From assembly GCA_026196105.1 (NCBI GenBank), contig JAPHRK010000058.1, positions 1 to 56,183 of the forward strand: a stretch of 56,183 nt of DNA, in the 5' to 3' direction. Positions 1 through 56,183 of this stretch are shown one piece after another. The translations under genes and the position numbers were made by a program. Positions within the stretch are counted from its first letter, which is position 1. Every line of letters starts with the position of its first letter. This stretch comes from Rhodospirillales bacterium (GTDB lineage: Bacteria; Pseudomonadota; Alphaproteobacteria; Rhodospirillales; JAPHRK01). The notes beneath the pieces were generated by a model. It was not told where the DNA came from. It ran no database searches and was given only the letters and a program-made list of their open reading frames with translations.

Positions 1-1
1 A

Positions 2-1453
2 ATTTCGATTGAAGGGGGTGCGAAGGGGAGTGTTGAACCTGCGGCTCAGGCCATGGGCACTCGGATTGAGGTTCGTGATCTTTTTTATGCCACGCCTGCC
101 CGATTGAAATTTCTAAAGACCGAGCGTACGGAACTTAATCAAGCCATTGATGTGGTCAAACGTTTAGCGATGGCTCACCCAGATGTTGCCTTCACTTTAA
201 GTGATGGTACTCGTTCACCTGTAAAGCTCAATGCATGCCAGGGAGATTTATTTGAAGCTCGTTTGGAGCGCTTAGGTGCCATCATGGGACGAGAGTTTTC
301 TGATAACGCCTTAGCAATTGATGCTGAGCGGGAAGGCCATCGCTTAACGGGGTATGTCGGGTTGCCGACATTGAACCGGGGCAATGCCCAGATGCAGTTC
401 TTGTTCGTCAATGGGCGCCCGGTAAAAGATCGTTTGTTGATTGGGGCTGTTAAAGGTGCCTATCGAGATTTGCTGGCGTCAGACCGATATCCTCTTGTCG
501 CTCTTTTCTTTGAACTGCCGCCAGAGCTGGTGGACGTAAACGTTCATCCAGCAAAAACGGAGGTGAGGTTTCGTGATAATGGCTTAGTTCGCGGCCTGAT
601 TGTTGGCGCGATAAAAAGTGCTTTGGCGGAGGCCGGACACCGAGCGTCAACCACGGTGAGTTCAGCGGCATTAGGGTCATTTCAGCCAGGACAATCTCAT
701 AGCCCTCCGAATTGGGGAGGGCGTTACACTCAATCTGGTACGATCCCACGGGGTGTCGCGGAAACGGCAAGTTCATTTCATGCCCCTATGCCCGGGTTTG
801 AGGCTCCACCCCAAGCACGGGAAATGGAAAATTTTGATGAACCGCTTCCATCATTTGAACAAAAAGAAGAAGACTATCCTTTGGGTGTTGCCCGTGGGCA
901 GGTTCATGCCACTTATATCGTCAGCCAGACCGCTGATGGCTTGGTTATTGTTGACCAGCACGCTGCTCATGAGCGACTTGTCCATGAACGTATCCAACAA
1001 ACACTCATGGATGGAGAAGTAAAGCGCCAAGGTTTGCTGATCCCCGAAGTTGTTGAGATGGATGAGGGCAGTGCTGAGCGAGTGGTTGCTCGTGCAGCGG
1101 AATTAGCAGAGATGGGGCTAGATGTTGAATCTTTTGGTCCTGGAGCTGTTGCGGTTCGGGCTATTCCAGCACTTTTAGGCGAGACCGACGTTAAAGGTTT
1201 GATCCGTGATTTAGCAGATGATTTTGCCGAATATGATCAAGCTTTATCTTTGCGTGAAAGGTTGTCTGATGTTTGCGCGACAATGGCATGTCATGGCTCC
1301 GTTCGGGCCGGGCGGCGCCTCAATGGGGCTGAGATGAATTCTTTGCTGCGCCAAATGGAGGAAATGCCCCATTCTGGTCAATGTAGCCATGGGAGGCCTA
1401 CATATGTAGAGCTGAAACTCGCTGACATTGAAAAACTGTTTGGACGGCGATAG
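2..1453 (+). CDS. mutL: DNA mismatch repair protein MutL (5' truncated by window edge)
   Basis: MutL couples mismatch recognition by MutS to strand removal. The frame is already open at base 2, so the N-terminal ATPase start lies outside the window. About 483 residues are visible: the end of the GHKL ATPase region ([19 protein letters not shown]), the transducer domain ([23 protein letters not shown]), a proline/serine-rich linker near nt 660-850, and the C-terminal dimerisation domain. The latter has [12 protein letters not shown] (about nt 952-987), which fits the DQHA(X)2E(X)4E metal-binding motif, plus [15 protein letters not shown] and a terminal FGRR. These mark the nicking-endonuclease type of MutL found in bacteria without MutH. 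The next gene begins directly after its stop codon. Identification is certain. Confidence 0.97.
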
Positions 1454-2239
1454 ATGATCCTTGAGTGGTTTGAATATATGAAGACCTCTTGTCCCAAACA
1501 TTTACGGGCTATGGGGTATTTACGGGAACTTATTGGTATTCAGTCCCGTTTTAAAAGGCGGAAAGAAGCCTGGAATCCCCATTTAACCAATTGCAAAAAA
1601 TCCATCCTTAAGGCGGCTCTTCAGTGCGATAAGCATGATCGCATTTTAATTATTGGTACCGGGCTTTGGTACGACATTCCCGTTGATGAGCTTTGCGCTA
1701 CTTTTAAAGAAGTTGTCTTTGCCGATATTTTGCATTTGCCCAAAATTGTGAAAAAGGCGCGGCGGTATAAAAACTTGTCCCTGATCGCCATGGATGCAAC
1801 AGGGATTACCGAGAAACTTTATCAAGCAGTCAAGACACATGATGACCCGTTTGAGATTCAGCCGATCCCGATATGGGATAAAGACTATGATTTGGTGGTC
1901 TCACTGAACCTATGGTCTCAATTGCCTGTTTTGCAGTGGGAGTTTTTAGCTTCGCGTACCAAGATGAGCGAAGAAGAGTTGGATTGGTTTTGTGAAAAAG
2001 TGATTGTTGATCATTTGGCTTTCTTGAAGTCTTTTCCTGGTCAGGTATGCCTCATTGCGGATTATCACAGAGAAGCCTATGAAAACGGCAAGGTGACAGA
2101 AATTCGTGATACCTTGCGTGGGGTCCCATTTCCACCTCATGATGATCAATGGGTATGGGACATCGCCCCAAAACCGGAGCAAGATCCTCATGCCGATATT
2201 CGTTTACAGGTAAAGGCGTGTTACAATTTAGATAAATAA
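1454..2239 (+). CDS. Methyltransferase-like conserved protein of unknown function
   Basis: A 261-residue protein whose ATG follows the mutL stop codon without a gap, so the two are probably co-transcribed. Residues about 64-76 (RILIIGTGLWYDI) look like the glycine-rich SAM-binding loop of class I methyltransferases. A following acidic strand (VVFADILHL, about residues 88-96) and a later DLVVSLNLWSQLP segment resemble the adenine-binding and post-IV strands. I see no clear catalytic motif, so a Rossmann fold is as far as the sequence goes. A second ATG at 1478 is an alternative start. The substrate is unknown; the position after mutL does not by itself imply a role in repair. Confidence 0.75.
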   Translation: MILEWFEYMKTSCPKHLRAMGYLRELIGIQSRFKRRKEAWNPHLTNCKKSILKAALQCDKHDRILIIGTGLWYDIPVDELCATFKEVVFADILHLPKIVKKARRYKNLSLIAMDATGITEKLYQAVKTHDDPFEIQPIPIWDKDYDLVVSLNLWSQLPVLQWEFLASRTKMSEEELDWFCEKVIVDHLAFLKSFPGQVCLIADYHREAYENGKVTEIRDTLRGVPFPPHDDQWVWDIAPKPEQDPHADIRLQVKACYNLDK

Positions 2240-2258
2240 ATTAAAGGAGTTCTGGTAG

Positions 2259-2873
2259 ATGTTTTATAAAATTGGTGAACCTCACGGACTACCCCATGAC
2301 CCCTTTAAAAGCTGCATCGCCCCTCGGCCTATTGGTTGGGTTTCTTCTCTAAGTGCAACAGGTGTTGTTAATCTTGCCCCTTTTAGTTTCTTCAATGGCC
2401 TCGCCTCAGACCCACCTCTCGTGATGATTGCCATAAACGGCTATCAGCCCCATGGGGGAGAAAAAGATACTTTAATGAATATTGAGGCGACGAAAGAATT
2501 TGTTGTTAATATGGTTCCTTACGCCCTGATGGAACAAATGAATACCTCATGTGCACCTGTGGCACCTGAGGTAAATGAGATGGAGCTTGCCGGGCTTACT
2601 CCCTTCCCTTCTGAATTAATTGCCCCTCCCCGGGTTGCTGAATCACCTATTCATTTAGAATGTATTTATGAGCGTACGGTGGAGCTGCCTTGCACTATTG
2701 AGAACAGCCGTAATGCTATGGTAATTGGCGAAGTTATTGGCATTCATATTGCTGACGAAGTGCTTACCGATGGTATGGTTGATACAGCTAAAATTCGACC
2801 AATTTCACGATTAGGCTATATGGAATATGCAGTTGTTAATGAAGTTTTCTCCATGAACAGACCTAAAAAATAA
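2259..2873 (+). CDS. Flavin reductase family protein (FMN-binding split barrel)
   Basis: A 204-residue protein preceded by a good ribosome binding site (AAAGGAG, about 10 nt before the ATG). The N-terminal block SCIAPRPIGWVSS followed by NLAPFSFFNGLASDPPLVM is the signature of the flavoredoxin / DIM6-NTAB flavin reductase family, which binds FMN noncovalently as a dimer. ATKEFVVNMVPYALMEQMN and SPIHLECIYERTVEL fit the rest of the barrel. Family members reduce flavin with NAD(P)H or act as flavin-dependent reductases of small molecules; the partner here is not apparent. It converges on the LpoA-like gene, with 68 nt between the stop codons. Confidence 0.88.
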   Translation: MFYKIGEPHGLPHDPFKSCIAPRPIGWVSSLSATGVVNLAPFSFFNGLASDPPLVMIAINGYQPHGGEKDTLMNIEATKEFVVNMVPYALMEQMNTSCAPVAPEVNEMELAGLTPFPSELIAPPRVAESPIHLECIYERTVELPCTIENSRNAMVIGEVIGIHIADEVLTDGMVDTAKIRPISRLGYMEYAVVNEVFSMNRPKK

Positions 2874-2941
2874 ACTTGGGTCAGAGGGAAGAAACCGGAG
2901 AAAGCAAATTCTGGTTAGAAATTCCAATTTTCCACGCAGTC

Positions 2942-4588
2942 TTAATTAACAAGACCGCACATATTTTTTAGAGTTTCCGCCACACTTACTTTGCTGTCAG
3001 CACTCTGGATAATTTCCGTTTTCTCTTCAGAGATATTTTCGAGTATTTCGCGATGAATAACTTCAGAAGTTGAAAAAAAGTTGTCTAATCTTTTTTGAGT
3101 TCCGACCTGAATGAAAGTTGTCTTACGTGCATTGCTACCATTTTGGTAAAAGTGAAATGTGCCGCTTTGTCCGACAAATTTTCTTTGTTCTAGGAAACTT
3201 CGATCTTTAATTCCCGTAAGGCTATAGATGTCTTTGGCAAAGTCGATAGCATCATAAGCAAGGGCTGAGATCGGTTGCGGTTTTTCCCCGAAAAATTCTT
3301 TGTAACGAATAGCCTGGCTATAAGAAAAAACTTGTCCACTGTTGAGATACCATGCCTTTTTAAGGGACGGTTCCTGCTTCAAGCCTTCGGTGAGTCCCCA
3401 CAGACTTGTCCCTACCAAAGTAACTTCAGGAGCAGAGGCATAGTAGAAGTCAAAGAGGGAAGAAACCATTTTTAGCTGCCCTCCTTGTAAAGGTAGGACA
3501 ACGGCATCAAAATCAACACCGCCTAAAACCTCACGGGTAGCGAATGCTTCCAGCATTTTTTTCATGGCGAGGCTTGCTTCCTCTTCTTCCATGGGCTGTT
3601 TGACATAATGGCTTAAGCATCGGCCCATGTCTTCTATCAAGGATTCTCTGGCTTTGTGTGATTTTTGATAGGTTTCTAGCATCTCATCTTGTACTTCAGG
3701 CATCGCAGAGGCATCAATCGTTGGCCTTTCTAAGAAATCGATTTTTTCCATTAAGGCAGGGATAACGAGTTCAAACTCCTGATTATCTTCCCAGGCTTCG
3801 GAGGCTTTCTCCAGAAAATTTTCAAGATTTTTTTTCCGTTGGTCGAAGTTTGTTAATTCACGGATAGAGCTGGTTAGGGTGTTGACGTCTGTAATTGGTG
3901 AGAAAAAGATCGTCTTGACTTCAATATCAGGAAAGAAAGGACCAAGGTCTTGAAATTGACCGGCAAGTCGTTGGCCATAACTGTTGTTTGGGCCATAGAA
4001 TAAAATCTTATGCCAGCCATAAGACTTGGCCTTTTCAAGGATTACCCTCATCTCTGTTTCAGGATGGCCGCCCAAGACAAGGACATCAGGAGAGGCAACT
4101 TGAAGATCATTGGATAAGGCAAGGATTTTAGTGTTTTCTTTTTTAGCAACATGAGATGCCGCATCAACACTTGAAGAGAAAACAGGGCCAACTATAAGGT
4201 GAGGTTTTATTTTTAGGGCCTGTTGAGTGGCAAGGGTAGCACCATCAATCGTCCCTTCGGTATCTAGCGGATAAAGGCTGATCCCGGCACTATTTTCATT
4301 CTCGTAGAGGGCCATGTTTGCCCCGTTAAGAACTTTTTCCCCAATTCCTTTATGTTGACCGGAGAAGGGAGCCAACAAAGCGATACGGAAATCATATGGG
4401 GCAGGCTGGGGTTTGACGACCTCTGGGGCTTTTTTAATGATAATTGGCTTCGGTGGCGGTGGTTTTTTGACGATAACCGGTTCCTTAGGCGGCAAGGCGC
4501 AACCTACAAGGAGGCCACAGAGAATACCCCCTTGAAGCCATTTTAAGGCTTTAGTCTTTGGCCAGGTAAATTGTCTTTTTGTCATCAT
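2942..4588 (-). CDS. Penicillin-binding protein activator LpoA-like lipoprotein
   Basis: A 548-residue lipoprotein. The start MMTKRQF leads into a signal peptide with lipobox LVGC, making Cys30 the lipidated residue, followed by a proline/lysine-rich tether (KKPPPPKP). The body from about residue 65 has the fold of the periplasmic Leu/Ile/Val-binding family (FRIALLAPFSGQHKGIGEKV, LALSNDLQVASPDVLVLGG, GTSLWGL), as in the LpoA/YraM proteins that activate PBP1a from the outer membrane. A charged helical insertion of about 90 residues (near 240-335) is longer than in plain binding proteins. In many alphaproteobacteria this family sits beside rsmI; here its upstream neighbour is rsmD. Function in peptidoglycan synthesis is inferred from the family. 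Confidence 0.82.
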   Translation of the reverse strand: MMTKRQFTWPKTKALKWLQGGILCGLLVGCALPPKEPVIVKKPPPPKPIIIKKAPEVVKPQPAPYDFRIALLAPFSGQHKGIGEKVLNGANMALYENENSAGISLYPLDTEGTIDGATLATQQALKIKPHLIVGPVFSSSVDAASHVAKKENTKILALSNDLQVASPDVLVLGGHPETEMRVILEKAKSYGWHKILFYGPNNSYGQRLAGQFQDLGPFFPDIEVKTIFFSPITDVNTLTSSIRELTNFDQRKKNLENFLEKASEAWEDNQEFELVIPALMEKIDFLERPTIDASAMPEVQDEMLETYQKSHKARESLIEDMGRCLSHYVKQPMEEEEASLAMKKMLEAFATREVLGGVDFDAVVLPLQGGQLKMVSSLFDFYYASAPEVTLVGTSLWGLTEGLKQEPSLKKAWYLNSGQVFSYSQAIRYKEFFGEKPQPISALAYDAIDFAKDIYSLTGIKDRSFLEQRKFVGQSGTFHFYQNGSNARKTTFIQVGTQKRLDNFFSTSEVIHREILENISEEKTEIIQSADSKVSVAETLKNMCGLVN

Positions 4589-4694
4589 CTTTTTTTCTTC
4601 TGGCAGAGCAAGAGCCCAGTGTCTCGAATTTAAGGGACATTAGCAGAAGGAATGGGAGAACAGAAGGTTGGCTGACAAACTTATGTATCTACGC

Positions 4695-5276
4695 TCATCC
4701 AACTAATCCTATTTCTGGAGATGATCCTTTGTATTTTAGAAATAATATTTGTGCGGAGCCATAATCACGACGGTCAAGGAGTTCAAAATGTTCTGGAATT
4801 TCAACTTCTTGGTCACTTCCTTCTTCAGCTACACAAAGTCCTCCAGGCGTTACCCAGCCTTGATTGGTAAGGATACTTAAAGCTTTAGGGATAAACCCTT
4901 TGCCATAAGGGGGATCGAGAAAGATTAATGAATAAGACGTAGATGAGGCCCGAGGACGAGTCGCATCAGATTTAAGGACTTGGGTTTGTTCTTCAACTTT
5001 AAGGGCCACAATGTTGTTATTTAAGTATTTTAGGGCTTCGCGACCGATCTCCATGAAAGTTACTTTAGCGGCTCCTCGAGAAAGAGCCTCAAGCCCTAAG
5101 GCACCAGTCCCTGCGAAAACATCAAGGACCTCAGAACCACGTAGATCAAAATCTTCTATGCCGTGCTCCAGGATATTAAAGACAGCTCCACGGGTTCTAT
5201 CTGAGGTCGGGCGAGTATTTCGGCCTTTTGGGGCCTGAAGAACGCGACCTTTATGCTTTCCGGCTACGATCCGCAT
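4695..5276 (-). CDS. rsmD: 16S rRNA (guanine966-N2)-methyltransferase RsmD
   Basis: A 193-residue protein of the usual RsmD length. It opens with the family-typical MRIVAGKHKGRVLQAPKG and RPTSDRTRGAVFNIL. The SAM-binding loop is DVFAGTGALG (residues 52-61) and the catalytic N6/N2-amino methyltransferase motif is DPPY (121-124). It methylates G966 of 16S rRNA in the assembled 30S subunit. Its start lies 26 nt inside the 3' end of the pseudouridine synthase gene, so the two rRNA modification genes are translationally linked. Confidence 0.96.
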   Translation of the reverse strand: MRIVAGKHKGRVLQAPKGRNTRPTSDRTRGAVFNILEHGIEDFDLRGSEVLDVFAGTGALGLEALSRGAAKVTFMEIGREALKYLNNNIVALKVEEQTQVLKSDATRPRASSTSYSLIFLDPPYGKGFIPKALSILTNQGWVTPGGLCVAEEGSDQEVEIPEHFELLDRRDYGSAQILFLKYKGSSPEIGLVG

Positions 5277-6129
5277 GATCAGGCTTTTTCATTCCTTTTT
5301 TATTCTTGTTATGTTTATGTTTTATACTGTTTAATTTAGGTTTAGCTTTGGCAAAACCCTTCCCGTGGCTTGGTTTTTCAGAGCTGATAGCACCTCGAAT
5401 AACGTGGCTGCGAATCTCATCAACTTCACCGCGTCGTAGAGTTCCTAGTTGGAAAGGTCCGTAGGAAATTCTAATCAAACGGTTCACTTCTAAACCGATG
5501 TGGTCCATCACTTTACGGATTTCTCGGTTTTTGCCTTCGGTGATAGCAACGGCGAGCCAGGTGTTAGCGCTCTTTTGGCCTTCAGCATTTTCTAGTGAGG
5601 CTTCAATTGGCCCATAACGAACCCCTTCAACGGTGACCCCTCCTTGTAGGGCTTCCAGTTTCTTTGGGTCGACAGTTCCGTGGACTCGAACTCGATAACG
5701 GCGAATCCACCCTGTTGAGGGCATTTCTAATTTCCGAGCGAGTTCACCGTCATTGGTGAGGAGCAATAACCCTTCGGTGGTTAAATCAAGACGACCAACT
5801 GAAATAACACGCCCAAGCTCTTTGGGAATTTTCTGGAAAACTGTTGGCCGGTCTTTTTCGTCCTTGTGGGAAGTCACCAACCCTGAGGGCTTATGATAAC
5901 GCCAAAGGCGTGATTCGCTTTTGCCCGGAAGAGGTTTGCCATCAACAACAATTGTATTAGCTGAGGTAACAGCCAGAGCCGGGGAGGTTAGAACGTTCCC
6001 GTCGACACTCACTCGTCCTTCTGCAATCCAACGTTCTGCATCACGGCGAGAACAGAGACCAGCCCGAGCCATAACTTTGGCAATGCGTTCCCCTTTTTCT
6101 TCGGGGGCGTCAGTTTCTTTGTTGCTCAT
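5251..6129 (-). CDS. rluB: RluB/RluE/RsuA-family 23S rRNA pseudouridine synthase
   Basis: A 292-residue enzyme that isomerises uridine to pseudouridine in rRNA. Residues about 14-60 form an S4 RNA-binding domain (RIAKVMARAGLCSRRDAERW, RVSVDG). The catalytic motif is GRLDLTTEGLLLLTNDG with Asp115 as nucleophile, followed by RRYRVRVHG and NREIRKVMDHIGLEVNRLIR. The last 50 residues are a lysine-rich tail typical of RluB. The start codon overlaps the stop of the upstream amidotransferase gene in ATGA, and the 3' end overlaps rsmD. The family is certain; the RluB rather than RluE/F assignment is likely from the S4 domain and basic tail. Confidence 0.92.
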   Translation of the reverse strand: MSNKETDAPEEKGERIAKVMARAGLCSRRDAERWIAEGRVSVDGNVLTSPALAVTSANTIVVDGKPLPGKSESRLWRYHKPSGLVTSHKDEKDRPTVFQKIPKELGRVISVGRLDLTTEGLLLLTNDGELARKLEMPSTGWIRRYRVRVHGTVDPKKLEALQGGVTVEGVRYGPIEASLENAEGQKSANTWLAVAITEGKNREIRKVMDHIGLEVNRLIRISYGPFQLGTLRRGEVDEIRSHVIRGAISSEKPSHGKGFAKAKPKLNSIKHKHNKNKKGMKKPDHADRSRKA

Positions 6130-6860
6130 GAGTTATAGTTCCTCGCCGCAGCGATAAAAGCATGCATGATTTTTTCATCGGCGGGTGTAATAAAAAATTC
6201 AGGGTGCCACTGGACACCTAAGCAGAAGGTATAAGCTGGCGCTTCGATGGCTTCAATGACTCCATCTGAAGCACGTGCAGTGACTACGACTCCCTTGGGC
6301 TCGTCTTTCGCAGCTTGGTGGTGGGCGCTATTCACACCGAAAATGAGATTACCCGTGATTGAGGCAAGCAAACTTCCTTCTTTAACAGTAACTTCATGAC
6401 CGACCTCGTCACGAGGATTAGGTTGCTCATGGGCGAGGCAGTTTGCTATCTCATCGGGGACGTGTTGAATAAGTTTCCCCCCGAGAACCACGTGTAACAA
6501 TTGTTGCCCACCACATATACCCAGCAGAGGCATATCGCGCTCCAAGGCTCCGCGAGTAACGGCGAGTTCAAATTCAGTGCGACGATCTTTGGTCACCACG
6601 GTTTCATGGCGTTCCCCGTCACCAAAAAGGCTGGGGTCTACGTCAAAAGCTCCACCCGTAATCACCAAGCCGCTGATTCGATCCAGATACTGGTTTGCCA
6701 GTTCAGGTTCATGGGCCAACGGAAGGGGCATCCCCCCTGCGGCAACCACTGAGCCGCAATAATTTTCTCGCAAAGCATACCAAGGGAATTTTGAATATCC
6801 GCCAGCTTCTTCCGAGTCCATGGTGATCCCAATAAGGGGTGTATCTGTTTTGTCAGTCAT
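6126..6860 (-). CDS. Class I glutamine amidotransferase, gamma-glutamyl-GABA hydrolase family
   Basis: A 244-residue member of peptidase family C26 (PuuD-like), which hydrolyses gamma-glutamyl amides. The start is placed at 6860 (MTDKTDTPLIGITMD) because an in-frame extension to 6896 would run towards the divergent tadA and lacks family similarity. The nucleophile elbow is LLGICGGQQ with Cys116; the His/Glu pair is WHPEF (His219, Glu221). VITGGAFDVDPSLFG and GVNSAHHQA are further family blocks. No putrescine genes lie nearby, so the substrate is open. It heads a minus-strand operon with the pseudouridine synthase and rsmD. Confidence 0.9.
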   Translation of the reverse strand: MTDKTDTPLIGITMDSEEAGGYSKFPWYALRENYCGSVVAAGGMPLPLAHEPELANQYLDRISGLVITGGAFDVDPSLFGDGERHETVVTKDRRTEFELAVTRGALERDMPLLGICGGQQLLHVVLGGKLIQHVPDEIANCLAHEQPNPRDEVGHEVTVKEGSLLASITGNLIFGVNSAHHQAAKDEPKGVVVTARASDGVIEAIEAPAYTFCLGVQWHPEFFITPADEKIMHAFIAAARNYNS

Positions 6861-6913
6861 AAGGCGTAATCTATGCCTTGACGACAAGAAGAGCAACGGG
6901 GATGGTTTGTCTT

Positions 6914-7366
6914 ATGGATAAGAATTCGTACATGGAACAGGCAATTGCCTTGGCGCAAGCCGCAGCCGCGCGGGGAGAAATTCCCGTAGGAGCCATTGTT
7001 GTTGATGGCAAAAGTGGTGAAATTGTTGCTCAGGCGGGAAACAGGACGGAAGAGTTAAACGATCCCACTGCTCATGCTGAAGTCCTAGCCATCAGGGAAG
7101 CCGCTGCTCTTCAAGGGTCTCCGCGTCTTGAGAATTGTGACCTCTACGTGACTTTGGAACCTTGCCCCCTTTGTGCGACTGCCCTTTCATTCGCTCGGGT
7201 TCGACGTTTGTATTTTGGGGCCTATGACCCTAAAGGTGGCGGCGTTGACCATGGCCCACGTATCTATGAACACCCGACTTGTCATCACAAACCCGAGGTC
7301 TATGGCGGGTTAGAAGAAATCCGTTGTGCAGGTTTGCTCAAAGATTTTTTTAAACCGCGTCGTTAA
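6914..7366 (+). CDS. tadA: tRNA-specific adenosine deaminase TadA-like
   Basis: A 150-residue zinc deaminase that converts A34 to inosine in tRNA-Arg(ACG). The start at 6914 (MDKNSYMEQAIALAQAAAAR) matches the family N-terminus; an upstream ATG at 6878 in frame is less likely. The zinc site is HAEV (His54, Glu56) and PCPLC (Cys84, Cys87); many TadA proteins have PCxMC, so the Leu is a minor variation. The divergent spacing to the amidotransferase start is only 53 nt, so both promoters must sit there. A related nucleoside or cytosine deaminase role cannot be excluded. Confidence 0.9.
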   Translation: MDKNSYMEQAIALAQAAAARGEIPVGAIVVDGKSGEIVAQAGNRTEELNDPTAHAEVLAIREAAALQGSPRLENCDLYVTLEPCPLCATALSFARVRRLYFGAYDPKGGGVDHGPRIYEHPTCHHKPEVYGGLEEIRCAGLLKDFFKPRR

Positions 7367-7424
7367 TCACCCATTGGAAATGTGAAGAAACCGCCTATAT
7401 CTTTATCAGACAGGAGGGGGGATA

Positions 7425-7466
7425 ATGACAGGACGGATAATTAGTGTTGGATTCACTTTCAAATGA
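7425..7466 (+). CDS. Possible 13-codon leader ORF with strong ribosome binding site
   Basis: A short frame (MTGRIISVGFTFK) that follows the strongest Shine-Dalgarno in this region, AGGAGGGGG at about 7412-7420, 4 nt before the ATG. It overlaps the GTG start of the DUF1289 gene in another frame and ends 20 nt inside it. It could be a leader peptide that couples or tunes translation of the next gene. The peptide itself has no recognisable function. Confidence 0.35.
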   Translation: MTGRIISVGFTFK

Positions 7467-8322
7467 GCTTCATTCCCCATGTGTGGGGATTTGTGTTTTA
7501 AAAGAAGAAACAGATATTTGTAAGGGCTGTGCCCGAACCGCTTCTGAGATCGAAGATTGGGGAGGGATGAGTGAAACAGAACTTAAAAGTGCTTGGGATC
7601 GTATTGCCACTCGCCGCGCTGAAAGTGGCCTCGGCTATTCGATGGCCGCTTTGAGTAAGCGTCAACTTGCTGAGACCTTAGATAAGGCCTTGGATAACCC
7701 TGATGCTGTCTTTACGGCTGGTGGATATGGGGCTTTAGCAGAATTTTCTCACACAGAAGATGAACCCTTTGAGCGCTTTCAGCTTAAAAATGGGTTTGGT
7801 GCTGAAACAAAAAAAGGGGCTATCGCTTTTCGCCCCTTAGCTTCCTTTAAAGGATTTCAGTTTGATCAGCAATTAGCCTTGGCTGTTCACGCAAAACGGG
7901 CTGCTGTGAGCAGAAATGGGACCATTCAGGAGCTAGGACCCGATCAATGCGTCTTGATGTCTGATAGCTCGGGTGGTGTTCTTTTTGATCTGGGTTTAGG
8001 GCTTTATCATATTGATTTTTGCATCCGCACCAATGACCAAAACCTGATTTCACATCTACGAAAAGCTGTCGGTCATAATATATTCAGTGAGAATACCGAG
8101 GTATGGGATATTCTTAAAAAAGCCCAACCTGAGAGAGTTATCGTTTCCCAGCTTGCAAGAATAGAAGTCGGTCAGGAAATTCCTCAAGAAGATGGTGAAA
8201 CCCCTAAGGGACCCCACACTCACATTTTGCCTGAATTGTTGGCTCATAAATGTGCCCACCCACCCGAATCCCCCCTACCTAAAACCTATTTCCCCGGCAT
8301 TACTCTCTATGGAGTTGTCTGA
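7444..8322 (+). CDS. DUF1289 domain protein with uncharacterised C-terminal domain
   Basis: A 292-residue protein starting at GTG 7444; a stop codon lies just upstream in frame (7438-7440) and no ATG precedes the conserved part, so the start is GTG or the adjacent TTG. AGGACGG (7430-7436) gives a usable ribosome binding site. Residues about 10-60 are a DUF1289 domain with four cysteines (Cys13, 17, 26, 29) in SPCVGICVL...CKGC, likely a small metal site, followed by a conserved WxR segment. The remaining ~230 residues form a separate domain of unknown function (blocks AFRPLASFKGFQFDQQLALA and GPHTHILPELL). Stand-alone DUF1289 proteins are usually under 100 residues, so this is a two-domain form. 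Role unknown. Confidence 0.8.
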   Translation: MLDSLSNELHSPCVGICVLKEETDICKGCARTASEIEDWGGMSETELKSAWDRIATRRAESGLGYSMAALSKRQLAETLDKALDNPDAVFTAGGYGALAEFSHTEDEPFERFQLKNGFGAETKKGAIAFRPLASFKGFQFDQQLALAVHAKRAAVSRNGTIQELGPDQCVLMSDSSGGVLFDLGLGLYHIDFCIRTNDQNLISHLRKAVGHNIFSENTEVWDILKKAQPERVIVSQLARIEVGQEIPQEDGETPKGPHTHILPELLAHKCAHPPESPLPKTYFPGITLYGVV

Positions 8323-8324
8323 CT

Positions 8325-8516
8325 ATGGTAGGGGGGAAAGAAAAAATTGCTCAATTGCCAAAGATTGGGGATCAACATGAGGATGAGTCTTTGGTGACGG
8401 AGAAACCTCGAAAAGCTCCCCTCAATAGAAAAGTAGAGTCCCTCATTGAGCGACATCCAGATCGAGCTGTGAAAGTTGTGCGTGATTGGCTGGATGAAGG
8501 TAGGGGAAAGGATTAA
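8325..8516 (+). CDS. Small protein with FliF C-terminus-like motif
   Basis: A 63-residue charged protein whose ATG lies 2 nt after the DUF1289 stop codon, with GGAG about 10 nt upstream, so it is probably co-translated. The C-terminal half (VESLIERHPDRAVKVVRDWL) resembles the short helix at the end of FliF, where it binds the switch protein FliG. I infer similarity only from this pattern. It has no signal peptide or membrane segment. Its stop overlaps the converging DUF924 gene by 4 nt. Confidence 0.6.
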   Translation: MVGGKEKIAQLPKIGDQHEDESLVTEKPRKAPLNRKVESLIERHPDRAVKVVRDWLDEGRGKD

Positions 8517-9088
8517 AAAGACGAACCTTCCTGCTTGAGGAATTCGATTTCCTCCGAGGTACTTTCACGTCCAAGTACGGCATTACGATGAGGGAAGCGG
8601 CCAAAACGGGCGATGATGTCGTAATGAGCTTTCGCCCAAACAAGATATCCCCCTTCATCCATAGCCCCCGGAATATCTTTGACGAGCTCAAGGCAATATT
8701 CTTGATCGGCAATATCTTCATGGTGTTCAAAAGGAAGATAAAAAAACATACGCTGATGAGGGCTAAAGGTTTTGTCGAAGCCTTTGTCAATGGCATGGTT
8801 GGCTATTTCTAAAGCTTTGGGGTCTGCTTCAAATGATTTGGAAGAGCCGCGAAACATATTACGGCTGAATTGGTCAAGCAGGATGAGCAAAGCAAGGCAT
8901 CCATCGCTTGTTTCTTTCCACTTATCTAATTTCCCATCGGCGGCTTTTTCATGATCCCCTAGGAAGCGTTCAGTAATTTCTCGATCGAAATCATCATTTT
9001 TTGAGAACCAGTTGGGTTTGCTTTTTTCAAACTCTGGCTCGTCCCCGGGTAGAAACCAAAAATTGAGTACTTCTTCAATAGTAGACAT
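8513..9088 (-). CDS. DUF924 family protein
   Basis: A 191-residue alpha-helical, TPR-like protein of unknown function found widely in proteobacteria and eukaryotes. The start at 9088 (MSTIEEVLNFWF) matches the family N-terminus (the EVLxFWF motif); an upstream in-frame ATG at 9127 is less likely. Other family blocks are CLALLILLDQFSRNMFRGS, FSPHQRMFFYLPFEHHED and FGRFPHRNAVLGRESTSEE. It overlaps the convergent small gene by 4 nt. No activity is known for the family. Confidence 0.88.
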   Translation of the reverse strand: MSTIEEVLNFWFLPGDEPEFEKSKPNWFSKNDDFDREITERFLGDHEKAADGKLDKWKETSDGCLALLILLDQFSRNMFRGSSKSFEADPKALEIANHAIDKGFDKTFSPHQRMFFYLPFEHHEDIADQEYCLELVKDIPGAMDEGGYLVWAKAHYDIIARFGRFPHRNAVLGRESTSEEIEFLKQEGSSF

Positions 9089-9128
9089 AAACTGCTCCCA
9101 CCACGTTTCCAACCGAGGTAGAAACATG

Positions 9129-9158
9129 GGGAGGGTTGAAAATTAATTCAACCCTCCC
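9129..9158 (-). terminator. 12-bp stem hairpin, likely terminator of the AhpD-like gene
   Basis: GGGAGGGTTGAA at 9129-9140 pairs perfectly with TTCAACCCTCCC at 9147-9158 around a 6-nt loop. It lies 45 nt downstream of the stop of the minus-strand peroxidase-like gene and upstream of DUF924. There is no long T-run on the minus strand, so termination may be weak or Rho-assisted. Confidence 0.55.
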
Positions 9159-9202
9159 TTTGTAAAAAATTGTTTTATTGTAGGGGTTTACCCCTATTCG
9201 CG

Positions 9203-9772
9203 CTAGCGGCCCATTGAATAAAATTCGTCGTTTGGTCGCATAGAAGTGAAGTTTGCCATCCGGTTGCTGAGGCCAAAGAAAGAGGTGATTCCAGCAATAT
9301 CCCAGATGTCTTCATCATCAAAACCATGACTGCGCAGGATTTCAAAATCCTCATCGCAGATAGACTTGGCGTCATTGCAAACCTTGACGGCAAAATCCAA
9401 CATCGCCATTTGTTTTGACGTGATATCGGCTTTACGGTAGTTGGTTGCAACCTGATCCGCGATCAGCGGGTTACGTGCACGAATGCGCAAAATGGCACCA
9501 TGGGCAACCACACAATATTGGCAATTGTTTTCGCCAGATGTGGTTGTGATGATCATTTCCATATCTGCTTTGCTGAGGCCACTTTCTTTTTCGATCAGGG
9601 CATCATGATAAGCAAAGAAGGCTCGGAATTCTGCCGGACGATGGGCTAGGGCTAAGAACACATTTGGCACGAAACCGGCTTTTTCCTGAACACCTAGAAC
9701 TAGTTCTTTAATGTCATCAGGTAAATCATTGATATCAGGAACAGGATAACGGCTGATTGGTTTATCACTCAT
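9203..9772 (-). CDS. AhpD-like peroxidase-related protein (carboxymuconolactone decarboxylase family)
   Basis: A 189-residue protein of the alkylhydroperoxidase-related group. The redox centre is NNCQYCVVAH, with the CxxC pair Cys84/Cys87 and His91 preceded by acidic residues, as in AhpD. The FVPNVFLALAHRPAEFRAFF stretch and the tail SNRMANFTSMRPNDEFY are typical of the 'uncharacterised peroxidase-related enzyme' subfamily. A role in thiol-dependent reduction of peroxides is inferred from the family. It lies 106 nt downstream of acuI on the same strand, with hairpins between them, so it may be partly separated in expression. Confidence 0.88.
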   Translation of the reverse strand: MSDKPISRYPVPDINDLPDDIKELVLGVQEKAGFVPNVFLALAHRPAEFRAFFAYHDALIEKESGLSKADMEMIITTTSGENNCQYCVVAHGAILRIRARNPLIADQVATNYRKADITSKQMAMLDFAVKVCNDAKSICDEDFEILRSHGFDDEDIWDIAGITSFFGLSNRMANFTSMRPNDEFYSMGR

Positions 9773-9798
9773 AGGAACTATCCTTATAGCTTGTGTTA

Positions 9799-9874
9799 GG
9801 ATTGATTAGAAATCAATCCGCGTTCAAACGCCACGCAGGCTCACGCCAAACAATTGGCGACCCGCCTTGCGGGT
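9799..9874. repeat. Cluster of three hairpins between acuI and the AhpD-like gene
   Basis: Three perfect inverted repeats lie in one 107-nt intergenic stretch: ACCCGC/GCGGGT (9860-9865 with 9869-9874), CGCCAA/TTGGCG (9844-9849 with 9854-9859), and GGATTGATT/AATCAATCC (9799-9807 with 9811-9819). The first two abut without a gap, directly after the acuI stop. They may form a processing or attenuation element on the minus-strand transcript. No T-run follows the GC-rich stems. Confidence 0.5.
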
Positions 9875-9878
9875 TTAT

Positions 9879-10859
9879 CTAATTACTTACTTTAACAACG
9901 GTACGACCGCGCACTTTACCCTCCAGAATTTCTGGGGCGATGTTGATGGCTTCTTCGAGGCTAACTTCATTCATCAGGGTCTCGATATGACCAAGATCAA
10001 GATCGGTTGCCAAACGCTGCCAAGCTTCTAAACGACGTTCTTTAGGGCACATGACGCTATCAACACCAGCGAGGGTAACACCACGTAGAATGAAGGGCAT
10101 CACGGTTGCGGGGAGATCAAACCCTTGAGCTAGACCACAAGCAGCTACTGTGCCACCGTACTTCATGGTGGCGCAAATGTTTGCTAAGGTATGGCTGCCG
10201 ACACAATCAACCGCGCCGGCCCATCTTTCTTTACCTAGAGGACGACCTTTTTCAGAAAGCTCATTGCGGTCAATAGTGTCACTGGCGCCGAGGCTTTTAA
10301 GATAATCAGCTTGTTCAGGACGACCTGTTGAAGCAACGACCGTGTAACCCAGCTTGTTCAGAATTGAGATGGCAACACTACCAACCCCACCAGCAGCACC
10401 TGTAACCAGGATTTCGCCTTGGTCTGGGGTAACACCGTTTTTCTCTAATGCGAGAACACAGAGCATGGCGGTATAACCAGCAGTGCCGATTGCCATAGCT
10501 TGTTTGGCCGAGAAAGCATTTGGCAGGGGCACAAGCCAATCGCCATTAAGACGGGCCTTTTCAGCCATGCCGCCCCAGTGGGTTTCGCCAACGCCCCAAC
10601 CATTGAGGACAACCATATCACCGGTTTTAAAATCTGGGTGAGAACTCGTTTCAACCGCGCCGGCGAGGTCAATTCCAGGAACCATCGGGAAACTACGCAC
10701 GACAGGAGAAGAGCCTGTAATGGCGAGGCCATCTTTAAAATTGATGGAGGAATAATCAACTTTAACGGTGACGTCCCCCTCTGGGAGTTGGCTTTCATCA
10801 ACATCAGTAAGCGTGGCACCATAACCATTGTCGTCTTTATTGATCAGTACAGCTTTCAT
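9879..10859 (-). CDS. acuI: Acryloyl-CoA reductase AcuI/YhdH-family zinc-independent oxidoreductase
   Basis: A 326-residue medium-chain dehydrogenase of the YhdH/AcuI subfamily, which reduces toxic acryloyl-CoA to propionyl-CoA with NADPH. Diagnostic blocks are [41 protein letters not shown], the nucleotide-binding loop TGAAGGVG (153-160) and GRTVVKV at the C-terminus. Zinc-ligand motifs of alcohol dehydrogenases are absent, as expected. The gene directly upstream encodes an AcuR-type TetR regulator, the same pairing seen in DMSP/acrylate gene sets of Rhodobacter; no DMSP lyase or demethylase is visible in this window. Confidence 0.9.
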
Positions 10860-10877
10860 TATACTTATTCCTTCAAG

Positions 10878-11516
10878 TTATGAACGGGGAAGCCCGGCGA
10901 AAAACGCCTGGGTGAATAGGTCTATAGGGGAGGTGTTTCGAACGAGCTTGGTGCGCAAAACTGCGCCCTCCCATCCGATCCAAAAAAAACTGGCAAGCTG
11001 TTCGCAATCAGCTTCAGGAGAAATCTCCCCGACATCTTTGGCAGCTTGTAAACAAGTGGCAACGCGGGTTTGCCAATCGAGGAAAACATCTTCTAGGGGT
11101 TGGCGGAAGCTGTCGTTCAAGGCGCCAAGTTCTTGGCCCAAATTACCAATCAGGCAGCCGCGCCTAAAATCAAACCGAGATAGGCCTTCTTTGGCATCGT
11201 CGACAAAATCTTGTAGTCGAGCCAGAGGGGTACGCGCCTCATTAAGTAACCAACGGTCCAGCTTATGAGCAAAGAAGGAGGCGTAGTTGTCGATTAGCAC
11301 CAGGCCGAAATCATCTTTGCTCGAAAAATAGTGATAAAAAGACCCTTTAGGGACTCCGATTTTTTTAAGCACTTCGTCAATGCCCGTACTCGCCAATCCC
11401 TTTTCGGTTAACACCTCTACTCCACTCCTGATTAATCGCTCACGGGTTTCCCGTTGCGAATTATCCGTTTTTGGTGGGCGTCCTCTTCCACGTTTTAGGG
11501 GGAGTATTTTTTCCAT
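10878..11516 (-). CDS. TetR-family regulator, AcuR-like
   Basis: A 212-residue repressor-type protein. The N-terminus has an RGRGRPPK arm, then a TetR helix-turn-helix (RERLIRSGVEVLTEKGLAS, GVPKGSFYHYFSSKDDFG), which closely resembles AcuR, the acrylate-responsive repressor of acuI. The C-terminal ligand domain contains FDFRRGCLIGNLGQELG, typical of this subgroup. The gene ends 18 nt before acuI and a palindrome sits just upstream of its start, so autoregulation of the regulator-acuI pair is likely. The ligand is inferred, not shown. Confidence 0.87.
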   Translation of the reverse strand: MEKILPLKRGRGRPPKTDNSQRETRERLIRSGVEVLTEKGLASTGIDEVLKKIGVPKGSFYHYFSSKDDFGLVLIDNYASFFAHKLDRWLLNEARTPLARLQDFVDDAKEGLSRFDFRRGCLIGNLGQELGALNDSFRQPLEDVFLDWQTRVATCLQAAKDVGEISPEADCEQLASFFWIGWEGAVLRTKLVRNTSPIDLFTQAFFAGLPRS

Positions 11517-11527
11517 GGACGCATTAT

Positions 11528-11542
11528 TAGACCGATCGTCTA
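11528..11542. promoter_or_regulatory. Putative TetR (AcuR-like) operator
   Basis: TAGAC-CGATC-GTCTA is an inverted repeat of 5-bp arms with a 5-nt centre, 12 nt upstream of the TetR start codon. Its size and position fit autorepression of the regulator-acuI operon. Confidence 0.6.
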
Positions 11543-11602
11543 TTAAATGTCAATATGAGTCTGTTTTTTGGTCTTATAAGTTCGAGTCGAAAAATGAAGC
11601 TT

Positions 11603-11920
11603 TTAGTTATGGCCGCTAATTTTAGCGTGCAGTGGTTTTGTTTCTTCAAAGATTTTCATTTGTTCTTCGGTCGCTTTGCCTTGGTGATTGGATTTCCACT
11701 CATCGTAGGTCATGCCGTAGACCACCTCGCGGGCCTCATCATAAGACACAGCCTCGCCCTTGACTTCAGCTTCAGCCATATACCATTTAGACAAACAGTT
11801 GCGGCAGAATCCGGCCAGGTTCATCAGGTCGATGTTTTGTACATCTTTGCGCTCTTGCAGGTGCTTGACCAAGCCACGAAAGGCGGCTGCTTCAACTTCA
11901 GTACGGGTTTTGTCATCCAT
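11603..11920 (-). CDS. DUF1244 family protein
   Basis: A 105-residue protein starting at MDDKTRTEVEAAAFRGLVKH, the usual family N-terminus; an in-frame TTG at 11935 would add five residues. The core FCRNCLSKWY holds a conserved CxxC pair, followed by YDEAREVVYGMTYDEWK, which defines DUF1244, a small helical family common in proteobacteria. Function is unknown. It stands alone between the TetR regulator and a divergent HAD gene. Confidence 0.9.
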   Translation of the reverse strand: MDDKTRTEVEAAAFRGLVKHLQERKDVQNIDLMNLAGFCRNCLSKWYMAEAEVKGEAVSYDEAREVVYGMTYDEWKSNHQGKATEEQMKIFEETKPLHAKISGHN

Positions 11921-12032
11921 CTTCTTCAAGTCCAATATTTCATGATTTTGATTGATTCTAAGATAGGCGGGAGATTGTCAAAAGCAAGCGAAAGACACTA
12001 CAGTGATGACAGACTATAGGAGAGAGGTTTTT

Positions 12033-12668
12033 GTGAGTGAGATAAAAGCCAAGCCCACAGTAGTGATTTGGGATATGGGCGGTATTATTTATGGTTTTTT
12101 TGCTGAGGCTATCGTTGATCGAGCCAAACAAGAAGGCTGGCCCTTGGAGAAACTTCCCCTTGGCCCTACAGGGATTGCTCCTGACCCAGATTATGACGCT
12201 CTTGATCGGGGTGATATTTCTGAGCCAGAGTATGTAAAACGCCTTGCGTCTATGCTGGCGCAAAATGGCATTGCTTATAAGCCCTATGAGGACATTACCC
12301 TTGCTACGCAAGAGCGCCCCCGCACATGGGAGTTTATCAAACAGCTTAAAAAAGCAGGCCTGCGCCAAATGCTTCTCACGAACGATGCCACTGCTTGGCT
12401 TGGTGAAAATTGGTGGGAAACATGGCCCTTGAGCCCCTTATTTGATGCCATCGTTGACGTCAAAAATGTTGGTATCCGCAAACCGGCCCCGGAGCCTTAT
12501 TTAGCCTGTACTAACGAGCTTGGCGTTAAACCCGAGGACTGCTTGTTTATTGACGATATGAGAGTCAATTGTAAAGGAGCCGAAGCCGTTGGTATGCAAA
12601 GCTATTGGTATGACATCCGAGACCACCAGCTTTCGCTGGCGGGGGTTAAGCGGGTGTTGGGCTTGTAA
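12033..12668 (+). CDS. HAD-superfamily hydrolase
   Basis: A 211-residue haloacid dehalogenase-like hydrolase. The start is GTG 12033, chosen because ATAGGAGAGAGG lies just upstream; an earlier ATG (12006) lacks such a site. Motif I is VVIWDMGGI with nucleophile Asp14 and Gly instead of the second Asp, as in the dehalogenase / YihX-like phosphatase branch. Motif II is MLLTND, Lys is supplied by GIRKPAPEPY, and motif IV is LFIDDMRVNCKGAE. A phosphatase of a small metabolite is likely; the substrate is unknown. It converges on the GST gene with 3 nt between stops. Confidence 0.85.
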   Translation: MSEIKAKPTVVIWDMGGIIYGFFAEAIVDRAKQEGWPLEKLPLGPTGIAPDPDYDALDRGDISEPEYVKRLASMLAQNGIAYKPYEDITLATQERPRTWEFIKQLKKAGLRQMLLTNDATAWLGENWWETWPLSPLFDAIVDVKNVGIRKPAPEPYLACTNELGVKPEDCLFIDDMRVNCKGAEAVGMQSYWYDIRDHQLSLAGVKRVLGL

Positions 12669-12671
12669 AGC

Positions 12672-13292
12672 CTACATCCCCATTTTTTTCAAAATCGGCA
12701 GGGCATCCGCTAAGACCCGTTTATAACTATCTCGTTCCATGGCGCGGGCGAAGTAAGCAACGATGTTGGGATAGTCGGTAAAGGGATAAGCTTTTTGGGC
12801 GTAGAAAAGAGGGGGGATGGCGGCGCAATCGGCCATGGTGAAATCGTCACCCATCAGCCAAGTGTTGTTTTCCAGGCGACTGTTCATATGGTGGTAGGAG
12901 CAATCAATGTAGCGTTTGGCATCTTCTATTTCTTTCTCAGGTTTGCCGTCAGCAAAGATCATGGTGAAGATAGGTTTGTTGAGATAGAGGTCATTCATGC
13001 GGTCCATAAAGCGCACTTGGCGCGCGAGGTCAGGGTCATCGGGGATCAGTTTTGGGCCTTGCGAGTAATGGTTCTCTAAATATTCAACGATGATACTTGA
13101 TTCAGCAATCATGTGGTTCTCGGTCGGGAAAAGCAGAGGGATTTTGCCGATGGGGTAAAGTTCCCGGTACTTGGCTCGCTCTTCTGGGTCCATCAGGTTA
13201 ACGATTTCCGGTTCAAATTCGATGCCTTTTTCATAAAAAGCCAGCAGTACTTTTTGGGAGAAGGTCGAAATAGGGGCATAATAAAGTTTCAT
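12672..13292 (-). CDS. Glutathione S-transferase family protein
   Basis: A 206-residue GST. The N-terminal thioredoxin-like domain has KLYYAPISTFSQKVLLAFYE, the cis-proline segment GKIPLLF and the glutathione gamma-Glu contact ESSIIVEYLE. The C-terminal helical domain contains NTWLMGDDFTMADCA, the N-capping box of GSTs. It is the last gene of a three-gene minus-strand set (arsR, SRPBCC, GST) with short gaps of 8 and 27 nt. A detoxification role under ArsR control is inferred from this context. Confidence 0.9.
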   Translation of the reverse strand: MKLYYAPISTFSQKVLLAFYEKGIEFEPEIVNLMDPEERAKYRELYPIGKIPLLFPTENHMIAESSIIVEYLENHYSQGPKLIPDDPDLARQVRFMDRMNDLYLNKPIFTMIFADGKPEKEIEDAKRYIDCSYHHMNSRLENNTWLMGDDFTMADCAAIPPLFYAQKAYPFTDYPNIVAYFARAMERDSYKRVLADALPILKKMGM

Positions 13293-13319
13293 GGAGAAAA
13301 TCCTCTCTGTAAGTAGGCG

Positions 13320-13742
13320 TTACGTTACTTTTTCAGTTAAATTGGCGAGGCAGCCATTCCAACCCATTTCGTGCTTATCGCAGGCATCCTGGTCGGCAAA
13401 TTCACTGTGGTGGAGGGTAAGCTTACATGCCTCATCACTTAGAACCTCTATGGTCAGGGCGACTTTAGTGGCGATTGGGTTGCCTTCCCACTGCCAAGTG
13501 AAAGCTAGGGCTTTATTATCCTCAACCTTTTGGTAAACACCACCGACAATATGGTCTTCCCCGGTGTCATTATCATGCATAACGATACGATAGCTTCCAC
13601 CTTCACGGACATCGGCGGTGGCTTCAGGGACCGTCATGTCGCCGGGGGCAAACCATTGTCGGATGATTTGAGGGTCACACCAAGCCTGATATAACTTGTT
13701 GGCGGGCATATTAAATTTGCGGTGTAGTGTTACTTCAAACAT
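13320..13742 (-). CDS. SRPBCC (AHSA1-like) domain protein
   Basis: A 140-residue single-domain START/AHSA1 protein with a hydrophobic ligand cavity. FNMPANKLYQAWCDPQIIRQWF and ADVREGGSYRIVM are the usual family blocks, and the helix CDKHEMGWNGCLANL closes the cavity. Proteins of this type are very often encoded next to an ArsR regulator, as here (9 nt downstream of it). The ligand is not known. Confidence 0.9.
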   Translation of the reverse strand: MFEVTLHRKFNMPANKLYQAWCDPQIIRQWFAPGDMTVPEATADVREGGSYRIVMHDNDTGEDHIVGGVYQKVEDNKALAFTWQWEGNPIATKVALTIEVLSDEACKLTLHHSEFADQDACDKHEMGWNGCLANLTEKVT

Positions 13743-13750
13743 AAGCTTTC

Positions 13751-14086
13751 CTATTCGTCAGTTTCATCAATATGCAGCTTGTCTAATTGGTCTAATCTTT
13801 GTTGCCAGAAGTAGCGGTAAATGCTGATCCAATCTAAGGCACCGGTGAGTTGTTCTGGTACCAACTGTACATAATGAGTGCGGCCTTCAATTCTGCGTTT
13901 TACCAAGCCAGCCCGTTCCAACATTTTTATGTGCTTTGAGATTGCCGCTAAAGACATGGCGAATGGTGCGCTGAGTTCTGAGACGGTTTTCTCACCTTGT
14001 GCAAGCAGGCGAACGATCTCACGACGCGACCCGTCGGCCAAAGCCATAAATACTTGATCTAGAGGGTCTTTTTTAGGTGAGTTCAC
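13751..14086 (-). CDS. ArsR-family transcriptional regulator
   Basis: A 111-residue winged-helix regulator. The DNA-binding region spans about residues 15-80 (ALADGSRREIVRLLAQGEKT, PFAMSLAAISKHIKMLERAG, RRIEGRTHYVQL). There is no CxC metal motif in helix alpha3, so it belongs to the non-metal group normally paired with SRPBCC genes. It leads the arsR-SRPBCC-GST operon. A long inverted repeat lies 32 nt upstream of the start and is its probable operator. Confidence 0.92.
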   Translation of the reverse strand: MNSPKKDPLDQVFMALADGSRREIVRLLAQGEKTVSELSAPFAMSLAAISKHIKMLERAGLVKRRIEGRTHYVQLVPEQLTGALDWISIYRYFWQQRLDQLDKLHIDETDE

Positions 14087-14117
14087 GTTTGCTGCCTTAA
14101 AATATATTTAACTATTT

Positions 14118-14168
14118 GGTTGAATATAATAATTTTGAAAAAATATTCAACCATTTTATTGAATATAA
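14118..14168. promoter_or_regulatory. Inverted repeat plus third half-site upstream of arsR, likely ArsR operator
   Basis: GGTTGAATAT (14118-14127) and ATATTCAACC (14143-14152) are perfect 10-bp inverted arms 15 nt apart. A third direct copy, TTGAATATAA, follows at 14159-14168. The region lies between the divergent arsR and Crp/Fnr genes, so binding here could also affect the second gene. Confidence 0.6.
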
Positions 14169-14300
14169 TGCTCGGCGATTTTCCTTGATGTTATTTCAAA
14201 TCAGCAATGCAGTATCTTGAGTTGCTTAATGACAAGAAACATTGACGGATTTAGTTGCGAACGATTATAAGCAACCTTGGTTCTGTGGATAGAGGTTCTG

Positions 14301-15029
14301 ATGGGTGGTCATAAAGGGAAGGATAGGGGCATAAAGTGCAACACATGTCCCGTGGCGCCGAAAACCTCCAAGACTAAGAAAAAACCCCATAGTGGTCACG
14401 ATGACCATTTGATTGCTGCTTTTGAACCACCGCGCAGCCACCGCTCATATACCTCTGGCGAGACCATCTTTAATGAAGGAGATGAGTTTACGGGGGTTTA
14501 CTGCCTTCAGGACGGTTTAGTCGCTTTAAGAAAGTTTGATGTTAACGGGGCAGGGGCCGTTGTCCGCGTTATCCATCCGGGTGAAGTTTTTGGTTATCGG
14601 GCTGTTGTCATGGATGAGTACCACAAAAACACAGCGGAAGCCCTTTGCCCGCTTCAGGTTTGCTTTATTCCTGCCTCCGCCCTAAAACGCTTGATCAAGG
14701 ATAAGCCTGATGCCATGAAGATTTTGGTCAAGTGTATGGGACGCGATATGGAAGGGATTGAACATCTCTTTATGCTCACAGTGACCAAATCAGTGCGTAG
14801 CCGTTTTGCTCATTTTCTACTTGGGCTTTCAGGGCGTATCCAAGCGAAAAATGGTGAGATCATCATCAAGCTTCCGATTAGCAAAAAAGAAATTGCCAGC
14901 ATTCTTGGCATCGCCGTCGAAAGCCTCTCACGTATTATCAGCCACTTTCAGAAAGCCGGCGTTATCAAAGCCAAAAAACGCTCAATTATCATTCTGAATA
15001 AAGATGCTTTGATCGAGTTAGTGGATTGA
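14301..15029 (+). CDS. Crp/Fnr-family transcriptional regulator
   Basis: A 242-residue regulator. The ATG at 14301 with AGAGG upstream is preferred to a TTG at 14277. The cyclic-nucleotide-binding-like beta roll covers about residues 40-150 (GETIFNEGDEFTGVYCLQDG, VIHPGEVFGYRAV). The C-terminal helix-turn-helix is ISKKEIASILGIAVESLSRI with the SLSR recognition helix similar to Fnr. The N-terminus has one CxxC (Cys13, Cys16) and a later Cys, fewer than the Fnr cluster set, so an Fnr-type iron-sulfur sensor is doubtful. The signal is unknown. Confidence 0.88.
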   Translation: MGGHKGKDRGIKCNTCPVAPKTSKTKKKPHSGHDDHLIAAFEPPRSHRSYTSGETIFNEGDEFTGVYCLQDGLVALRKFDVNGAGAVVRVIHPGEVFGYRAVVMDEYHKNTAEALCPLQVCFIPASALKRLIKDKPDAMKILVKCMGRDMEGIEHLFMLTVTKSVRSRFAHFLLGLSGRIQAKNGEIIIKLPISKKEIASILGIAVESLSRIISHFQKAGVIKAKKRSIIILNKDALIELVD

Positions 15030-15032
15030 GGA

Positions 15033-15896
15033 CTACTCTTTTTCGTGCATCCTGATTAACCCTTCTTGGGCGACAGAGGCTATGAGAATACCTTCTCGGG
15101 TGTACAGGCTTCCCCTATTTAAGCCTTTCGCGCCATTAGCGCTGGGGGTATCTTGGCTGAAAAGCATCCACTGGTCAGCCTTAAAGGGACGATGGAACCA
15201 CATGGCATGGTCGAGGCTAGCCACTTGGAGGCGTTCGTCAAGGAAGGTCACACCGTGGGGGGCAATGCAAGTATCGAGTAAGGTCATATCAGACGCGTAA
15301 GCCAAAACACATTTATTAATATTCTGGTCATCAGGCATGTCGCCTTTGGTTTTGATCCAGAAATGCTGTATCGGTTCACGTTTTTTAGGATTAACCCAGT
15401 CCGTCTGTTCAACTGCTCTTATCTCAATTGCCCGATCCCTTGTGAAATATTTACGGAACTTTTCAGGGAGCAAAGGGGCGATTTTAGCTCGCATTTCTGA
15501 TTCAGTCGGCAGATCTTCCGGTGCGGGGACATCTGGCATATCAAACTGATGTTCTAAGCCAGCCTCATCTCTTTGAAAAGATACTGACATGTTGAAAATG
15601 GGCCGACCATGCTGGATAGCGACAATACTGCGGGTGGCAAAACTTTTGCCGTCTCTGCTTCGGTCAACATTGTAAATAATTGGAACTTTAGGATCACCTG
15701 GGCGGAGAAAGTATCCGTGCAAGGAGTGTGATTGAAATTCTTCAACGGTTCTCGTTGCCGCAACTAAGGCCTGGCCGATTACCTGGCCACCAAATACGCG
15801 TTGCCAGCTCTCGTCAGGACTGGTACCCCGAAACAAGTTGACTTCGATTTGTTCCAGATCAAGGATTTTGAGTAACTTAACAAATGCTTCGTTCAT
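15033..15896 (-). CDS. tesB: Acyl-CoA thioesterase II (TesB)
   Basis: A 287-residue double-hotdog thioesterase of the normal TesB length. It hydrolyses medium- to long-chain acyl-CoA. Typical blocks are RVFGGQVIGQALVAA, SLHGYFLRPGDPKVPI, YASDMTLLDT (containing the catalytic Asp) and the terminal VAQEGLIR (catalytic Gln). It converges on the Crp/Fnr gene with 3 nt between the stops. It stands apart from the acyl-CoA island that starts 1.6 kb downstream. Confidence 0.95.
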   Translation of the reverse strand: MNEAFVKLLKILDLEQIEVNLFRGTSPDESWQRVFGGQVIGQALVAATRTVEEFQSHSLHGYFLRPGDPKVPIIYNVDRSRDGKSFATRSIVAIQHGRPIFNMSVSFQRDEAGLEHQFDMPDVPAPEDLPTESEMRAKIAPLLPEKFRKYFTRDRAIEIRAVEQTDWVNPKKREPIQHFWIKTKGDMPDDQNINKCVLAYASDMTLLDTCIAPHGVTFLDERLQVASLDHAMWFHRPFKADQWMLFSQDTPSANGAKGLNRGSLYTREGILIASVAQEGLIRMHEKE

Positions 15897-16042
15897 AACA
15901 AGCCTTTCTAGAGAATTCTCCTAGGCAAAGTAGGTTGGTTAACCCCCAAGAGCAATACAGTTGTTGCAATTGTTCCTTGACCTCGCCACTTCAGTAGAGT
16001 GGGGTATGAAGTGCGATTTCAATAACAAAGATGGAGAGCTGC

Positions 16043-16252
16043 ATGTCTGATCGTACATATAAGAAAATTGAGTTAGTTGGAACCTCGTCAGAAAGCATTG
16101 AAGATGCTATTAGCGGTGCGATTGCTACAGCGTCAAAATCATTGGATCATATTGATTGGTTTGAGGTTGTTGAAACCAGAGGTCATGTAGTCGATGGCAA
16201 AGTTGGTCATTATCAAGTGGTCATGAAAGTTGGCTTCAGATTGAAAGATTAA
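16043..16252 (+). CDS. Dodecin family flavin-binding protein
   Basis: A 69-residue protein. The ATG at 16043 is chosen because GGAGAG lies at the right distance; an in-frame ATG at 16031 overlaps that site. The sequence (YKKIELVGTSSESIEDAISG, LDHIDWFEVVETRGHV, YQVVMKVGFRL) is that of dodecins, which assemble as hollow dodecamers storing riboflavin, FMN or FAD; the Trp in DWFEV is the residue that stacks on the flavin ring. It is monocistronic and followed by a hairpin. Confidence 0.94.
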   Translation: MSDRTYKKIELVGTSSESIEDAISGAIATASKSLDHIDWFEVVETRGHVVDGKVGHYQVVMKVGFRLKD

Positions 16253-16269
16253 AAGGGGTCATTTTGGGT

Positions 16270-16302
16270 GCAGTGCAATAAAAATCCACTTTATTGTGCT
16301 GC
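16270..16302. repeat. 13-bp hairpin downstream of dodecin
   Basis: GCAGTGCAATAAA (16270-16282) pairs with TTTATTGTGCTGC (16290-16302), with two G-U pairs and a 7-nt loop. It begins 18 nt after the dodecin stop. An A-run, not a T-run, follows on the plus strand, so it may be an mRNA 3' stabiliser rather than an intrinsic terminator. Apart from this hairpin and the short ORF at 16576, I see nothing in 16253-16729. Confidence 0.45.
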
Positions 16303-16575
16303 CGGCGAAAAAAATATACGTCAGTATAATTGCCCCATTGGTTTGAAAACGCCTTTGTTTGCAACATATTGGCCGGTTGTATTTTTTTGAAACCTTCTCT
16401 CTCTCCCCTTTTCAAATATTTCGCATGCGCGAAGGTTGACGAAAGACTATTTCTCATTCTAAAGTGTGACAGTTCTGTTTAACTAGTTCCCATTAAATGA
16501 GGAACTGGAATAAGTTTAAACAAGTTTTAAACGAGTTTCGAGTTGGGACAAACCTTAGCTCTGAGAGGAACGCAA

Positions 16576-16665
16576 ATGCTTGGTGCCGACGAAATGAACG
16601 ATTACTTCGAACTCATGGAAAAGGCCAAAAAGGAAGAGAAAGAGAAGAAGGAAAAGGACAGCTAG
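16576..16665 (+). CDS. Possible 29-residue lysine/glutamate-rich small protein
   Basis: A short frame (MLGADEMNDYFELMEKAKKE followed by a Lys/Glu tail) with GAGAGGA ending 7 nt before the ATG, a good ribosome binding site. The first half could form an amphipathic helix and the second half is highly charged. It lies in a 478-nt stretch without any other convincing gene. No homology is recognised; existence rests on the start signal and composition only. Confidence 0.4.
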   Translation: MLGADEMNDYFELMEKAKKEEKEKKEKDS

Positions 16666-16729
16666 GCTGTTTCTTTACCTATTCCCTTTTCCTAAACTTG
16701 CATTAACGTCTTTATAAGACGATGGCAAT

Positions 16730-17497
16730 TTGCCTTTGAAAACGCTCATTTACCAATCTTACCGTACTGAAAATGTCCCTTCCTGGATAAGCTTTTGCAT
16801 GAATTCTGTTCAGGCATGGGCCAGTTTAAGGGGGTGGAATTACCAACTCGTAGGGGATGAAATTTTTGATCTCACCCCTGATTGGTATAGAGAAAAGACA
16901 GCGGGTCGTTTGCCCATTCAAACAGATTTAGGCCGTCTCATCTTAGCCAGAAACTTGCTGGCAGAGGGTTATGAGCGCGTTGTGTGGCTTGATGCCGATG
17001 CGCTGGTTTTTAACCCGAATGAGCTTACGATCGATATCACTGATGAGTTTGCTTTTGGGCGGGAGGTTTGGGTCCAGTATGATAAAAAAAGGCAGTTAAA
17101 GGCCTATAAAAATGCCCATAATGCTCTGTGTGTCTTTACTCAAGGCAACAGTTTTCTCGATTTTTATATCTACACGGCTCAAGCCATTATCAAAAAGCAC
17201 CAAGGGGGACTGGCCCCCCAAATCGTTGGACCAAAGCTTTTAACCTCGCTCCATAATACCATTGGCTTTCCCCTTATTGATGACGTTGGGATGTTAAGCC
17301 CCTTAGTCATGAAAGATGTGGTTAACGGTGGTGGAGTTGCTCTTGACCTATTGAAGCAAAACACCCCGACATCAATGAAGGCGGCGAACCTCTCATCATC
17401 TCTGGATGGGCAAGAGACCGATTTGGTTGAGGTTAACGAAGCCTTGTTTGAACAAGTATGCCAACGTTTAACCAAAACCGGCTCTCTAGACCTTTAA
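16730..17497 (+). CDS. Glycosyltransferase-like protein (nucleotide-diphospho-sugar transferase fold)
   Basis: A 255-residue protein. TLIYQSYRTENVPSWI, TDLGRLILARNLLAEGYERV and VVWLDADALVF form the pattern of GT-A-type transferases, the last containing a DxD metal site. Conserved sequence begins before the first internal ATG (codon 24), so translation must start at a non-ATG codon; TTG 16730 or TTG 16736 are the candidates and neither has a strong Shine-Dalgarno. No polysaccharide genes are adjacent, so donor and acceptor are unknown. It converges with the acyl-CoA dehydrogenase gene, 3 nt apart. Confidence 0.7.
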   Translation: MPLKTLIYQSYRTENVPSWISFCMNSVQAWASLRGWNYQLVGDEIFDLTPDWYREKTAGRLPIQTDLGRLILARNLLAEGYERVVWLDADALVFNPNELTIDITDEFAFGREVWVQYDKKRQLKAYKNAHNALCVFTQGNSFLDFYIYTAQAIIKKHQGGLAPQIVGPKLLTSLHNTIGFPLIDDVGMLSPLVMKDVVNGGGVALDLLKQNTPTSMKAANLSSSLDGQETDLVEVNEALFEQVCQRLTKTGSLDL

Positions 17498-17500
17498 TCT

Positions 17501-18700
17501 TTATTCTTTCAACAATTCGCCGCTAATAATGATTTTGCGCACTTCGTTGGTACCAGCACCAATTTCCATGAGCTTAATACCGCGATAAAGACGATTAATC
17601 TCAGATTCCCACAAGAACCCTGCACCCCCAAATATCTGCACCGCTTCATCAATAATCTTCTTGGAATTTTCAGCCGCAAACAAGATCGCTGCCGCTGATA
17701 TTTTGTGGATGTCACCACGGCCGCCGCCGCCTTTTTCTAAATCATTGCAAGCGACTGCGGTGCGATAGACAAGGGAACGCATGGCTTCAAGGGAGGTGTA
17801 CATTTCAGCCAGCTTCGCTTGGATCATTTGAAATGCCGCAATAGGTTTGCCAAATTGTTGGCGGGTTTTGGCATATTCTAAAGCTAGCTCTAAAGCTCTT
17901 TCAGTCGTACCAAGGGCGCTAACCGCAAAGAAAGTACGCTCTAGATCAAGGCCAGACATGACTATTGCTACGCCAGTGTTTTCTTCACCCACTAGATTTT
18001 CGGCGGGTACTTTACAATTATCAAAAACCAGCTCTCCTGTTGGGCTGCCGCGATAGCCCATTTTTGTGAGCTTCTGGGCTACGGTAAACCCAGGCATGCC
18101 TTTTTCAATAATAAAGGCGGAAATTCCTTTTGCGCCAAGGTCAGGGTTGGTTTTAGCATAAACCAACAACACGTCGGCATTAGGCCCGTTGGTGATGAAC
18201 ATCTTTGAGCCGTTGAGGATGTAATAATCCCCTTCGCGTTTGGCTGTGGTGCGCATAGAGCCCAGGGCATCTGAGCCTGCCCCTGGTTCAGTCAGGCCTA
18301 AAGCACCAATTTTTGTGCCGTCACAGAGGCCAGGGAGATATTTTTTCTTTTGGGCTTCGGTGGCGTTTCTCAGGATATTATTGACGCAAAGATTGTCATG
18401 AGCCCCGTAACTCAGGGAAATTGCTGGATTCCATTTGGCGATAGATTGCAAGATCAAGGTGCTGGCAAAAAAATCCATACCCGCTCCACCATATTCCTCT
18501 GGCACAGTAACACCTAAATAACCAACAGAGGCGAGTTTTTGATAAACATCCTCAGGCCACCATTCTTCATTGTCCATCTTCTCTTGGTAATCATAAAGTT
18601 GCTCGCGGGCGAAACGGTCTGATTGATCCAAAACTTCTTGATATTCTGGGGTTAATTCATATCCAGGGAGAGGGCCAAGTGCCCCTTCAAGGTTTGTCAT
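17501..18700 (-). CDS. Isovaleryl-CoA dehydrogenase-like acyl-CoA dehydrogenase
   Basis: A 399-residue FAD enzyme of the acyl-CoA dehydrogenase family, oxidising a branched acyl-CoA to the 2-enoyl-CoA with electron transfer flavoprotein as acceptor. SYGAHDNLCVNNILRNA, GALGLTEPGAGSDALGS, FITNGPNADVLLVYAKT and the tail YEIGAGTNEVRKI-type ending (here MEIGAGTNEVRKI) are IVD blocks. The base is expected to be the Glu in SGLDLER, the IVD-specific location, because the usual C-terminal Glu position reads GAGTNE. It is the last gene of the carboxylase operon, 16 nt after the carboxyltransferase. A citronellyl-CoA dehydrogenase role is the main alternative. Confidence 0.88.
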   Translation of the reverse strand: MTNLEGALGPLPGYELTPEYQEVLDQSDRFAREQLYDYQEKMDNEEWWPEDVYQKLASVGYLGVTVPEEYGGAGMDFFASTLILQSIAKWNPAISLSYGAHDNLCVNNILRNATEAQKKKYLPGLCDGTKIGALGLTEPGAGSDALGSMRTTAKREGDYYILNGSKMFITNGPNADVLLVYAKTNPDLGAKGISAFIIEKGMPGFTVAQKLTKMGYRGSPTGELVFDNCKVPAENLVGEENTGVAIVMSGLDLERTFFAVSALGTTERALELALEYAKTRQQFGKPIAAFQMIQAKLAEMYTSLEAMRSLVYRTAVACNDLEKGGGGRGDIHKISAAAILFAAENSKKIIDEAVQIFGGAGFLWESEINRLYRGIKLMEIGAGTNEVRKIIISGELLKE

Positions 18701-18716
18701 TAATTTTATCTCCGAC

Positions 18717-20324
18717 CTAGAATCTTAGGTATCCATTGGGGTTTCGTTCAATAGGCGCGTTTAGCGCCGCGCTGATACCGATGCCAAGTGCGTTACGGGT
18801 ATCAAGAGGATCAATCACCCCATCGTCCCAAAGCTCAGACGTTGCGTAGTAAGAAGAACTTTGGCGCACAGATTCTGCTAACACTGGTTTTTGGATAGCC
18901 TCAATTTCTTCCGGCGACAGGGTTTTTCCTTCGCGCTTTAACTGCATGACTTTCACCATGGTCAGAGTCTTTGCCGCTTGCTCACCGCCCATTACGCCAA
19001 TTTGTGAGTTAGGCCAGGTATAAAGGAAGCGTGCATCGTAAGCCCTGCCGCACATGGCATAGTTTCCAGCACCGAAGGAGCCGTTGACCAAAACCGTGAA
19101 CTTAGGCACATCTACCCCAACTTGGGTCATGATCATCTTGGCCCCGTCTTTGGTAATGCCGAGGCGCTCATACTCTTTGCCGATCATAAAGCCTGTGATG
19201 TTTTGTAAGAAAACCAAGGGCACTTTGTCTCGATTGCAAAGCTGCATGAAGTTGGTAGCTTTGTGAGCGCTGTCGCTAAACAAGACACCGTTATTGCCTA
19301 AGATGCCGACTTTATAACCCCAAATTCGGGCATAACCACAAACCAAGGTGGTGCCAATATCAGGTTGGTACTCATGAAAGCGGGAGCCATCAACCATCCG
19401 GGCGATAACTTCGCGCATATCAAATTGCTTTTTGATATCATCAGGGATGATGCCGTAAAGCTCTTTAGGGTCGTAATAAGGGTCTTCTGGCTTTTCCCAA
19501 TCGATTGTCGTTTTTTCCATTTTGGGGAAAATACCAACAATTTCTCGAGCCTTAGCAATGGCTTCGTCCTCGGTGTCGGCAGGGTAGTCAGCCGTGCCGC
19601 TGATTTGAGTGTGAACATCGCAGCCGCCAAGCTCGTCAGCGGTTACATCTTCGCCCGTTGCCGCTTTGACGAGAGGTGGGCCACCGAGGAAGATGCCGCC
19701 AGTGCCGCGCACAATAACGGAATAATCAGACAGGGCTGGGACATAAGCCCCGCCAGCTGTGCAATGCCCCAGGACGATGGCTACTTGGGGGATGCCCATT
19801 TTGCTGAGCATGGCTTGGTGACGAAAGGTTCGCCCCCCATGATTTTTGTCAGGGAAGATTTCTGCTTGCAGAGGAAGGAAAGCCCCAGCGCTATCCACCA
19901 GATGAACAACAGGAAGCCTGTTCTCCAAGGCGATTTCCAAAGCCCGGATAGCTTTTTTGACAGACAGGGGATAAAGCGCCCCGCCTTTAACCGAGCTATC
20001 TGACGCACTGACCACCACTTCCCGTCCATTGACAATGCCAATGCCCGTAATCAAACCAGCGGCAGGAACTTCACCTTTATAAGATTGGTTAGCGGCAAGG
20101 CTGGAGAATTCCAGGAAAGGGGTGCCGGGATCGAGCAGCTTTTCAATACGATCACGGACAAACTGTTTGCCATGTTTAGCAAGGCGGTCCAGGTCCCGTT
20201 GAGGGCGCTTATAGCGTGCTGCATTTTGTTTTTGGTGAAAGTCTTTCAGCAGGGCCTCGTTGTGGGCTTTGTAGGTTTTGAAGACTTCCGAATTGGTGTC
20301 AATTTTTGAATTAAATCTCTGCAT
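18717..20324 (-). CDS. Acyl-CoA carboxylase carboxyltransferase subunit (methylcrotonyl-CoA carboxylase beta-like)
   Basis: A 535-residue crotonase-fold carboxyltransferase that moves CO2 from biotin to an acyl-CoA; the length equals that of MCC beta subunits. Blocks are VKGGALYPLSVKKAIRALE, CTAGGAYVPALSDYSVIVRG, FLGGPPLVKAATGEDVTADE, NITGFMIGKEYE and GSFGAGNYAMCGRAYD. Some positions differ from standard MCC beta: FPDKNHGGRTFRHQ where MCC usually has HFGRIF, and SDYSV as in geranyl-CoA carboxylases. Substrate could therefore be 3-methylcrotonyl-CoA, geranyl-CoA or a related enoyl-CoA. It follows the biotin carrier gene by 4 nt. Confidence 0.9.
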   Translation of the reverse strand: MQRFNSKIDTNSEVFKTYKAHNEALLKDFHQKQNAARYKRPQRDLDRLAKHGKQFVRDRIEKLLDPGTPFLEFSSLAANQSYKGEVPAAGLITGIGIVNGREVVVSASDSSVKGGALYPLSVKKAIRALEIALENRLPVVHLVDSAGAFLPLQAEIFPDKNHGGRTFRHQAMLSKMGIPQVAIVLGHCTAGGAYVPALSDYSVIVRGTGGIFLGGPPLVKAATGEDVTADELGGCDVHTQISGTADYPADTEDEAIAKAREIVGIFPKMEKTTIDWEKPEDPYYDPKELYGIIPDDIKKQFDMREVIARMVDGSRFHEYQPDIGTTLVCGYARIWGYKVGILGNNGVLFSDSAHKATNFMQLCNRDKVPLVFLQNITGFMIGKEYERLGITKDGAKMIMTQVGVDVPKFTVLVNGSFGAGNYAMCGRAYDARFLYTWPNSQIGVMGGEQAAKTLTMVKVMQLKREGKTLSPEEIEAIQKPVLAESVRQSSSYYATSELWDDGVIDPLDTRNALGIGISAALNAPIERNPNGYLRF

Positions 20325-20328
20325 TGTC

Positions 20329-20838
20329 TTATTCCTCCTCCGGCTCTAAGGAGACCAGAAAGTCCCCCCGGTCGAAGGTGTCGCCTTCTTTTAAATTAAC
20401 TTCCGCAACCACCCCATCGCGCCAAGCGCTGATAGTGGTTTGCAATTTCATACTTTCAATAACCAGGAGCGTGGCGCCTTTTGAAATGGTGTCGCCAGCA
20501 CTAACAGAGATGGAAACCACCGTTCCTGGCATAGGAGCAGTTGAGTTATCACCTCCTTCTGCCGCTTCTGAAGCAGCGCGCAGGAGCGGGTCGGTCAGAC
20601 TCACTTTATGAGCTTGCCTACCGAAGTGAACAAACACATTGTCTCCTTCAGCAGCAAGTTGCACACGATAAGGTTTGTCGGCAATTGTCAGGATATGCTC
20701 GGCCCCTTGGACTTGCCTAAGGTTAGCTTCATGGGTGGTGTCTCCCAAGGTTACTTGAAAGTTCCTCCCGCGCCGGGCGACCAGGAAGGTTTTGCATTCG
20801 CCTTTGAGTTCGAGTTCTCTTTGCATCAGTTTCTCCAT
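20329..20838 (-). CDS. Biotin carboxyl carrier part of acyl-CoA carboxylase alpha (separate frame)
   Basis: A 169-residue product. Residues 1-95 look like the latter part of the BT (biotin carboxylase-transferase linking) domain, beta-rich, and 100-167 form a biotinyl domain (APMPGTVVSISVSAGDTISK) with the biotinylated Lys131 in ESMKL. In MCC and related carboxylases this segment is the C-terminal part of one alpha chain. Here its reading frame overlaps the end of the biotin carboxylase gene; the ATG at 20826 shares a base with that gene's stop (TGATG) and has GGAG upstream, so start may be 20826 or 20838. A one-base shift would fuse the two parts. Confidence 0.85.
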   Translation of the reverse strand: MEKLMQRELELKGECKTFLVARRGRNFQVTLGDTTHEANLRQVQGAEHILTIADKPYRVQLAAEGDNVFVHFGRQAHKVSLTDPLLRAASEAAEGGDNSTAPMPGTVVSISVSAGDTISKGATLLVIESMKLQTTISAWRDGVVAEVNLKEGDTFDRGDFLVSLEPEEE

Positions 20839-22304
20839 GCGCCAATAGCTGAATAGGGCAAAGGCGCTTCGGGGATGGACCCAGCCCCTGCTTGGACAAA
20901 GAGGGCTGCAGCAACCAGCACGACCTCTTCATCGCTTAGTTCTAAATCCGATGGCACAAGCTCCGCTTGGGCCTCCTCTAGAGTGCCCGTGTGGTAGGAG
21001 CCCGAGCGGAAAGCCTGATGATCAAGGACCCGGGCCATATAAGCGGTGTTCGTGGTAACGCCTAGAATAGCAGTATTGTTTAATGCCATAATAGCGCGGC
21101 CAATGGCTTGGTTCCGGTCTTTGCCGTGGGTAATAACTTTAGATAACATTGGGTCAAAAGAGGCCGTTACAGAACCACCTTCAACAATACCACTATCAAC
21201 CCGCACACCTGGCCCTGTAGGTTCTTTGAGAGACAAAATGTTACCGATAGCAGGTAGGAAGCCTTCGTCTGCATCTTCGGCATATACCCGACATTCGATT
21301 GAATGCCCCGTAGCAGTGATTTGGTCTTGGGACAGGCTCAAGCCTTTTCCTTCAGCGAGAGTGATTTGCTCAACTACTAAGTCCACCCCGGTAATCATTT
21401 CGGTTACCGGGTGCTCGACCTGAAGGCGGGTGTTCATTTCAAGGAAGTAGAATTCCGCATCAGGGGCGAGGATAAATTCAACTGTTCCGGCGTTCAGGTA
21501 CTTAGAGGCTTTGGTAATGCCAACAGCTACGTTGCAAATCTTTTGCCGTAATTCATCAGATAATGCTGGGGAAGGAGATTCTTCGATAATTTTTTGGAAC
21601 CGTCGTTGAACGGAACATTCACGCTCAAATAAATGAACTGCATTTCCTTTGCCATCGCCCAGGACTTGAACTTCAATATGGCGAGGGTTGATGATGTAGC
21701 GTTCCGCATAGATCGCGCCATTGCCGAAATAACGTTCGGCTTCATTGGCCGCTGTGGTAGCTTTAGCCTCAAGTTCGCTTGCACTCTCGACGATCTGCAT
21801 GCCTTTGCCCCCACCACCTGCGCTGGCTTTTATTAATAAGGGAAAACCAATTTGAGTTGCCTCACGGACAAAGCTTTTTATGTCTCCAGTGAAGGGTACG
21901 GAAGGAGAAATAGGGAAGCCTTGTTTCTCAACAAACTCCCGTGAGGCCATTTTGTCACCCATCAAACGAATGGAGTCAGGTTGTGGGCCAATAAAGACGA
22001 TCCCGGCGGAAGAAACAGCATCGGCAAATTCAGCGTTCTCTGACAGAAAGCCATAACCAGGGTGAATTGCATCCGCGCCGCTTTCACTGGCAACACGTAA
22101 AACCTCGTTAGCGTCTAGATAAGCTCCCACCGGTGTTTCACCGATGATTTCCATGGCCTCGTCAGCCTCACGAACAGCAAGGCTATCTCGGTCTAAGGCG
22201 TGATAGAGAACGACAGATGGAATCCCAAGGGTTTTAAGACTTCTGACGACCCTTACAGCAATTTCGCCTCGGTTGGCGATTAGAACTTTTGTTATCTCAC
22301 TCAT
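20826..22304 (-). CDS. Acyl-CoA carboxylase biotin carboxylase part (MCC alpha N-terminal)
   Basis: A 492-residue ATP-grasp enzyme that carboxylates biotin. The N-terminal domain starts KVLIANRGEIAVRVVRSLK; the glycine-rich ATP loop is KASAGGGGKGMQIV; catalytic and bicarbonate residues lie in EMNTRLQVEHPVTEM. After residue ~447 the chain enters the BT linker region and stops at GAIGAWRN-like residues (AIGAWRN), a point that in one-chain alpha subunits is inside the BT domain. Together with the following 169-residue product it totals about 660 residues, the length of a normal alpha subunit. It begins 6 nt after the upstream crotonase gene. Confidence 0.9.
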   Translation of the reverse strand: MSEITKVLIANRGEIAVRVVRSLKTLGIPSVVLYHALDRDSLAVREADEAMEIIGETPVGAYLDANEVLRVASESGADAIHPGYGFLSENAEFADAVSSAGIVFIGPQPDSIRLMGDKMASREFVEKQGFPISPSVPFTGDIKSFVREATQIGFPLLIKASAGGGGKGMQIVESASELEAKATTAANEAERYFGNGAIYAERYIINPRHIEVQVLGDGKGNAVHLFERECSVQRRFQKIIEESPSPALSDELRQKICNVAVGITKASKYLNAGTVEFILAPDAEFYFLEMNTRLQVEHPVTEMITGVDLVVEQITLAEGKGLSLSQDQITATGHSIECRVYAEDADEGFLPAIGNILSLKEPTGPGVRVDSGIVEGGSVTASFDPMLSKVITHGKDRNQAIGRAIMALNNTAILGVTTNTAYMARVLDHQAFRSGSYHTGTLEEAQAELVPSDLELSDEEVVLVAAALFVQAGAGSIPEAPLPYSAIGAWRN

Positions 22305-22310
22305 GTTTTC

Positions 22311-23105
22311 CTATTTCCCTTTGAAAGAAGCGGGGCGTTTTTCGATGAAAGCGGTAACCCCTTCTTTGAAATCTTTGGTTTTACCAAGTAGCCCTTGGAA
22401 CCCGGTTTCTAAATCTAGTTGTTCGTCGAGGCTGTTGTTGAGTGCTGCTGCCATGGAGCGTTTGATCATGCCATACGCACGGGTTGGACCTTGGGCAAGG
22501 CGTTCAGCAAGTGTAGTCGCCTCATCCATCAGTTTGTCATCTTCAACACATTTCCAAATCATTCCCCAGTCAGCGGCTTGTTGGGCGGGGATGGTGTCGC
22601 CAGTGAGGGCGAGGCCGATAGCGCGGGCAATGCCAACTTTTTGTGGAAGAAAGAAGGTGCTTCCCGCATCAGGCATCAGGCCGATACGCGTGAAAACCTG
22701 AGTGAAAGAGGCTGATCTAGCAGCCAAGATAATATCGCCTACGAGTGCAAAGCTCATACCTGCCCCAGCAGCTATGCCATTTACGGCACAAATGATGGGT
22801 TTTTCCATTTTGCGCATTTTGCGAATAAGAGGATTATAATTTTCATCCAACCCTTTGATAATATCTATATCATGAAGATCAGCAGTACCTGATTGCATTT
22901 CAACTAAATTGGCTCCAGCAGAAAAGCTACGACCAGACCCTGTTAAAATGATAGCCCTGATCTCGTCATCATTATCGATAACATTTATGGCGTCTGCCAA
23001 ATCATTGAGAATGCCACTGGATAAGGCATTCAGGCTGTCGGGTTCATTGAAGGTGATCTTCGCCACCCCGTTGGCTTTTTCAAAAAGGATGTGGTTATAA
23101 CTCAT
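22311..23105 (-). CDS. Enoyl-CoA hydratase/isomerase family protein (PaaG-like)
   Basis: A 264-residue crotonase. Start 23105 (MSYNHILFEKANG) is chosen because GGAGACA precedes it; the frame is open to 23120. The oxyanion-hole blocks are SFSAGANLVEMQ and NGIAAGAGMSFALVGD; IGLMPDAGSTFFLPQKVG and KRPASFKGK resemble PaaG-type epoxyphenylacetyl-CoA isomerases, in which an Asp replaces one hydratase Glu. By position it fills the place of the 3-methylglutaconyl-CoA (LiuC) or isohexenylglutaconyl-CoA (AtuE) hydratase in carboxylase operons. Sequence and context thus point to different activities, and the activity is unresolved. Confidence 0.85.
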   Translation of the reverse strand: MSYNHILFEKANGVAKITFNEPDSLNALSSGILNDLADAINVIDNDDEIRAIILTGSGRSFSAGANLVEMQSGTADLHDIDIIKGLDENYNPLIRKMRKMEKPIICAVNGIAAGAGMSFALVGDIILAARSASFTQVFTRIGLMPDAGSTFFLPQKVGIARAIGLALTGDTIPAQQAADWGMIWKCVEDDKLMDEATTLAERLAQGPTRAYGMIKRSMAAALNNSLDEQLDLETGFQGLLGKTKDFKEGVTAFIEKRPASFKGK

Positions 23106-23135
23106 TGTCTCCATTTCCATTTTTTATTTATCAAT

Positions 23136-23149
23136 CAACCAGTCGGTAG
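23136..23149. promoter_or_regulatory. Putative TetR operator in the carboxylase operon promoter
   Basis: CAACCAGTCGGTAG matches the palindrome at 23887-23900 in 12 of 14 positions. It lies between the TetR stop and the first crotonase start, 31 nt upstream of the latter. On the minus strand TTTAAC and ATAAAT with a 17-nt spacer could form -35/-10 boxes around it. Confidence 0.6.
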
Positions 23150-23197
23150 TTAAATTTAGTAAATATTATGCAAGATTTAAAATATAGCCTTTAAACT

Positions 23198-23836
23198 TTA
23201 GCCTAACTCTTTGAAAGCCTTTTTCTTCAGCAGGGAGCGCAGCAAATGTTGCAATGTTTCTTCCCTGAAATCAGGTAAGGCTTTACCCGGGGCCCACTCC
23301 ATAACCTTCCCAATAGTAGGAAGCCCTAAGACGAAATAGCTGATTGAGCCAATAACGTGATAGAGGAATAGCTCTGCATTGCATGACCTGAAACTGCCAT
23401 GTTTTTGCCCCTTAGCGATCACCCGGCTGAGGCGGTACATTGAATCCGCAAGATGCCAACGTTCAATGTCATTAACCCGGTCTAGGTTATCCATCATTTC
23501 GCGCATAATAATTCGGGCGTAATCGGTGCGTTCCTGTGCCCAATCGAAATAGGCGTTGTAAAGGGCAACGAAACGATCAACATCGCTACCGCTCACATTT
23601 TCAACATGAACTACCACCTCGCCAATCTTCTCAGCAATGCGGTCAATTACCGCGACATAAAGGCGGCCTTTGCTCGGAAAGTGATAAAGGAGTGAAGCGT
23701 TGGAAATGCCGACTTCGCCCCCAATTTCGCGCAATCCTGCACCGTAGAAACCTTTTTCAGCAAAGAGCCTTTCAGCTGCTTGAAGGATTTTTTCTTTGGT
23801 TTCCGCACCTGCGGTTGTCTGCCTTGAACCTGCCAT
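23198..23836 (-). CDS. TetR-family transcriptional regulator of the acyl-CoA island
   Basis: A 212-residue regulator with the TetR helix-turn-helix at residues about 12-60 (KEKILQAAERLFAEKGFYG, ISNASLLYHFPSKGRLY) and a C-terminal ligand-binding domain with extra tryptophan/tyrosine-rich helices (RIIMREMMDNLDRVNDIERW). TetR regulators of this kind in acyl-CoA gene sets commonly sense an acyl-CoA. It is divergent from a crotonase gene and upstream of the carboxylase operon; matching palindromes lie in both promoters and in that of the Liv importer operon, so it is the likely local repressor of all three. Confidence 0.9.
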   Translation of the reverse strand: MAGSRQTTAGAETKEKILQAAERLFAEKGFYGAGLREIGGEVGISNASLLYHFPSKGRLYVAVIDRIAEKIGEVVVHVENVSGSDVDRFVALYNAYFDWAQERTDYARIIMREMMDNLDRVNDIERWHLADSMYRLSRVIAKGQKHGSFRSCNAELFLYHVIGSISYFVLGLPTIGKVMEWAPGKALPDFREETLQHLLRSLLKKKAFKELG

Positions 23837-23886
23837 AATATCCCCACCATTTTTATGTTTATCGGAAATTAGGTTGTTTTTTTTGC

Positions 23887-23900
23887 CTACCAGTTGGTAG
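23887..23900. promoter_or_regulatory. Putative TetR operator in the TetR/crotonase divergent promoter
   Basis: CTACCAGTTGGTAG is a perfect palindrome of 6-bp arms with a GT centre. It lies 50 nt upstream of the TetR start and 47 nt upstream of the crotonase start, so one bound repressor could control both directions. Confidence 0.7.
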
Positions 23901-23947
23901 AGTTAACATCAATTTGAGTTGAAAAGTCAAGCAGGGAGCGAAAAATC

Positions 23948-24712
23948 ATGTCAGTTTCAGTGGAAAAAAGAGGGCCTGTAACCACGATTATCCTTGATCG
24001 ACCGGATGTTCGTAACGCTGTTGATGGGCCGACAGCACAGGCTTTAGCAGATGCTTTTAGAGAATTTGAAAATGATGAAACGGCAAAAGTTGGGGTTTTT
24101 TATGGTTCTAACGGAACTTTTTGTGCTGGAGCTGATCTGAAAGCCTTTGCGGATGTCTCCCGCCGAAACCGATTGGAGTTGGAGGGTGACGGCCCTATGG
24201 GGGTGAGCCGGATGAGGCTGTCAAAACCGGTCATCGGGGCTATTTCGGGGTATGCCGTGGCTGGGGGAATGGAATTAGCTCTGTGGTGTGATATGCGAGT
24301 CGTTGAGGAAGATGCAGTTTTTGGCATCTTTTGTCGCCGCTGGGGTGTCCCCTTAATTGATGGTGGTACGATTCGCCTTCCAAGAATTATTGGCATGGGG
24401 CGAGCTCTGGATCTCATCCTCACCGGGCGGCCTGTAAAAGCTGATGAGGCATATTTGATGGGTTTAGCAAATCGAGTTGTTGCTAAAGGGACGGCACGTG
24501 AAGAGGCTGAAGTGCTAGCTTTGGAAATTTCAAACTTTCCACAGTTATGTATGAAAAGTGACCGCCAATCAGCTTATGAGCAACAAGGATTGTCGATGGA
24601 GGAGGCTCTGCGTAACGAGTTTGCCCTTAGTGTTCAGGTTGTTGAAAAAGAAAGTATAGCAGGAGCGGCGGTCTTTGCAGGAGGAAAGGGGCGTGGAGGG
24701 TCTTTTGATTAA
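23948..24712 (+). CDS. Crotonase/enoyl-CoA hydratase family protein
   Basis: A 254-residue crotonase with GGGAGCG upstream of the ATG. The CoA-binding and oxyanion-hole blocks are present (NGTFCAGADLKAF, ISGYAVAGGMELALWCDMRV). The position that usually carries the first catalytic Glu of hydratases reads FGIFCRRWGVPLIDGGTIRL, with Cys/Arg instead, which marks a large subgroup of uncertain activity rather than a classical hydratase. It is divergent from the TetR gene and may be co-transcribed with merR downstream, although merR has its own palindrome. Confidence 0.87.
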   Translation: MSVSVEKRGPVTTIILDRPDVRNAVDGPTAQALADAFREFENDETAKVGVFYGSNGTFCAGADLKAFADVSRRNRLELEGDGPMGVSRMRLSKPVIGAISGYAVAGGMELALWCDMRVVEEDAVFGIFCRRWGVPLIDGGTIRLPRIIGMGRALDLILTGRPVKADEAYLMGLANRVVAKGTAREEAEVLALEISNFPQLCMKSDRQSAYEQQGLSMEEALRNEFALSVQVVEKESIAGAAVFAGGKGRGGSFD

Positions 24713-24715
24713 GAT

Positions 24716-24733
24716 GATTACCTAAAGGTAATC
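24716..24733. promoter_or_regulatory. Putative MerR operator upstream of merR
   Basis: GATTACCT-AA-AGGTAATC is an 18-bp perfect palindrome lying 3 nt after the crotonase stop and 41 nt before the merR ATG. The same 7-bp arms recur at 32706-32721. A shorter palindrome, TTACCGGTAA, follows at 24753-24762. Confidence 0.7.
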
Positions 24734-24774
24734 CTATTGCCTTTAGGGGAAGTTACCGGTAATGTTTTTCCATT

Positions 24775-25218
24775 ATGGATAAATTATACACTGTTACAGA
24801 CTTAGCGACTGAATTCGCAATTACTCCGAGAGCGGTGCGCTTTTATGAATCAAAAGGCCTGATTACTTCGCAAAGAGTAGGACGTACCCGCATTTATACA
24901 AAGCGAGAACGTGCTCGGTTAAAGATTATCCTGCGCTCAAAACGGGTGGGTTTTACCCTTGCCAATGTGAAAGCTTATTTGGAACTTTATGACACTGACC
25001 ATAGCAAGCTAAAGCAAATCCTTGTGTTGCTCTCTGGCAGTCGGCAACGGATTACTGAGCTTCAGCAGCAACAAGATGAACTTAAAGTCATGCTTGATGA
25101 GTTGTCCAAAATGGAAACAGAGGCAATTGGTGATCTTAAGGCGCAAGGACTTGACCCTGAAGAAGCCCTCGCAGAATTTGAGGCATCCTTAAGCGAAAAT
25201 TCAAAGGCTGCCGAATAA
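24775..25218 (+). CDS. MerR-family transcriptional regulator
   Basis: A 147-residue regulator with the MerR winged helix at residues 5-70 (YTVTDLATEFAITPRAVRFY, ESKGLITSQRVGRTRIYTK) and a dimerisation coiled coil at about 75-125 (glutamine/leucine-rich). It lacks the cysteines of metal-sensing MerR proteins and resembles the LiuR type that controls branched-chain amino acid and fatty-acid catabolism. A palindrome upstream of its own gene also appears in the promoter of the racemase/acyl-CoA dehydrogenase operon, which suggests its regulon. Confidence 0.9.
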   Translation: MDKLYTVTDLATEFAITPRAVRFYESKGLITSQRVGRTRIYTKRERARLKIILRSKRVGFTLANVKAYLELYDTDHSKLKQILVLLSGSRQRITELQQQQDELKVMLDELSKMETEAIGDLKAQGLDPEEALAEFEASLSENSKAAE

Positions 25219-25247
25219 GCCTTTTAAATTTTAAGGGAGAAAAGCAT

Positions 25248-25772
25248 TTGGGTGTTTGGCTAGGTCTCGCCAGGATTTCAATTACACGACTTTTAGGAAA
25301 GTCCGTAAATTTGCTCGATGAGGTCACCCTTGATCGGCGCGTTATGCCTTTTGATCTTGACCCTAATATGCATATGACCAACTCGGTTTATTACACCTTG
25401 ATGGATTTAGGGCGAATTGAGCACCTCCTTTATTCTGGGACGATGGAGGCTTTGTTCAAGCGCAGGATGGGCCCGGCTATTGGCGGTATTGTCTTACGTT
25501 TTCGCCGTTCCTTAGCGCCATTTCAAAAATATAAAGTTGTTACTAAGCTCGCTGGTTGGGATGACAAGTGGCTTTATTACGAGCAACGCATCGAATCCGG
25601 TGGGGATGCTTATGCTTTGGCCTATTCTCGCCTTGCATGTACGGGAAATGGGGGCGCTGTTCCTATTTCGGAAGTCTTGAAATTTATGAATTTTGAAGGT
25701 GTTTCTCCCGATTTAGGTGGCATGCCTGAACGACTTGAGGCTGCTTGTGGGGCGTTAAAGAACTCGCCTTAA
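25248..25772 (+). CDS. Hotdog-fold acyl-CoA thioesterase-like protein
   Basis: A 174-residue protein beginning at TTG 25248, supported by AAGGGAG upstream. RRVMPFDLDPNMHMTNSVYY is the 4-hydroxybenzoyl-CoA-thioesterase-like motif with a catalytic Asp and the following N/H residues, and IGGIVLRFRRSLAPFQKY is the central strand pair. It resembles THEM6-like and FcbC-like thioesterases. It lies 29 nt after merR and is likely co-transcribed, perhaps to release CoA from accumulated intermediates. Confidence 0.8.
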   Translation: MGVWLGLARISITRLLGKSVNLLDEVTLDRRVMPFDLDPNMHMTNSVYYTLMDLGRIEHLLYSGTMEALFKRRMGPAIGGIVLRFRRSLAPFQKYKVVTKLAGWDDKWLYYEQRIESGGDAYALAYSRLACTGNGGAVPISEVLKFMNFEGVSPDLGGMPERLEAACGALKNSP

Positions 25773-25876
25773 TCTAAATAATTTCTCAAAAATTACACAT
25801 CTTGTTGATTAAAAAATAAAAATCAGCTTATGATTTGCTTATAAAAAGAAAAATATTACACAAAGTAAAATTCTGC

Positions 25877-25913
25877 TTGACCCGACCGTTTGGTTGAACA
25901 TACCTTTCGGTCA
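25877..25913 (+). promoter_or_regulatory. Liv-operon promoter with two tandem TetR-type operators
   Basis: TTGACC (25877-25882) is a good -35 box. CGACCGTTTGGTTG (25883-25896) and ATACCTTTCGGTCA (25900-25913) share ACC-N2-T-Y-GGT with the palindromes at 23136 and 23887 and are spaced 17 nt centre to centre. The first fills the spacer and the second covers the -10 position, as expected for repression. The rest of 25773-25986 is AT-rich with nothing else recognised. Confidence 0.65.
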
Positions 25914-25986
25914 AACAAGTTACCGTGGGGTAATTTAGCCGACTTAAATTTAAGAATAACGGCTTAAAACAGGGAGCAATATTAAA

Positions 25987-26856
25987 GTGGAACTGCTGCA
26001 ACTTTTAGTCAGCGGCATAGCGCAAGGATGTGTTTACGGACTCATCGCCTTGGGTTTTGTGTTGATTTATAAAGCGACTGAGATTGTCAACTTCGCCCAA
26101 GGCGATATCATGATGCTCGGCGCTTTTTCAGCCTTTTCGTTTATCGGCATCGCTGGAATGCCCTATTGGATAGGCTTTCCTTTAGCGATCGTTTCAATGG
26201 CATTATTTGGTTATTTGCTGGATTGGCTCGTTTTACGGCGGGTTATTGGGCAACCGCAATTTGCTATCGTTATTCTCACCATTAGCCTTGGATTCATTTT
26301 CCGAGCGGTAGCTGGGGCGATATGGGGGCATGAACCTCTTGCCTTTGACACGCCATTCGGAGAAATGGTTATTGAGTTTAAAGGCGTGATTATCGCAGGC
26401 GATAACGCCGCCATTATTGTCGGCACCTTGGTCCTATCGGCGTTACTTTATTTCTTTTTCCGCTTCACCAAAGTTGGTGTCGCTATGCAGGCAGCTTCAC
26501 AAAACCAGTTAGCGGCCTATTATATGGGCATTCCGGTAAAAGTTATTTTCTCCTTGATCTGGGCTATTAGTGCAGCCGTTGCCACTGTTGCAGGGGTCTT
26601 GCTTTCCCCTGTTTCCCTCATCGATACTGAAATGGGATTCATCGGTATTAAGGCCTTTGCTGCTGCTGTTATCGGCGGGTTTGGTAGTCTCCCGGGAGCT
26701 ATTATCGGTGGTCTGATTATTGGTGGTTCAGAGCAGATGGCGGGAGCTTTCTTGCCAACTGGCTTTAAAGAAATCGCCGCCTTTGTCATTATGCTGGCGG
26801 TCCTCACCTTGCGACCCGAAGGGTTGTTCGCTCAAATTCATCGTAAGAAGGTGTAA
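25987..26856 (+). CDS. livH: Branched-chain-type ABC transporter permease LivH
   Basis: A 289-residue inner-membrane permease with about eight hydrophobic helices, starting at GTG. The opening LLVSGIAQGCVYGLIALGFV and EIVNFAQGDIMMLGAF are LivH blocks, and AAVIGGFGSLPGAIIGGLIIG is the cytoplasmic loop that contacts the ATPase. It begins a gene set for a hydrophobic amino acid-type importer (HAAT family). The accompanying acyl-CoA ligase suggests a carboxylic acid substrate rather than an amino acid. Confidence 0.92.
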   Translation: MELLQLLVSGIAQGCVYGLIALGFVLIYKATEIVNFAQGDIMMLGAFSAFSFIGIAGMPYWIGFPLAIVSMALFGYLLDWLVLRRVIGQPQFAIVILTISLGFIFRAVAGAIWGHEPLAFDTPFGEMVIEFKGVIIAGDNAAIIVGTLVLSALLYFFFRFTKVGVAMQAASQNQLAAYYMGIPVKVIFSLIWAISAAVATVAGVLLSPVSLIDTEMGFIGIKAFAAAVIGGFGSLPGAIIGGLIIGGSEQMAGAFLPTGFKEIAAFVIMLAVLTLRPEGLFAQIHRKKV

Positions 26857-26862
26857 GCGGAC

Positions 26863-27939
26863 ATGCGTATTCTTTTCAAAAAAACTTATGAAGACGATAT
26901 CCGTATTCTGAAACACAGTGGATATGTTTTTTGGTACGGCCTTCTAATTACTGCTCTTTTTGCTGCTCCCCTTTTTCTAGATGACTTCTATTTAGGAGAA
27001 TTGGCGCAGGTTTATATTTTCGCTATTGCTGGGGTCGGCCTCATGCTTTTAGTGGGCTATACGGGACAGGTTAGTCTTGGTCATGCGGCTTTCTTAGCGA
27101 TTGGGGCATATTCGAATGCTTGGTTAATCAGCAAAGGGGTGCCTTTTCTGATTTCTTTCCCCTTAGCGGGAGTTATTTCAGCACTTGCAGGAATGATAAT
27201 TGCTATTCCGGCCTCAAGGATGACCGGAGTATACTTGGCGATTGCCACACTCGCTTTTTCTATCATCGTCGAGCAAATTATGGTCCGCTGGGAAAGCGTT
27301 ACGGGCGGCTTTAAAGGAATGACAGTCGATGCTCCTGAGATTTTCGGGTACCAGTTTTGGGATACTTGGGCCTTCTATCTAATGTGTTTGATCGTTTTGC
27401 TCTTTGTCATTGTTGGTGCGCTCAATCTTTTGCGCTCCCCTACGGGGCGGGCTATGGCCGCAATTCGGGATTCAGAAGTTTCTGCCCAAAGCCTTGGAAT
27501 TAACCTAGCTAAATATAAATCCATTGCCTTTGCTATTAGCGCTGGCGTGACTGGTTTAGCAGGGGCCCTTTTAGGCCATAAGGTTAACTACCTTTCTCCT
27601 GATTCCTTTAATATGATCGTTTCAATCCAATTGTTGTTGATGGTTGTTGTTGGGGGACTTGGGTCCATCCATGGTGCAATTTATGGTGCGATCTTCATTG
27701 GGGCCTTGCCTCAATTGCTTGCTATTTTGCGCGATTATTTGCCTCCGGTCATTTCCCAAACACCAGGTTTAGAGCCTGGAATTTTTGGTCTTATTTTGGT
27801 GTTGTTTATTCTCTTTGAACCATTGGGACTTTATGGGAGGTGGCGCAAGATGAAGCTCTATTTTGACACCTTCCCGCTTTATCGCAAATCGACCTTCAAA
27901 CGTCAGAAAAGCTATCTAAAAACGGAGCGAATGAAATGA
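26863..27939 (+). CDS. livM: Branched-chain-type ABC transporter permease LivM
   Basis: A 358-residue permease 6 nt after livH. GVGLMLLVGYTGQVSLGHAA, YLAIATLAFSIIVEQ and MVVVGGLGSIHGAIYGAIFI are typical LivM blocks; about ten membrane helices are visible. A basic C-terminal tail (YRKSTFKRQKSYLKT) extends beyond the last helix. The stop overlaps the livG start in ATGA. It pairs with LivH to form the membrane channel. Confidence 0.92.
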   Translation: MRILFKKTYEDDIRILKHSGYVFWYGLLITALFAAPLFLDDFYLGELAQVYIFAIAGVGLMLLVGYTGQVSLGHAAFLAIGAYSNAWLISKGVPFLISFPLAGVISALAGMIIAIPASRMTGVYLAIATLAFSIIVEQIMVRWESVTGGFKGMTVDAPEIFGYQFWDTWAFYLMCLIVLLFVIVGALNLLRSPTGRAMAAIRDSEVSAQSLGINLAKYKSIAFAISAGVTGLAGALLGHKVNYLSPDSFNMIVSIQLLLMVVVGGLGSIHGAIYGAIFIGALPQLLAILRDYLPPVISQTPGLEPGIFGLILVLFILFEPLGLYGRWRKMKLYFDTFPLYRKSTFKRQKSYLKTERMK

Positions 27940-28700
27940 GTTTCTTTCGAGCCGAAAACCTTGCTATTCAATTCGGTGGCATCCGCGCCGTTGATGGGGT
28001 TAGCTTTCACGTCAATGAAGGTGAAGTCTTCACTCTGGTAGGGCCTAATGGCGCTGGCAAGACGACAATTTTTAACCTCATTAGCCGAATTTATGATCCT
28101 ACTGAGGGAAAAATTTTTCTCAATGATCATGATATTACTGAGATTGAAGCTCACCGGATTGCCTCGCTAGGTATTGCGCGGACATTTCAGAATATTGAAC
28201 TGTTCGAACATGCGACTGTACTGCAAAACCTTCTGGTTGGGCGTCATTGCCACCATAAATCTAAGCTATGGAGTGAAGTCTTCTTTACCAAATCTACTCG
28301 AGTGATGGAACATGCTCACCGGGAGAAAGCTGAAGAGGTTATCGACTTTCTTGATCTGCAACATTACCGCAACCAGATGATTGCTAACCTGCCTTATGGG
28401 GTACGCAAAGTGGTTGAGGTTGCCAGGGCCTTGTGTACAGAACCAAAGCTGCTTCTCCTTGATGAACCTGCTTCGGGCCTCAATGTGGAAGAGACAGAAG
28501 ATATGGCTTTCTGGATTGAGGATATCAAAAAAGATTTAGGCATTACGGTGATCATGGTTGAACATGATATGAGTTTGGTTTCTGCTGTTTCTGATCGAGT
28601 GTTGGCCCTTAATAACGGGCGTATGTTGTCTGAAGGGACACCAAGTGAAGTTCAATCGGACCCTGAAGTGATTAAAGCTTACCTGGGGGTGGATGAATAA
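27936..28700 (+). CDS. livG: ABC transporter ATP-binding protein LivG
   Basis: A 254-residue ATPase. Walker A is GPNGAGKTT, the Q-loop is ARTFQNIELF, the signature is the LivG-type LPYGVRKVVEVARAL instead of LSGGQ, Walker B is LLLLDEPASGLN and the switch His is in VIMVEHDMSLV. Its start overlaps the livM stop and its stop overlaps the livF start by one base. It energises uptake together with LivF. Confidence 0.94.
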   Translation: MSFFRAENLAIQFGGIRAVDGVSFHVNEGEVFTLVGPNGAGKTTIFNLISRIYDPTEGKIFLNDHDITEIEAHRIASLGIARTFQNIELFEHATVLQNLLVGRHCHHKSKLWSEVFFTKSTRVMEHAHREKAEEVIDFLDLQHYRNQMIANLPYGVRKVVEVARALCTEPKLLLLDEPASGLNVEETEDMAFWIEDIKKDLGITVIMVEHDMSLVSAVSDRVLALNNGRMLSEGTPSEVQSDPEVIKAYLGVDE

Positions 28701-29473
28701 TGAGTGACATTCTTCTCAAGGTACGAAACATTGAAACTTACTATGGTCCCATCATGGCGATCCGGGGAGTTTCATTAGATGTGACAGAAGGCTCAATTGT
28801 CACTATTTTGGGTGGCAATGGGGCTGGGAAAACCACCATTTTGAAAACCATCTCAGGTGCTATGGATCCGCAAAAAGGGATTGTGACTTTTGATGGTGAA
28901 GAAATCCAAAAACGGGACCCGGATTGGGTAGCTAGAAAAGGCATTGCCCATGTTCCTGAAGGTCGGGAAGTTTTCCCCTTCCTTTCAGTAAAAGAGAATC
29001 TGATGATGGGGGCCTTTACCCGTAAAGACCGAGAGGAAGTTCTAAAAGATTTAGAATTGGTTTACCACTACTTCCCGGTTTTGAAAGAGCGTGAAGAGCA
29101 GGCCGCGGGTTACCTTTCAGGTGGTCAGCAACAGATGTTAGCGATTGGGCGTGGCCTGATGGCCAAACCTAGATTGATGCTGTTGGATGAACCTTCGTTG
29201 GGACTCTCTCCTCTGTTGGTGAAAGAGATTTTCGAGATCATTGTCCGCCTCAATAAAGAGCAAGGGGTGACCATGCTTCTTGTGGAGCAAAATGCAAACA
29301 TGGCCCTAAAGACAGGTGAAACGGGGTACGTGCTTGAAGTAGGGCGAATCGTTATGAGTGACAAATGTTCGATTCTTTTAGAAAGTGATGACGTCAAAGA
29401 ATTTTACTTGGGCATGAAAGAAGAAGGTGCTCGGGGCAATCGACGTTGGAAAAAACGGAAAACCTGGAGATAA
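28700..29473 (+). CDS. livF: ABC transporter ATP-binding protein LivF
   Basis: A 257-residue ATPase. Walker A is GNGAGKTT, the signature YLSGGQQQMLAIGRGL, Walker B LMLLDEPSLGLS, and the switch His position reads LLVEQNANMAL, Gln in place of His as in other LivF proteins. The last 15 residues are unusually basic (GNRRWKKRKTWR), an extension beyond the usual LivF end. The acyl-CoA ligase start follows 1 nt after its stop. Confidence 0.94.
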   Translation: MSDILLKVRNIETYYGPIMAIRGVSLDVTEGSIVTILGGNGAGKTTILKTISGAMDPQKGIVTFDGEEIQKRDPDWVARKGIAHVPEGREVFPFLSVKENLMMGAFTRKDREEVLKDLELVYHYFPVLKEREEQAAGYLSGGQQQMLAIGRGLMAKPRLMLLDEPSLGLSPLLVKEIFEIIVRLNKEQGVTMLLVEQNANMALKTGETGYVLEVGRIVMSDKCSILLESDDVKEFYLGMKEEGARGNRRWKKRKTWR

Positions 29474-29474
29474 T

Positions 29475-31319
29475 ATGATGGACGGCGTAATCCAATACGA
29501 ACCCGTCATTATCGACGGCTGTGATACAATCCCCAAACTGTTCAGGCAGCGGGTAGAAAAACATGGCGATAAGATTGCCCTGCGGGAAAAAGATTTAGGC
29601 ATTTGGCGCTCAGTGACCTGGAAAGAATATGGTCAAAAAGCCAAAGAAATTGGCCTTGGCTTGATTTCCTTGGGGCTGGAGCCGGGTGAACGGGTTTCTA
29701 TCCTCAGTGAGAATAATAAGGAATGGCTATTCGCTGATTTGGGCATTATTTCTGCTGGGGGGGTCTCCTCAGGTGTATACACAACCGATTCTGCCAAACA
29801 GCTTCAATATCTCCTGACAGATTCAGATTCAAAATACTTGCTGGTGGAAAATGATGAGCAGTTAGATAAGATTCTTGCGGTCCGGGACAACGTGCCGGAG
29901 CTGAGAAAAATTATTGTTATGGATATGGAAGGCCTTCGTGACTTTGACGATGAGCAGGTGATCTCAATTAATGACCTTTATGATCGGGGTCGAATTTATG
30001 GTGAGAAAAACCCGGATGTCTGGGATAGCCGCATTGAAAATGTGAAACAGGAAGACCTTGTGATTCTCATCTATACCTCTGGCACCACAGGGCCGCCAAA
30101 AGGGGCGATGATCAATCATCGAAATATCTTATTCCAAAGTCAGAATGTGCTTAATTATTTGGTCTATGGCGAAGGGGATGAACAACTTTCCTTCTTGCCC
30201 TTGTACCACATTGCAGAACGGACATTCACGGTTTTCTATCCGCTGATGACGGGCTCTACAGTTAATTTTGTTGAAGGGCCTGATACGGTTTTTGAGAATA
30301 TTCAGGAAGTTTCGCCAACCATCTTTTTCGCGGTTCCACGCATTTGGGAGAAGTTTTATTCTGGCATTACAATTCGTCTGAAAGATGCCTCCAAATTTAG
30401 CCAATGGGCTTATCATAAAGCTATCACTATTGGTCATGAAGCGGCAGAATATGAGTTGGAAAACAAGCCTGTTCCCTCTGGGCTAGCTTTTAAACGGTGG
30501 CTTTCAAGTAAGCTGGCATTGCGCAATATTAAAATTCTCCTGGGCCTTGATCGCATCAAGTGGGCCATTACAGGTGCGGCGCCGATCTCACCGGATCTGA
30601 TTAAGTGGTTTATGGCCCTTGGGATAGATATGTACGAGGTCTATGGACAAACGGAAAATACGGGTACTGCGACGTCCAACCAGCCTGGAAAAAACAAAAT
30701 CGGGACCATCGGTCCCGCAGCCCCTAATACGGAAGTGAAAATTTCTGATCAGGGGGAAATTCTCCTGCGGGGGCCACATGTCTTCATGGGTTATTTGAAC
30801 AAACCAGAGAAGACAGCTGAGACTATTATGGATGGTTGGCTTCACACAGGTGATGTTGGTAATATTGATAATGAAGGCTTTATCAAAATTACGGATCGTA
30901 TGAAGGATATTATCATTACGGCAGGGGGTAAGAATATCACCCCAAGCGAATGGGAGAACCAACTTAAGTTCTCGCCTTATATCTCTGATGCGGTAGTGAT
31001 TGGTGATAAACGCAAGTTTCTTACCTGTCTGGTTATGATCGACCAGGAGAATGTTGAGAAATTTGCTCAAGATGCCAATGTGCCTTTCACCAACTATGCT
31101 AGCCTCTGCAAAGCTGATGAAGTGGTTAAGCTCATTGGGGAAGAAGTTGAGCGGGTAAATAAGAATTTTGCCCGGGTTGAGACAGTCAAAAAATATCGCT
31201 TGATTGATCAGCTCCTCACGGCGGAAGATGATGAATTAACACCAACCATGAAGCTCAAAAGGAGCTTTGTGAACGAGAAATACAAGGATTTAATCGACGC
31301 TATGTATGCGGAAGCTTAA
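29475..31319 (+). CDS. AMP-binding long-chain acyl-CoA synthetase (FadD15-like)
   Basis: A 614-residue adenylate-forming ligase that converts a carboxylic acid to its CoA thioester using ATP. The ATG at 29475 with TGGAGATA is used; an extended frame upstream overlaps livF. Motifs: VILIYTSGTTGPPKGAM (phosphate loop), YEVYGQTENTG, GWLHTGDVGNID and KDIIITAGGKNITPSEWEN. The GKNITPSE form and total length place it among long-chain-type ligases. Being embedded between importer ATPases and binding protein, it probably activates the imported acid. Confidence 0.93.
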   Translation: MMDGVIQYEPVIIDGCDTIPKLFRQRVEKHGDKIALREKDLGIWRSVTWKEYGQKAKEIGLGLISLGLEPGERVSILSENNKEWLFADLGIISAGGVSSGVYTTDSAKQLQYLLTDSDSKYLLVENDEQLDKILAVRDNVPELRKIIVMDMEGLRDFDDEQVISINDLYDRGRIYGEKNPDVWDSRIENVKQEDLVILIYTSGTTGPPKGAMINHRNILFQSQNVLNYLVYGEGDEQLSFLPLYHIAERTFTVFYPLMTGSTVNFVEGPDTVFENIQEVSPTIFFAVPRIWEKFYSGITIRLKDASKFSQWAYHKAITIGHEAAEYELENKPVPSGLAFKRWLSSKLALRNIKILLGLDRIKWAITGAAPISPDLIKWFMALGIDMYEVYGQTENTGTATSNQPGKNKIGTIGPAAPNTEVKISDQGEILLRGPHVFMGYLNKPEKTAETIMDGWLHTGDVGNIDNEGFIKITDRMKDIIITAGGKNITPSEWENQLKFSPYISDAVVIGDKRKFLTCLVMIDQENVEKFAQDANVPFTNYASLCKADEVVKLIGEEVERVNKNFARVETVKKYRLIDQLLTAEDDELTPTMKLKRSFVNEKYKDLIDAMYAEA

Positions 31320-31431
31320 AACCTAAGACTTTACAAAGATTCTAGATTTACTGGACAATGCCTCCAAATTTGTTCAGCATGAATTTAATAGCGGACTATT
31401 TAGGAAAATATCCTACAGGGAGTAGTGAAAA

Positions 31432-32607
31432 ATGAAGAAGTTATATACAGGTATTGCCTTTGCTGCAGGGGCTGTTGCCCTCACCGTAACTGGGACAGCC
31501 ATGGCTGGACAACGGGGCGTTTCTGACAAAGAAGTCGTCTTTGGAATGCATACTGCTTTGAGCGGTCCTGCAAGCCCATGGGGTGTTGGGGCTGCTGCGG
31601 GTATCCGGATGCGTTTTGACGAAATTAATGCTGATGGTGGTATTCACGGTCGTAAGCTTAAGATCATTATTGAAGATCACGGCTATCAAGTACCTAAGGC
31701 TATCCAAGCTGCCAACAAACTGATCAACCGCGATAATATTTTCGCCATGCTCGGGGCTCTTGGAACCCCTATGAACAATGCCGCCATGAAGATGCAGTTG
31801 GCTAAAAAAGTGCCAAACCTGTTCCCCTTTACAGCAGCTCGTTCAATGCATGAGCCATACCATAAACTGAAATTTGCTTTGTTCTCAGATTACTATGATC
31901 ACAACCGGGCAGGTATTAAGTATTTTGTTGAAAAACATGGTAAAAAAGCCGTGTGTGCCATGTATCAGGATACGGATTTTGGTCATGAAACCCGTGATGC
32001 AGCTCGCGATCAAACTAAAGCTATGGGCATGAAGCTCGTTGCTGAAGCAACTCACACCCCTCGCGACACTGACTTCACCTCTCAGCTTGGTAAAATGAAA
32101 AAAGCTGGTTGTGATTTGATCGCTCTTGGGACCATTATTAAAGACACCATCATCATCAATGCCACAGCTAAGAAAATGGGTATGGCTGATGTGGTATTTG
32201 TTGGTAACACAGCTTCTTACGATCAGTTTACTGCGGGCGCTAAAGGCGGAATTGCTGGTGGTTACTATGCACTTTCCGGTTTTGAATATGCATACTCAGA
32301 CACCAGTGCTGACATAATCAAAGCCTGGGCTAACCGTTTTAAAGAAATGAACGGTAAAGAGCCTAATGGTGCTGCTCAGCTAGCATATTCTTCTGCTGAC
32401 ATGGTAGTTCAAGCTTTGGATAAAGCTGGCAAGAACTTGACCACTGACTCTTTCATTGCCGCTCTTGAAGGTATTCAAGGCTATCGTGATATTTTCGGTG
32501 CAGAGTTTAGCTTTAGCGCCACTAATCACAAAGGTTCAGATACTTCTATGCTCAGCCAAATTGTTGATGGGCGTTGGAAACTTCTTGAGAAAAACTTAGG
32601 TTACTAA
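31432..32607 (+). CDS. ABC transporter substrate-binding protein (LivK-type)
   Basis: A 391-residue periplasmic binding protein. The first 25 residues are a signal peptide cut after AMA. The mature part has the type I periplasmic fold of the Leu/Ile/Val family (VVFGMHTALSGPASPWGVGA, GIRMRFDEINADGGIHGRKL, IEDHGYQVPKAIQAANKLI). ACMYQDTDFGHETRD and LYYALSG-like segments mark the hinge and second lobe. It is the last gene before an intrinsic terminator and completes the importer. Homologues in other acyl-CoA gene sets bind aromatic or aliphatic acids; the ligand is not readable from sequence. Confidence 0.93.
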   Translation: MKKLYTGIAFAAGAVALTVTGTAMAGQRGVSDKEVVFGMHTALSGPASPWGVGAAAGIRMRFDEINADGGIHGRKLKIIIEDHGYQVPKAIQAANKLINRDNIFAMLGALGTPMNNAAMKMQLAKKVPNLFPFTAARSMHEPYHKLKFALFSDYYDHNRAGIKYFVEKHGKKAVCAMYQDTDFGHETRDAARDQTKAMGMKLVAEATHTPRDTDFTSQLGKMKKAGCDLIALGTIIKDTIIINATAKKMGMADVVFVGNTASYDQFTAGAKGGIAGGYYALSGFEYAYSDTSADIIKAWANRFKEMNGKEPNGAAQLAYSSADMVVQALDKAGKNLTTDSFIAALEGIQGYRDIFGAEFSFSATNHKGSDTSMLSQIVDGRWKLLEKNLGY

Positions 32608-32627
32608 GCTTTTAAGCAAAAAAATCT

Positions 32628-32664
32628 AAAGCCCGGTTCCAGAGATGGGGCCGGGCTTTTTTGT
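32628..32664 (+). terminator. Intrinsic terminator after the Liv importer operon
   Basis: AAAGCCCGG (32628-32636) pairs with CCGGGCTTT (32651-32659), followed by a T-run. It lies 20 nt after the binding-protein stop and separates the importer operon from the next promoter. Confidence 0.88.
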
Positions 32665-32700
32665 TGACCTTCCTTCTTGGATGTAGTTACCTATGCGTCA

Positions 32701-32729
32701 TTGCGATTACCTATAGGTAATTTTATAAA
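32701..32729 (+). promoter_or_regulatory. Promoter of the beta-oxidation operon with MerR-type palindrome
   Basis: TTGCGA (32701-32706) and TATAAA (32724-32729) form -35/-10 boxes with a 17-nt spacer. The 16-bp palindrome ATTACCTATAGGTAAT (32706-32721) fills the spacer and shares both 7-bp arms with the palindrome upstream of merR. A degenerate copy of the left arm (GTTACCTAT) precedes at about 32686. Confidence 0.7.
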
Positions 32730-32783
32730 AAAATAAATGAAGCTAAATAGCTCAAATAGTTATTAAATATGGGAGATATAGAC

Positions 32784-33974
32784 GTGGCAGGACGTCCTAA
32801 ACCGTTAGAAGGAATCACCGTTCTTGATCTGACCAGATTGTTGCCTGGAGGGTTATGTACCCAACATCTCGCAGATATGGGTGCAGAAGTAATCAAAGTT
32901 GAAGATACGGGGGCCGGAGATTATGCCCGTACCCTTGGGGCGCTCAAAACCGAGATGTCCCCCTTTTATCATTCCACCAACCGCAATAAAAAATCAGTCA
33001 CTCTCGACCTCAGTAAGGAAGAGGGCGTAAAGCTTTTCCTCAAAATGGCTGAGTCTGTCGATATCGTAATTGAAGGGTTTCGACCAGGCGTGGTTGATCG
33101 CCTTGGAGTTGGATTTGAAGCTGTTAAAGCCGTTAATAAAGGTATCGTTTATTGCTCTCTCTCTGGTTATGGGCAAACAGGCCCTTGGCGTTTGAAAGCC
33201 GGGCATGACCTTAACTATCTCTCAATTTCAGGTATTGCCGACCAAGTAGGTAACCGAGGAGAAGCGCCACCTTTAAATAATTTCCAGGTTGCTGATCTAG
33301 CGGGGGGAACCTTGAGTGCTGCTATGGGAATTCTGGCAGCAGTGATTGATAAACTTCGTACAGGTGAAGGTCGTTATGTAGATATTTCCATGACCGATTG
33401 CGCTTTCGCTCATACCATTGCGCCGATGGCAGCGCTCAGCACGTTTGGCAAAACTCCAGAGCGGGGAGCTGATATGCTGACGGGTGGTTTGCCTTGTTAC
33501 AGTATATATGAAACCAAAGATGGGCGTTATATGGGCGTTGGGTCTTTGGAGAAAAAATTCTGGGAAATGACCTGTGAGGCGATTGGCCGCCCTGATTTGA
33601 AACCTAAACATTTTGTCGCTGGGCAAGAAGCTATTGATGTAAAGGCTGAGGTCGCTGAAGTTTTCAAAAGCAAGACTCAAGATGAGTGGGTTGAAGCGTT
33701 TAAAGACTGTGATAGCTGCGTCACCCCTATCTTGAATTTGGAAGAGGCCATGTATCAAGAACAACTGGTTGCTCGAGATATGATTATTACCGTTGAAGAC
33801 CCTGCCGATGGCCCTCTTCGCCAAACGGCCTTCCCGGTTAAATTCAGTGACGATGATACTGTCTTAAAAAATCCAGCACCACGCCAAGGTGAGCAAACCG
33901 ATGAGATCCTCTCTGGCTTGGGCTTAAGCGATGCAGACATCGCGGCCCTACGTGAGAGTAAAGTTATTCTGTAG
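32784..33974 (+). CDS. CaiB/BaiF-family protein, alpha-methylacyl-CoA racemase-like
   Basis: A 396-residue family III CoA-transferase-fold protein. The start is GTG 32784 (VAGRPKPLEG), because GGGAGAT lies at the right distance; the upstream ATG at 32769 overlaps that site. LDLTRLLPGG, CTQHLADMGAEVIKVEDTG, AGHDLNYLSISG and FQVADLAGGTL match alpha-methylacyl-CoA racemases, in which the His of GHDLNYL and an Asp in the later ADLAGG block act as bases. A racemase epimerises 2-methyl-branched acyl-CoA so that it can enter beta-oxidation. CoA transfer is the alternative activity. It is the first gene of the operon. Confidence 0.85.
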   Translation: MAGRPKPLEGITVLDLTRLLPGGLCTQHLADMGAEVIKVEDTGAGDYARTLGALKTEMSPFYHSTNRNKKSVTLDLSKEEGVKLFLKMAESVDIVIEGFRPGVVDRLGVGFEAVKAVNKGIVYCSLSGYGQTGPWRLKAGHDLNYLSISGIADQVGNRGEAPPLNNFQVADLAGGTLSAAMGILAAVIDKLRTGEGRYVDISMTDCAFAHTIAPMAALSTFGKTPERGADMLTGGLPCYSIYETKDGRYMGVGSLEKKFWEMTCEAIGRPDLKPKHFVAGQEAIDVKAEVAEVFKSKTQDEWVEAFKDCDSCVTPILNLEEAMYQEQLVARDMIITVEDPADGPLRQTAFPVKFSDDDTVLKNPAPRQGEQTDEILSGLGLSDADIAALRESKVIL

Positions 33975-33985
33975 GAGAAACAGTC

Positions 33986-35122
33986 ATGTTAAGCCGTAAG
34001 GTATATGAAGAAGATCATGAAATGTTCCGTGATACGGTACGCCGATTTGTTGAAGATGAAATCAAGCCTTATCATGAGCAATGGGAAAAAGACGGACAGA
34101 TTTCACATGAAGCTTGGCGCAAAGCGGGTGAAACAGGCCTTCTCTGTGCTCCGATGCCAGAAGAATATGGCGGCTCTGGAGTGGATTTTCGTTTTTCAGC
34201 TATCGTGATCGAAGAGCTTATGAAAGCGGGGGCTTCTGGCCCTGGTTTCTCGCTGCATTCTGATATCGTTGCGCCTTATATTCTGCATTACGGTAGTGAA
34301 GAACAAAAGAAGAAGTGGTTGCCTAAAATGGCGACAGGGGAAGTTATTACCGCCATCGCTATGACTGACCCTTCCGCGGGCTCAGACCTCCAAGGGATTA
34401 AAACCCGCGCGGTTCTGGATGGAGACGAATATGTAATCAATGGGTCCAAGACTTTTATTACTAATGGCCAAATGTCTGGTCTTTATATTGTTGTCTGTAA
34501 AACAGACCCCAGTAAAGGTGCTGCTGGAACCAGTTTGATCTTGGTAGAAGAAGATCGCCCTGGATTTAGCAAAGGCCGCAACTTAGATAAACTGGGCATG
34601 AAAGCTCAGGATACCTCAGAACTTTTCTTTGACGATGTCCGGGTGCCAAAAGAGAATTTGCTCGGCGAAGAGAATAAAGGTTTTGCTTATCTGATGCAGG
34701 AATTGCCTCAGGAAAGGCTGACCATTGCTATTATGGCGATTACCAGCGCCAAAGCTGTCTTTGAGCAAACCGTTGAATATACCAAAGATCGGCAGGCTTT
34801 TGGTAAGCCAATTCTCGCTCAGCAAAATACCCGCTTCAAACTTGCTGAAGTCAAAACAGAAATTGAAGTGGGTCAGGCCTATGTTGACCGCTGCTTAGAG
34901 GCCCATGTTGCGGGTGAATTTACCGTCGAAGATGCGGCTGCAGCAAAGCTTTGGACATCAGAAATGCAGGGCCGGGTTATAGATCAGTGTTTGCAACTCT
35001 TTGGCGGATACGGCTATATGTGGGAATACCCCGTAGCACGTGCCTACGCCGATGCTAGAGTACAGCGCATCTATGGCGGCACCTCTGAAATTATGAAAGA
35101 AATTATTGGCCGTGGCCTTTAG
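33986..35122 (+). CDS. Acyl-CoA dehydrogenase
   Basis: A 378-residue FAD-dependent dehydrogenase catalysing the first oxidation of beta-oxidation. FLAVIN-site blocks are [15 protein letters not shown] and [18 protein letters not shown]. The catalytic Glu is in [10 protein letters not shown] near the C-terminus, the position used by short/medium-chain and long-chain acyl-CoA dehydrogenases, unlike the IVD-type protein at 17.5 kb. It begins 11 nt after the racemase-like gene. Chain-length preference is not readable by eye. Confidence 0.93.
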
Positions 35123-35151
35123 GCTTAGGCAGAGTACAGGAGATAGTTACA

Positions 35152-36357
35152 ATGACTGATGCATATATTTTCGATGCTGTTCGTACGCCGCGCGGCAAAG
35201 GCCGCAAAGACGGGAGCCTCCATGAGGTTACCCCAACGACTCTAGCCGCTCATGTCTTAGAACGTTTGCGTGATCGGAATGACTTAGATACCTCCCTCAT
35301 TGATGATGTGGTTCTGGGTTGTGTCGAGCCAGTCGCTGAACAAGGCGCGGTTATTTCTCGTACTGCTGTTTTGATGGCTGATTATGATGAGAAAGTCGCT
35401 GGAACAGTGGTGAGCCGTTTCTGTGCATCAGGTCTTGAAGCGGTTAATACCGCAGCGGCAAAAGTTAAAGCGGGTGAAGCCCAAATGACAATTGGTGGCG
35501 GTGTTGAATGTATGTCACGTGTCCCCATGGGTTCCGGTGGAGGTGCTTACTGGAGTGATCCTAAGGTTATGGACCAGCTGTACTTTGTGCCTCAAGGAAT
35601 TAGTGCTGATCTTATTGCGACCAAAAATGGCTATACCCGTGACGATGTTGATGCCTATGCTGTTGAATCGCAAAAACGGGCGGCGAATGCATGGGAAAAT
35701 GGTTATTTTAAAAACTCAATCGAGCCTGTGAAAGATCAGTTTGGTCAAGTCATCCTTGAGCGGGATGAGCACATGCGTCCCGATGCTTCTATGCAGTCCA
35801 TGGGGGCTCTCAACCCTGCCTTTGAAGGAATGGGTGGTTTGGGTTTTGATAGTGTTGCGATCCAACGATATCCAGAAATTGAGAAAATTAATCACGTTCA
35901 CACAGCTGCAAACTCATCCGGAATTGTTGATGGTGCAGCCGGTGTCTTGATTGGTACGAAAGAAGCTGGTGAAGCCATGGGCCTTAATCCTCGGGCACGG
36001 ATAAAAGGACAAGCTTCTATTGGCTCTGAGCCAACCATCATGCTGACAGGACCGGCCCCATCAGCGCGAAAAGTTCTTAAAAACGCCAAGATGGAATCCA
36101 AAGATATTGACCTGTTTGAACTCAACGAAGCTTTTGCTTCAGTGGTTCTGCTCTACATGCAGGAAATGAATGTTACCCACGATAAGATCAACGTTAATGG
36201 CGGTGCTATCGCTATGGGCCACCCCTTAGGGGCAACAGGCGCCATGATCCTTGGCACAGTTTTAGATGAGTTGGAACGGGCTGATAAAGAAACCGCTCTG
36301 ATCAATCTCTGTGTCGGCGGCGGCATGGGTACAGCAACCATTATTGAACGCGTTTAA
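35152..36357 (+). CDS. Acetyl-CoA C-acyltransferase (thiolase, FadA-like)
   Basis: A 401-residue thiolase that cleaves 3-ketoacyl-CoA to acetyl-CoA (or propionyl-CoA if the chain is methyl-branched). The nucleophilic Cys is in [12 protein letters not shown], the His in [15 protein letters not shown] and the second Cys in [27 protein letters not shown] is the usual start. It precedes the FadB/FadJ-like gene as in the trifunctional beta-oxidation system. Confidence 0.94.
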
Positions 36358-36376
36358 GGAAGAAGGAATAAATCAA

Positions 36377-38512
36377 ATGGGTAATATTTTTACTTGGACC
36401 GTAGATAACGATGGTATTGCTAACCTTGTGTGGGATGATCCTGATCGTCCGGTTAATGTCATTAACACTGATTCTACCAACGCTTTGATCGAAGCCGTAA
36501 ATACATTAGCGGCTGATGATGCCGTAAAAGGAATTGTTTTTAGCTCTCCTAAGCGTGATTTCGTTGCCGGAGCTGATTTGCAAGCCTTCCTTAAGATGGG
36601 TGAAGATGCAGTTTCCATCATGGCTTTTGCTGGCGAATTCCACGGCGCATTAAGAACTCTTGAAACCTGTGGCAAACCTGTTGCTGCAGCTATGACCGGG
36701 AGCGCCCTTGGTGGTGGTATTGAAACTGCCTTGGCTTGCCACTACCGGGTTGTTGCCGATAACCCCAAAATTCGTATCGGTTTCCCAGAAGCAAAGCTTG
36801 GCCTCCTTCCTGGCGGTGGTGGAACACAACGTTTCCCCCGTATGGTCGGTATTCAAAAAGCCTTGCCATTTTTGCTTGAAGCCAAAATTGTTGATGTTCA
36901 TGGCGCTTTAAAAGCTGGTTTTGTTGAAGAAATCGCTCCAGCGGATACAGTTTTTGAACAAGCTCGTAAATGGTGCTTAGAAAACCCAGGTCGTCAGCAG
37001 CCATGGGACGATAAGAAATTCAAACTTCCTGGCGGGGTTGTTCAATCTCCTGGCAATATTCAGGCGTTTAATGTTGGCCAAGCCATGTTGCGGGCCAAGA
37101 CATATGGCAACTTTAAACCTCAGCAAAATATCATGCAGGCGGTTTATGAGGGGTTGCAAGTTCCCATGGATGCAGGTCTCAAAATTGAGCGTCGCTACCT
37201 GACCGAACTGATGGTTTCCAGAGAAACCAAAGCTATGATCCGTACCAACTTCTTTGGGATGCAGGATGCTAATAAACTCAAAGCCCGCCCTAAAGATATC
37301 GAAAAAGCAACTTTCACCAAGGTCGCTATTATTGGTGCTGGCATGATGGGCGCTGGTATTGCCTTCGCAACGGCGAAAGCCGGTGTTGATGTGGTGTTAA
37401 GGGATGTGGATCAAGAAGCTGCGGATAAAGGCAAAGCCTATTCAGAAGGCCTCGTTGCTAAGTTGGTTAAACGCGGCAAGATGAGCGAAGAAAAAGGTCA
37501 GGCCTTGCTCGGTAGAATCAAAGCGTCCAACAATGCTATGGACCTTGCCGAATGTGAGTTGGTCATTGAAGCGGTAACGGAGAATGCTAAAACCAAGGGT
37601 AATATTTACCTGCAATCTGAAGTGATTATGGATCACGATGCTATCTTGGCAACCAACACCTCAACCTTGCCCATTAACCAATTGGCTGAAGCGACCAATA
37701 ATGCTCAGAATTTTATTGGCATGCATTTCTTCTCCCCTGCGGAGACCATGCCTTTGGTTGAGCTAATTGTTGGTCGAGCGACCAGTGATGAGACCCTTGC
37801 TCGTTCCATGGATTTTGTCCAACTTCTGCGCAAAACCCCAATCGTAGTCAACGATAGCCGTGGTTTCTTCACCAGCCGAGTATTCGGAACCTACATAAGA
37901 GAAGGCCTCGCTATGTTGGTTGAAGGGGTTAAACCTGCCCTTATCGAGAATGCCGGTAAAATGGCTGGCATGCCCATTGGACCACTCGCTCTTGCCGATG
38001 AAGTGAGCCTTGAACTTCTCAATGATGTTCAACTGGCGACCTTGAAAGCTTTGGGTGACGATATGGTTATTCATCCTGGAGATCAGGTTATTGGTCGTAT
38101 GACTGAAATGGAAAAAAGGTTGGGCAAGAAATCTGGCAAAGGGTTCTATGATTACTCCGCCGATGGTGAAAAGCGGATTTGGCCTGGGCTAAAAGGCGTT
38201 TACCCAGTCAAATACGAACAACCTGATGTTGAAGAAGTCAAAAAACGCATGATCTATGCTCAAAGTTTGGAGACGGTACGCTGCATGGACGAAGGTGTGG
38301 TCAGAAACCCTGTTGATGCTGATATTGGTTCTATCCTGGGGTGGGGCTTCGCGCCTTTCACTGGTGGTGTTGTCTCCAACATTGAAGTGGTTGGAGCGGA
38401 AACCTTTGTTGCTGAATGTGATGCTTTGGCTGAGAAATTCGGTGAACGTTTTGAGCCTACCGACTCTCTTCGTGAAAAAGCTGAAAGTGGAGAGAGTTAC
38501 TACGCCGCTTAA
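36377..38512 (+). CDS. Bifunctional enoyl-CoA hydratase / 3-hydroxyacyl-CoA dehydrogenase (FadB/FadJ-like)
   Basis: A 711-residue multifunctional enzyme. The ATG at 36377 (MGNIFTWTVDNDG) is the family start; an open frame extends into the thiolase gene. Residues 1-190 are a crotonase domain with FPEAKLGLLPGGGGTQRFPR, keeping the hydratase Glu. The NAD-binding domain starts near residue 315 (AIIGAGMMGAGIAFATAKAG), and HFFSPAETMPLVELI contains the dehydrogenase His. The C-terminal domain follows (GKKSGKGFYDYS). It hydrates and oxidises the enoyl-CoA made by the dehydrogenase upstream. Confidence 0.95.
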   Translation: MGNIFTWTVDNDGIANLVWDDPDRPVNVINTDSTNALIEAVNTLAADDAVKGIVFSSPKRDFVAGADLQAFLKMGEDAVSIMAFAGEFHGALRTLETCGKPVAAAMTGSALGGGIETALACHYRVVADNPKIRIGFPEAKLGLLPGGGGTQRFPRMVGIQKALPFLLEAKIVDVHGALKAGFVEEIAPADTVFEQARKWCLENPGRQQPWDDKKFKLPGGVVQSPGNIQAFNVGQAMLRAKTYGNFKPQQNIMQAVYEGLQVPMDAGLKIERRYLTELMVSRETKAMIRTNFFGMQDANKLKARPKDIEKATFTKVAIIGAGMMGAGIAFATAKAGVDVVLRDVDQEAADKGKAYSEGLVAKLVKRGKMSEEKGQALLGRIKASNNAMDLAECELVIEAVTENAKTKGNIYLQSEVIMDHDAILATNTSTLPINQLAEATNNAQNFIGMHFFSPAETMPLVELIVGRATSDETLARSMDFVQLLRKTPIVVNDSRGFFTSRVFGTYIREGLAMLVEGVKPALIENAGKMAGMPIGPLALADEVSLELLNDVQLATLKALGDDMVIHPGDQVIGRMTEMEKRLGKKSGKGFYDYSADGEKRIWPGLKGVYPVKYEQPDVEEVKKRMIYAQSLETVRCMDEGVVRNPVDADIGSILGWGFAPFTGGVVSNIEVVGAETFVAECDALAEKFGERFEPTDSLREKAESGESYYAA

Positions 38513-38527
38513 GGGAGTTTATGTGAA

Positions 38528-39280
38528 ATGAAGGTTGTTATCTTTGGGGCCACTGGGCAATGTGGTCAGCGTTTGGTGAAAGCAGCCCTTGCCAAAGACC
38601 ATAAGGTAACAGCCTTCGTTCGTAATCGCGAAAAACTTCTAGGCCAGCTTGATAGCAAAACACCAAAGAACGTGATTATTCTTGAAGGCGACGTCATGGA
38701 TGAAGCCGCAGTAGCGGCTGCCATTGAAGGTCATGACGCTGTTATTAATGCTTCGGGCAATGCCACTGTTAATGGGAAGGTTTTAGAGAACGTTTCCCGA
38801 ATTATGGTTGATCAAACCCAAAAGGTTTTAGGCAAAGGTGGACGTCTCTGGTTGTTTGGGGGTGCCGCTGCTCTAGATGTTCCAGGGACAAGAATTATGG
38901 GTGTCGACCTGCCTATGGTCCCTTCTATTTATCGTACCCATAAAACAAACTTTGAATATCTTTCTAAGAGTGGCCTGGATTGGTCTTTTTTATGCCCAGG
39001 TCCAATGAACACCTCGCCTGATGGCAAGCCTCGAACAGATTTAAGAGTCTCAATAGACGTTTGGCCCTTTAAGCCTTTTGCTATTACCAAATTCCTGCCG
39101 CGAATTTCATTGTCGATTGCTTTTAAGAAACATATCCCTGAAATGATTGTTTCCTACGAAGATGCTGCGGAATTAATCATCAATAACTTATCCAAAAATG
39201 GCCCATGCAGTCGTCACCGAATTGGCCTCGCCCTGCCAAAGGGAATGCGTGGGCAGAAGACATATTTATCGGGCGTGTAG
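38528..39280 (+). CDS. NAD(P)-binding atypical SDR family protein
   Basis: A 250-residue protein with a TGxxGxxG nucleotide-binding loop (VIFGATGQCGQRLVKAALA), as in NmrA-like and flavin-reductase/biliverdin-reductase-type atypical short-chain dehydrogenases. The catalytic YxxxK of classical SDRs is not evident. It follows the FadB-like gene by 15 nt and ends the operon. A role as a redox sensor or reductase for an intermediate is possible but not shown. Confidence 0.82.
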   Translation: MKVVIFGATGQCGQRLVKAALAKDHKVTAFVRNREKLLGQLDSKTPKNVIILEGDVMDEAAVAAAIEGHDAVINASGNATVNGKVLENVSRIMVDQTQKVLGKGGRLWLFGGAAALDVPGTRIMGVDLPMVPSIYRTHKTNFEYLSKSGLDWSFLCPGPMNTSPDGKPRTDLRVSIDVWPFKPFAITKFLPRISLSIAFKKHIPEMIVSYEDAAELIINNLSKNGPCSRHRIGLALPKGMRGQKTYLSGV

Positions 39281-39363
39281 CAATAGAATTTAAATAGATT
39301 TGGTTTAGTTGTTGGTAGTGGGCTAGAAATGCCTAAGCAGATTTAAACAAGGAACAAAAGAAT

Positions 39364-39738
39364 ATGCTCAATATCTCTCCCCGTATTTGGGCAACAATAG
39401 GGGCTCTTAATTGCTTCTTCGCTGTTGCTCTTGCAGCTCTCGCTTCTCATTATCTTGGAGAAATGGAGAAAGTAGGGACGTTCCTTAAAGGGACCCATTA
39501 TGAAATGTCACACGGCCTTGCCTTGTTTGCTGTCGCTTGGGTGAGTAGCAAAAGCTCTTCCCCTTTTGCTGCAATAGCTGGATGGGCTTTTACTCTCGGG
39601 ATTATCTTCTTTTGCGGGGCGCTGTATCTTCTCCCTTTGACGGGTATTAAGCTTATTGGTCTAGCGGCACCTGTTGGTGGAATCCTCTTACTTTCTGGCT
39701 GGTTGTCGCTCGCTCTTGCGTCTTGGAAGATGGAATAA
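39364..39738 (+). CDS. DUF423 family membrane protein
   Basis: A 124-residue protein with four predicted membrane helices. ALNCFFAVALAALASHYL, HYEMSHGLALFAVAW and GALYLLPLTG are characteristic DUF423 (YgdD) blocks. Function is unknown in all bacteria. It is separated by 9 nt from the sulfotransferase-like gene, so they are likely co-transcribed. Confidence 0.9.
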   Translation: MLNISPRIWATIGALNCFFAVALAALASHYLGEMEKVGTFLKGTHYEMSHGLALFAVAWVSSKSSSPFAAIAGWAFTLGIIFFCGALYLLPLTGIKLIGLAAPVGGILLLSGWLSLALASWKME

Positions 39739-39747
39739 AAAGGGCAC

Positions 39748-40812
39748 ATGGCAACGGACTCTCTCAAAGACAAATCGCTGATTTTTCTACAGATGACCCG
39801 AACCGCAGGGTTGGCGATCTGTTCTGCTTTACAGGAAGAATTTGGATTAGAGGTTTTTTTTAAACTCGGGACGACTCTTCCCGGTGAAAAAAACGGTTAT
39901 AAAGAGTTTAAAGAAGCCGCTGCTAGAAATACCTTTTCAGTCTATGCAGGACATTTCTTCTTTGGGGCCCATATGCATGTTCCAAAGCCGTGTGAATATG
40001 TCACCAGCCTTAGAAACCCTGTTGAGCAATTGCTCTCCAGGTATGAGGCTACATGTCGAAATTTAAAAAAGAAAATTGATGTTGTAGAATGGCTTGCTGC
40101 AGATTTTGAATCCCATAATGGCATGGTTAAGCGGTTATGCGGTATTGGTGCTGAACACCATAGTTTGCCCCCTTATGATTTTGTCAATGAACAGCCTGTT
40201 TCACCTGATATGGAGGCAGGAGAAGCTGAGTATGAGCTAGCTTTGCAAAATATTGAAAAGCACTTCTCATGTGTGATGCTTCACGGTTATTTCGAAGAGA
40301 ATATGACAATTCTTCAGCATCACTACGGTACAGGGCCACTTTTTTCTTTGAATCGTCAATTTATTAACCATGCAATGGCCCCAATTAAAAGGGAAAACTA
40401 CCTTCCTGAAATTATTGATCAAATAATTGCTCAGAATGAGTATGATATTCGGCTGTTTGAGAACTTTCGGGATAAGTACATCAAGGAATTGGACGAAAAA
40501 GGTGATGCGTTTAAAGAAGACGTCCGAATTTTAAAATTAATTTCTGCTATTCTGAGCGATGTAAATACTCAGTCTATTGAAACGGATGTAGCGATCAAAC
40601 GATTGATTATGACCCTTAATCAATTAGTGACAAAGGGTTGCCAAAAGGATGCTGTTCGAATTCTTCGCTCTTTCACACCAAAGTTCTATGTCTCAGTTGA
40701 TTTTTGTCGATTTGCCCTACAATTCATTGGTACTCACGGTAGTCCAGCAGAACTTGCGTCAGAAATAAAAATTTTCAAAAATAGATTTCCAGATGAGCCT
40801 CCTGAGGCTTAA
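39748..40812 (+). CDS. Sulfotransferase family-like protein
   Basis: A 354-residue protein. SLIFLQMTRTAGLAICSAL near the N-terminus resembles the PAPS 5'-phosphosulfate loop of sulfotransferase family 2 (consensus HIPKTAGTT), here with QMTRTAG. VYAGHFFFGAHMHV and YVTSLRNPVEQLLSRY match the following His strand and the 3'-phosphate loop RDPVERxxSxY. The last ~100 residues are helical and not part of the fold. The acceptor is unknown; lipid genes downstream make a lipid or surface glycan possible. Its stop lies 11 nt before the chosen glpD start. Confidence 0.72.
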   Translation: MATDSLKDKSLIFLQMTRTAGLAICSALQEEFGLEVFFKLGTTLPGEKNGYKEFKEAAARNTFSVYAGHFFFGAHMHVPKPCEYVTSLRNPVEQLLSRYEATCRNLKKKIDVVEWLAADFESHNGMVKRLCGIGAEHHSLPPYDFVNEQPVSPDMEAGEAEYELALQNIEKHFSCVMLHGYFEENMTILQHHYGTGPLFSLNRQFINHAMAPIKRENYLPEIIDQIIAQNEYDIRLFENFRDKYIKELDEKGDAFKEDVRILKLISAILSDVNTQSIETDVAIKRLIMTLNQLVTKGCQKDAVRILRSFTPKFYVSVDFCRFALQFIGTHGSPAELASEIKIFKNRFPDEPPEA

Positions 40813-40822
40813 ACTCTTCTCC

Positions 40823-42469
40823 ATGAAACGTAATCTATCGGAAACGGCTGAGAAACCTTATGACCTGCTAATTATTGGGGGGGGAATATCCGGAGCTTGT
40901 ATAGCCTGGGATGCGGCCCTTCGTGGTTTGAAGGTTGCTCTGGTTGAAAAAGGTGACTTTGGTGGGGCGACCAGTTCAGCAACCTCAAAGCTGGTTCATG
41001 GAGGACTCCGATATCTGAGGAATTTTGAAATTTCTCTGGTACGGAATGCTTTACGGGAACGCCGGATTTGGATGACCTTAGCTCCTCATCTTGTTTACCC
41101 CTTACCCTTCCTGATGCCCGCTTACGGGCATCTTGCTAAAGGCCTCTTTGCCCTTAAATCGGGGTTGACCATCTATGAAGCTCTATCTTTTGACCGCAAC
41201 TGGTTGCTTGATGGGGATAAAGCTATTCCTCCGTTTGAAACTTTTTCCAAGGAAGAAACCTTGGCTTTAGAGCCGGGGTTGGAGAAAAAAGGCTTAACTG
41301 GGGCGGTTCTATTCCATGATTGCCAAATGTATTCCCCTGAACGTTTGACCCTCGAAGTTATCCTCTCAGCTGTGGAGATGGGAGCAGAGGTTATGAACTA
41401 TGCTGAGGTTACCCGTTTTGTGAAAGAGGGGGAACTGGTTTCAGGAGCCGTTGTCAAAGATGTTCTTACCGGGAAAGAAGAAACCATTCGGGCGGCCCTG
41501 ACGATTAACGCAGCGGGGCCATGGGCCGATTTACTCCTTAATAGCTTAACTGAGAGAAGCCGCTCCAAACTTATTCGCTCCAAGGGTATCCACCTTATCA
41601 CCCGAGCCTTAAGTGGTGAACAAGCTGTTGCGGTGCCCAAAACTGGAGGGCATTTCTTTATCCTTCCTTGGCGGGGTTATTCTATCCTTGGGACCACCGA
41701 TACTATCTATGAAGGTGACCCCGATGATGTTCATGTAACGGAGAAGGATATTGAAGATTTTCTCCATGTTGTTAACGAAGGCTTCCCCGGTGCAGAATTA
41801 ACAAGGGATGATGTGCTCTACGCGTATTGCGGATTACGCCCCTTGGTAGATGATCAAACAGATGTTCAAGCAACATCTTCATATGACGCATCACGCAAGT
41901 CAGAAATATATGACCATGATGAGAAGAGTGGGATTAAAGGACTACTCTCTGTGATTGGAGGTAAGTACACTACATCGCGCTATTTGGCAGAAGAGACCGT
42001 GGATTTAGCCTTAAGGAAGCTTGGAAAAGAAGGTGTGGAATGTCAAACACATGCTATGCCTTTAGTCGGCGGTGAAATTGGCAGGTTCTCGAGTTTTTGT
42101 CGCCGTCAGCAAAAACGTTATGCCGATGTTGACCCTAAAGTCGTGGCAAACCTGTGTCGTAATTATGGTAGCCGAGCTGATGAGGTAATGGACATCGCTA
42201 AACTTCAAAAGAATGGCTTTGTACCTCTCACTGAGGGAGGTGATCTCTTGTCTGAGGTGCTTTTTGCGGTTCGGTTTGAGATGGCACAAACTCTGGATGA
42301 CGTTCTCTTTAGAAGAACAGGAATAGGGACTTTGGGTGACCCCGGGGAAGAGGTGATCACAAAAGTTTCCAAGTTGATGGCAAAGGAATTAGGCTGGTCA
42401 CAAGACCGGCTTAATGCAGAAATCGTTCATGCGATGAGGCGGTTTGAGACAGTGAAGGTAGCGAACTGA
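40823..42469 (+). CDS. glpD: Glycerol-3-phosphate dehydrogenase (FAD-dependent), GlpD-like
   Basis: A 548-residue flavoprotein oxidising glycerol-3-phosphate to dihydroxyacetone phosphate with electrons to quinone. Start 40823 is used (MKRNLSETAEKPYDLLIIGG); an in-frame ATG at 40793 overlaps the previous gene. The FAD loop is LLIIGGGISGACIAWDAALRG; GATSSATSKLVHGGLRYLRN, GHFFILPWRGYSILGTTDT and YCGLRPLVDD are family blocks. No glycerol uptake genes flank it; instead lipid-type enzymes follow, so its product DHAP may feed ether-lipid synthesis. Confidence 0.93.
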   Translation: MKRNLSETAEKPYDLLIIGGGISGACIAWDAALRGLKVALVEKGDFGGATSSATSKLVHGGLRYLRNFEISLVRNALRERRIWMTLAPHLVYPLPFLMPAYGHLAKGLFALKSGLTIYEALSFDRNWLLDGDKAIPPFETFSKEETLALEPGLEKKGLTGAVLFHDCQMYSPERLTLEVILSAVEMGAEVMNYAEVTRFVKEGELVSGAVVKDVLTGKEETIRAALTINAAGPWADLLLNSLTERSRSKLIRSKGIHLITRALSGEQAVAVPKTGGHFFILPWRGYSILGTTDTIYEGDPDDVHVTEKDIEDFLHVVNEGFPGAELTRDDVLYAYCGLRPLVDDQTDVQATSSYDASRKSEIYDHDEKSGIKGLLSVIGGKYTTSRYLAEETVDLALRKLGKEGVECQTHAMPLVGGEIGRFSSFCRRQQKRYADVDPKVVANLCRNYGSRADEVMDIAKLQKNGFVPLTEGGDLLSEVLFAVRFEMAQTLDDVLFRRTGIGTLGDPGEEVITKVSKLMAKELGWSQDRLNAEIVHAMRRFETVKVAN

Positions 42470-43392
42470 TGCGGACCTTGTTTGTGGTCAATCCTAACTC
42501 TGCTGGTGGTAAAACCGGGCATGATTGGCCCAGCATGAAAGCTACTATGGCAAAAACCTTTCCTGGCCACGAGACGGCTCTTACTTCGGGGTCAGGGGAT
42601 GCTACAAACCTTACGAGGCGGGCTCTCAAAGCGGGTATAGAACGCATCATTGTTGTTGGAGGAGATGGAACCATCAATGAAACCGTGAACGGGTTTTTCG
42701 AAGATGATCAACCTCTTAATCCTGATGCCTTACTCGGTATTATCTCCAGCGGAACTGGTGGGGATTTTCGCAAAACATTTAAAATCGGGAATACTTTGGA
42801 AGAAGCTTTAGAGGTTTTGAGGCAAGGGCGAACCCGCCTTATTGATGTTGGGCGATTGTCTTTGACCGGATTTGATGGGGAGTCCGTGGTTCGGTATTTC
42901 GACAACATTACCAGCTTTGGTATGAGTGGCGAAATAATGGTTAAGGTCAATAATGCCACCATTGCCAAACGTTTAGGCGGAACTTTTGCTTTTTATTGGC
43001 ATACCTTATTCACCCTGATGAAGTGGCGAAATACCAAAGTACATCTGACAGTCGATGATCGTTTTGATCAAGAGATTATGATGAATACCATCCATGTTGC
43101 CAACGGGGAGTATTCAGGGGCTGGAATGCATTTTGCTCCAATGGCGCAGCCTGATGACGGGTTTTTTGATATCATTGTTTTAGGCGATTTTAAGTTTCAT
43201 CACCTTTTGACCAGCTCAAGCATGCTCTATAAAGGAACGCATGTTGGCCATCCTTTGGTGACGGTCCTTAAAGGCCGAAAAGTTACGGCCCGGTGTGAGC
43301 GAGAGATGTTTGTTGAGATGGACGGTGAGACCCCCGGTAAGCTACCGATTGTTTTTGAGAATATCCCTAAAGCTATTAAATTTATTTGCTAG
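42469..43392 (+). CDS. Diacylglycerol kinase family lipid kinase
   Basis: A 307-residue protein of the DAGK catalytic / YegS-BmrU family. VVNPNSAGGKTG opens it, IIVVGGDGTINETVNGFF is the GGDGT nucleotide-binding loop and LGIISSGTGGDFRKTF the second loop (usually PxGTGNDFAR). It would phosphorylate a lipid such as diacylglycerol or an alkyl-acyl-glycerol. Its ATG overlaps the glpD stop by one base (TGATG), so translation is coupled. Confidence 0.9.
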   Translation: MRTLFVVNPNSAGGKTGHDWPSMKATMAKTFPGHETALTSGSGDATNLTRRALKAGIERIIVVGGDGTINETVNGFFEDDQPLNPDALLGIISSGTGGDFRKTFKIGNTLEEALEVLRQGRTRLIDVGRLSLTGFDGESVVRYFDNITSFGMSGEIMVKVNNATIAKRLGGTFAFYWHTLFTLMKWRNTKVHLTVDDRFDQEIMMNTIHVANGEYSGAGMHFAPMAQPDDGFFDIIVLGDFKFHHLLTSSSMLYKGTHVGHPLVTVLKGRKVTARCEREMFVEMDGETPGKLPIVFENIPKAIKFIC

Positions 43393-43402
43393 GAAATACC
43401 CA

Positions 43403-45082
43403 ATGAACTTTGATCGCAAAATACTCCGTTGGAATGGCTGGGGGCGTTATGATGAAGGCTTCGACCTGGAAGGGCGCGATGATGCGGTTTGGTCTTGGAT
43501 ATCCGAAACCGTTGGCATGCCAACCCTTGTTGAGAACCTAGGTCCTAAAGCGGTTGATATTGAACTACCAATCAGTCAGTTAAATGAAAAGCAGGTTGGC
43601 GAGTTAAAATCTCTACTGTCTGAAGAACAAGTGAAAATAGACCCTTACGAGAGAGCCTTTCATGCCAAAGGGCAGAGCTTCCATGACCTTATTCGTCTTC
43701 GTCAGGAAAAGAAGGTAGAGATGGCCCCAGATGCTGTTCTTTACCCAGAGAATGAAGAGCAGGTTCTCTCTGTTGTTACATATGCCAAGCTTAACAACTT
43801 TGCTCTCATTCCCTTTGGGGGAGGTTCATCTGTTGTTGGTGGGGTGGAGGCCGCATGTAAAGAAGGGCAAAGGGGTGTTTTGGTGCTCGATACCACCCGT
43901 ATGAACAGACTCATCAGCATTGATGCCCAGTCGATGACAGCGACTTTTGAGACGGGCATTTATGGTCCCGAATTGGAAGCGATCTTGAAAGACAAAGGCT
44001 ACACCCTTGGTCATTACCCCCAATCCTTTGAGTTCTCGACTCTCGGGGGGTGGATTGCAGCGCGTGGTGCAGGGCAGCAGTCTACAAAATATGGTAAAGC
44101 AGAGAAATGGTTAGTGGGAGCTCGGGTCGTAACGCCAACAGGCCTATGGCAAACCGAGGATTTCCCCGCTTCGGCTGCTGGTCCAGATTTGCGTCATCTG
44201 GTGGCTGGGTCTGAAGGGGCGCTAGGCGTGATTACTCAAGCGACTGTTCGTCTCCATAAAGCCCCAGAGTTTGATGACTATCGAGGATATTTATTCAAAG
44301 ACTTTGAAAGCGGAGCGGCCATGGTGCGTGATATATTGCAGCAAGGGGTGCAAGCAGCAACCGTGAGGCTCTCTGATACGGACGAAACTCGTTTCCTAAC
44401 AACTTTTTCAGGCCTTGGGAAAAAGAAGGGATTGGGAGAACGTTTGATTAAACGATGGTTGGGTGCCAATGGTTATGGGACTTCACCTTGCTTGATGATT
44501 TTAGGCTTTGAAGGGGATATGGGGGTTGCCCGTTTTGCAGAACGCCAAACCCACGCCATTTCAAAAAAACACAAAGCCTTTCCTTTAGGGCGAGCGGCTG
44601 GAAAGAAGTGGTATGAAGGTCGTTTCAAAATGCCTTATATGCGGGACCCTTTGCTTGATCGTGGTGTTGCAGTCGATACGCTGGAAACAGCCACTTCGTG
44701 GTCCAATCTTTCTAATCTTCATACCGCAGTGAGCTCTGCTCTTAACCAAGCTATGGAGCAGAATAAAGCCTTTGAAGGTGCGAAGGGAATTGTCATGGCG
44801 CATATTTCTCATGCTTATGAGACAGGGGCGAGTCTTTACTTTACTTATGTCTACCCGGTTGATCCTGCTAACGGCCCAGGCCAATGGCGGACTATAAAGC
44901 AAGCGGTATCTAATGCCGTTAGCCAAAACGGTGGGACCATCAGCCATCATCACGGAGTAGGGACGGACCACTTAGAATGGTTGGAAAAAGAAAAAGGCGA
45001 AGTTGGCCTCAACGCTTTGAAAGCGATTAAGAAGAAACTTGATCCAAACGGGGTTATGAATCCAGGAAAATTAGTTGTTTAA
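43403..45082 (+). CDS. Alkyldihydroxyacetonephosphate synthase-like FAD-binding protein
   Basis: A 559-residue FAD-linked oxidase of the VAO/PCMH fold. The ATG at 43403 with AGGAAA follows the lipid kinase stop by 10 nt. LRWNGWGRYDE at the start, IPFGGGSSVVGG (FAD loop), GHYPQSFEFSTLGGWIAARG and the triple histidine in ISHHHGVGTDH match alkyl-DHAP synthase, which swaps the acyl chain of acyl-DHAP for a fatty alcohol to create the ether bond. The gene order glpD, lipid kinase, agps-like suggests ether-lipid formation, though D-lactate/glycolate-oxidase relatives are the alternative. Confidence 0.85.
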   Translation: MNFDRKILRWNGWGRYDEGFDLEGRDDAVWSWISETVGMPTLVENLGPKAVDIELPISQLNEKQVGELKSLLSEEQVKIDPYERAFHAKGQSFHDLIRLRQEKKVEMAPDAVLYPENEEQVLSVVTYAKLNNFALIPFGGGSSVVGGVEAACKEGQRGVLVLDTTRMNRLISIDAQSMTATFETGIYGPELEAILKDKGYTLGHYPQSFEFSTLGGWIAARGAGQQSTKYGKAEKWLVGARVVTPTGLWQTEDFPASAAGPDLRHLVAGSEGALGVITQATVRLHKAPEFDDYRGYLFKDFESGAAMVRDILQQGVQAATVRLSDTDETRFLTTFSGLGKKKGLGERLIKRWLGANGYGTSPCLMILGFEGDMGVARFAERQTHAISKKHKAFPLGRAAGKKWYEGRFKMPYMRDPLLDRGVAVDTLETATSWSNLSNLHTAVSSALNQAMEQNKAFEGAKGIVMAHISHAYETGASLYFTYVYPVDPANGPGQWRTIKQAVSNAVSQNGGTISHHHGVGTDHLEWLEKEKGEVGLNALKAIKKKLDPNGVMNPGKLVV

Positions 45083-45636
45083 AGTAGCTCTGAAGGAGGA
45101 CGACTTATTGACCCAAGCTTGTTCCCTTCCTCTGGCTCCTGTTTAAGAGCGGAGATAGGGTATTCTGCTTGGGGTGGGATGCGGTGAACAACAAAAGCAA
45201 TGACGACCAAGGCGACACTCCCAACCAGAATTGGTGCAAATAGAAATTCGATTCCCGGGTCAGTCAGGAAAATAACTATCGGATTAGCTCCGGCAGGGGG
45301 ATGGGTAATACGCAACATCGCCATTACCAAAAGAGCAGCTCCTACAGCCAATCCAATAGCCCACCACTCAGGGGGCAGAACTGCACGCATACCAATGGCT
45401 AAAACAGAGACCACTAGGTGTCCTCCGATTACATTCGCAGGCTGTGCCAAAGCACTTGAGGGAACACTAAATAAAAGCACTGCTGTAGCGCCAAAAGGGG
45501 CAATTAAGAGAGAGGTTCCGCTTAAGTCGCTAAGCAATGCGACGATCCCAATACCTAAGGCACCACCTACGCCAACTTTAATCCAGGCGACGGCACTCAT
45601 TTGGGGCTGATGACGATGAATAAATCGCTTTGGCAT
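45079..45636 (-). CDS. HPP family integral membrane protein
   Basis: A 185-residue protein with four to five membrane helices. It contains the family-naming motif in RITHPPAGANPIVIFL and the preceding LLIAPFGATAVLLF. HPP proteins are found in bacteria and plastids, where one has been linked to nitrite transport; the substrate here is unknown. It overlaps the stop of the convergent AGPS-like gene by 4 nt. Nothing else is recognised in 45637-45814. Confidence 0.9.
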   Translation of the reverse strand: MPKRFIHRHQPQMSAVAWIKVGVGGALGIGIVALLSDLSGTSLLIAPFGATAVLLFSVPSSALAQPANVIGGHLVVSVLAIGMRAVLPPEWWAIGLAVGAALLVMAMLRITHPPAGANPIVIFLTDPGIEFLFAPILVGSVALVVIAFVVHRIPPQAEYPISALKQEPEEGNKLGSISRPPSELL

Positions 45637-45814
45637 AGATTTTTTGAATTCCCAGGTAGAGCATATTGATTGTTTTTGTTGTTTGCTTAACCCTTTTAGA
45701 GGCTAAGTAATCAGTCGCTCTCTCAGTAGAAAAAATCTAACGATTGTGCAATTGGGGTCTACCCTAAGAGTCTATAGGAAAAGGCATCCATGAAATAATT
45801 GGGTATCATTTGAT

Positions 45815-46015
45815 TTAACCATAAGCTTTAAAGTCTTCGGAAAGATGAAAGAATTGCGATAGCATATCTTCCTCTGATAATGGTTTTGAAATGACAAAGC
45901 CCTGCACTTGATCAGCTAATTGCCCAATCAGATTGGTTTCCTTAATGAAACCAAGGGGTGAGACAATGTCGTAAAGTTCATTTTCTTCACAGAACAATGT
46001 CTCTGTCGAACTCAT
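45815..46015 (-). pseudogene. Remnant of an EAL (c-di-GMP phosphodiesterase) domain C-terminus
   Basis: A frame of about 66 codons beginning near MSSTETLFCEENELYDIVSP. Its second half, LIGQLADQVQGFVISKPLSE, matches the C-terminal end of EAL domains (consensus LGCDEVQGYLFSKPL). The catalytic EAL, DFG and metal-binding parts are missing and upstream sequence is the end of a DUF1491 gene in another frame. It is most simply a leftover of a larger gene, although translation as a short protein cannot be excluded. Confidence 0.55.
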
Positions 46016-46325
46016 ATCTTCCTTCAGCATCTTCAATCTCGATGACCCAGAGATCACTATCGTATTTTTGCTGGCGGCTAATATAGGCTTGAGCCGTTTC
46101 TTCGTTAACAGGAGAAGGGCCAGTACCTAAGCGCCAAGCTGGATCCCCAGTTAGAGTACGGGTCTGGGTGTAGACTTTACTATTACCTTCTCGATCACTG
46201 ATTTTTAATAGGATAGCACCAGCATCAGAATCCCCTTTTTTAAGGACCATAAAGGGGATAAATTCTTGATCACAGCGACGAAGTTGGGCTTGAATCCAAA
46301 GTTTTGTCTTAAGCCGAGGCTCCAT
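45987..46325 (-). CDS. DUF1491 family protein
   Basis: A 112-residue protein of a family confined mainly to alphaproteobacteria. EPRLKTKLWIQAQLRRCDQE, LKKGDSDAGAILLKI, WRLGTGPSPVNEETAQAYI and SDLWVIEIEDAEGRYEF are its conserved blocks. Function is unknown. Its 3' end overlaps the frame of the EAL remnant. Confidence 0.88.
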   Translation of the reverse strand: MEPRLKTKLWIQAQLRRCDQEFIPFMVLKKGDSDAGAILLKISDREGNSKVYTQTRTLTGDPAWRLGTGPSPVNEETAQAYISRQQKYDSDLWVIEIEDAEGRYEFDRDIVL

Positions 46326-46455
46326 TATTAAACTTTCCCCATTAATCGACTTTACATACCGTCAAAATTTAGCAGATAATGTTTGAAGGCCAACATTTGG
46401 TATTTCAAAACAAATGGTCTTCGTGCAGCTTAACTCTCGATTGGAGAAAACAAAA

Positions 46456-46896
46456 GTGTCCTCTTCTTTACCCGATGTTGATTTCGATAATCTTCATAAC
46501 CTTTTGGGGTATCATCTTAGGCGGGCACAAGTGGCAGTGTTTAAGGATTTTGAAGCTGCCGTCGGATCAGAATCCATTACGCCCGGACTTTTAGGTGCAT
46601 TGACTATTATCGGGGCGAATGAGGGGCTTAGTCAGAATATGCTTGCAGATGCTCTGGCCCTTGATCGTTCTACATTGGTTTCAGTGATAGATAAGCTTGA
46701 GGCTCGGCAGTTGGTAAAACGTGAAAAATCACCTCAAGACCGCCGTCGTCATGCTTTATTCTTGACGAATGACGGCCGGGAAGTTCTTGCACGCACGAAA
46801 CAGAAAGTAGTTGAGCACGAAAAGAAGATTTCTCAGGGCATGAGCCCTGAGGAAAGAGCTAAGCTTATTGATCTCCTTCGGGGTCTATACAAATAA
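46456..46896 (+). CDS. MarR-family transcriptional regulator
   Basis: A winged-helix regulator of about 146 residues. GTG 46456 is the preferred start, with TTGGAGA 10 nt upstream; the frame is open to an ATG at 46414. The DNA-binding core is LSQNMLADALALDRSTLVSV, IDKLEARQLVKREKSPQDRR and the wing RRHALFLTNDGREVL. No target genes are obvious next to it. Confidence 0.88.
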   Translation: MSSSLPDVDFDNLHNLLGYHLRRAQVAVFKDFEAAVGSESITPGLLGALTIIGANEGLSQNMLADALALDRSTLVSVIDKLEARQLVKREKSPQDRRRHALFLTNDGREVLARTKQKVVEHEKKISQGMSPEERAKLIDLLRGLYK

Positions 46897-46910
46897 CTTG
46901 ATGGAAATGT

Positions 46911-47399
46911 TTAAGATTTTTGCTTGCCTTTTTGTCGGAACCCAATCATTCCGCAATTACCTGGGTTCGGGATATGTGGTTTTTTCACTGATTCGACATC
47001 AAAGGTAATTTTACCTTTAGCAATCAAAACTTTTTTCACTAATTTTTCCTTCAAAGCTTTGTTGATTCGTGGGCGCAGCTTCTTTGCCACCCGTCCAAGG
47101 TCAAGGTCTTTGTCTTTTGTCACTTTGAAGGGATAGTTGTAGAGATAGAGATTAATAGCATCACGTACCCGAGCTTCAGCACGGCAAACTCGCCAAAGCT
47201 TTTCCTGATCATAAACTTTAAGGAACATAGTGACGGCGACTTTGCGTGAACTATCTGCCAGAGGGACAACAAAGTGTTCCAGATGGATTTGCGTTGGAGG
47301 CTTTGGAGCGTCCTCATCGTCATCCGCTGCATAAATCGATTCGGACCACGTCAACAGCGCAAAGGCTGTCAGAATCGATAATAACATGCGCTGTTTCAT
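46911..47399 (-). CDS. Secreted FliL-like periplasmic protein
   Basis: A 162-residue protein starting at 47399, where GGGA precedes the ATG; an earlier in-frame ATG (47435) is less likely. Residues 1-24 form a signal peptide with a cleavage site after IYA. The mature part (IHLEHFVVPLADSSRKVAVT, then RVRDAINLYLYNYPF) resembles FliL, the stator-associated periplasmic protein, but with a cleaved signal instead of a membrane anchor. Its divergent placement beside pomAB supports a link to the flagellar motor. Similarity is distant and by eye. Confidence 0.6.
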   Translation of the reverse strand: MKQRMLLSILTAFALLTWSESIYAADDDEDAPKPPTQIHLEHFVVPLADSSRKVAVTMFLKVYDQEKLWRVCRAEARVRDAINLYLYNYPFKVTKDKDLDLGRVAKKLRPRINKALKEKLVKKVLIAKGKITFDVESVKKPHIPNPGNCGMIGFRQKGKQKS

Positions 47400-47621
47400 A
47401 ATAATTCCCTCACCTAATATTATATTTAGTAACAAAAGATAATCTTAGGTTCGCATTATGCCAATGAGAAATAGAGAAAATGCTTGTTTTCCGAAGCTTA
47501 AAGCGTGAAATTGAATAAAATTTATATTTTACCTATCAATGTCTTGACGATGCTGTATAAAATTGGAATCTGTTAAGGAGTTGAGGGGACTAGTTTTTGT
47601 GAACTGTTTGTTTACCTTAGT

Positions 47622-47699
47622 ATGTCTACTAATGTAATATCGTTTGCTAAGATTGGTCGGGCCGAAGAGCCTGAAGGAAAGAAGAAAAAAGGGTCCTAA
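47622..47699 (+). CDS. Possible 25-residue small protein coupled to pomA
   Basis: A short frame (MSTNVISFAKIGRAEEPEGK plus a lysine-rich end) whose TAA stop overlaps the pomA ATG as TAATG. The overlap is the arrangement seen in translationally coupled genes. No strong Shine-Dalgarno precedes its own ATG. Nothing else is recognised in the 47436-47621 stretch. Confidence 0.45.
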   Translation: MSTNVISFAKIGRAEEPEGKKKKGS

Positions 47700-48457
47700 T
47701 GGATTTAGCAACACTTATAGGCGTAATCGGCGGCTTAGTGGTTATTGTCGCGGCCATTATGTTGGGTGGTGATCTTGGGTCATTTTTCAACGTCCCAGGT
47801 CTTGCTGTTGTTGTTGGTGGCACCGCTTGCGCGACTCTCGTTAAGTTCACCTTGGCTGATTTCATGAAAGTTATGAAACGTGGTGTTGGCCTCGCTTTCA
47901 AAAACACTCAAGACGACCCGCGTTATATCTTCGACCAAGCCATTGAGATGGCAACGACTGTTCGTAAAAATGGCCTGCTGGGCCTAGAAAATGTCAGCGT
48001 TGATAATGAACTCTTCCAACGTGGTATTTCTATGTGCCTTGATGGTCATAGCGTAGAGATTATACGCGATAGTATTACCCGTGAAGTTGAAATGGCCATC
48101 CAAACTGATGAATTGGGTGAAAACATGTTCCGGGGGATCGGTGATGCGGCTCCGGCTTGGGGAATGATCGGTACCCTGATTGGTCTAGTGCAAATGCTGG
48201 GTAACTTGGATGATCCAGCAAGTATTGGCCCTGCCATGGCGATTGCTATGCTAACCACCTTTTATGGGGCCGTTATAGCTAATCTCATGGCTCTTCCCAT
48301 GGCTGATAAAATGGGAATTAAGGCAGAAAAAACCACCAATACCAAGCAACTGATCATTGAAAGTGTCTGCCAAATTCACGCCAGTCAAAACCCCAATGTT
48401 CTTAAGGAACTTCTCGGAGTCTATTTACCGGGCGGTGCACCTAAGGAAGAAGAGTAA
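47699..48457 (+). CDS. pomA: Flagellar motor stator protein PomA/MotA
   Basis: A 252-residue stator subunit with four membrane helices. The start MDLATLIGVIGG and LGGDLGSFFNVPGLAVVVGG resemble the sodium-type PomA of Vibrio more than E. coli MotA. The cytoplasmic loop holds the charged residues that contact FliG, and GDAAPAWGMIGTLIGLVQML plus AMAIAMLTTFYGAVIANL form the third and fourth helices. With PomB it forms the ion channel that turns the flagellar rotor. It is followed 3 nt later by pomB. Confidence 0.92.
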   Translation: MDLATLIGVIGGLVVIVAAIMLGGDLGSFFNVPGLAVVVGGTACATLVKFTLADFMKVMKRGVGLAFKNTQDDPRYIFDQAIEMATTVRKNGLLGLENVSVDNELFQRGISMCLDGHSVEIIRDSITREVEMAIQTDELGENMFRGIGDAAPAWGMIGTLIGLVQMLGNLDDPASIGPAMAIAMLTTFYGAVIANLMALPMADKMGIKAEKTTNTKQLIIESVCQIHASQNPNVLKELLGVYLPGGAPKEEE

Positions 48458-48460
48458 GCC

Positions 48461-49318
48461 ATGGCAAAAAAAGCCGCAGGTGGGGGCTCGCCAGCGTGGA
48501 TGGCAACATTTGCTGACTTGATGTCGCTTCTGCTTACGCTTTTTGTATTACTTCTTACATTTTCTGAAATGGATGTAATTAAGTACAAAGCTATTGCTGG
48601 GTCTATGAAAAGCGCTTTTGGTATTTCCAAACAAGATAAATTAGCAGGTGTGATAGAGATCGAAGGCTCACTCAAACGCAAAAAAGCCGCTGCAACTGAT
48701 CCAACTCGATCAAAAATACCAACTGTTTCTGTAGAGCTTCCGGCTGAAGAACCTGAAGATTTCAAAATTGATGCAAAGGCTGCTCGGGATGTTCAGGCAG
48801 AACAAGTTGCTGAAGCCGCTAAGGAAGTGATTTCCAAGCAAGCCGAAGGCCTTGGGGTGAAAGTTGAGCGCGCTGGGGGCTCGGTTGTTATTCGCTTCCC
48901 AAGTAAAATTGCTTTTCCAGCGGGTAGTGGAGAAATCAATCAGGCCTTTGCTAATATTATTGATAAGTTAGCACCCATTATCAAAAAGTCCTCTGGGGAA
49001 GTTCAGGTTTCAGGCCATACGGATAATGTGCCAGTTGGTGGGGGGCAATATCGCTCTAACTGGGATTTGTCAGCTGCTCGGGCAACTTCCGTTGTTCATC
49101 GCTTTATTGAATATAATGAAATTCCTGCTGAGCGTTTTACAGTTCAAGGCTACGGAGAAAGTCGACCGGTCGCAGATAATGATACGTCTGAAAATCGTGC
49201 CAAAAACCGCCGCGTTGAAGTTTCAATTCGTGTACCCAAAAAAGGGGATGGTGAAGGGGGTAAGCCTGGTGGAGAGCCAGATGAACCTATTGATGATGAA
49301 GCGCCTGACTTCGAATAA
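48461..49318 (+). CDS. pomB: Flagellar motor stator protein PomB/MotB
   Basis: A 285-residue subunit. A short cytoplasmic tail precedes the single membrane helix WMATFADLMSLLLTLFVLL, in which the Asp binds the driving ion; the context (FADLMSLL...TFSEMDVIK) matches sodium-type PomB. A plug/linker region follows, then an OmpA-like peptidoglycan-binding domain at about 150-265 (SGHTDNVPVGGGQYRSNWDL, SENRAKNRRVEVSI). The C-terminus ends in an acidic, glycine-rich tail. It anchors the stator to the cell wall. Confidence 0.93.
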   Translation: MAKKAAGGGSPAWMATFADLMSLLLTLFVLLLTFSEMDVIKYKAIAGSMKSAFGISKQDKLAGVIEIEGSLKRKKAAATDPTRSKIPTVSVELPAEEPEDFKIDAKAARDVQAEQVAEAAKEVISKQAEGLGVKVERAGGSVVIRFPSKIAFPAGSGEINQAFANIIDKLAPIIKKSSGEVQVSGHTDNVPVGGGQYRSNWDLSAARATSVVHRFIEYNEIPAERFTVQGYGESRPVADNDTSENRAKNRRVEVSIRVPKKGDGEGGKPGGEPDEPIDDEAPDFE

Positions 49319-49390
49319 TAAAAGCTACTGCTTTAACTAGCAAAATCGTATTCTTAGATTTTAAGCTCTGAAAAAGGTTGCCAGGGCGAA

Positions 49391-49900
49391 ATGTCAAAAT
49401 CAAAAATTAAATCTATGAAAAGTAAAGTAAGAATTGTTCACTTGCTAGAGGTTCCAGAATTCACAGGTACTTTGATCAATTGGTATGTCGAGGAATGGGA
49501 ACCATGGTATGGCTCCGGCGGTGATGGAGACGCTGAGAGCGATTTAAGGGCATGCTGTTCAAAAGAGGCGCTTCCTATATGTTTAGTCGCCATAGATTCA
49601 ACTAACGAGCTACTTGGAACCGTGGCCCTAAGGCCAATCTCTGTTGGCAGTGAACTTGGTGTTGGCCCATGGTTGTCTGCATTCCTTGTCGGTGAGACTT
49701 ATCGGGGACATGGCGTGGGCACGTCTTTGATAAAAGCGATCGAAGAAGAGGCCAGACGTTTGAATATTGTTGAAATTTTTACATCAACAAACTCAGCCTG
49801 CCAAATGTTCAAGCGCCGGGGGTGGGAGGCGTATGGTTCTTCGAAGTCTTTACGAGGTGACGTCACTGTATTTCGTTGGGAAACGTCAACTGAAATTTAG
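49391..49900 (+). CDS. GNAT family N-acetyltransferase
   Basis: A 169-residue acetyltransferase. The acetyl-CoA-binding loop is [18 protein letters not shown] (motif A, R/Q-x-x-G-x-G) and [20 protein letters not shown] is motif B with the typical Phe/Tyr-x-x-x-G-W end. An in-frame ATG at 49415 is an alternative start. The substrate is unknown. Its stop overlaps the convergent lepA stop by 4 nt. Confidence 0.85.
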
Positions 49901-51699
49901 TCGTCACCAATCTTAAGGGCAGAAATAAAGGCTGATTGGGGGATTTCCACTTTGCCGAATTGACGCATTTTCTTCTTACCCTTCTTTTGCTTCTCAAGCA
50001 GCTTCTTCTTCCGGGTAGCATCACCGCCATAACATTTCGCGGTTACATCTTTACGCATAGCGCTGATGGTTTCACGGGCAATCACCGTGCCGCCGATGGC
50101 CGCCTGTATCGGAATTTTGAACAATTGCCGGGGGATAAGGTCTTTCAAACGCCCACAAACGGCCCGACCTCTGTTTTCTGCTTGGCCTTTGTGGGTCACG
50201 AAAGATAACGCATCGACGGGTTCAGCATTAACCAGGATTTGTACTTTTACCAATTCACCTTCAGTATAACCGTCCATTTGATAATCAAAGCTGGCATAGC
50301 CACGAGAAACTGATTTCAAACGATCATAAAAATCAAACACCACTTCGTTCAAGGGCAAGCGATAAACAGCCATGGCGCGGGTGCCGTGATAGGTCAGCTC
50401 AATCTGTTGGCCACGTCGGTCAGTGCACAAGGTCAGAATAGGGCCAAGGTAGTCATCAGGCACCATAATGGTGGCTTTAATCCAAGGCTCTTCAATCGTA
50501 ACAATCTGAACAGGGTCTGGCATATCAGCGGGATTGTGTAGGTCCATTTCAGTCCCATCGAGCTTATTGATATGATAAGACACACTTGGGGCCGTTGTAA
50601 TCAGGTCGAGATCAAATTCACGTTCTAGGCGCTCCTGAATGATTTCCAGGTGCAACAAACCTAAGAAGCCGCAGCGATAACCTTGTCCTAAAGCCAAAGA
50701 GTTTTCAGGTTCATAATGGAAGCTGGCATCGTTGAGCTTGAGTTTTCCAAGAGAGTCCCGGAGATCTCCATAATCATTGGCATCAACAGGGAAGAGGGAG
50801 CAGAAAACCACAGGCACTGAAGGATGGAACCCTTCAAGAGGCTCGGAGGCGGGGTTTTTCTCTGTGGTGATGGTGTCACCAACATTGGTATCTGAAACAG
50901 TTTTGATAGAGGCGGTGAAGAAACCCATTTCGCCAGGACCAAGTTCGGCAACTTTTTCTGGTTTCGGCGTGAAAACACCCACTTGATCTAATAAGTAAGT
51001 CGTGCCGCTGGACATCATCTTAATCTTCATGCCCTTTTTCATCGTGCCATCTTTAATGCGCACCAGAATCATGACACCCAGATAAGGATCGTACCAGCTA
51101 TCAACCAGCAGGGCTTTAAGGGGGGCGTCGGCATCGCCTTCTGGAGCCGGCAGCTTGGTGACGATATCTTCAAGCACATCAATCATGCCTTCGCCAGTTT
51201 TGGCGGAAACCATATGGGCTTCAGTTGCGTCGATACCAATCACATCTTCAATTTGTTCTTTAATACGGTCAGGTTCGCTAGCGGGTAAGTCGATCTTGTT
51301 GAGAACGGGGATAATCTCAAGATCGTTTTCCATCGCCAGATAGACATTTGCCAAGGTTTGAGCTTCTACCCCTTGGGTTGAATCCACAACCAGCAGCGCG
51401 CCTTCACAGGCCGCAAGGCTTCGGCTGACTTCATAAGAGAAATCCACATGGCCTGGCGTATCCATCAAGTTGATTTGATAGGTTTCACCATCTTTAGCTT
51501 TATAGTGCAAGCGCACGGTCTGGGCTTTGATCGTGATGCCCCGCTCCCGCTCAATGTCCATATTGTCGAGGACCTGTTCCGACATCTCTCGATCCGTTAA
51601 GCCACCGCACATGCTGATTAGACGATCAGCCAAAGTGGATTTGCCATGGTCGATGTGAGCAACGATAGAAAAATTACGAATATGCGAAAGGTCAGACAT
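49897..51699 (-). CDS. lepA: Elongation factor 4 (LepA)
   Basis: A 600-residue translational GTPase of standard length. The G1 loop is [16 protein letters not shown]2 region [12 protein letters not shown]3 [12 protein letters not shown]4 NKIDLP. Domains II, III and V follow, and the EF4-specific C-terminal domain is seen in [37 protein letters not shown] and the lysine-rich [19 protein letters not shown]. It acts on ribosomes during stress-related stalling and initiation. Confidence 0.98.
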
Positions 51700-51772
51700 T
51701 GTACGCCAATATAAAAAACGTTATCGATTTCTCGCGGAACATAAGGCTTACCGACCTTTGACGCAACTCGAT

Positions 51773-52804
51773 TCAGAGGGCACGGGCGATAAGTGTCCTC
51801 CCTTGTTGTAAAAAGGGTCGAGCCAGGACGAAAGCTAACAGGATTGCAGACCCTAGCTCAAGCCAATGGGGGAGAAGGGAGTGGACCGAGGAGGCTTGAA
51901 CAGCGATATCAATATTGAAGTTATTTACTAACCAATCCAAGGCTAACCCAGAGAGAATTGCACTGATGGAAAGCCCACCTAAATAAGCTGCTGTCGTAAG
52001 TTTGCCGAGTTCTTTGGATAAAATGGCTATTGAAGCAAAGTTCGTTGCCGGGCCAACCAAAAGAAAGACCAATGTTGTACCCGGAGAAACTCCGGCGATA
52101 ATCATTGCTGCTGCGATCGGGGTAGAGGCACTGGCGCAAACATAGAGAGGAATTCCAGCGGCAAGCATAACCAACATGGCGGTGATCCCGGAACCATACT
52201 CGGCTAAAGCCATGGGGGGGAATTGAGTGACCGCCGCTCCCGCAACTAAGAACCCAACAATAAGCCAACCGCCAATATCATCCATCATTTCTGTAAAAGC
52301 GAATTTCAAGCCTGAAATTGTACGCTCGGTGAGTGTTTCTGGCGGATGATCGTCATTAGTGCTACAGCAATTATCAGAAACGGGTGCTTCAGTTTTTATT
52401 TCATGGTCAGGGGTCAGAGCTGCCAAACCTCCAGAGAGGATAGCGCTAAACACAGCTGCTATGGGCCTGAAGAAGGCCATGAAAGGGCCAAGCAAGGCAT
52501 AAGATAGGGCTAGTGAATCTGGTCCTGTTTCTGGGGTAGCTACCAGGAAGGATGTGGTGGCTCCTTTTGAGGCGCCTGCACGATGTAATCCGACTGCGGC
52601 GGGGAGAACGCCACAAGAGCACAAAGGCATTGGTGCGCCAATCAATGCCCCTTTAACTACAGGCCAAAACCCTGTGCCGCCGAGCCAACGACTGAGTGCA
52701 TCTTCCGCAATCCACGCCTTGATCAAACCAGCAAGGATAAGACCGACAACCAACCAAGGGGCGGCTTCAAGGAAAAGTCCTAAAGTGTTTGTAACCCAGA
52801 CCAT
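51773..52804 (-). CDS. SO_0444/ArsP-type permease (predicted metal or organometal efflux)
   Basis: A 343-residue membrane protein with about eight helices in two halves joined by a cytoplasmic linker (residues about 130-160) rich in charged residues with a Cys pair (DNCCSTNDD). GAPMPLCSCGVLPAA and YVCASASTPIAAAMI are the two conserved cysteine-bearing permease motifs of the DUF318/YraQ family. Members of the SO_0444 branch are linked to Cu/Zn efflux, ArsP relatives to trivalent organoarsenicals. No Shine-Dalgarno is visible before its ATG, which may mean a very short leader. Confidence 0.87.
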   Translation of the reverse strand: MVWVTNTLGLFLEAAPWLVVGLILAGLIKAWIAEDALSRWLGGTGFWPVVKGALIGAPMPLCSCGVLPAAVGLHRAGASKGATTSFLVATPETGPDSLALSYALLGPFMAFFRPIAAVFSAILSGGLAALTPDHEIKTEAPVSDNCCSTNDDHPPETLTERTISGLKFAFTEMMDDIGGWLIVGFLVAGAAVTQFPPMALAEYGSGITAMLVMLAAGIPLYVCASASTPIAAAMIIAGVSPGTTLVFLLVGPATNFASIAILSKELGKLTTAAYLGGLSISAILSGLALDWLVNNFNIDIAVQASSVHSLLPHWLELGSAILLAFVLARPFLQQGRTLIARAL

Positions 52805-52818
52805 AGCTATACCTAAAC

Positions 52819-52841
52819 AGGAGTTGAATGTTTTAACTCCT
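52819..52841. promoter_or_regulatory. Inverted repeat upstream of the metal-type permease
   Basis: AGGAGTT (52819-52825) and AACTCCT (52835-52841) are inverted 7-bp arms 9 nt apart, ending 15 nt before the permease start. ACTCC-type half-sites are common for metal-sensing MerR or ArsR regulators. On the minus strand a TATAAT box lies further upstream (about 52862-52867). Confidence 0.5.
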
Positions 52842-52987
52842 CAACCTTGGACCTGTTTTATTATACGGTCAATGATAAAAATTCAATGTTTTCAGTATGT
52901 TATGTTATATCATTTTAAACAGGATAGCTCTGTGATAACAGTATTTGAGCGCTGAACTTATTATTGCCGGAAAATAGAGGTCGTGTT

Positions 52988-53632
52988 GTGACGGAGAAGG
53001 TTTTTATATTTGGGTGCGGGGGCCATGCAAAAGTGGTTCATGATGTGATTGAGGCTCAGGCTCGTTATGAGGTTGCGGCTTATGTAGATGCCGAGCCAAA
53101 CCAATCCGAGTTTAGGGGACTTCCTCTCTACGACGAGCAGTATTTTTTAGATAACTTTGAAGATCAAAATATTGCTATTGCCATAGGAGAAAATAGCCTT
53201 CGCAAAAAAATATTTGAAAACCTCAAAAGTCGGGGCTTTCAATTCCCCAATATTGTCCATCCTAGCGCCATCCTTAGCCAAAGCGTGGAGTTAACAACTG
53301 GGACGGTAGTTATGCCAAATGTTGTAGTCAATTCTTCAGCAGTAATTGGTGACAGCTGCATGTTGAATACATCTTCGGTAGTTGAACATGATTGTCAATT
53401 GGGTGATTTTGTATCGATTGCTCCCAAAGCTGTCATATGTGGGGGATGTGAGATTGGTGAAGGAACCTACATCGGCGCAAACGCTTCGATTATTCATTCC
53501 AAAACCATCGGCCCCTGGAGCGTTGTCGCGGCTCAAGCTGGGGTAATAAATGATGTCCCAGCTCATTGTATGGTTGCAGGTGTTCCAGCAATTCTTAAAA
53601 AGAAGATAGAGCCCGGGCAGAAAATCCTCTAA
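52988..53632 (+). CDS. NeuD/PglD-family sugar O/N-acetyltransferase
   Basis: A 214-residue acyltransferase. GTG 52988 follows TAGAGG at good spacing and is preferred to an upstream TTG at 52964. The N-terminal Rossmann-like part begins VFIFGCGGHAKVVHDVI, the PglD/NeuD signature. The C-terminal half is a left-handed beta helix of hexapeptide repeats (VVMPNVVVNSSAVIG, NTSSVVEHDCQLGDFVSIAP, with His as catalytic base) ending AGVPAILKKK. Family members acetylate amino sugars or sialic acid precursors. No glycan biosynthesis genes are adjacent. Confidence 0.88.
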   Translation: MTEKVFIFGCGGHAKVVHDVIEAQARYEVAAYVDAEPNQSEFRGLPLYDEQYFLDNFEDQNIAIAIGENSLRKKIFENLKSRGFQFPNIVHPSAILSQSVELTTGTVVMPNVVVNSSAVIGDSCMLNTSSVVEHDCQLGDFVSIAPKAVICGGCEIGEGTYIGANASIIHSKTIGPWSVVAAQAGVINDVPAHCMVAGVPAILKKKIEPGQKIL

Positions 53633-53636
53633 ATAA

Positions 53637-53672
53637 AAAACCGCCCTTGAAATCTCAAGAGCGGTTTTCTTA
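53637..53672. terminator. Bidirectional terminator between the acetyltransferase and PEPCK genes
   Basis: AACCGCCCTTGA (53639-53650) pairs with TCAAGAGCGGTT (53655-53666), one mismatch, and is flanked by an A-run on the left and a T-run on the right, so it can serve both convergent genes. Confidence 0.85.
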
Positions 53673-53693
53673 ATTTTGTCTGTGAGCTTGAGC

Positions 53694-55532
53694 TTAACGA
53701 GGCAATTCCCAAACATCTGGAGAGGCGTTTAGGCGCTCGATGAGGCCTTTGCGTTCTGCTTCCATTTCTGCAGGGAGTTTGTCGCCAAACTGGTCGAAGT
53801 GGCTGGTCAGTTCTTCAGCTTCTGCTAAGCCTTCAGCTTTGTCCACTTTCATCAGGTTGTGGTAGGTTTCAGCATCAAAGTCGAGGCCTTCCCATGTAAT
53901 ATCGTTGCGGGTTGGCATGCCACCAAAGGGACTTTCAACCGCAGTAGATTCATTGCGAACCCGGTCAACGATCCATTTCAGGACACGCATGTTTTCGCCA
54001 AAGCCAGGCCAGATGAACTTGCCGTTGGCATCTTTGCGGAACCAATTAACTCGGAAGATTTTTGGTGGGTTTGGCAGTTTAGCGCCGAAGTCTACCCAAT
54101 GTTTCCAGTATTCGCCCATGTTGTAACCACAGAAAGGCAACATGGCGAATGGATCGCGACGAATAGCTGCTTGGCCAATAGCTGCCGCAGTTGCTTCAGA
54201 GCCCATGGTTGCGGCAAGGAAGACACCGTGGTTCCAATCGCGGGCCTCAAAGACCAGCGGGAAGGTTTTGGAAAGACGCCCACCGAAGATAAAGGCTTCA
54301 ATCGGCACACCAGCAGGGTCATCCCATGCAGGATCAACGCTTGGGCATTGGCTGGCCGGAGCGGTGAAACGAGCGTTGGGGTGAGCGGCAGGTTTATCGC
54401 TATCTGGGGTCCAGTCGTTCCCTTGCCAATCAATGGCATGGGCAGGAGCGTCCCCGTCAATGCCTTCCCACCACACATCCAAGTCGTCTGTTAAAGCGAC
54501 GTTGGTGAAGATACAGTTTTTTCTGAGAGACAACATTGCATTGGGGTTGGAATGCATTGAGGTTCCAGGGGCAACGCCGAAGTAACCAGCTTCAGGGTTG
54601 ATAGCGCGCAAGGAGCCATCGGCCTGAGGTTTGATCCAGGCAATATCATCGCCAACGGTCCAGGCTTTCCAGCCTTCAAAACCTTTCGGAGGAATAACCA
54701 TTGCCAGATTTGTTTTGCCACAAGCACTTGGGAAAGCGGCTGAAACGTATGTTTTCTTACCTTCTGGGCTTTCAAGACCCAAGATCAGCATATGTTCAGC
54801 GAGCCAGCCTTCTTCACGCGCCATGGAAGAGGCAATACGCAGAGCAAGGCACTTCTTACCAAGCAGGGCGTTGCCGCCATAGCCTGAACCATATGACCAA
54901 ATTTCACGGTCAATGGGGAAATGGACAATGTATTTGTCCGCTGGGTTTGGTGCACAAGGCCATGGAACATCAGCCTGGCCTTCAGCCAAGGGAGCACCGA
55001 CGGAATGAACGCAAGGAACGAAACCACCTTCCTCACCCATAACATCAAGTACTTTTTGGCCCATACGGGTCATAATTTTTTGATGAACAACCACGTAAGG
55101 GCTGTCAGAAACCTGAACACCAATTTGAGCAATTGGTGAGCCTAAAGGACCCATGCTGAAGGGAATGACATACATGGTGCGCCCAGCCATTGAACCATCA
55201 AAAATGTCGCCAAGTTTGGCTTTCATTTCATCAGGGGCCATCCAGTTGTTGGTAGGCCCGGCTTCTTCAGCGGTGCTGGTGCAAATATAAGTACGGTCTT
55301 CAACCCGAGCAACGTCAGAAGGATGGGAGCGAGCCAGATAACTGTTTGGGCGCTTCTCTTCATTCAACCTGATTAGCGTGCCTGCATCCACCATTTCCTG
55401 GCAGAGGCGGTTGTACTCTTCTTCAGAGCCGTCACACCAATGGATGTCTTTAGGCTTACAGAGGGCAGCCATTTGGTCTACCCATGCGAGGAGTTTGGTG
55501 TTCTTAGTACGGTCCTGACCGGATGTTGTCAT
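53694..55532 (-). CDS. pckG: Phosphoenolpyruvate carboxykinase (GTP)
   Basis: A 612-residue enzyme that converts oxaloacetate to phosphoenolpyruvate with GTP. The length and blocks [29 protein letters not shown] (P-loop with the reactive Cys), [10 protein letters not shown] and [12 protein letters not shown] place it in the GTP-dependent group. Most alphaproteobacteria carry the unrelated ATP type (~530 residues). GGGAAA upstream supports the start. It would serve gluconeogenesis from acetyl-CoA and acids, consistent with the acyl-CoA catabolism encoded elsewhere. The 55533-55688 stretch shows no gene. Confidence 0.96.
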
Positions 55533-55688
55533 CAGTCTTTTTTCCCTAAAAAAAGCTCTAAAATGCGCCCCTATACCGTAGCTCTAGCCAATCGGTACTG
55601 TCACGCGGACGCAGGAAGATAGACTCGTAGAAAGAGTGACGCAACGTAAGAGTCATCTAATTTACATAGTTTTTTATAAGCTCTAGAT

Positions 55689-56153
55689 TCATTTGGTTAA
55701 ATCGGAAAGCGAGAACCAATGTGCGGCCCCAAATCCACCGACAAAATGGACTTTATCCACTGACATTTTGTAGAAATTGAAGTCCCCGAATCCGGCGTAG
55801 GCTTTTGCTGAAGGGTGGGTAGAGAGAAAAAGCTCTCGATCAACATCGTTTTGAGTTGGGTCAATAGTGCCAAGCAAGGTGACACGAGGCCCCGTTTGGG
55901 GATTTTTTAAATGTGAAGCTTGCTCAATAAGGAGAGAGCCATGGTTTTGGCTTGTGAGGTTTTTGGTGTGTTCAGCGAGGGAAGATAATAACAGGACAGG
56001 TCGTAAATCTTTACCCACGGCAATGGTGGTGAGCGACACGTAAGGCGCGCCGCTATTTACCAATAGTGACCCTAAACTCGCGACATGCCCCTTTGAAATG
56101 ATTGAGGCAGCAGCTTCAAAAGGGTTGTCAGCTTCCAATGGTTTTTGGGTCAT
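55689..56153 (-). CDS. Pyridoxamine 5'-phosphate oxidase-like FMN-binding protein (HugZ-type N-terminal domain)
   Basis: A 154-residue split-barrel protein. ASLGSLLVNSGAPYVSLTTI, RPVLLLSSLAEHTKNL and GPRVTLLGTIDPTQ are blocks of the HugZ/PdxH-related family, and the chain ends VGGFGAAHWF, the loop typical of HugZ-like proteins. HugZ proteins involved in haem use are about 250 residues with a C-terminal DUF2470 domain; that domain is absent here. It may bind FMN, haem or neither. It ends 30 nt from the window edge and appears complete. Confidence 0.82.
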   Translation of the reverse strand: MTQKPLEADNPFEAAASIISKGHVASLGSLLVNSGAPYVSLTTIAVGKDLRPVLLLSSLAEHTKNLTSQNHGSLLIEQASHLKNPQTGPRVTLLGTIDPTQNDVDRELFLSTHPSAKAYAGFGDFNFYKMSVDKVHFVGGFGAAHWFSLSDLTK

Positions 56154-56183
56154 GTCCCAAGGACCATGTCCCGTAAGGTAACA

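Follow-up and report, generated by a model that had tools for sequence, protein, structure and literature searches.

For PfmR (TTHB023) from Thermus thermophilus HB8, the binding site 5'-TACCGACCGNTNGGTN-3' was reported (Agari et al., as quoted in PMC7022988), and the available part of that source describes an autoregulated protein with targets in fatty acid and phenylacetate metabolism and with two sites in some of the promoters. LiuQ, FadP and PsrA were predicted by comparative genomics to be TetR regulators of branched-chain and fatty acid degradation, and LiuQ and FadP are described in the available part of the source as unique to betaproteobacteria (PMC5343134). In Pseudomonas, AtuR/RdmA of the TetR family represses a cluster for terpene/branched acyl-CoA compounds; two inverted repeats are present, and an excerpt of PMC9973270 gives the operator AGCAAGCGCTTGG.

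The locus analysed here lies in a window of 56,183 nucleotides, the whole stretch of DNA studied, from a Rhodospirillales bacterium. It contains an island of acyl-CoA genes with a gene for a TetR-family regulator (Table 1), and four 14-bp sites, named O1, O2, O3a and O3b, are present in its intergenic regions, all fitting ACC-N2-T-Y-GGT as claimed in the initial annotation. The whole is very probably an ordinary case of local control of a catabolic cluster by a TetR protein. PfmR and the window protein both belong to the TetR family, and the PfmR site holds ACC-G-N-T-N-GGT, which is the core of O3a. In comparison to the PfmR core ACCGRYCGGT, the window sites share ACC-N2-T-N-GGT, whereas the outer bases differ. 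The genes differ as well, with neither a carboxylase nor a Liv importer among the PfmR targets named in the available part of PMC7022988. LiuQ and FadP are likened to the window protein by their description, and the PsrA model fits it weakly (NF053516, 50.5 bits versus a cut-off of 300). The AtuR operator was rejected for the window sites, since AGCAAGCGCTTGG and ACC-N4-GGT are different words. A literature search with the site words returned no papers or unrelated ones. Chain 3vpr, which we take to be PfmR, matched the window protein weakly (E 1.7e-07), below many other TetR proteins.

Table 1. Genes, candidate operators and look-alike palindromes of the acyl-CoA island (positions in the window).
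Feature	Position	Strand	Basis or location
Acyl-CoA dehydrogenase	17501..18700	-	profile matches
Carboxyltransferase subunit, MCC/PCC type, 535 aa	18717..20324	-	PF01039
Separate biotin carboxyl carrier protein, 169 aa	20329..20838	-	PF00364
Biotin carboxylase subunit, 492 aa	20826..22304	-	profile matches
Enoyl-CoA hydratase/isomerase, first gene of carboxylase operon	22311..23120	-	profile matches
Candidate operator O1, CAACCAGTCGGTAG	23136..23149	.	before hydratase/carboxylase operon (minus strand)
TetR-family regulator, 212 aa, presumed binder of O1-O3	23198..23836	-	PF00440, E 6.9e-13
Candidate operator O2, CTACCAGTTGGTAG	23887..23900	.	within tetR/crotonase divergent region
Crotonase/enoyl-CoA hydratase, divergent from tetR	23948..24712	+	NF006108, 419 bits (cut-off 273)
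Probable MerR operator, TTACCTAAAGGTAA	24718..24731	.	before merR; exact TTACCTNNAGGTAA match
MerR-family, LiuR-like regulator	24775..25218	+	PF13411/PF09278
4HBT_2 thioesterase-like protein	25248..25772	+	PF13279
Candidate operator O3a, CGACCGTTTGGTTG	25883..25896	.	before Liv operon
Candidate operator O3b, ATACCTTTCGGTCA	25900..25913	.	before Liv operon, 17 bp downstream of O3a
Possible weak third copy, TTACCGTGGGGTAA	25920..25933	.	Liv promoter; ACC-N4-GGT, TTACC/GGTAA arms
LivH, LivM, LivG, LivF type importer genes	25987..29473	+	profile matches
AMP-forming acyl-CoA ligase, overlaps livF	29427..31319	+	PF00501; NCBIfam FadD11-like
Branched-chain-amino-acid-type substrate-binding protein	31432..32607	+	NCBIfam
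Probable MerR operator, TTACCTATAGGTAA	32707..32720	.	before CaiB/beta-oxidation operon; TTACCTNNAGGTAA type
CaiB-type CoA-transferase, acyl-CoA dehydrogenase, thiolase, FadJ-like protein, NAD-binding oxidoreductase	32769..39280	+	

Proteins of the island

The hydratase of the carboxylase operon probably starts at 23105 and not at 23120; its alignment to NF004635 begins at residue 6, which corresponds to an ATG at 23105 behind GGAG. For the carboxyltransferase, the nearest solved structure is 9tps, named propionyl-CoA carboxylase beta, followed by methylcrotonyl-CoA carboxylase beta chains. A leucine-type (liu-like) cluster with a carboxyltransferase, a 673-aa biotin carboxylase protein and HMG-CoA lyase is located elsewhere in the genome, at C57. 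The proposed regulon would link a second MCC/PCC-type carboxylase, in which biotin carboxylase and carrier are split, with an importer of the Liv type and an acyl-CoA ligase; knowing the inducer would in turn indicate which substrate this carboxylase uses.

In the TetR protein, the TetR_N helix-turn-helix (PF00440) was found above the cut-off. The predicted model is helical with a TetR-like fold (pLDDT 84.5), and the 50 Foldseek matches listed are all TetR-family regulators by title or by name. Eighteen NCBIfam families matched, PsrA, BetI, RutR and other TetR equivalogs among them, and their names were rejected, none reaching its cut-off. A search of the genome with the protein at E <= 1e-10 returned only the protein itself. 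The sites would provide a regulon and a candidate operator for a TetR clade that has no NCBIfam name at cut-off.

Candidate operators in the window and upstream of homologous tetR genes

The bare 10-mer ACC-N2-T-Y-GGT was identified eight times in the window, compared to 2.68 expected matches, and one of 100 shuffles reached eight. In the genome, however, it is not enriched (276 matches versus 370 for a reversed-pattern control), and it was dropped as evidence. The extended pattern CNACCNNNYGGTNG, which was designed from three of the window sites, occurs at 36 places (52 rows) in the 3.92-Mb genome. Here, the three places in the window are intergenic, and the other 33 lie inside ORFs of at least 80 aa according to the ORF caller of this analysis (22 + 11 places); the least secure of the covering ORFs comprise 98 and 106 aa. 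The motif thus occurs at random frequency as a bare 10-mer, but not as an extended intergenic site. O3b is not matched by CNACCNNNYGGTNG and has weaker flanks.

With TTACCGTGGGGTAA, which lacks the T-Y and is absent from the 25 best matrix scores listed for the window, the three promoter regions (77+111+214 bp) contain five copies of ACC-N4-GGT. When such sets of regions were simulated, 218 of 400 contained an inverted half-site pattern of some kind in four or more copies, with one in each region, and 0 of 400 gave such a pattern with at least two G/C per half-site, a restriction that was chosen post hoc.

The closest homologues of the TetR protein are just 35-39% identical to it, so that the identity of the operator is deduced at a distance. 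In the same order, 10 of 100 genomes, including the window's own, have a match at E <= 1e-10, and the nine others are weak. Of the 17 best homologues from genome_contigs (L001-L017), 16 have an ACC-N4-GGT palindrome with at least 6 of 8 pairs in the 300 bp upstream; at the same loci, such a palindrome was found in 16 of 810 control tiles and in 5 of the 154 regions upstream of other ORFs. With at least five pairs, a site is present at 22 of all 43 genome_contigs loci; the other 26 loci, many of which matched over the DNA-binding domain alone, account for 6 of these. In a 45-locus upstream set the number is 30, where L015 and its copy L088 are both counted, as are the distant L045, L047 and L051. 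Within the tree group of the TetR protein, the operator type is found in 26 of 31 relatives and no site in L001, L076, L085, L091 and L093, where L076 is the nearest row to the window protein. The tree left out L088, L077, the far low-scoring L035, L049, L050, L052 and L053, and also L018-L034 and L036-L043.

For three of the window sites, the core is found unchanged in relatives: that of O1, read as ACCGACTGGT, in the operators of L008 and L083, that of O2, read as ACCAACTGGT, upstream of the L013 homologue, and that of O3a, ACCGTTTGGT, in L010 and L089. A divergent tetR/crotonase pair with a site in between was found at L009, L011, L012 and L016, with the hydratase identified by tblastn, and also at L080 and L082, with the crotonase read by eye. 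In five of six Desulfobacterales loci (L002, L003, L005-L007), tetR is followed in the same orientation by matches of the acyl-CoA dehydrogenase type and of other beta-oxidation types. At L004, where the contig ends, hydratase and FadJ-like matches are the only ones.

A matrix free of window sites was derived from 38 sites found in 26 relatives. It comprises the 40 sites with at least six pairs from the 45 upstream regions, minus three L088 sites (a copy of L015) and one site of the far relative L051, plus one 5-pair site from L075 and another from L014, added by hand. In the window, O2 ranks first (15.9), O3a second (14.2), O1 fourth (9.1) and O3b fifth (8.7). Scores of at least 8.6 are expected 0.67 times per window (60 simulations), and O1 and O3b taken alone (8.7-9.1) score near the chance level of coding DNA. 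The simulation was used in place of the own-genome background (196,906 positions), which is biased upward, the stretches having been chosen for holding matches.

The palindromes of the homologues, an independent line of evidence and the strongest one, and the matrix ranks support the earlier proposal that the TetR protein regulates the four sites. O1-O3 can be regarded with good confidence as its operators, and this confidence is highest for the tetR/crotonase and Liv sites and lowest for the carboxylase site O1. Since the relatives' tetR genes share the operator type and the self-match of the protein is unique in the genome, the carboxylase, crotonase, Liv and ligase genes plausibly form one TetR regulon. 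We infer binding, repression, ligand, co-regulation and operon structure as follows. A TetR dimer would bind the palindrome C-N-ACC-N4-GGT-N-G at three promoters, those of the hydratase/carboxylase operon, the divergent tetR/crotonase genes and the Liv importer/acyl-CoA ligase operon, the last with two sites 17 bp apart and perhaps a third. By analogy to known TetR repressors of acid catabolism, it would most likely repress all three. Binding of an acyl-CoA, or of the free acid of the pathway, may release it from the DNA, and uptake, activation, carboxylation and hydration would be switched on together.

Look-alike palindromes and the MerR protein

The palindromes before merR and before the CaiB operon differ from each other by one central base over 16, and both are unlike O1-O3. 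In the genome, TTACCTNNAGGTAA has three exact places, two of them in the island, and 11 places with one mismatch. The window MerR matches the MerR domains, and its relatives are presumably LiuR-like, a label that we base on the LiuR motif. The protein and the frame TTACsTNNAsGTAA resemble those of these relatives, and the LiuR regulons of proteobacteria are the closest known counterpart. Of the 31 MerR relatives examined, 24 have upstream sites of the TTACGTNNACGTAA type, and both window palindromes keep this frame. However, the half-sites are ACCT in the window and ACGT in the LiuR-like relatives. The TTACCTNNAGGTAA palindromes would agree with a variant form of the operator of LiuR-like MerR proteins.

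A single TetR protein binding every ACC..GGT palindrome, so that one regulator serves five promoters, would account for the matrix scores of these two sites (7.8 before the CaiB operon, 5.1 before merR) and for the occurrence of CCTACCTATAGGTAGG upstream of the TetR homologue in L017. This is rather unlikely in view of the MerR-type frame, the near-identity of the two sites and the position of one of them before merR itself. In view of the sites of the MerR relatives, both palindromes were given a lower probability as TetR operators. Because the MerR-thioesterase and CaiB operons carry a different palindrome that fits MerR, the island is probably under two regulators, TetR and MerR, and not one. 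Of the single local regulator originally suggested, a TetR regulon of carboxylase, crotonase, Liv and ligase genes stands as plausible, and the MerR-thioesterase and CaiB, acyl-CoA dehydrogenase, thiolase and FadJ genes fall outside it, their promoters probably being governed by the neighbouring MerR via TTACCTNNAGGTAA. The two look-alike operators would present a small direct case for studying how cross-talk between neighbouring regulators is avoided.

The carboxylase promoter and further alternatives

As a marker of the island, the split carrier protein was found in 11 of 385 genomes of the class at E <= 1e-20, including the window's own. In the 10 others, the carboxyltransferase adjoins the carrier and is 63-67% identical, and over about 20 kb around these genes neither a TetR relative nor an operator at the carboxylase genes was present (10 of 10). 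Four matrix matches of at least 8.6 occur at these loci, one each in four of the 10, away from the carboxylase gene starts; two of the genomes (G180, G357) have a TetR relative elsewhere. This counts against conservation of O1 and slightly lowered our confidence in the TetR operators, which stays good. Conservation in relatives is thus seen at the tetR promoters and not at the carboxylase genes.

Together with the middling matrix score of O1, these loci would suit a chance match at O1, with the tetR/crotonase and Liv sites as the only operators. This is clearly unlikely, since O1 matches CNACCNNNYGGTNG and is the only non-ORF match besides O2 and O3a, lies 31-44 bp ahead of the probable hydratase start, and has a core that recurs in two operators of relatives. 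Another TetR-family protein of the genome might instead occupy the sites, as the ACC-N4-GGT core, in the form AACC-N4-GGTT, is also found upstream of the more distant TetR genes L045, L047 and L051, and Thermus PfmR and SbtR share related words (in the available part of PMC7022988). Such a protein is improbable, since the promoter of tetR contains one palindromic operator-type site (O2), this type of operator is common in the group of this TetR, and no extended-pattern match lies outside ORFs beyond this locus.

It is quite improbable that TetR activates some of these promoters or has a dual role there. Although the present results do not tell activation and repression apart, TTGACC and ATACCT form the sole promoter-like arrangement seen by eye, with O3a filling the initial 14 bp of the 17-bp spacer. 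O3a and O3b together cover this spacer and the -10 position, which suits repression, as does the distance of O1, 31 bp before the likely start codon. In a promoter scan, none of the sites coincided with a called sigma-70 promoter, and the TTGACC/ATACCT arrangement was not called either. Studied TetR-family regulators are mostly repressors (excerpt of PMC3511530). That a short common word clustered here by chance, for which the unenriched 10-mer, the choice of the motif after looking and the 218 simulated sets might speak, is very improbable, with the same four sites in the window's top five by an independent matrix and no simulated set giving the G/C-rich pattern.

Beyond the preferred reading of TetR operators at three promoters, it can tentatively be proposed, at well below even chances, that a scattered TetR subfamily with CTTACC/CTACC-N4-GGT operators controls acyl-CoA catabolism, and that it captured the carboxylase module here, a module without such a TetR elsewhere, and was paired with a MerR whose operator shifted from TTACGT to TTACCT. 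If so, TetR and MerR would read near-identical TACC half-sites in one island, possibly with cross-binding, and uptake, activation and carboxylation would make up one half of the island and beta-oxidation the other. Loci of the subfamily were seen in Alpha- and Gammaproteobacteria and in Desulfobacterales, with members 23-39% identical to the window protein.

Probable operator sites in the acyl-CoA island

The initial annotation placed four 14-bp sites of a common type in three promoters of the acyl-CoA island, and all four were found exactly as described, across three intergenic regions. For the hydratase, the first gene of the carboxylase operon, a start at 23105 and not at 23120 is likely, because GGAG precedes its ATG and the NF004635 alignment begins at residue 6; this places O1 31-44 bp before the start codon. 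O2 is located roughly halfway between the ATG codons of tetR (23836) and the crotonase gene (23948). In the Liv promoter, identified by eye, O3a takes up the first 14 of the 17 bp that separate TTGACC (25877-25882) from ATACCT (25900-25905), and O3b starts at this second hexamer. A consensus scan of 23050-26050 called no promoter at any operator (two promoter-like sites versus 4.7 expected).

Sites and associated features
Feature	Position	Strand	Location or content	Reading
O1	23136-23149		before hydratase/carboxylase operon	putative TetR operator
O2	23887-23900		tetR/crotonase divergent region	putative TetR operator
O3a	25883-25896		before Liv importer operon	putative TetR operator
O3b	25900-25913		before Liv importer operon	putative TetR operator
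Additional ACC-N4-GGT copy	25920-25933		same Liv promoter, downstream of O3b
Carboxylase operon	23120-17501	-	hydratase, biotin carboxylase, separate biotin carrier, MCC/PCC-type carboxyltransferase, acyl-CoA dehydrogenase
Palindrome TTACCTAAAGGTAA	24718-24731		before merR	candidate MerR operator
Palindrome TTACCTATAGGTAA	32707-32720		before CaiB/beta-oxidation operon	candidate MerR operator
Core ACCGACTGGT			recurs in L008, L083
Core ACCAACTGGT			recurs in L013
Core ACCGTTTGGT			recurs in L010, L089

On its own, the shared 10-mer ACC-N2-T-Y-GGT proves little, with 276 matches in the genome versus 370 for the reversed control. The extended pattern CNACCNNNYGGTNG, derived from three of the window sites, occurs at 36 places genome-wide; the three in the window are intergenic, and the remaining 33, all examined, fall within ORFs that are 80 aa or longer. 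A G/C-rich inverted half-site in at least four copies, with one in each region, was present in none of 400 simulated promoter sets, and some inverted half-site pattern of any composition in 218 of them.

Most likely, a TetR dimer would occupy each palindrome and block transcription, and binding of a pathway acyl-CoA or acid to TetR would lift the block. The predicted model of the window TetR has a good TetR fold. Among the Foldseek matches listed, RutR, B. subtilis FadR and a Clostridium fatty-acid regulator have similar scores, so the fold names no ligand.

Sites upstream of TetR relatives

A scan of genome_contigs with the window TetR found matches at 43 loci; identity is 37% in the best long match and reaches 53% in short matches over the DNA-binding domain. 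Class-wide, 18 of 385 genomes matched at E <= 1e-16, and in the same order 10 of 100 matched weakly, the own genome included in both counts. The putative operator type is kept at the tetR promoters of relatives: a site with at least six of eight pairs lies within 300 bp in 16 of the 17 best named-genome loci (L001-L017), and such sites occur in 16 of 810 control tiles and 5 of 154 regions upstream of other ORFs in the same loci. Many of the other 26 loci are partial matches; six of the 26 have a site with at least five pairs. CTACCGATCGGTCGGTAG was identified upstream of the tetR homologue in all six Desulfobacterales relatives (L002-L007), ACCGACCGATCGGT-type sites in L078, L079 and L081, and CTTACC-N4-GGTAAG in records whose titles name Halieaceae, Woeseiaceae and others, where it is often present twice. 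For three of the window sites, the exact 10-bp core also recurs upstream in relatives (see table).

A symmetric position matrix, built blind to the window from 38 sites of 26 relatives, gave the four sites ranks 1 (23887), 2 (25883), 4 (23136) and 5 (25900) among all window positions; rank 3 went to 43565, inside an ORF (43295-45082). Scores of at least 8.6 are expected 0.67 times per window (60 simulations). In a midpoint-rooted tree of 40 proteins, the window TetR falls within a 32-row group (support 92/89) containing 26 site-bearing relatives and five without a site; its nearest row, L076, is without one.

Judged by eye from the N-terminus, a gene resembling a Rieske-type oxygenase lies beyond the putative operators, opposite the tetR homologue, in L008, L010, L013, L014, L017, L083, L084 (here about 1 kb distant) and L089. 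A crotonase occupies this opposite-side position in L011, L012, L016, L080 and L082.

The window system would be a local TetR regulon, a kind already known. The closest published operator found is TACCGACCGNTNGGTN of Thermus PfmR, which controls fatty acid and phenylacetate genes (PMC7022988). A literature search with five operator words of this type, 12 and 14 letters long, found no paper, a result of little weight because such motifs often appear in figures alone.

Conservation of the carboxylase module

The split carboxylase is present in 10 other class genomes, with a carboxyltransferase 63-67% identical and the carrier adjoining; biotin carboxylase was matched at seven of these ten loci, as was acyl-CoA dehydrogenase. 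The expected conservation of the motif did not extend to this module: in about 20 kb around each, no TetR match and no operator at the carboxylase genes was identified in any of the ten, and two of these genomes (G180, G357) contain a TetR relative elsewhere. The TetR-carboxylase link is therefore not conserved; either it arose recently in this lineage, or O1 matches by chance. This result slightly lowered confidence in the reading of O1-O3 as operators of the local TetR, which stays very probable.

A leucine-type cluster at C57 encodes a carboxyltransferase 53% identical to that of the window and an HMG-CoA lyase above its cut-off. It also encodes a protein of 673 aa, with its biotin carboxylase region at 9-460, that is long enough to suggest a fused carrier. 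Since this cluster is located elsewhere, the window carboxylase (17501-22304) is a second MCC/PCC-type one.

MerR-type palindromes and the Liv operon

A single regulator for the whole island is not supported, as the merR and CaiB promoters carry another palindrome, probably that of MerR. The two copies, nearly identical to each other, are probably MerR operators, a variant of the LiuR-like TTACGTNNACGTAA. Genome-wide, TTACCTNNAGGTAA occurs exactly three times, at 24718, at 32707 and inside an ORF (C31:45991), and 11 more times with one mismatch, in total 14 versus 6 for the reversed control. Six of the 11 were inspected and four lie in ORFs. One one-mismatch place, C58:8682, is directly before a MerR paralogue; another, TTCCCTATAGGTAA at C36:39998-40011, is located between ORFs and has an acyl-CoA-dehydrogenase-like gene (40114-41937) downstream, so that the MerR regulon may extend beyond the island.

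The LiuR motif is ACGT-N2-ACGT. MerR matched 121 of 385 class genomes, own included; only the best of these were fetched. The 31 relatives examined are 29 of the fetched class loci and two own-genome paralogues; 24 of the 31 have TNACGTNNACGTNA-type sites upstream by the pattern TNACSTNNASGTNA. The C43 paralogue (55% identical) heads a merR-thiolase-FadB-acyl-CoA dehydrogenase run (about 93489-99330), directly preceded by TGACGTTAACGTCA. Half-sites are mixed ACCT/ACGT at the C58 paralogue, and a 52% relative (L121) has the mixed half-site TGACGTATAGGTAA upstream of merR, intermediate between ACGT and the ACCT type of the window. Among the MerR-type sites listed, only those of the window have ACCT-type half-sites on both sides; therefore, the window MerR probably reads a shifted LiuR-like word resembling the TetR word. 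By eye, CCTAAAGGTAATCCTATTGCCTTTAGG (about 24720-24748) forms a 12-bp imperfect hairpin between crotonase and merR, overlapping the MerR-type palindrome, with no T-run directly after.

The Liv operon encodes permeases and ATPases, followed by a FadD-type ligase whose gene overlaps livF and then by a binding protein. Liv-type uptake, ligation, dehydrogenation, carboxylation and hydration would suit a branched or isoprenoid-like acid as candidate substrate. A strong terminator-like hairpin at 32628-32659, with 14 pairs and the tail TTTGTTGACC, follows the binding-protein gene and is consistent with the end of the operon.
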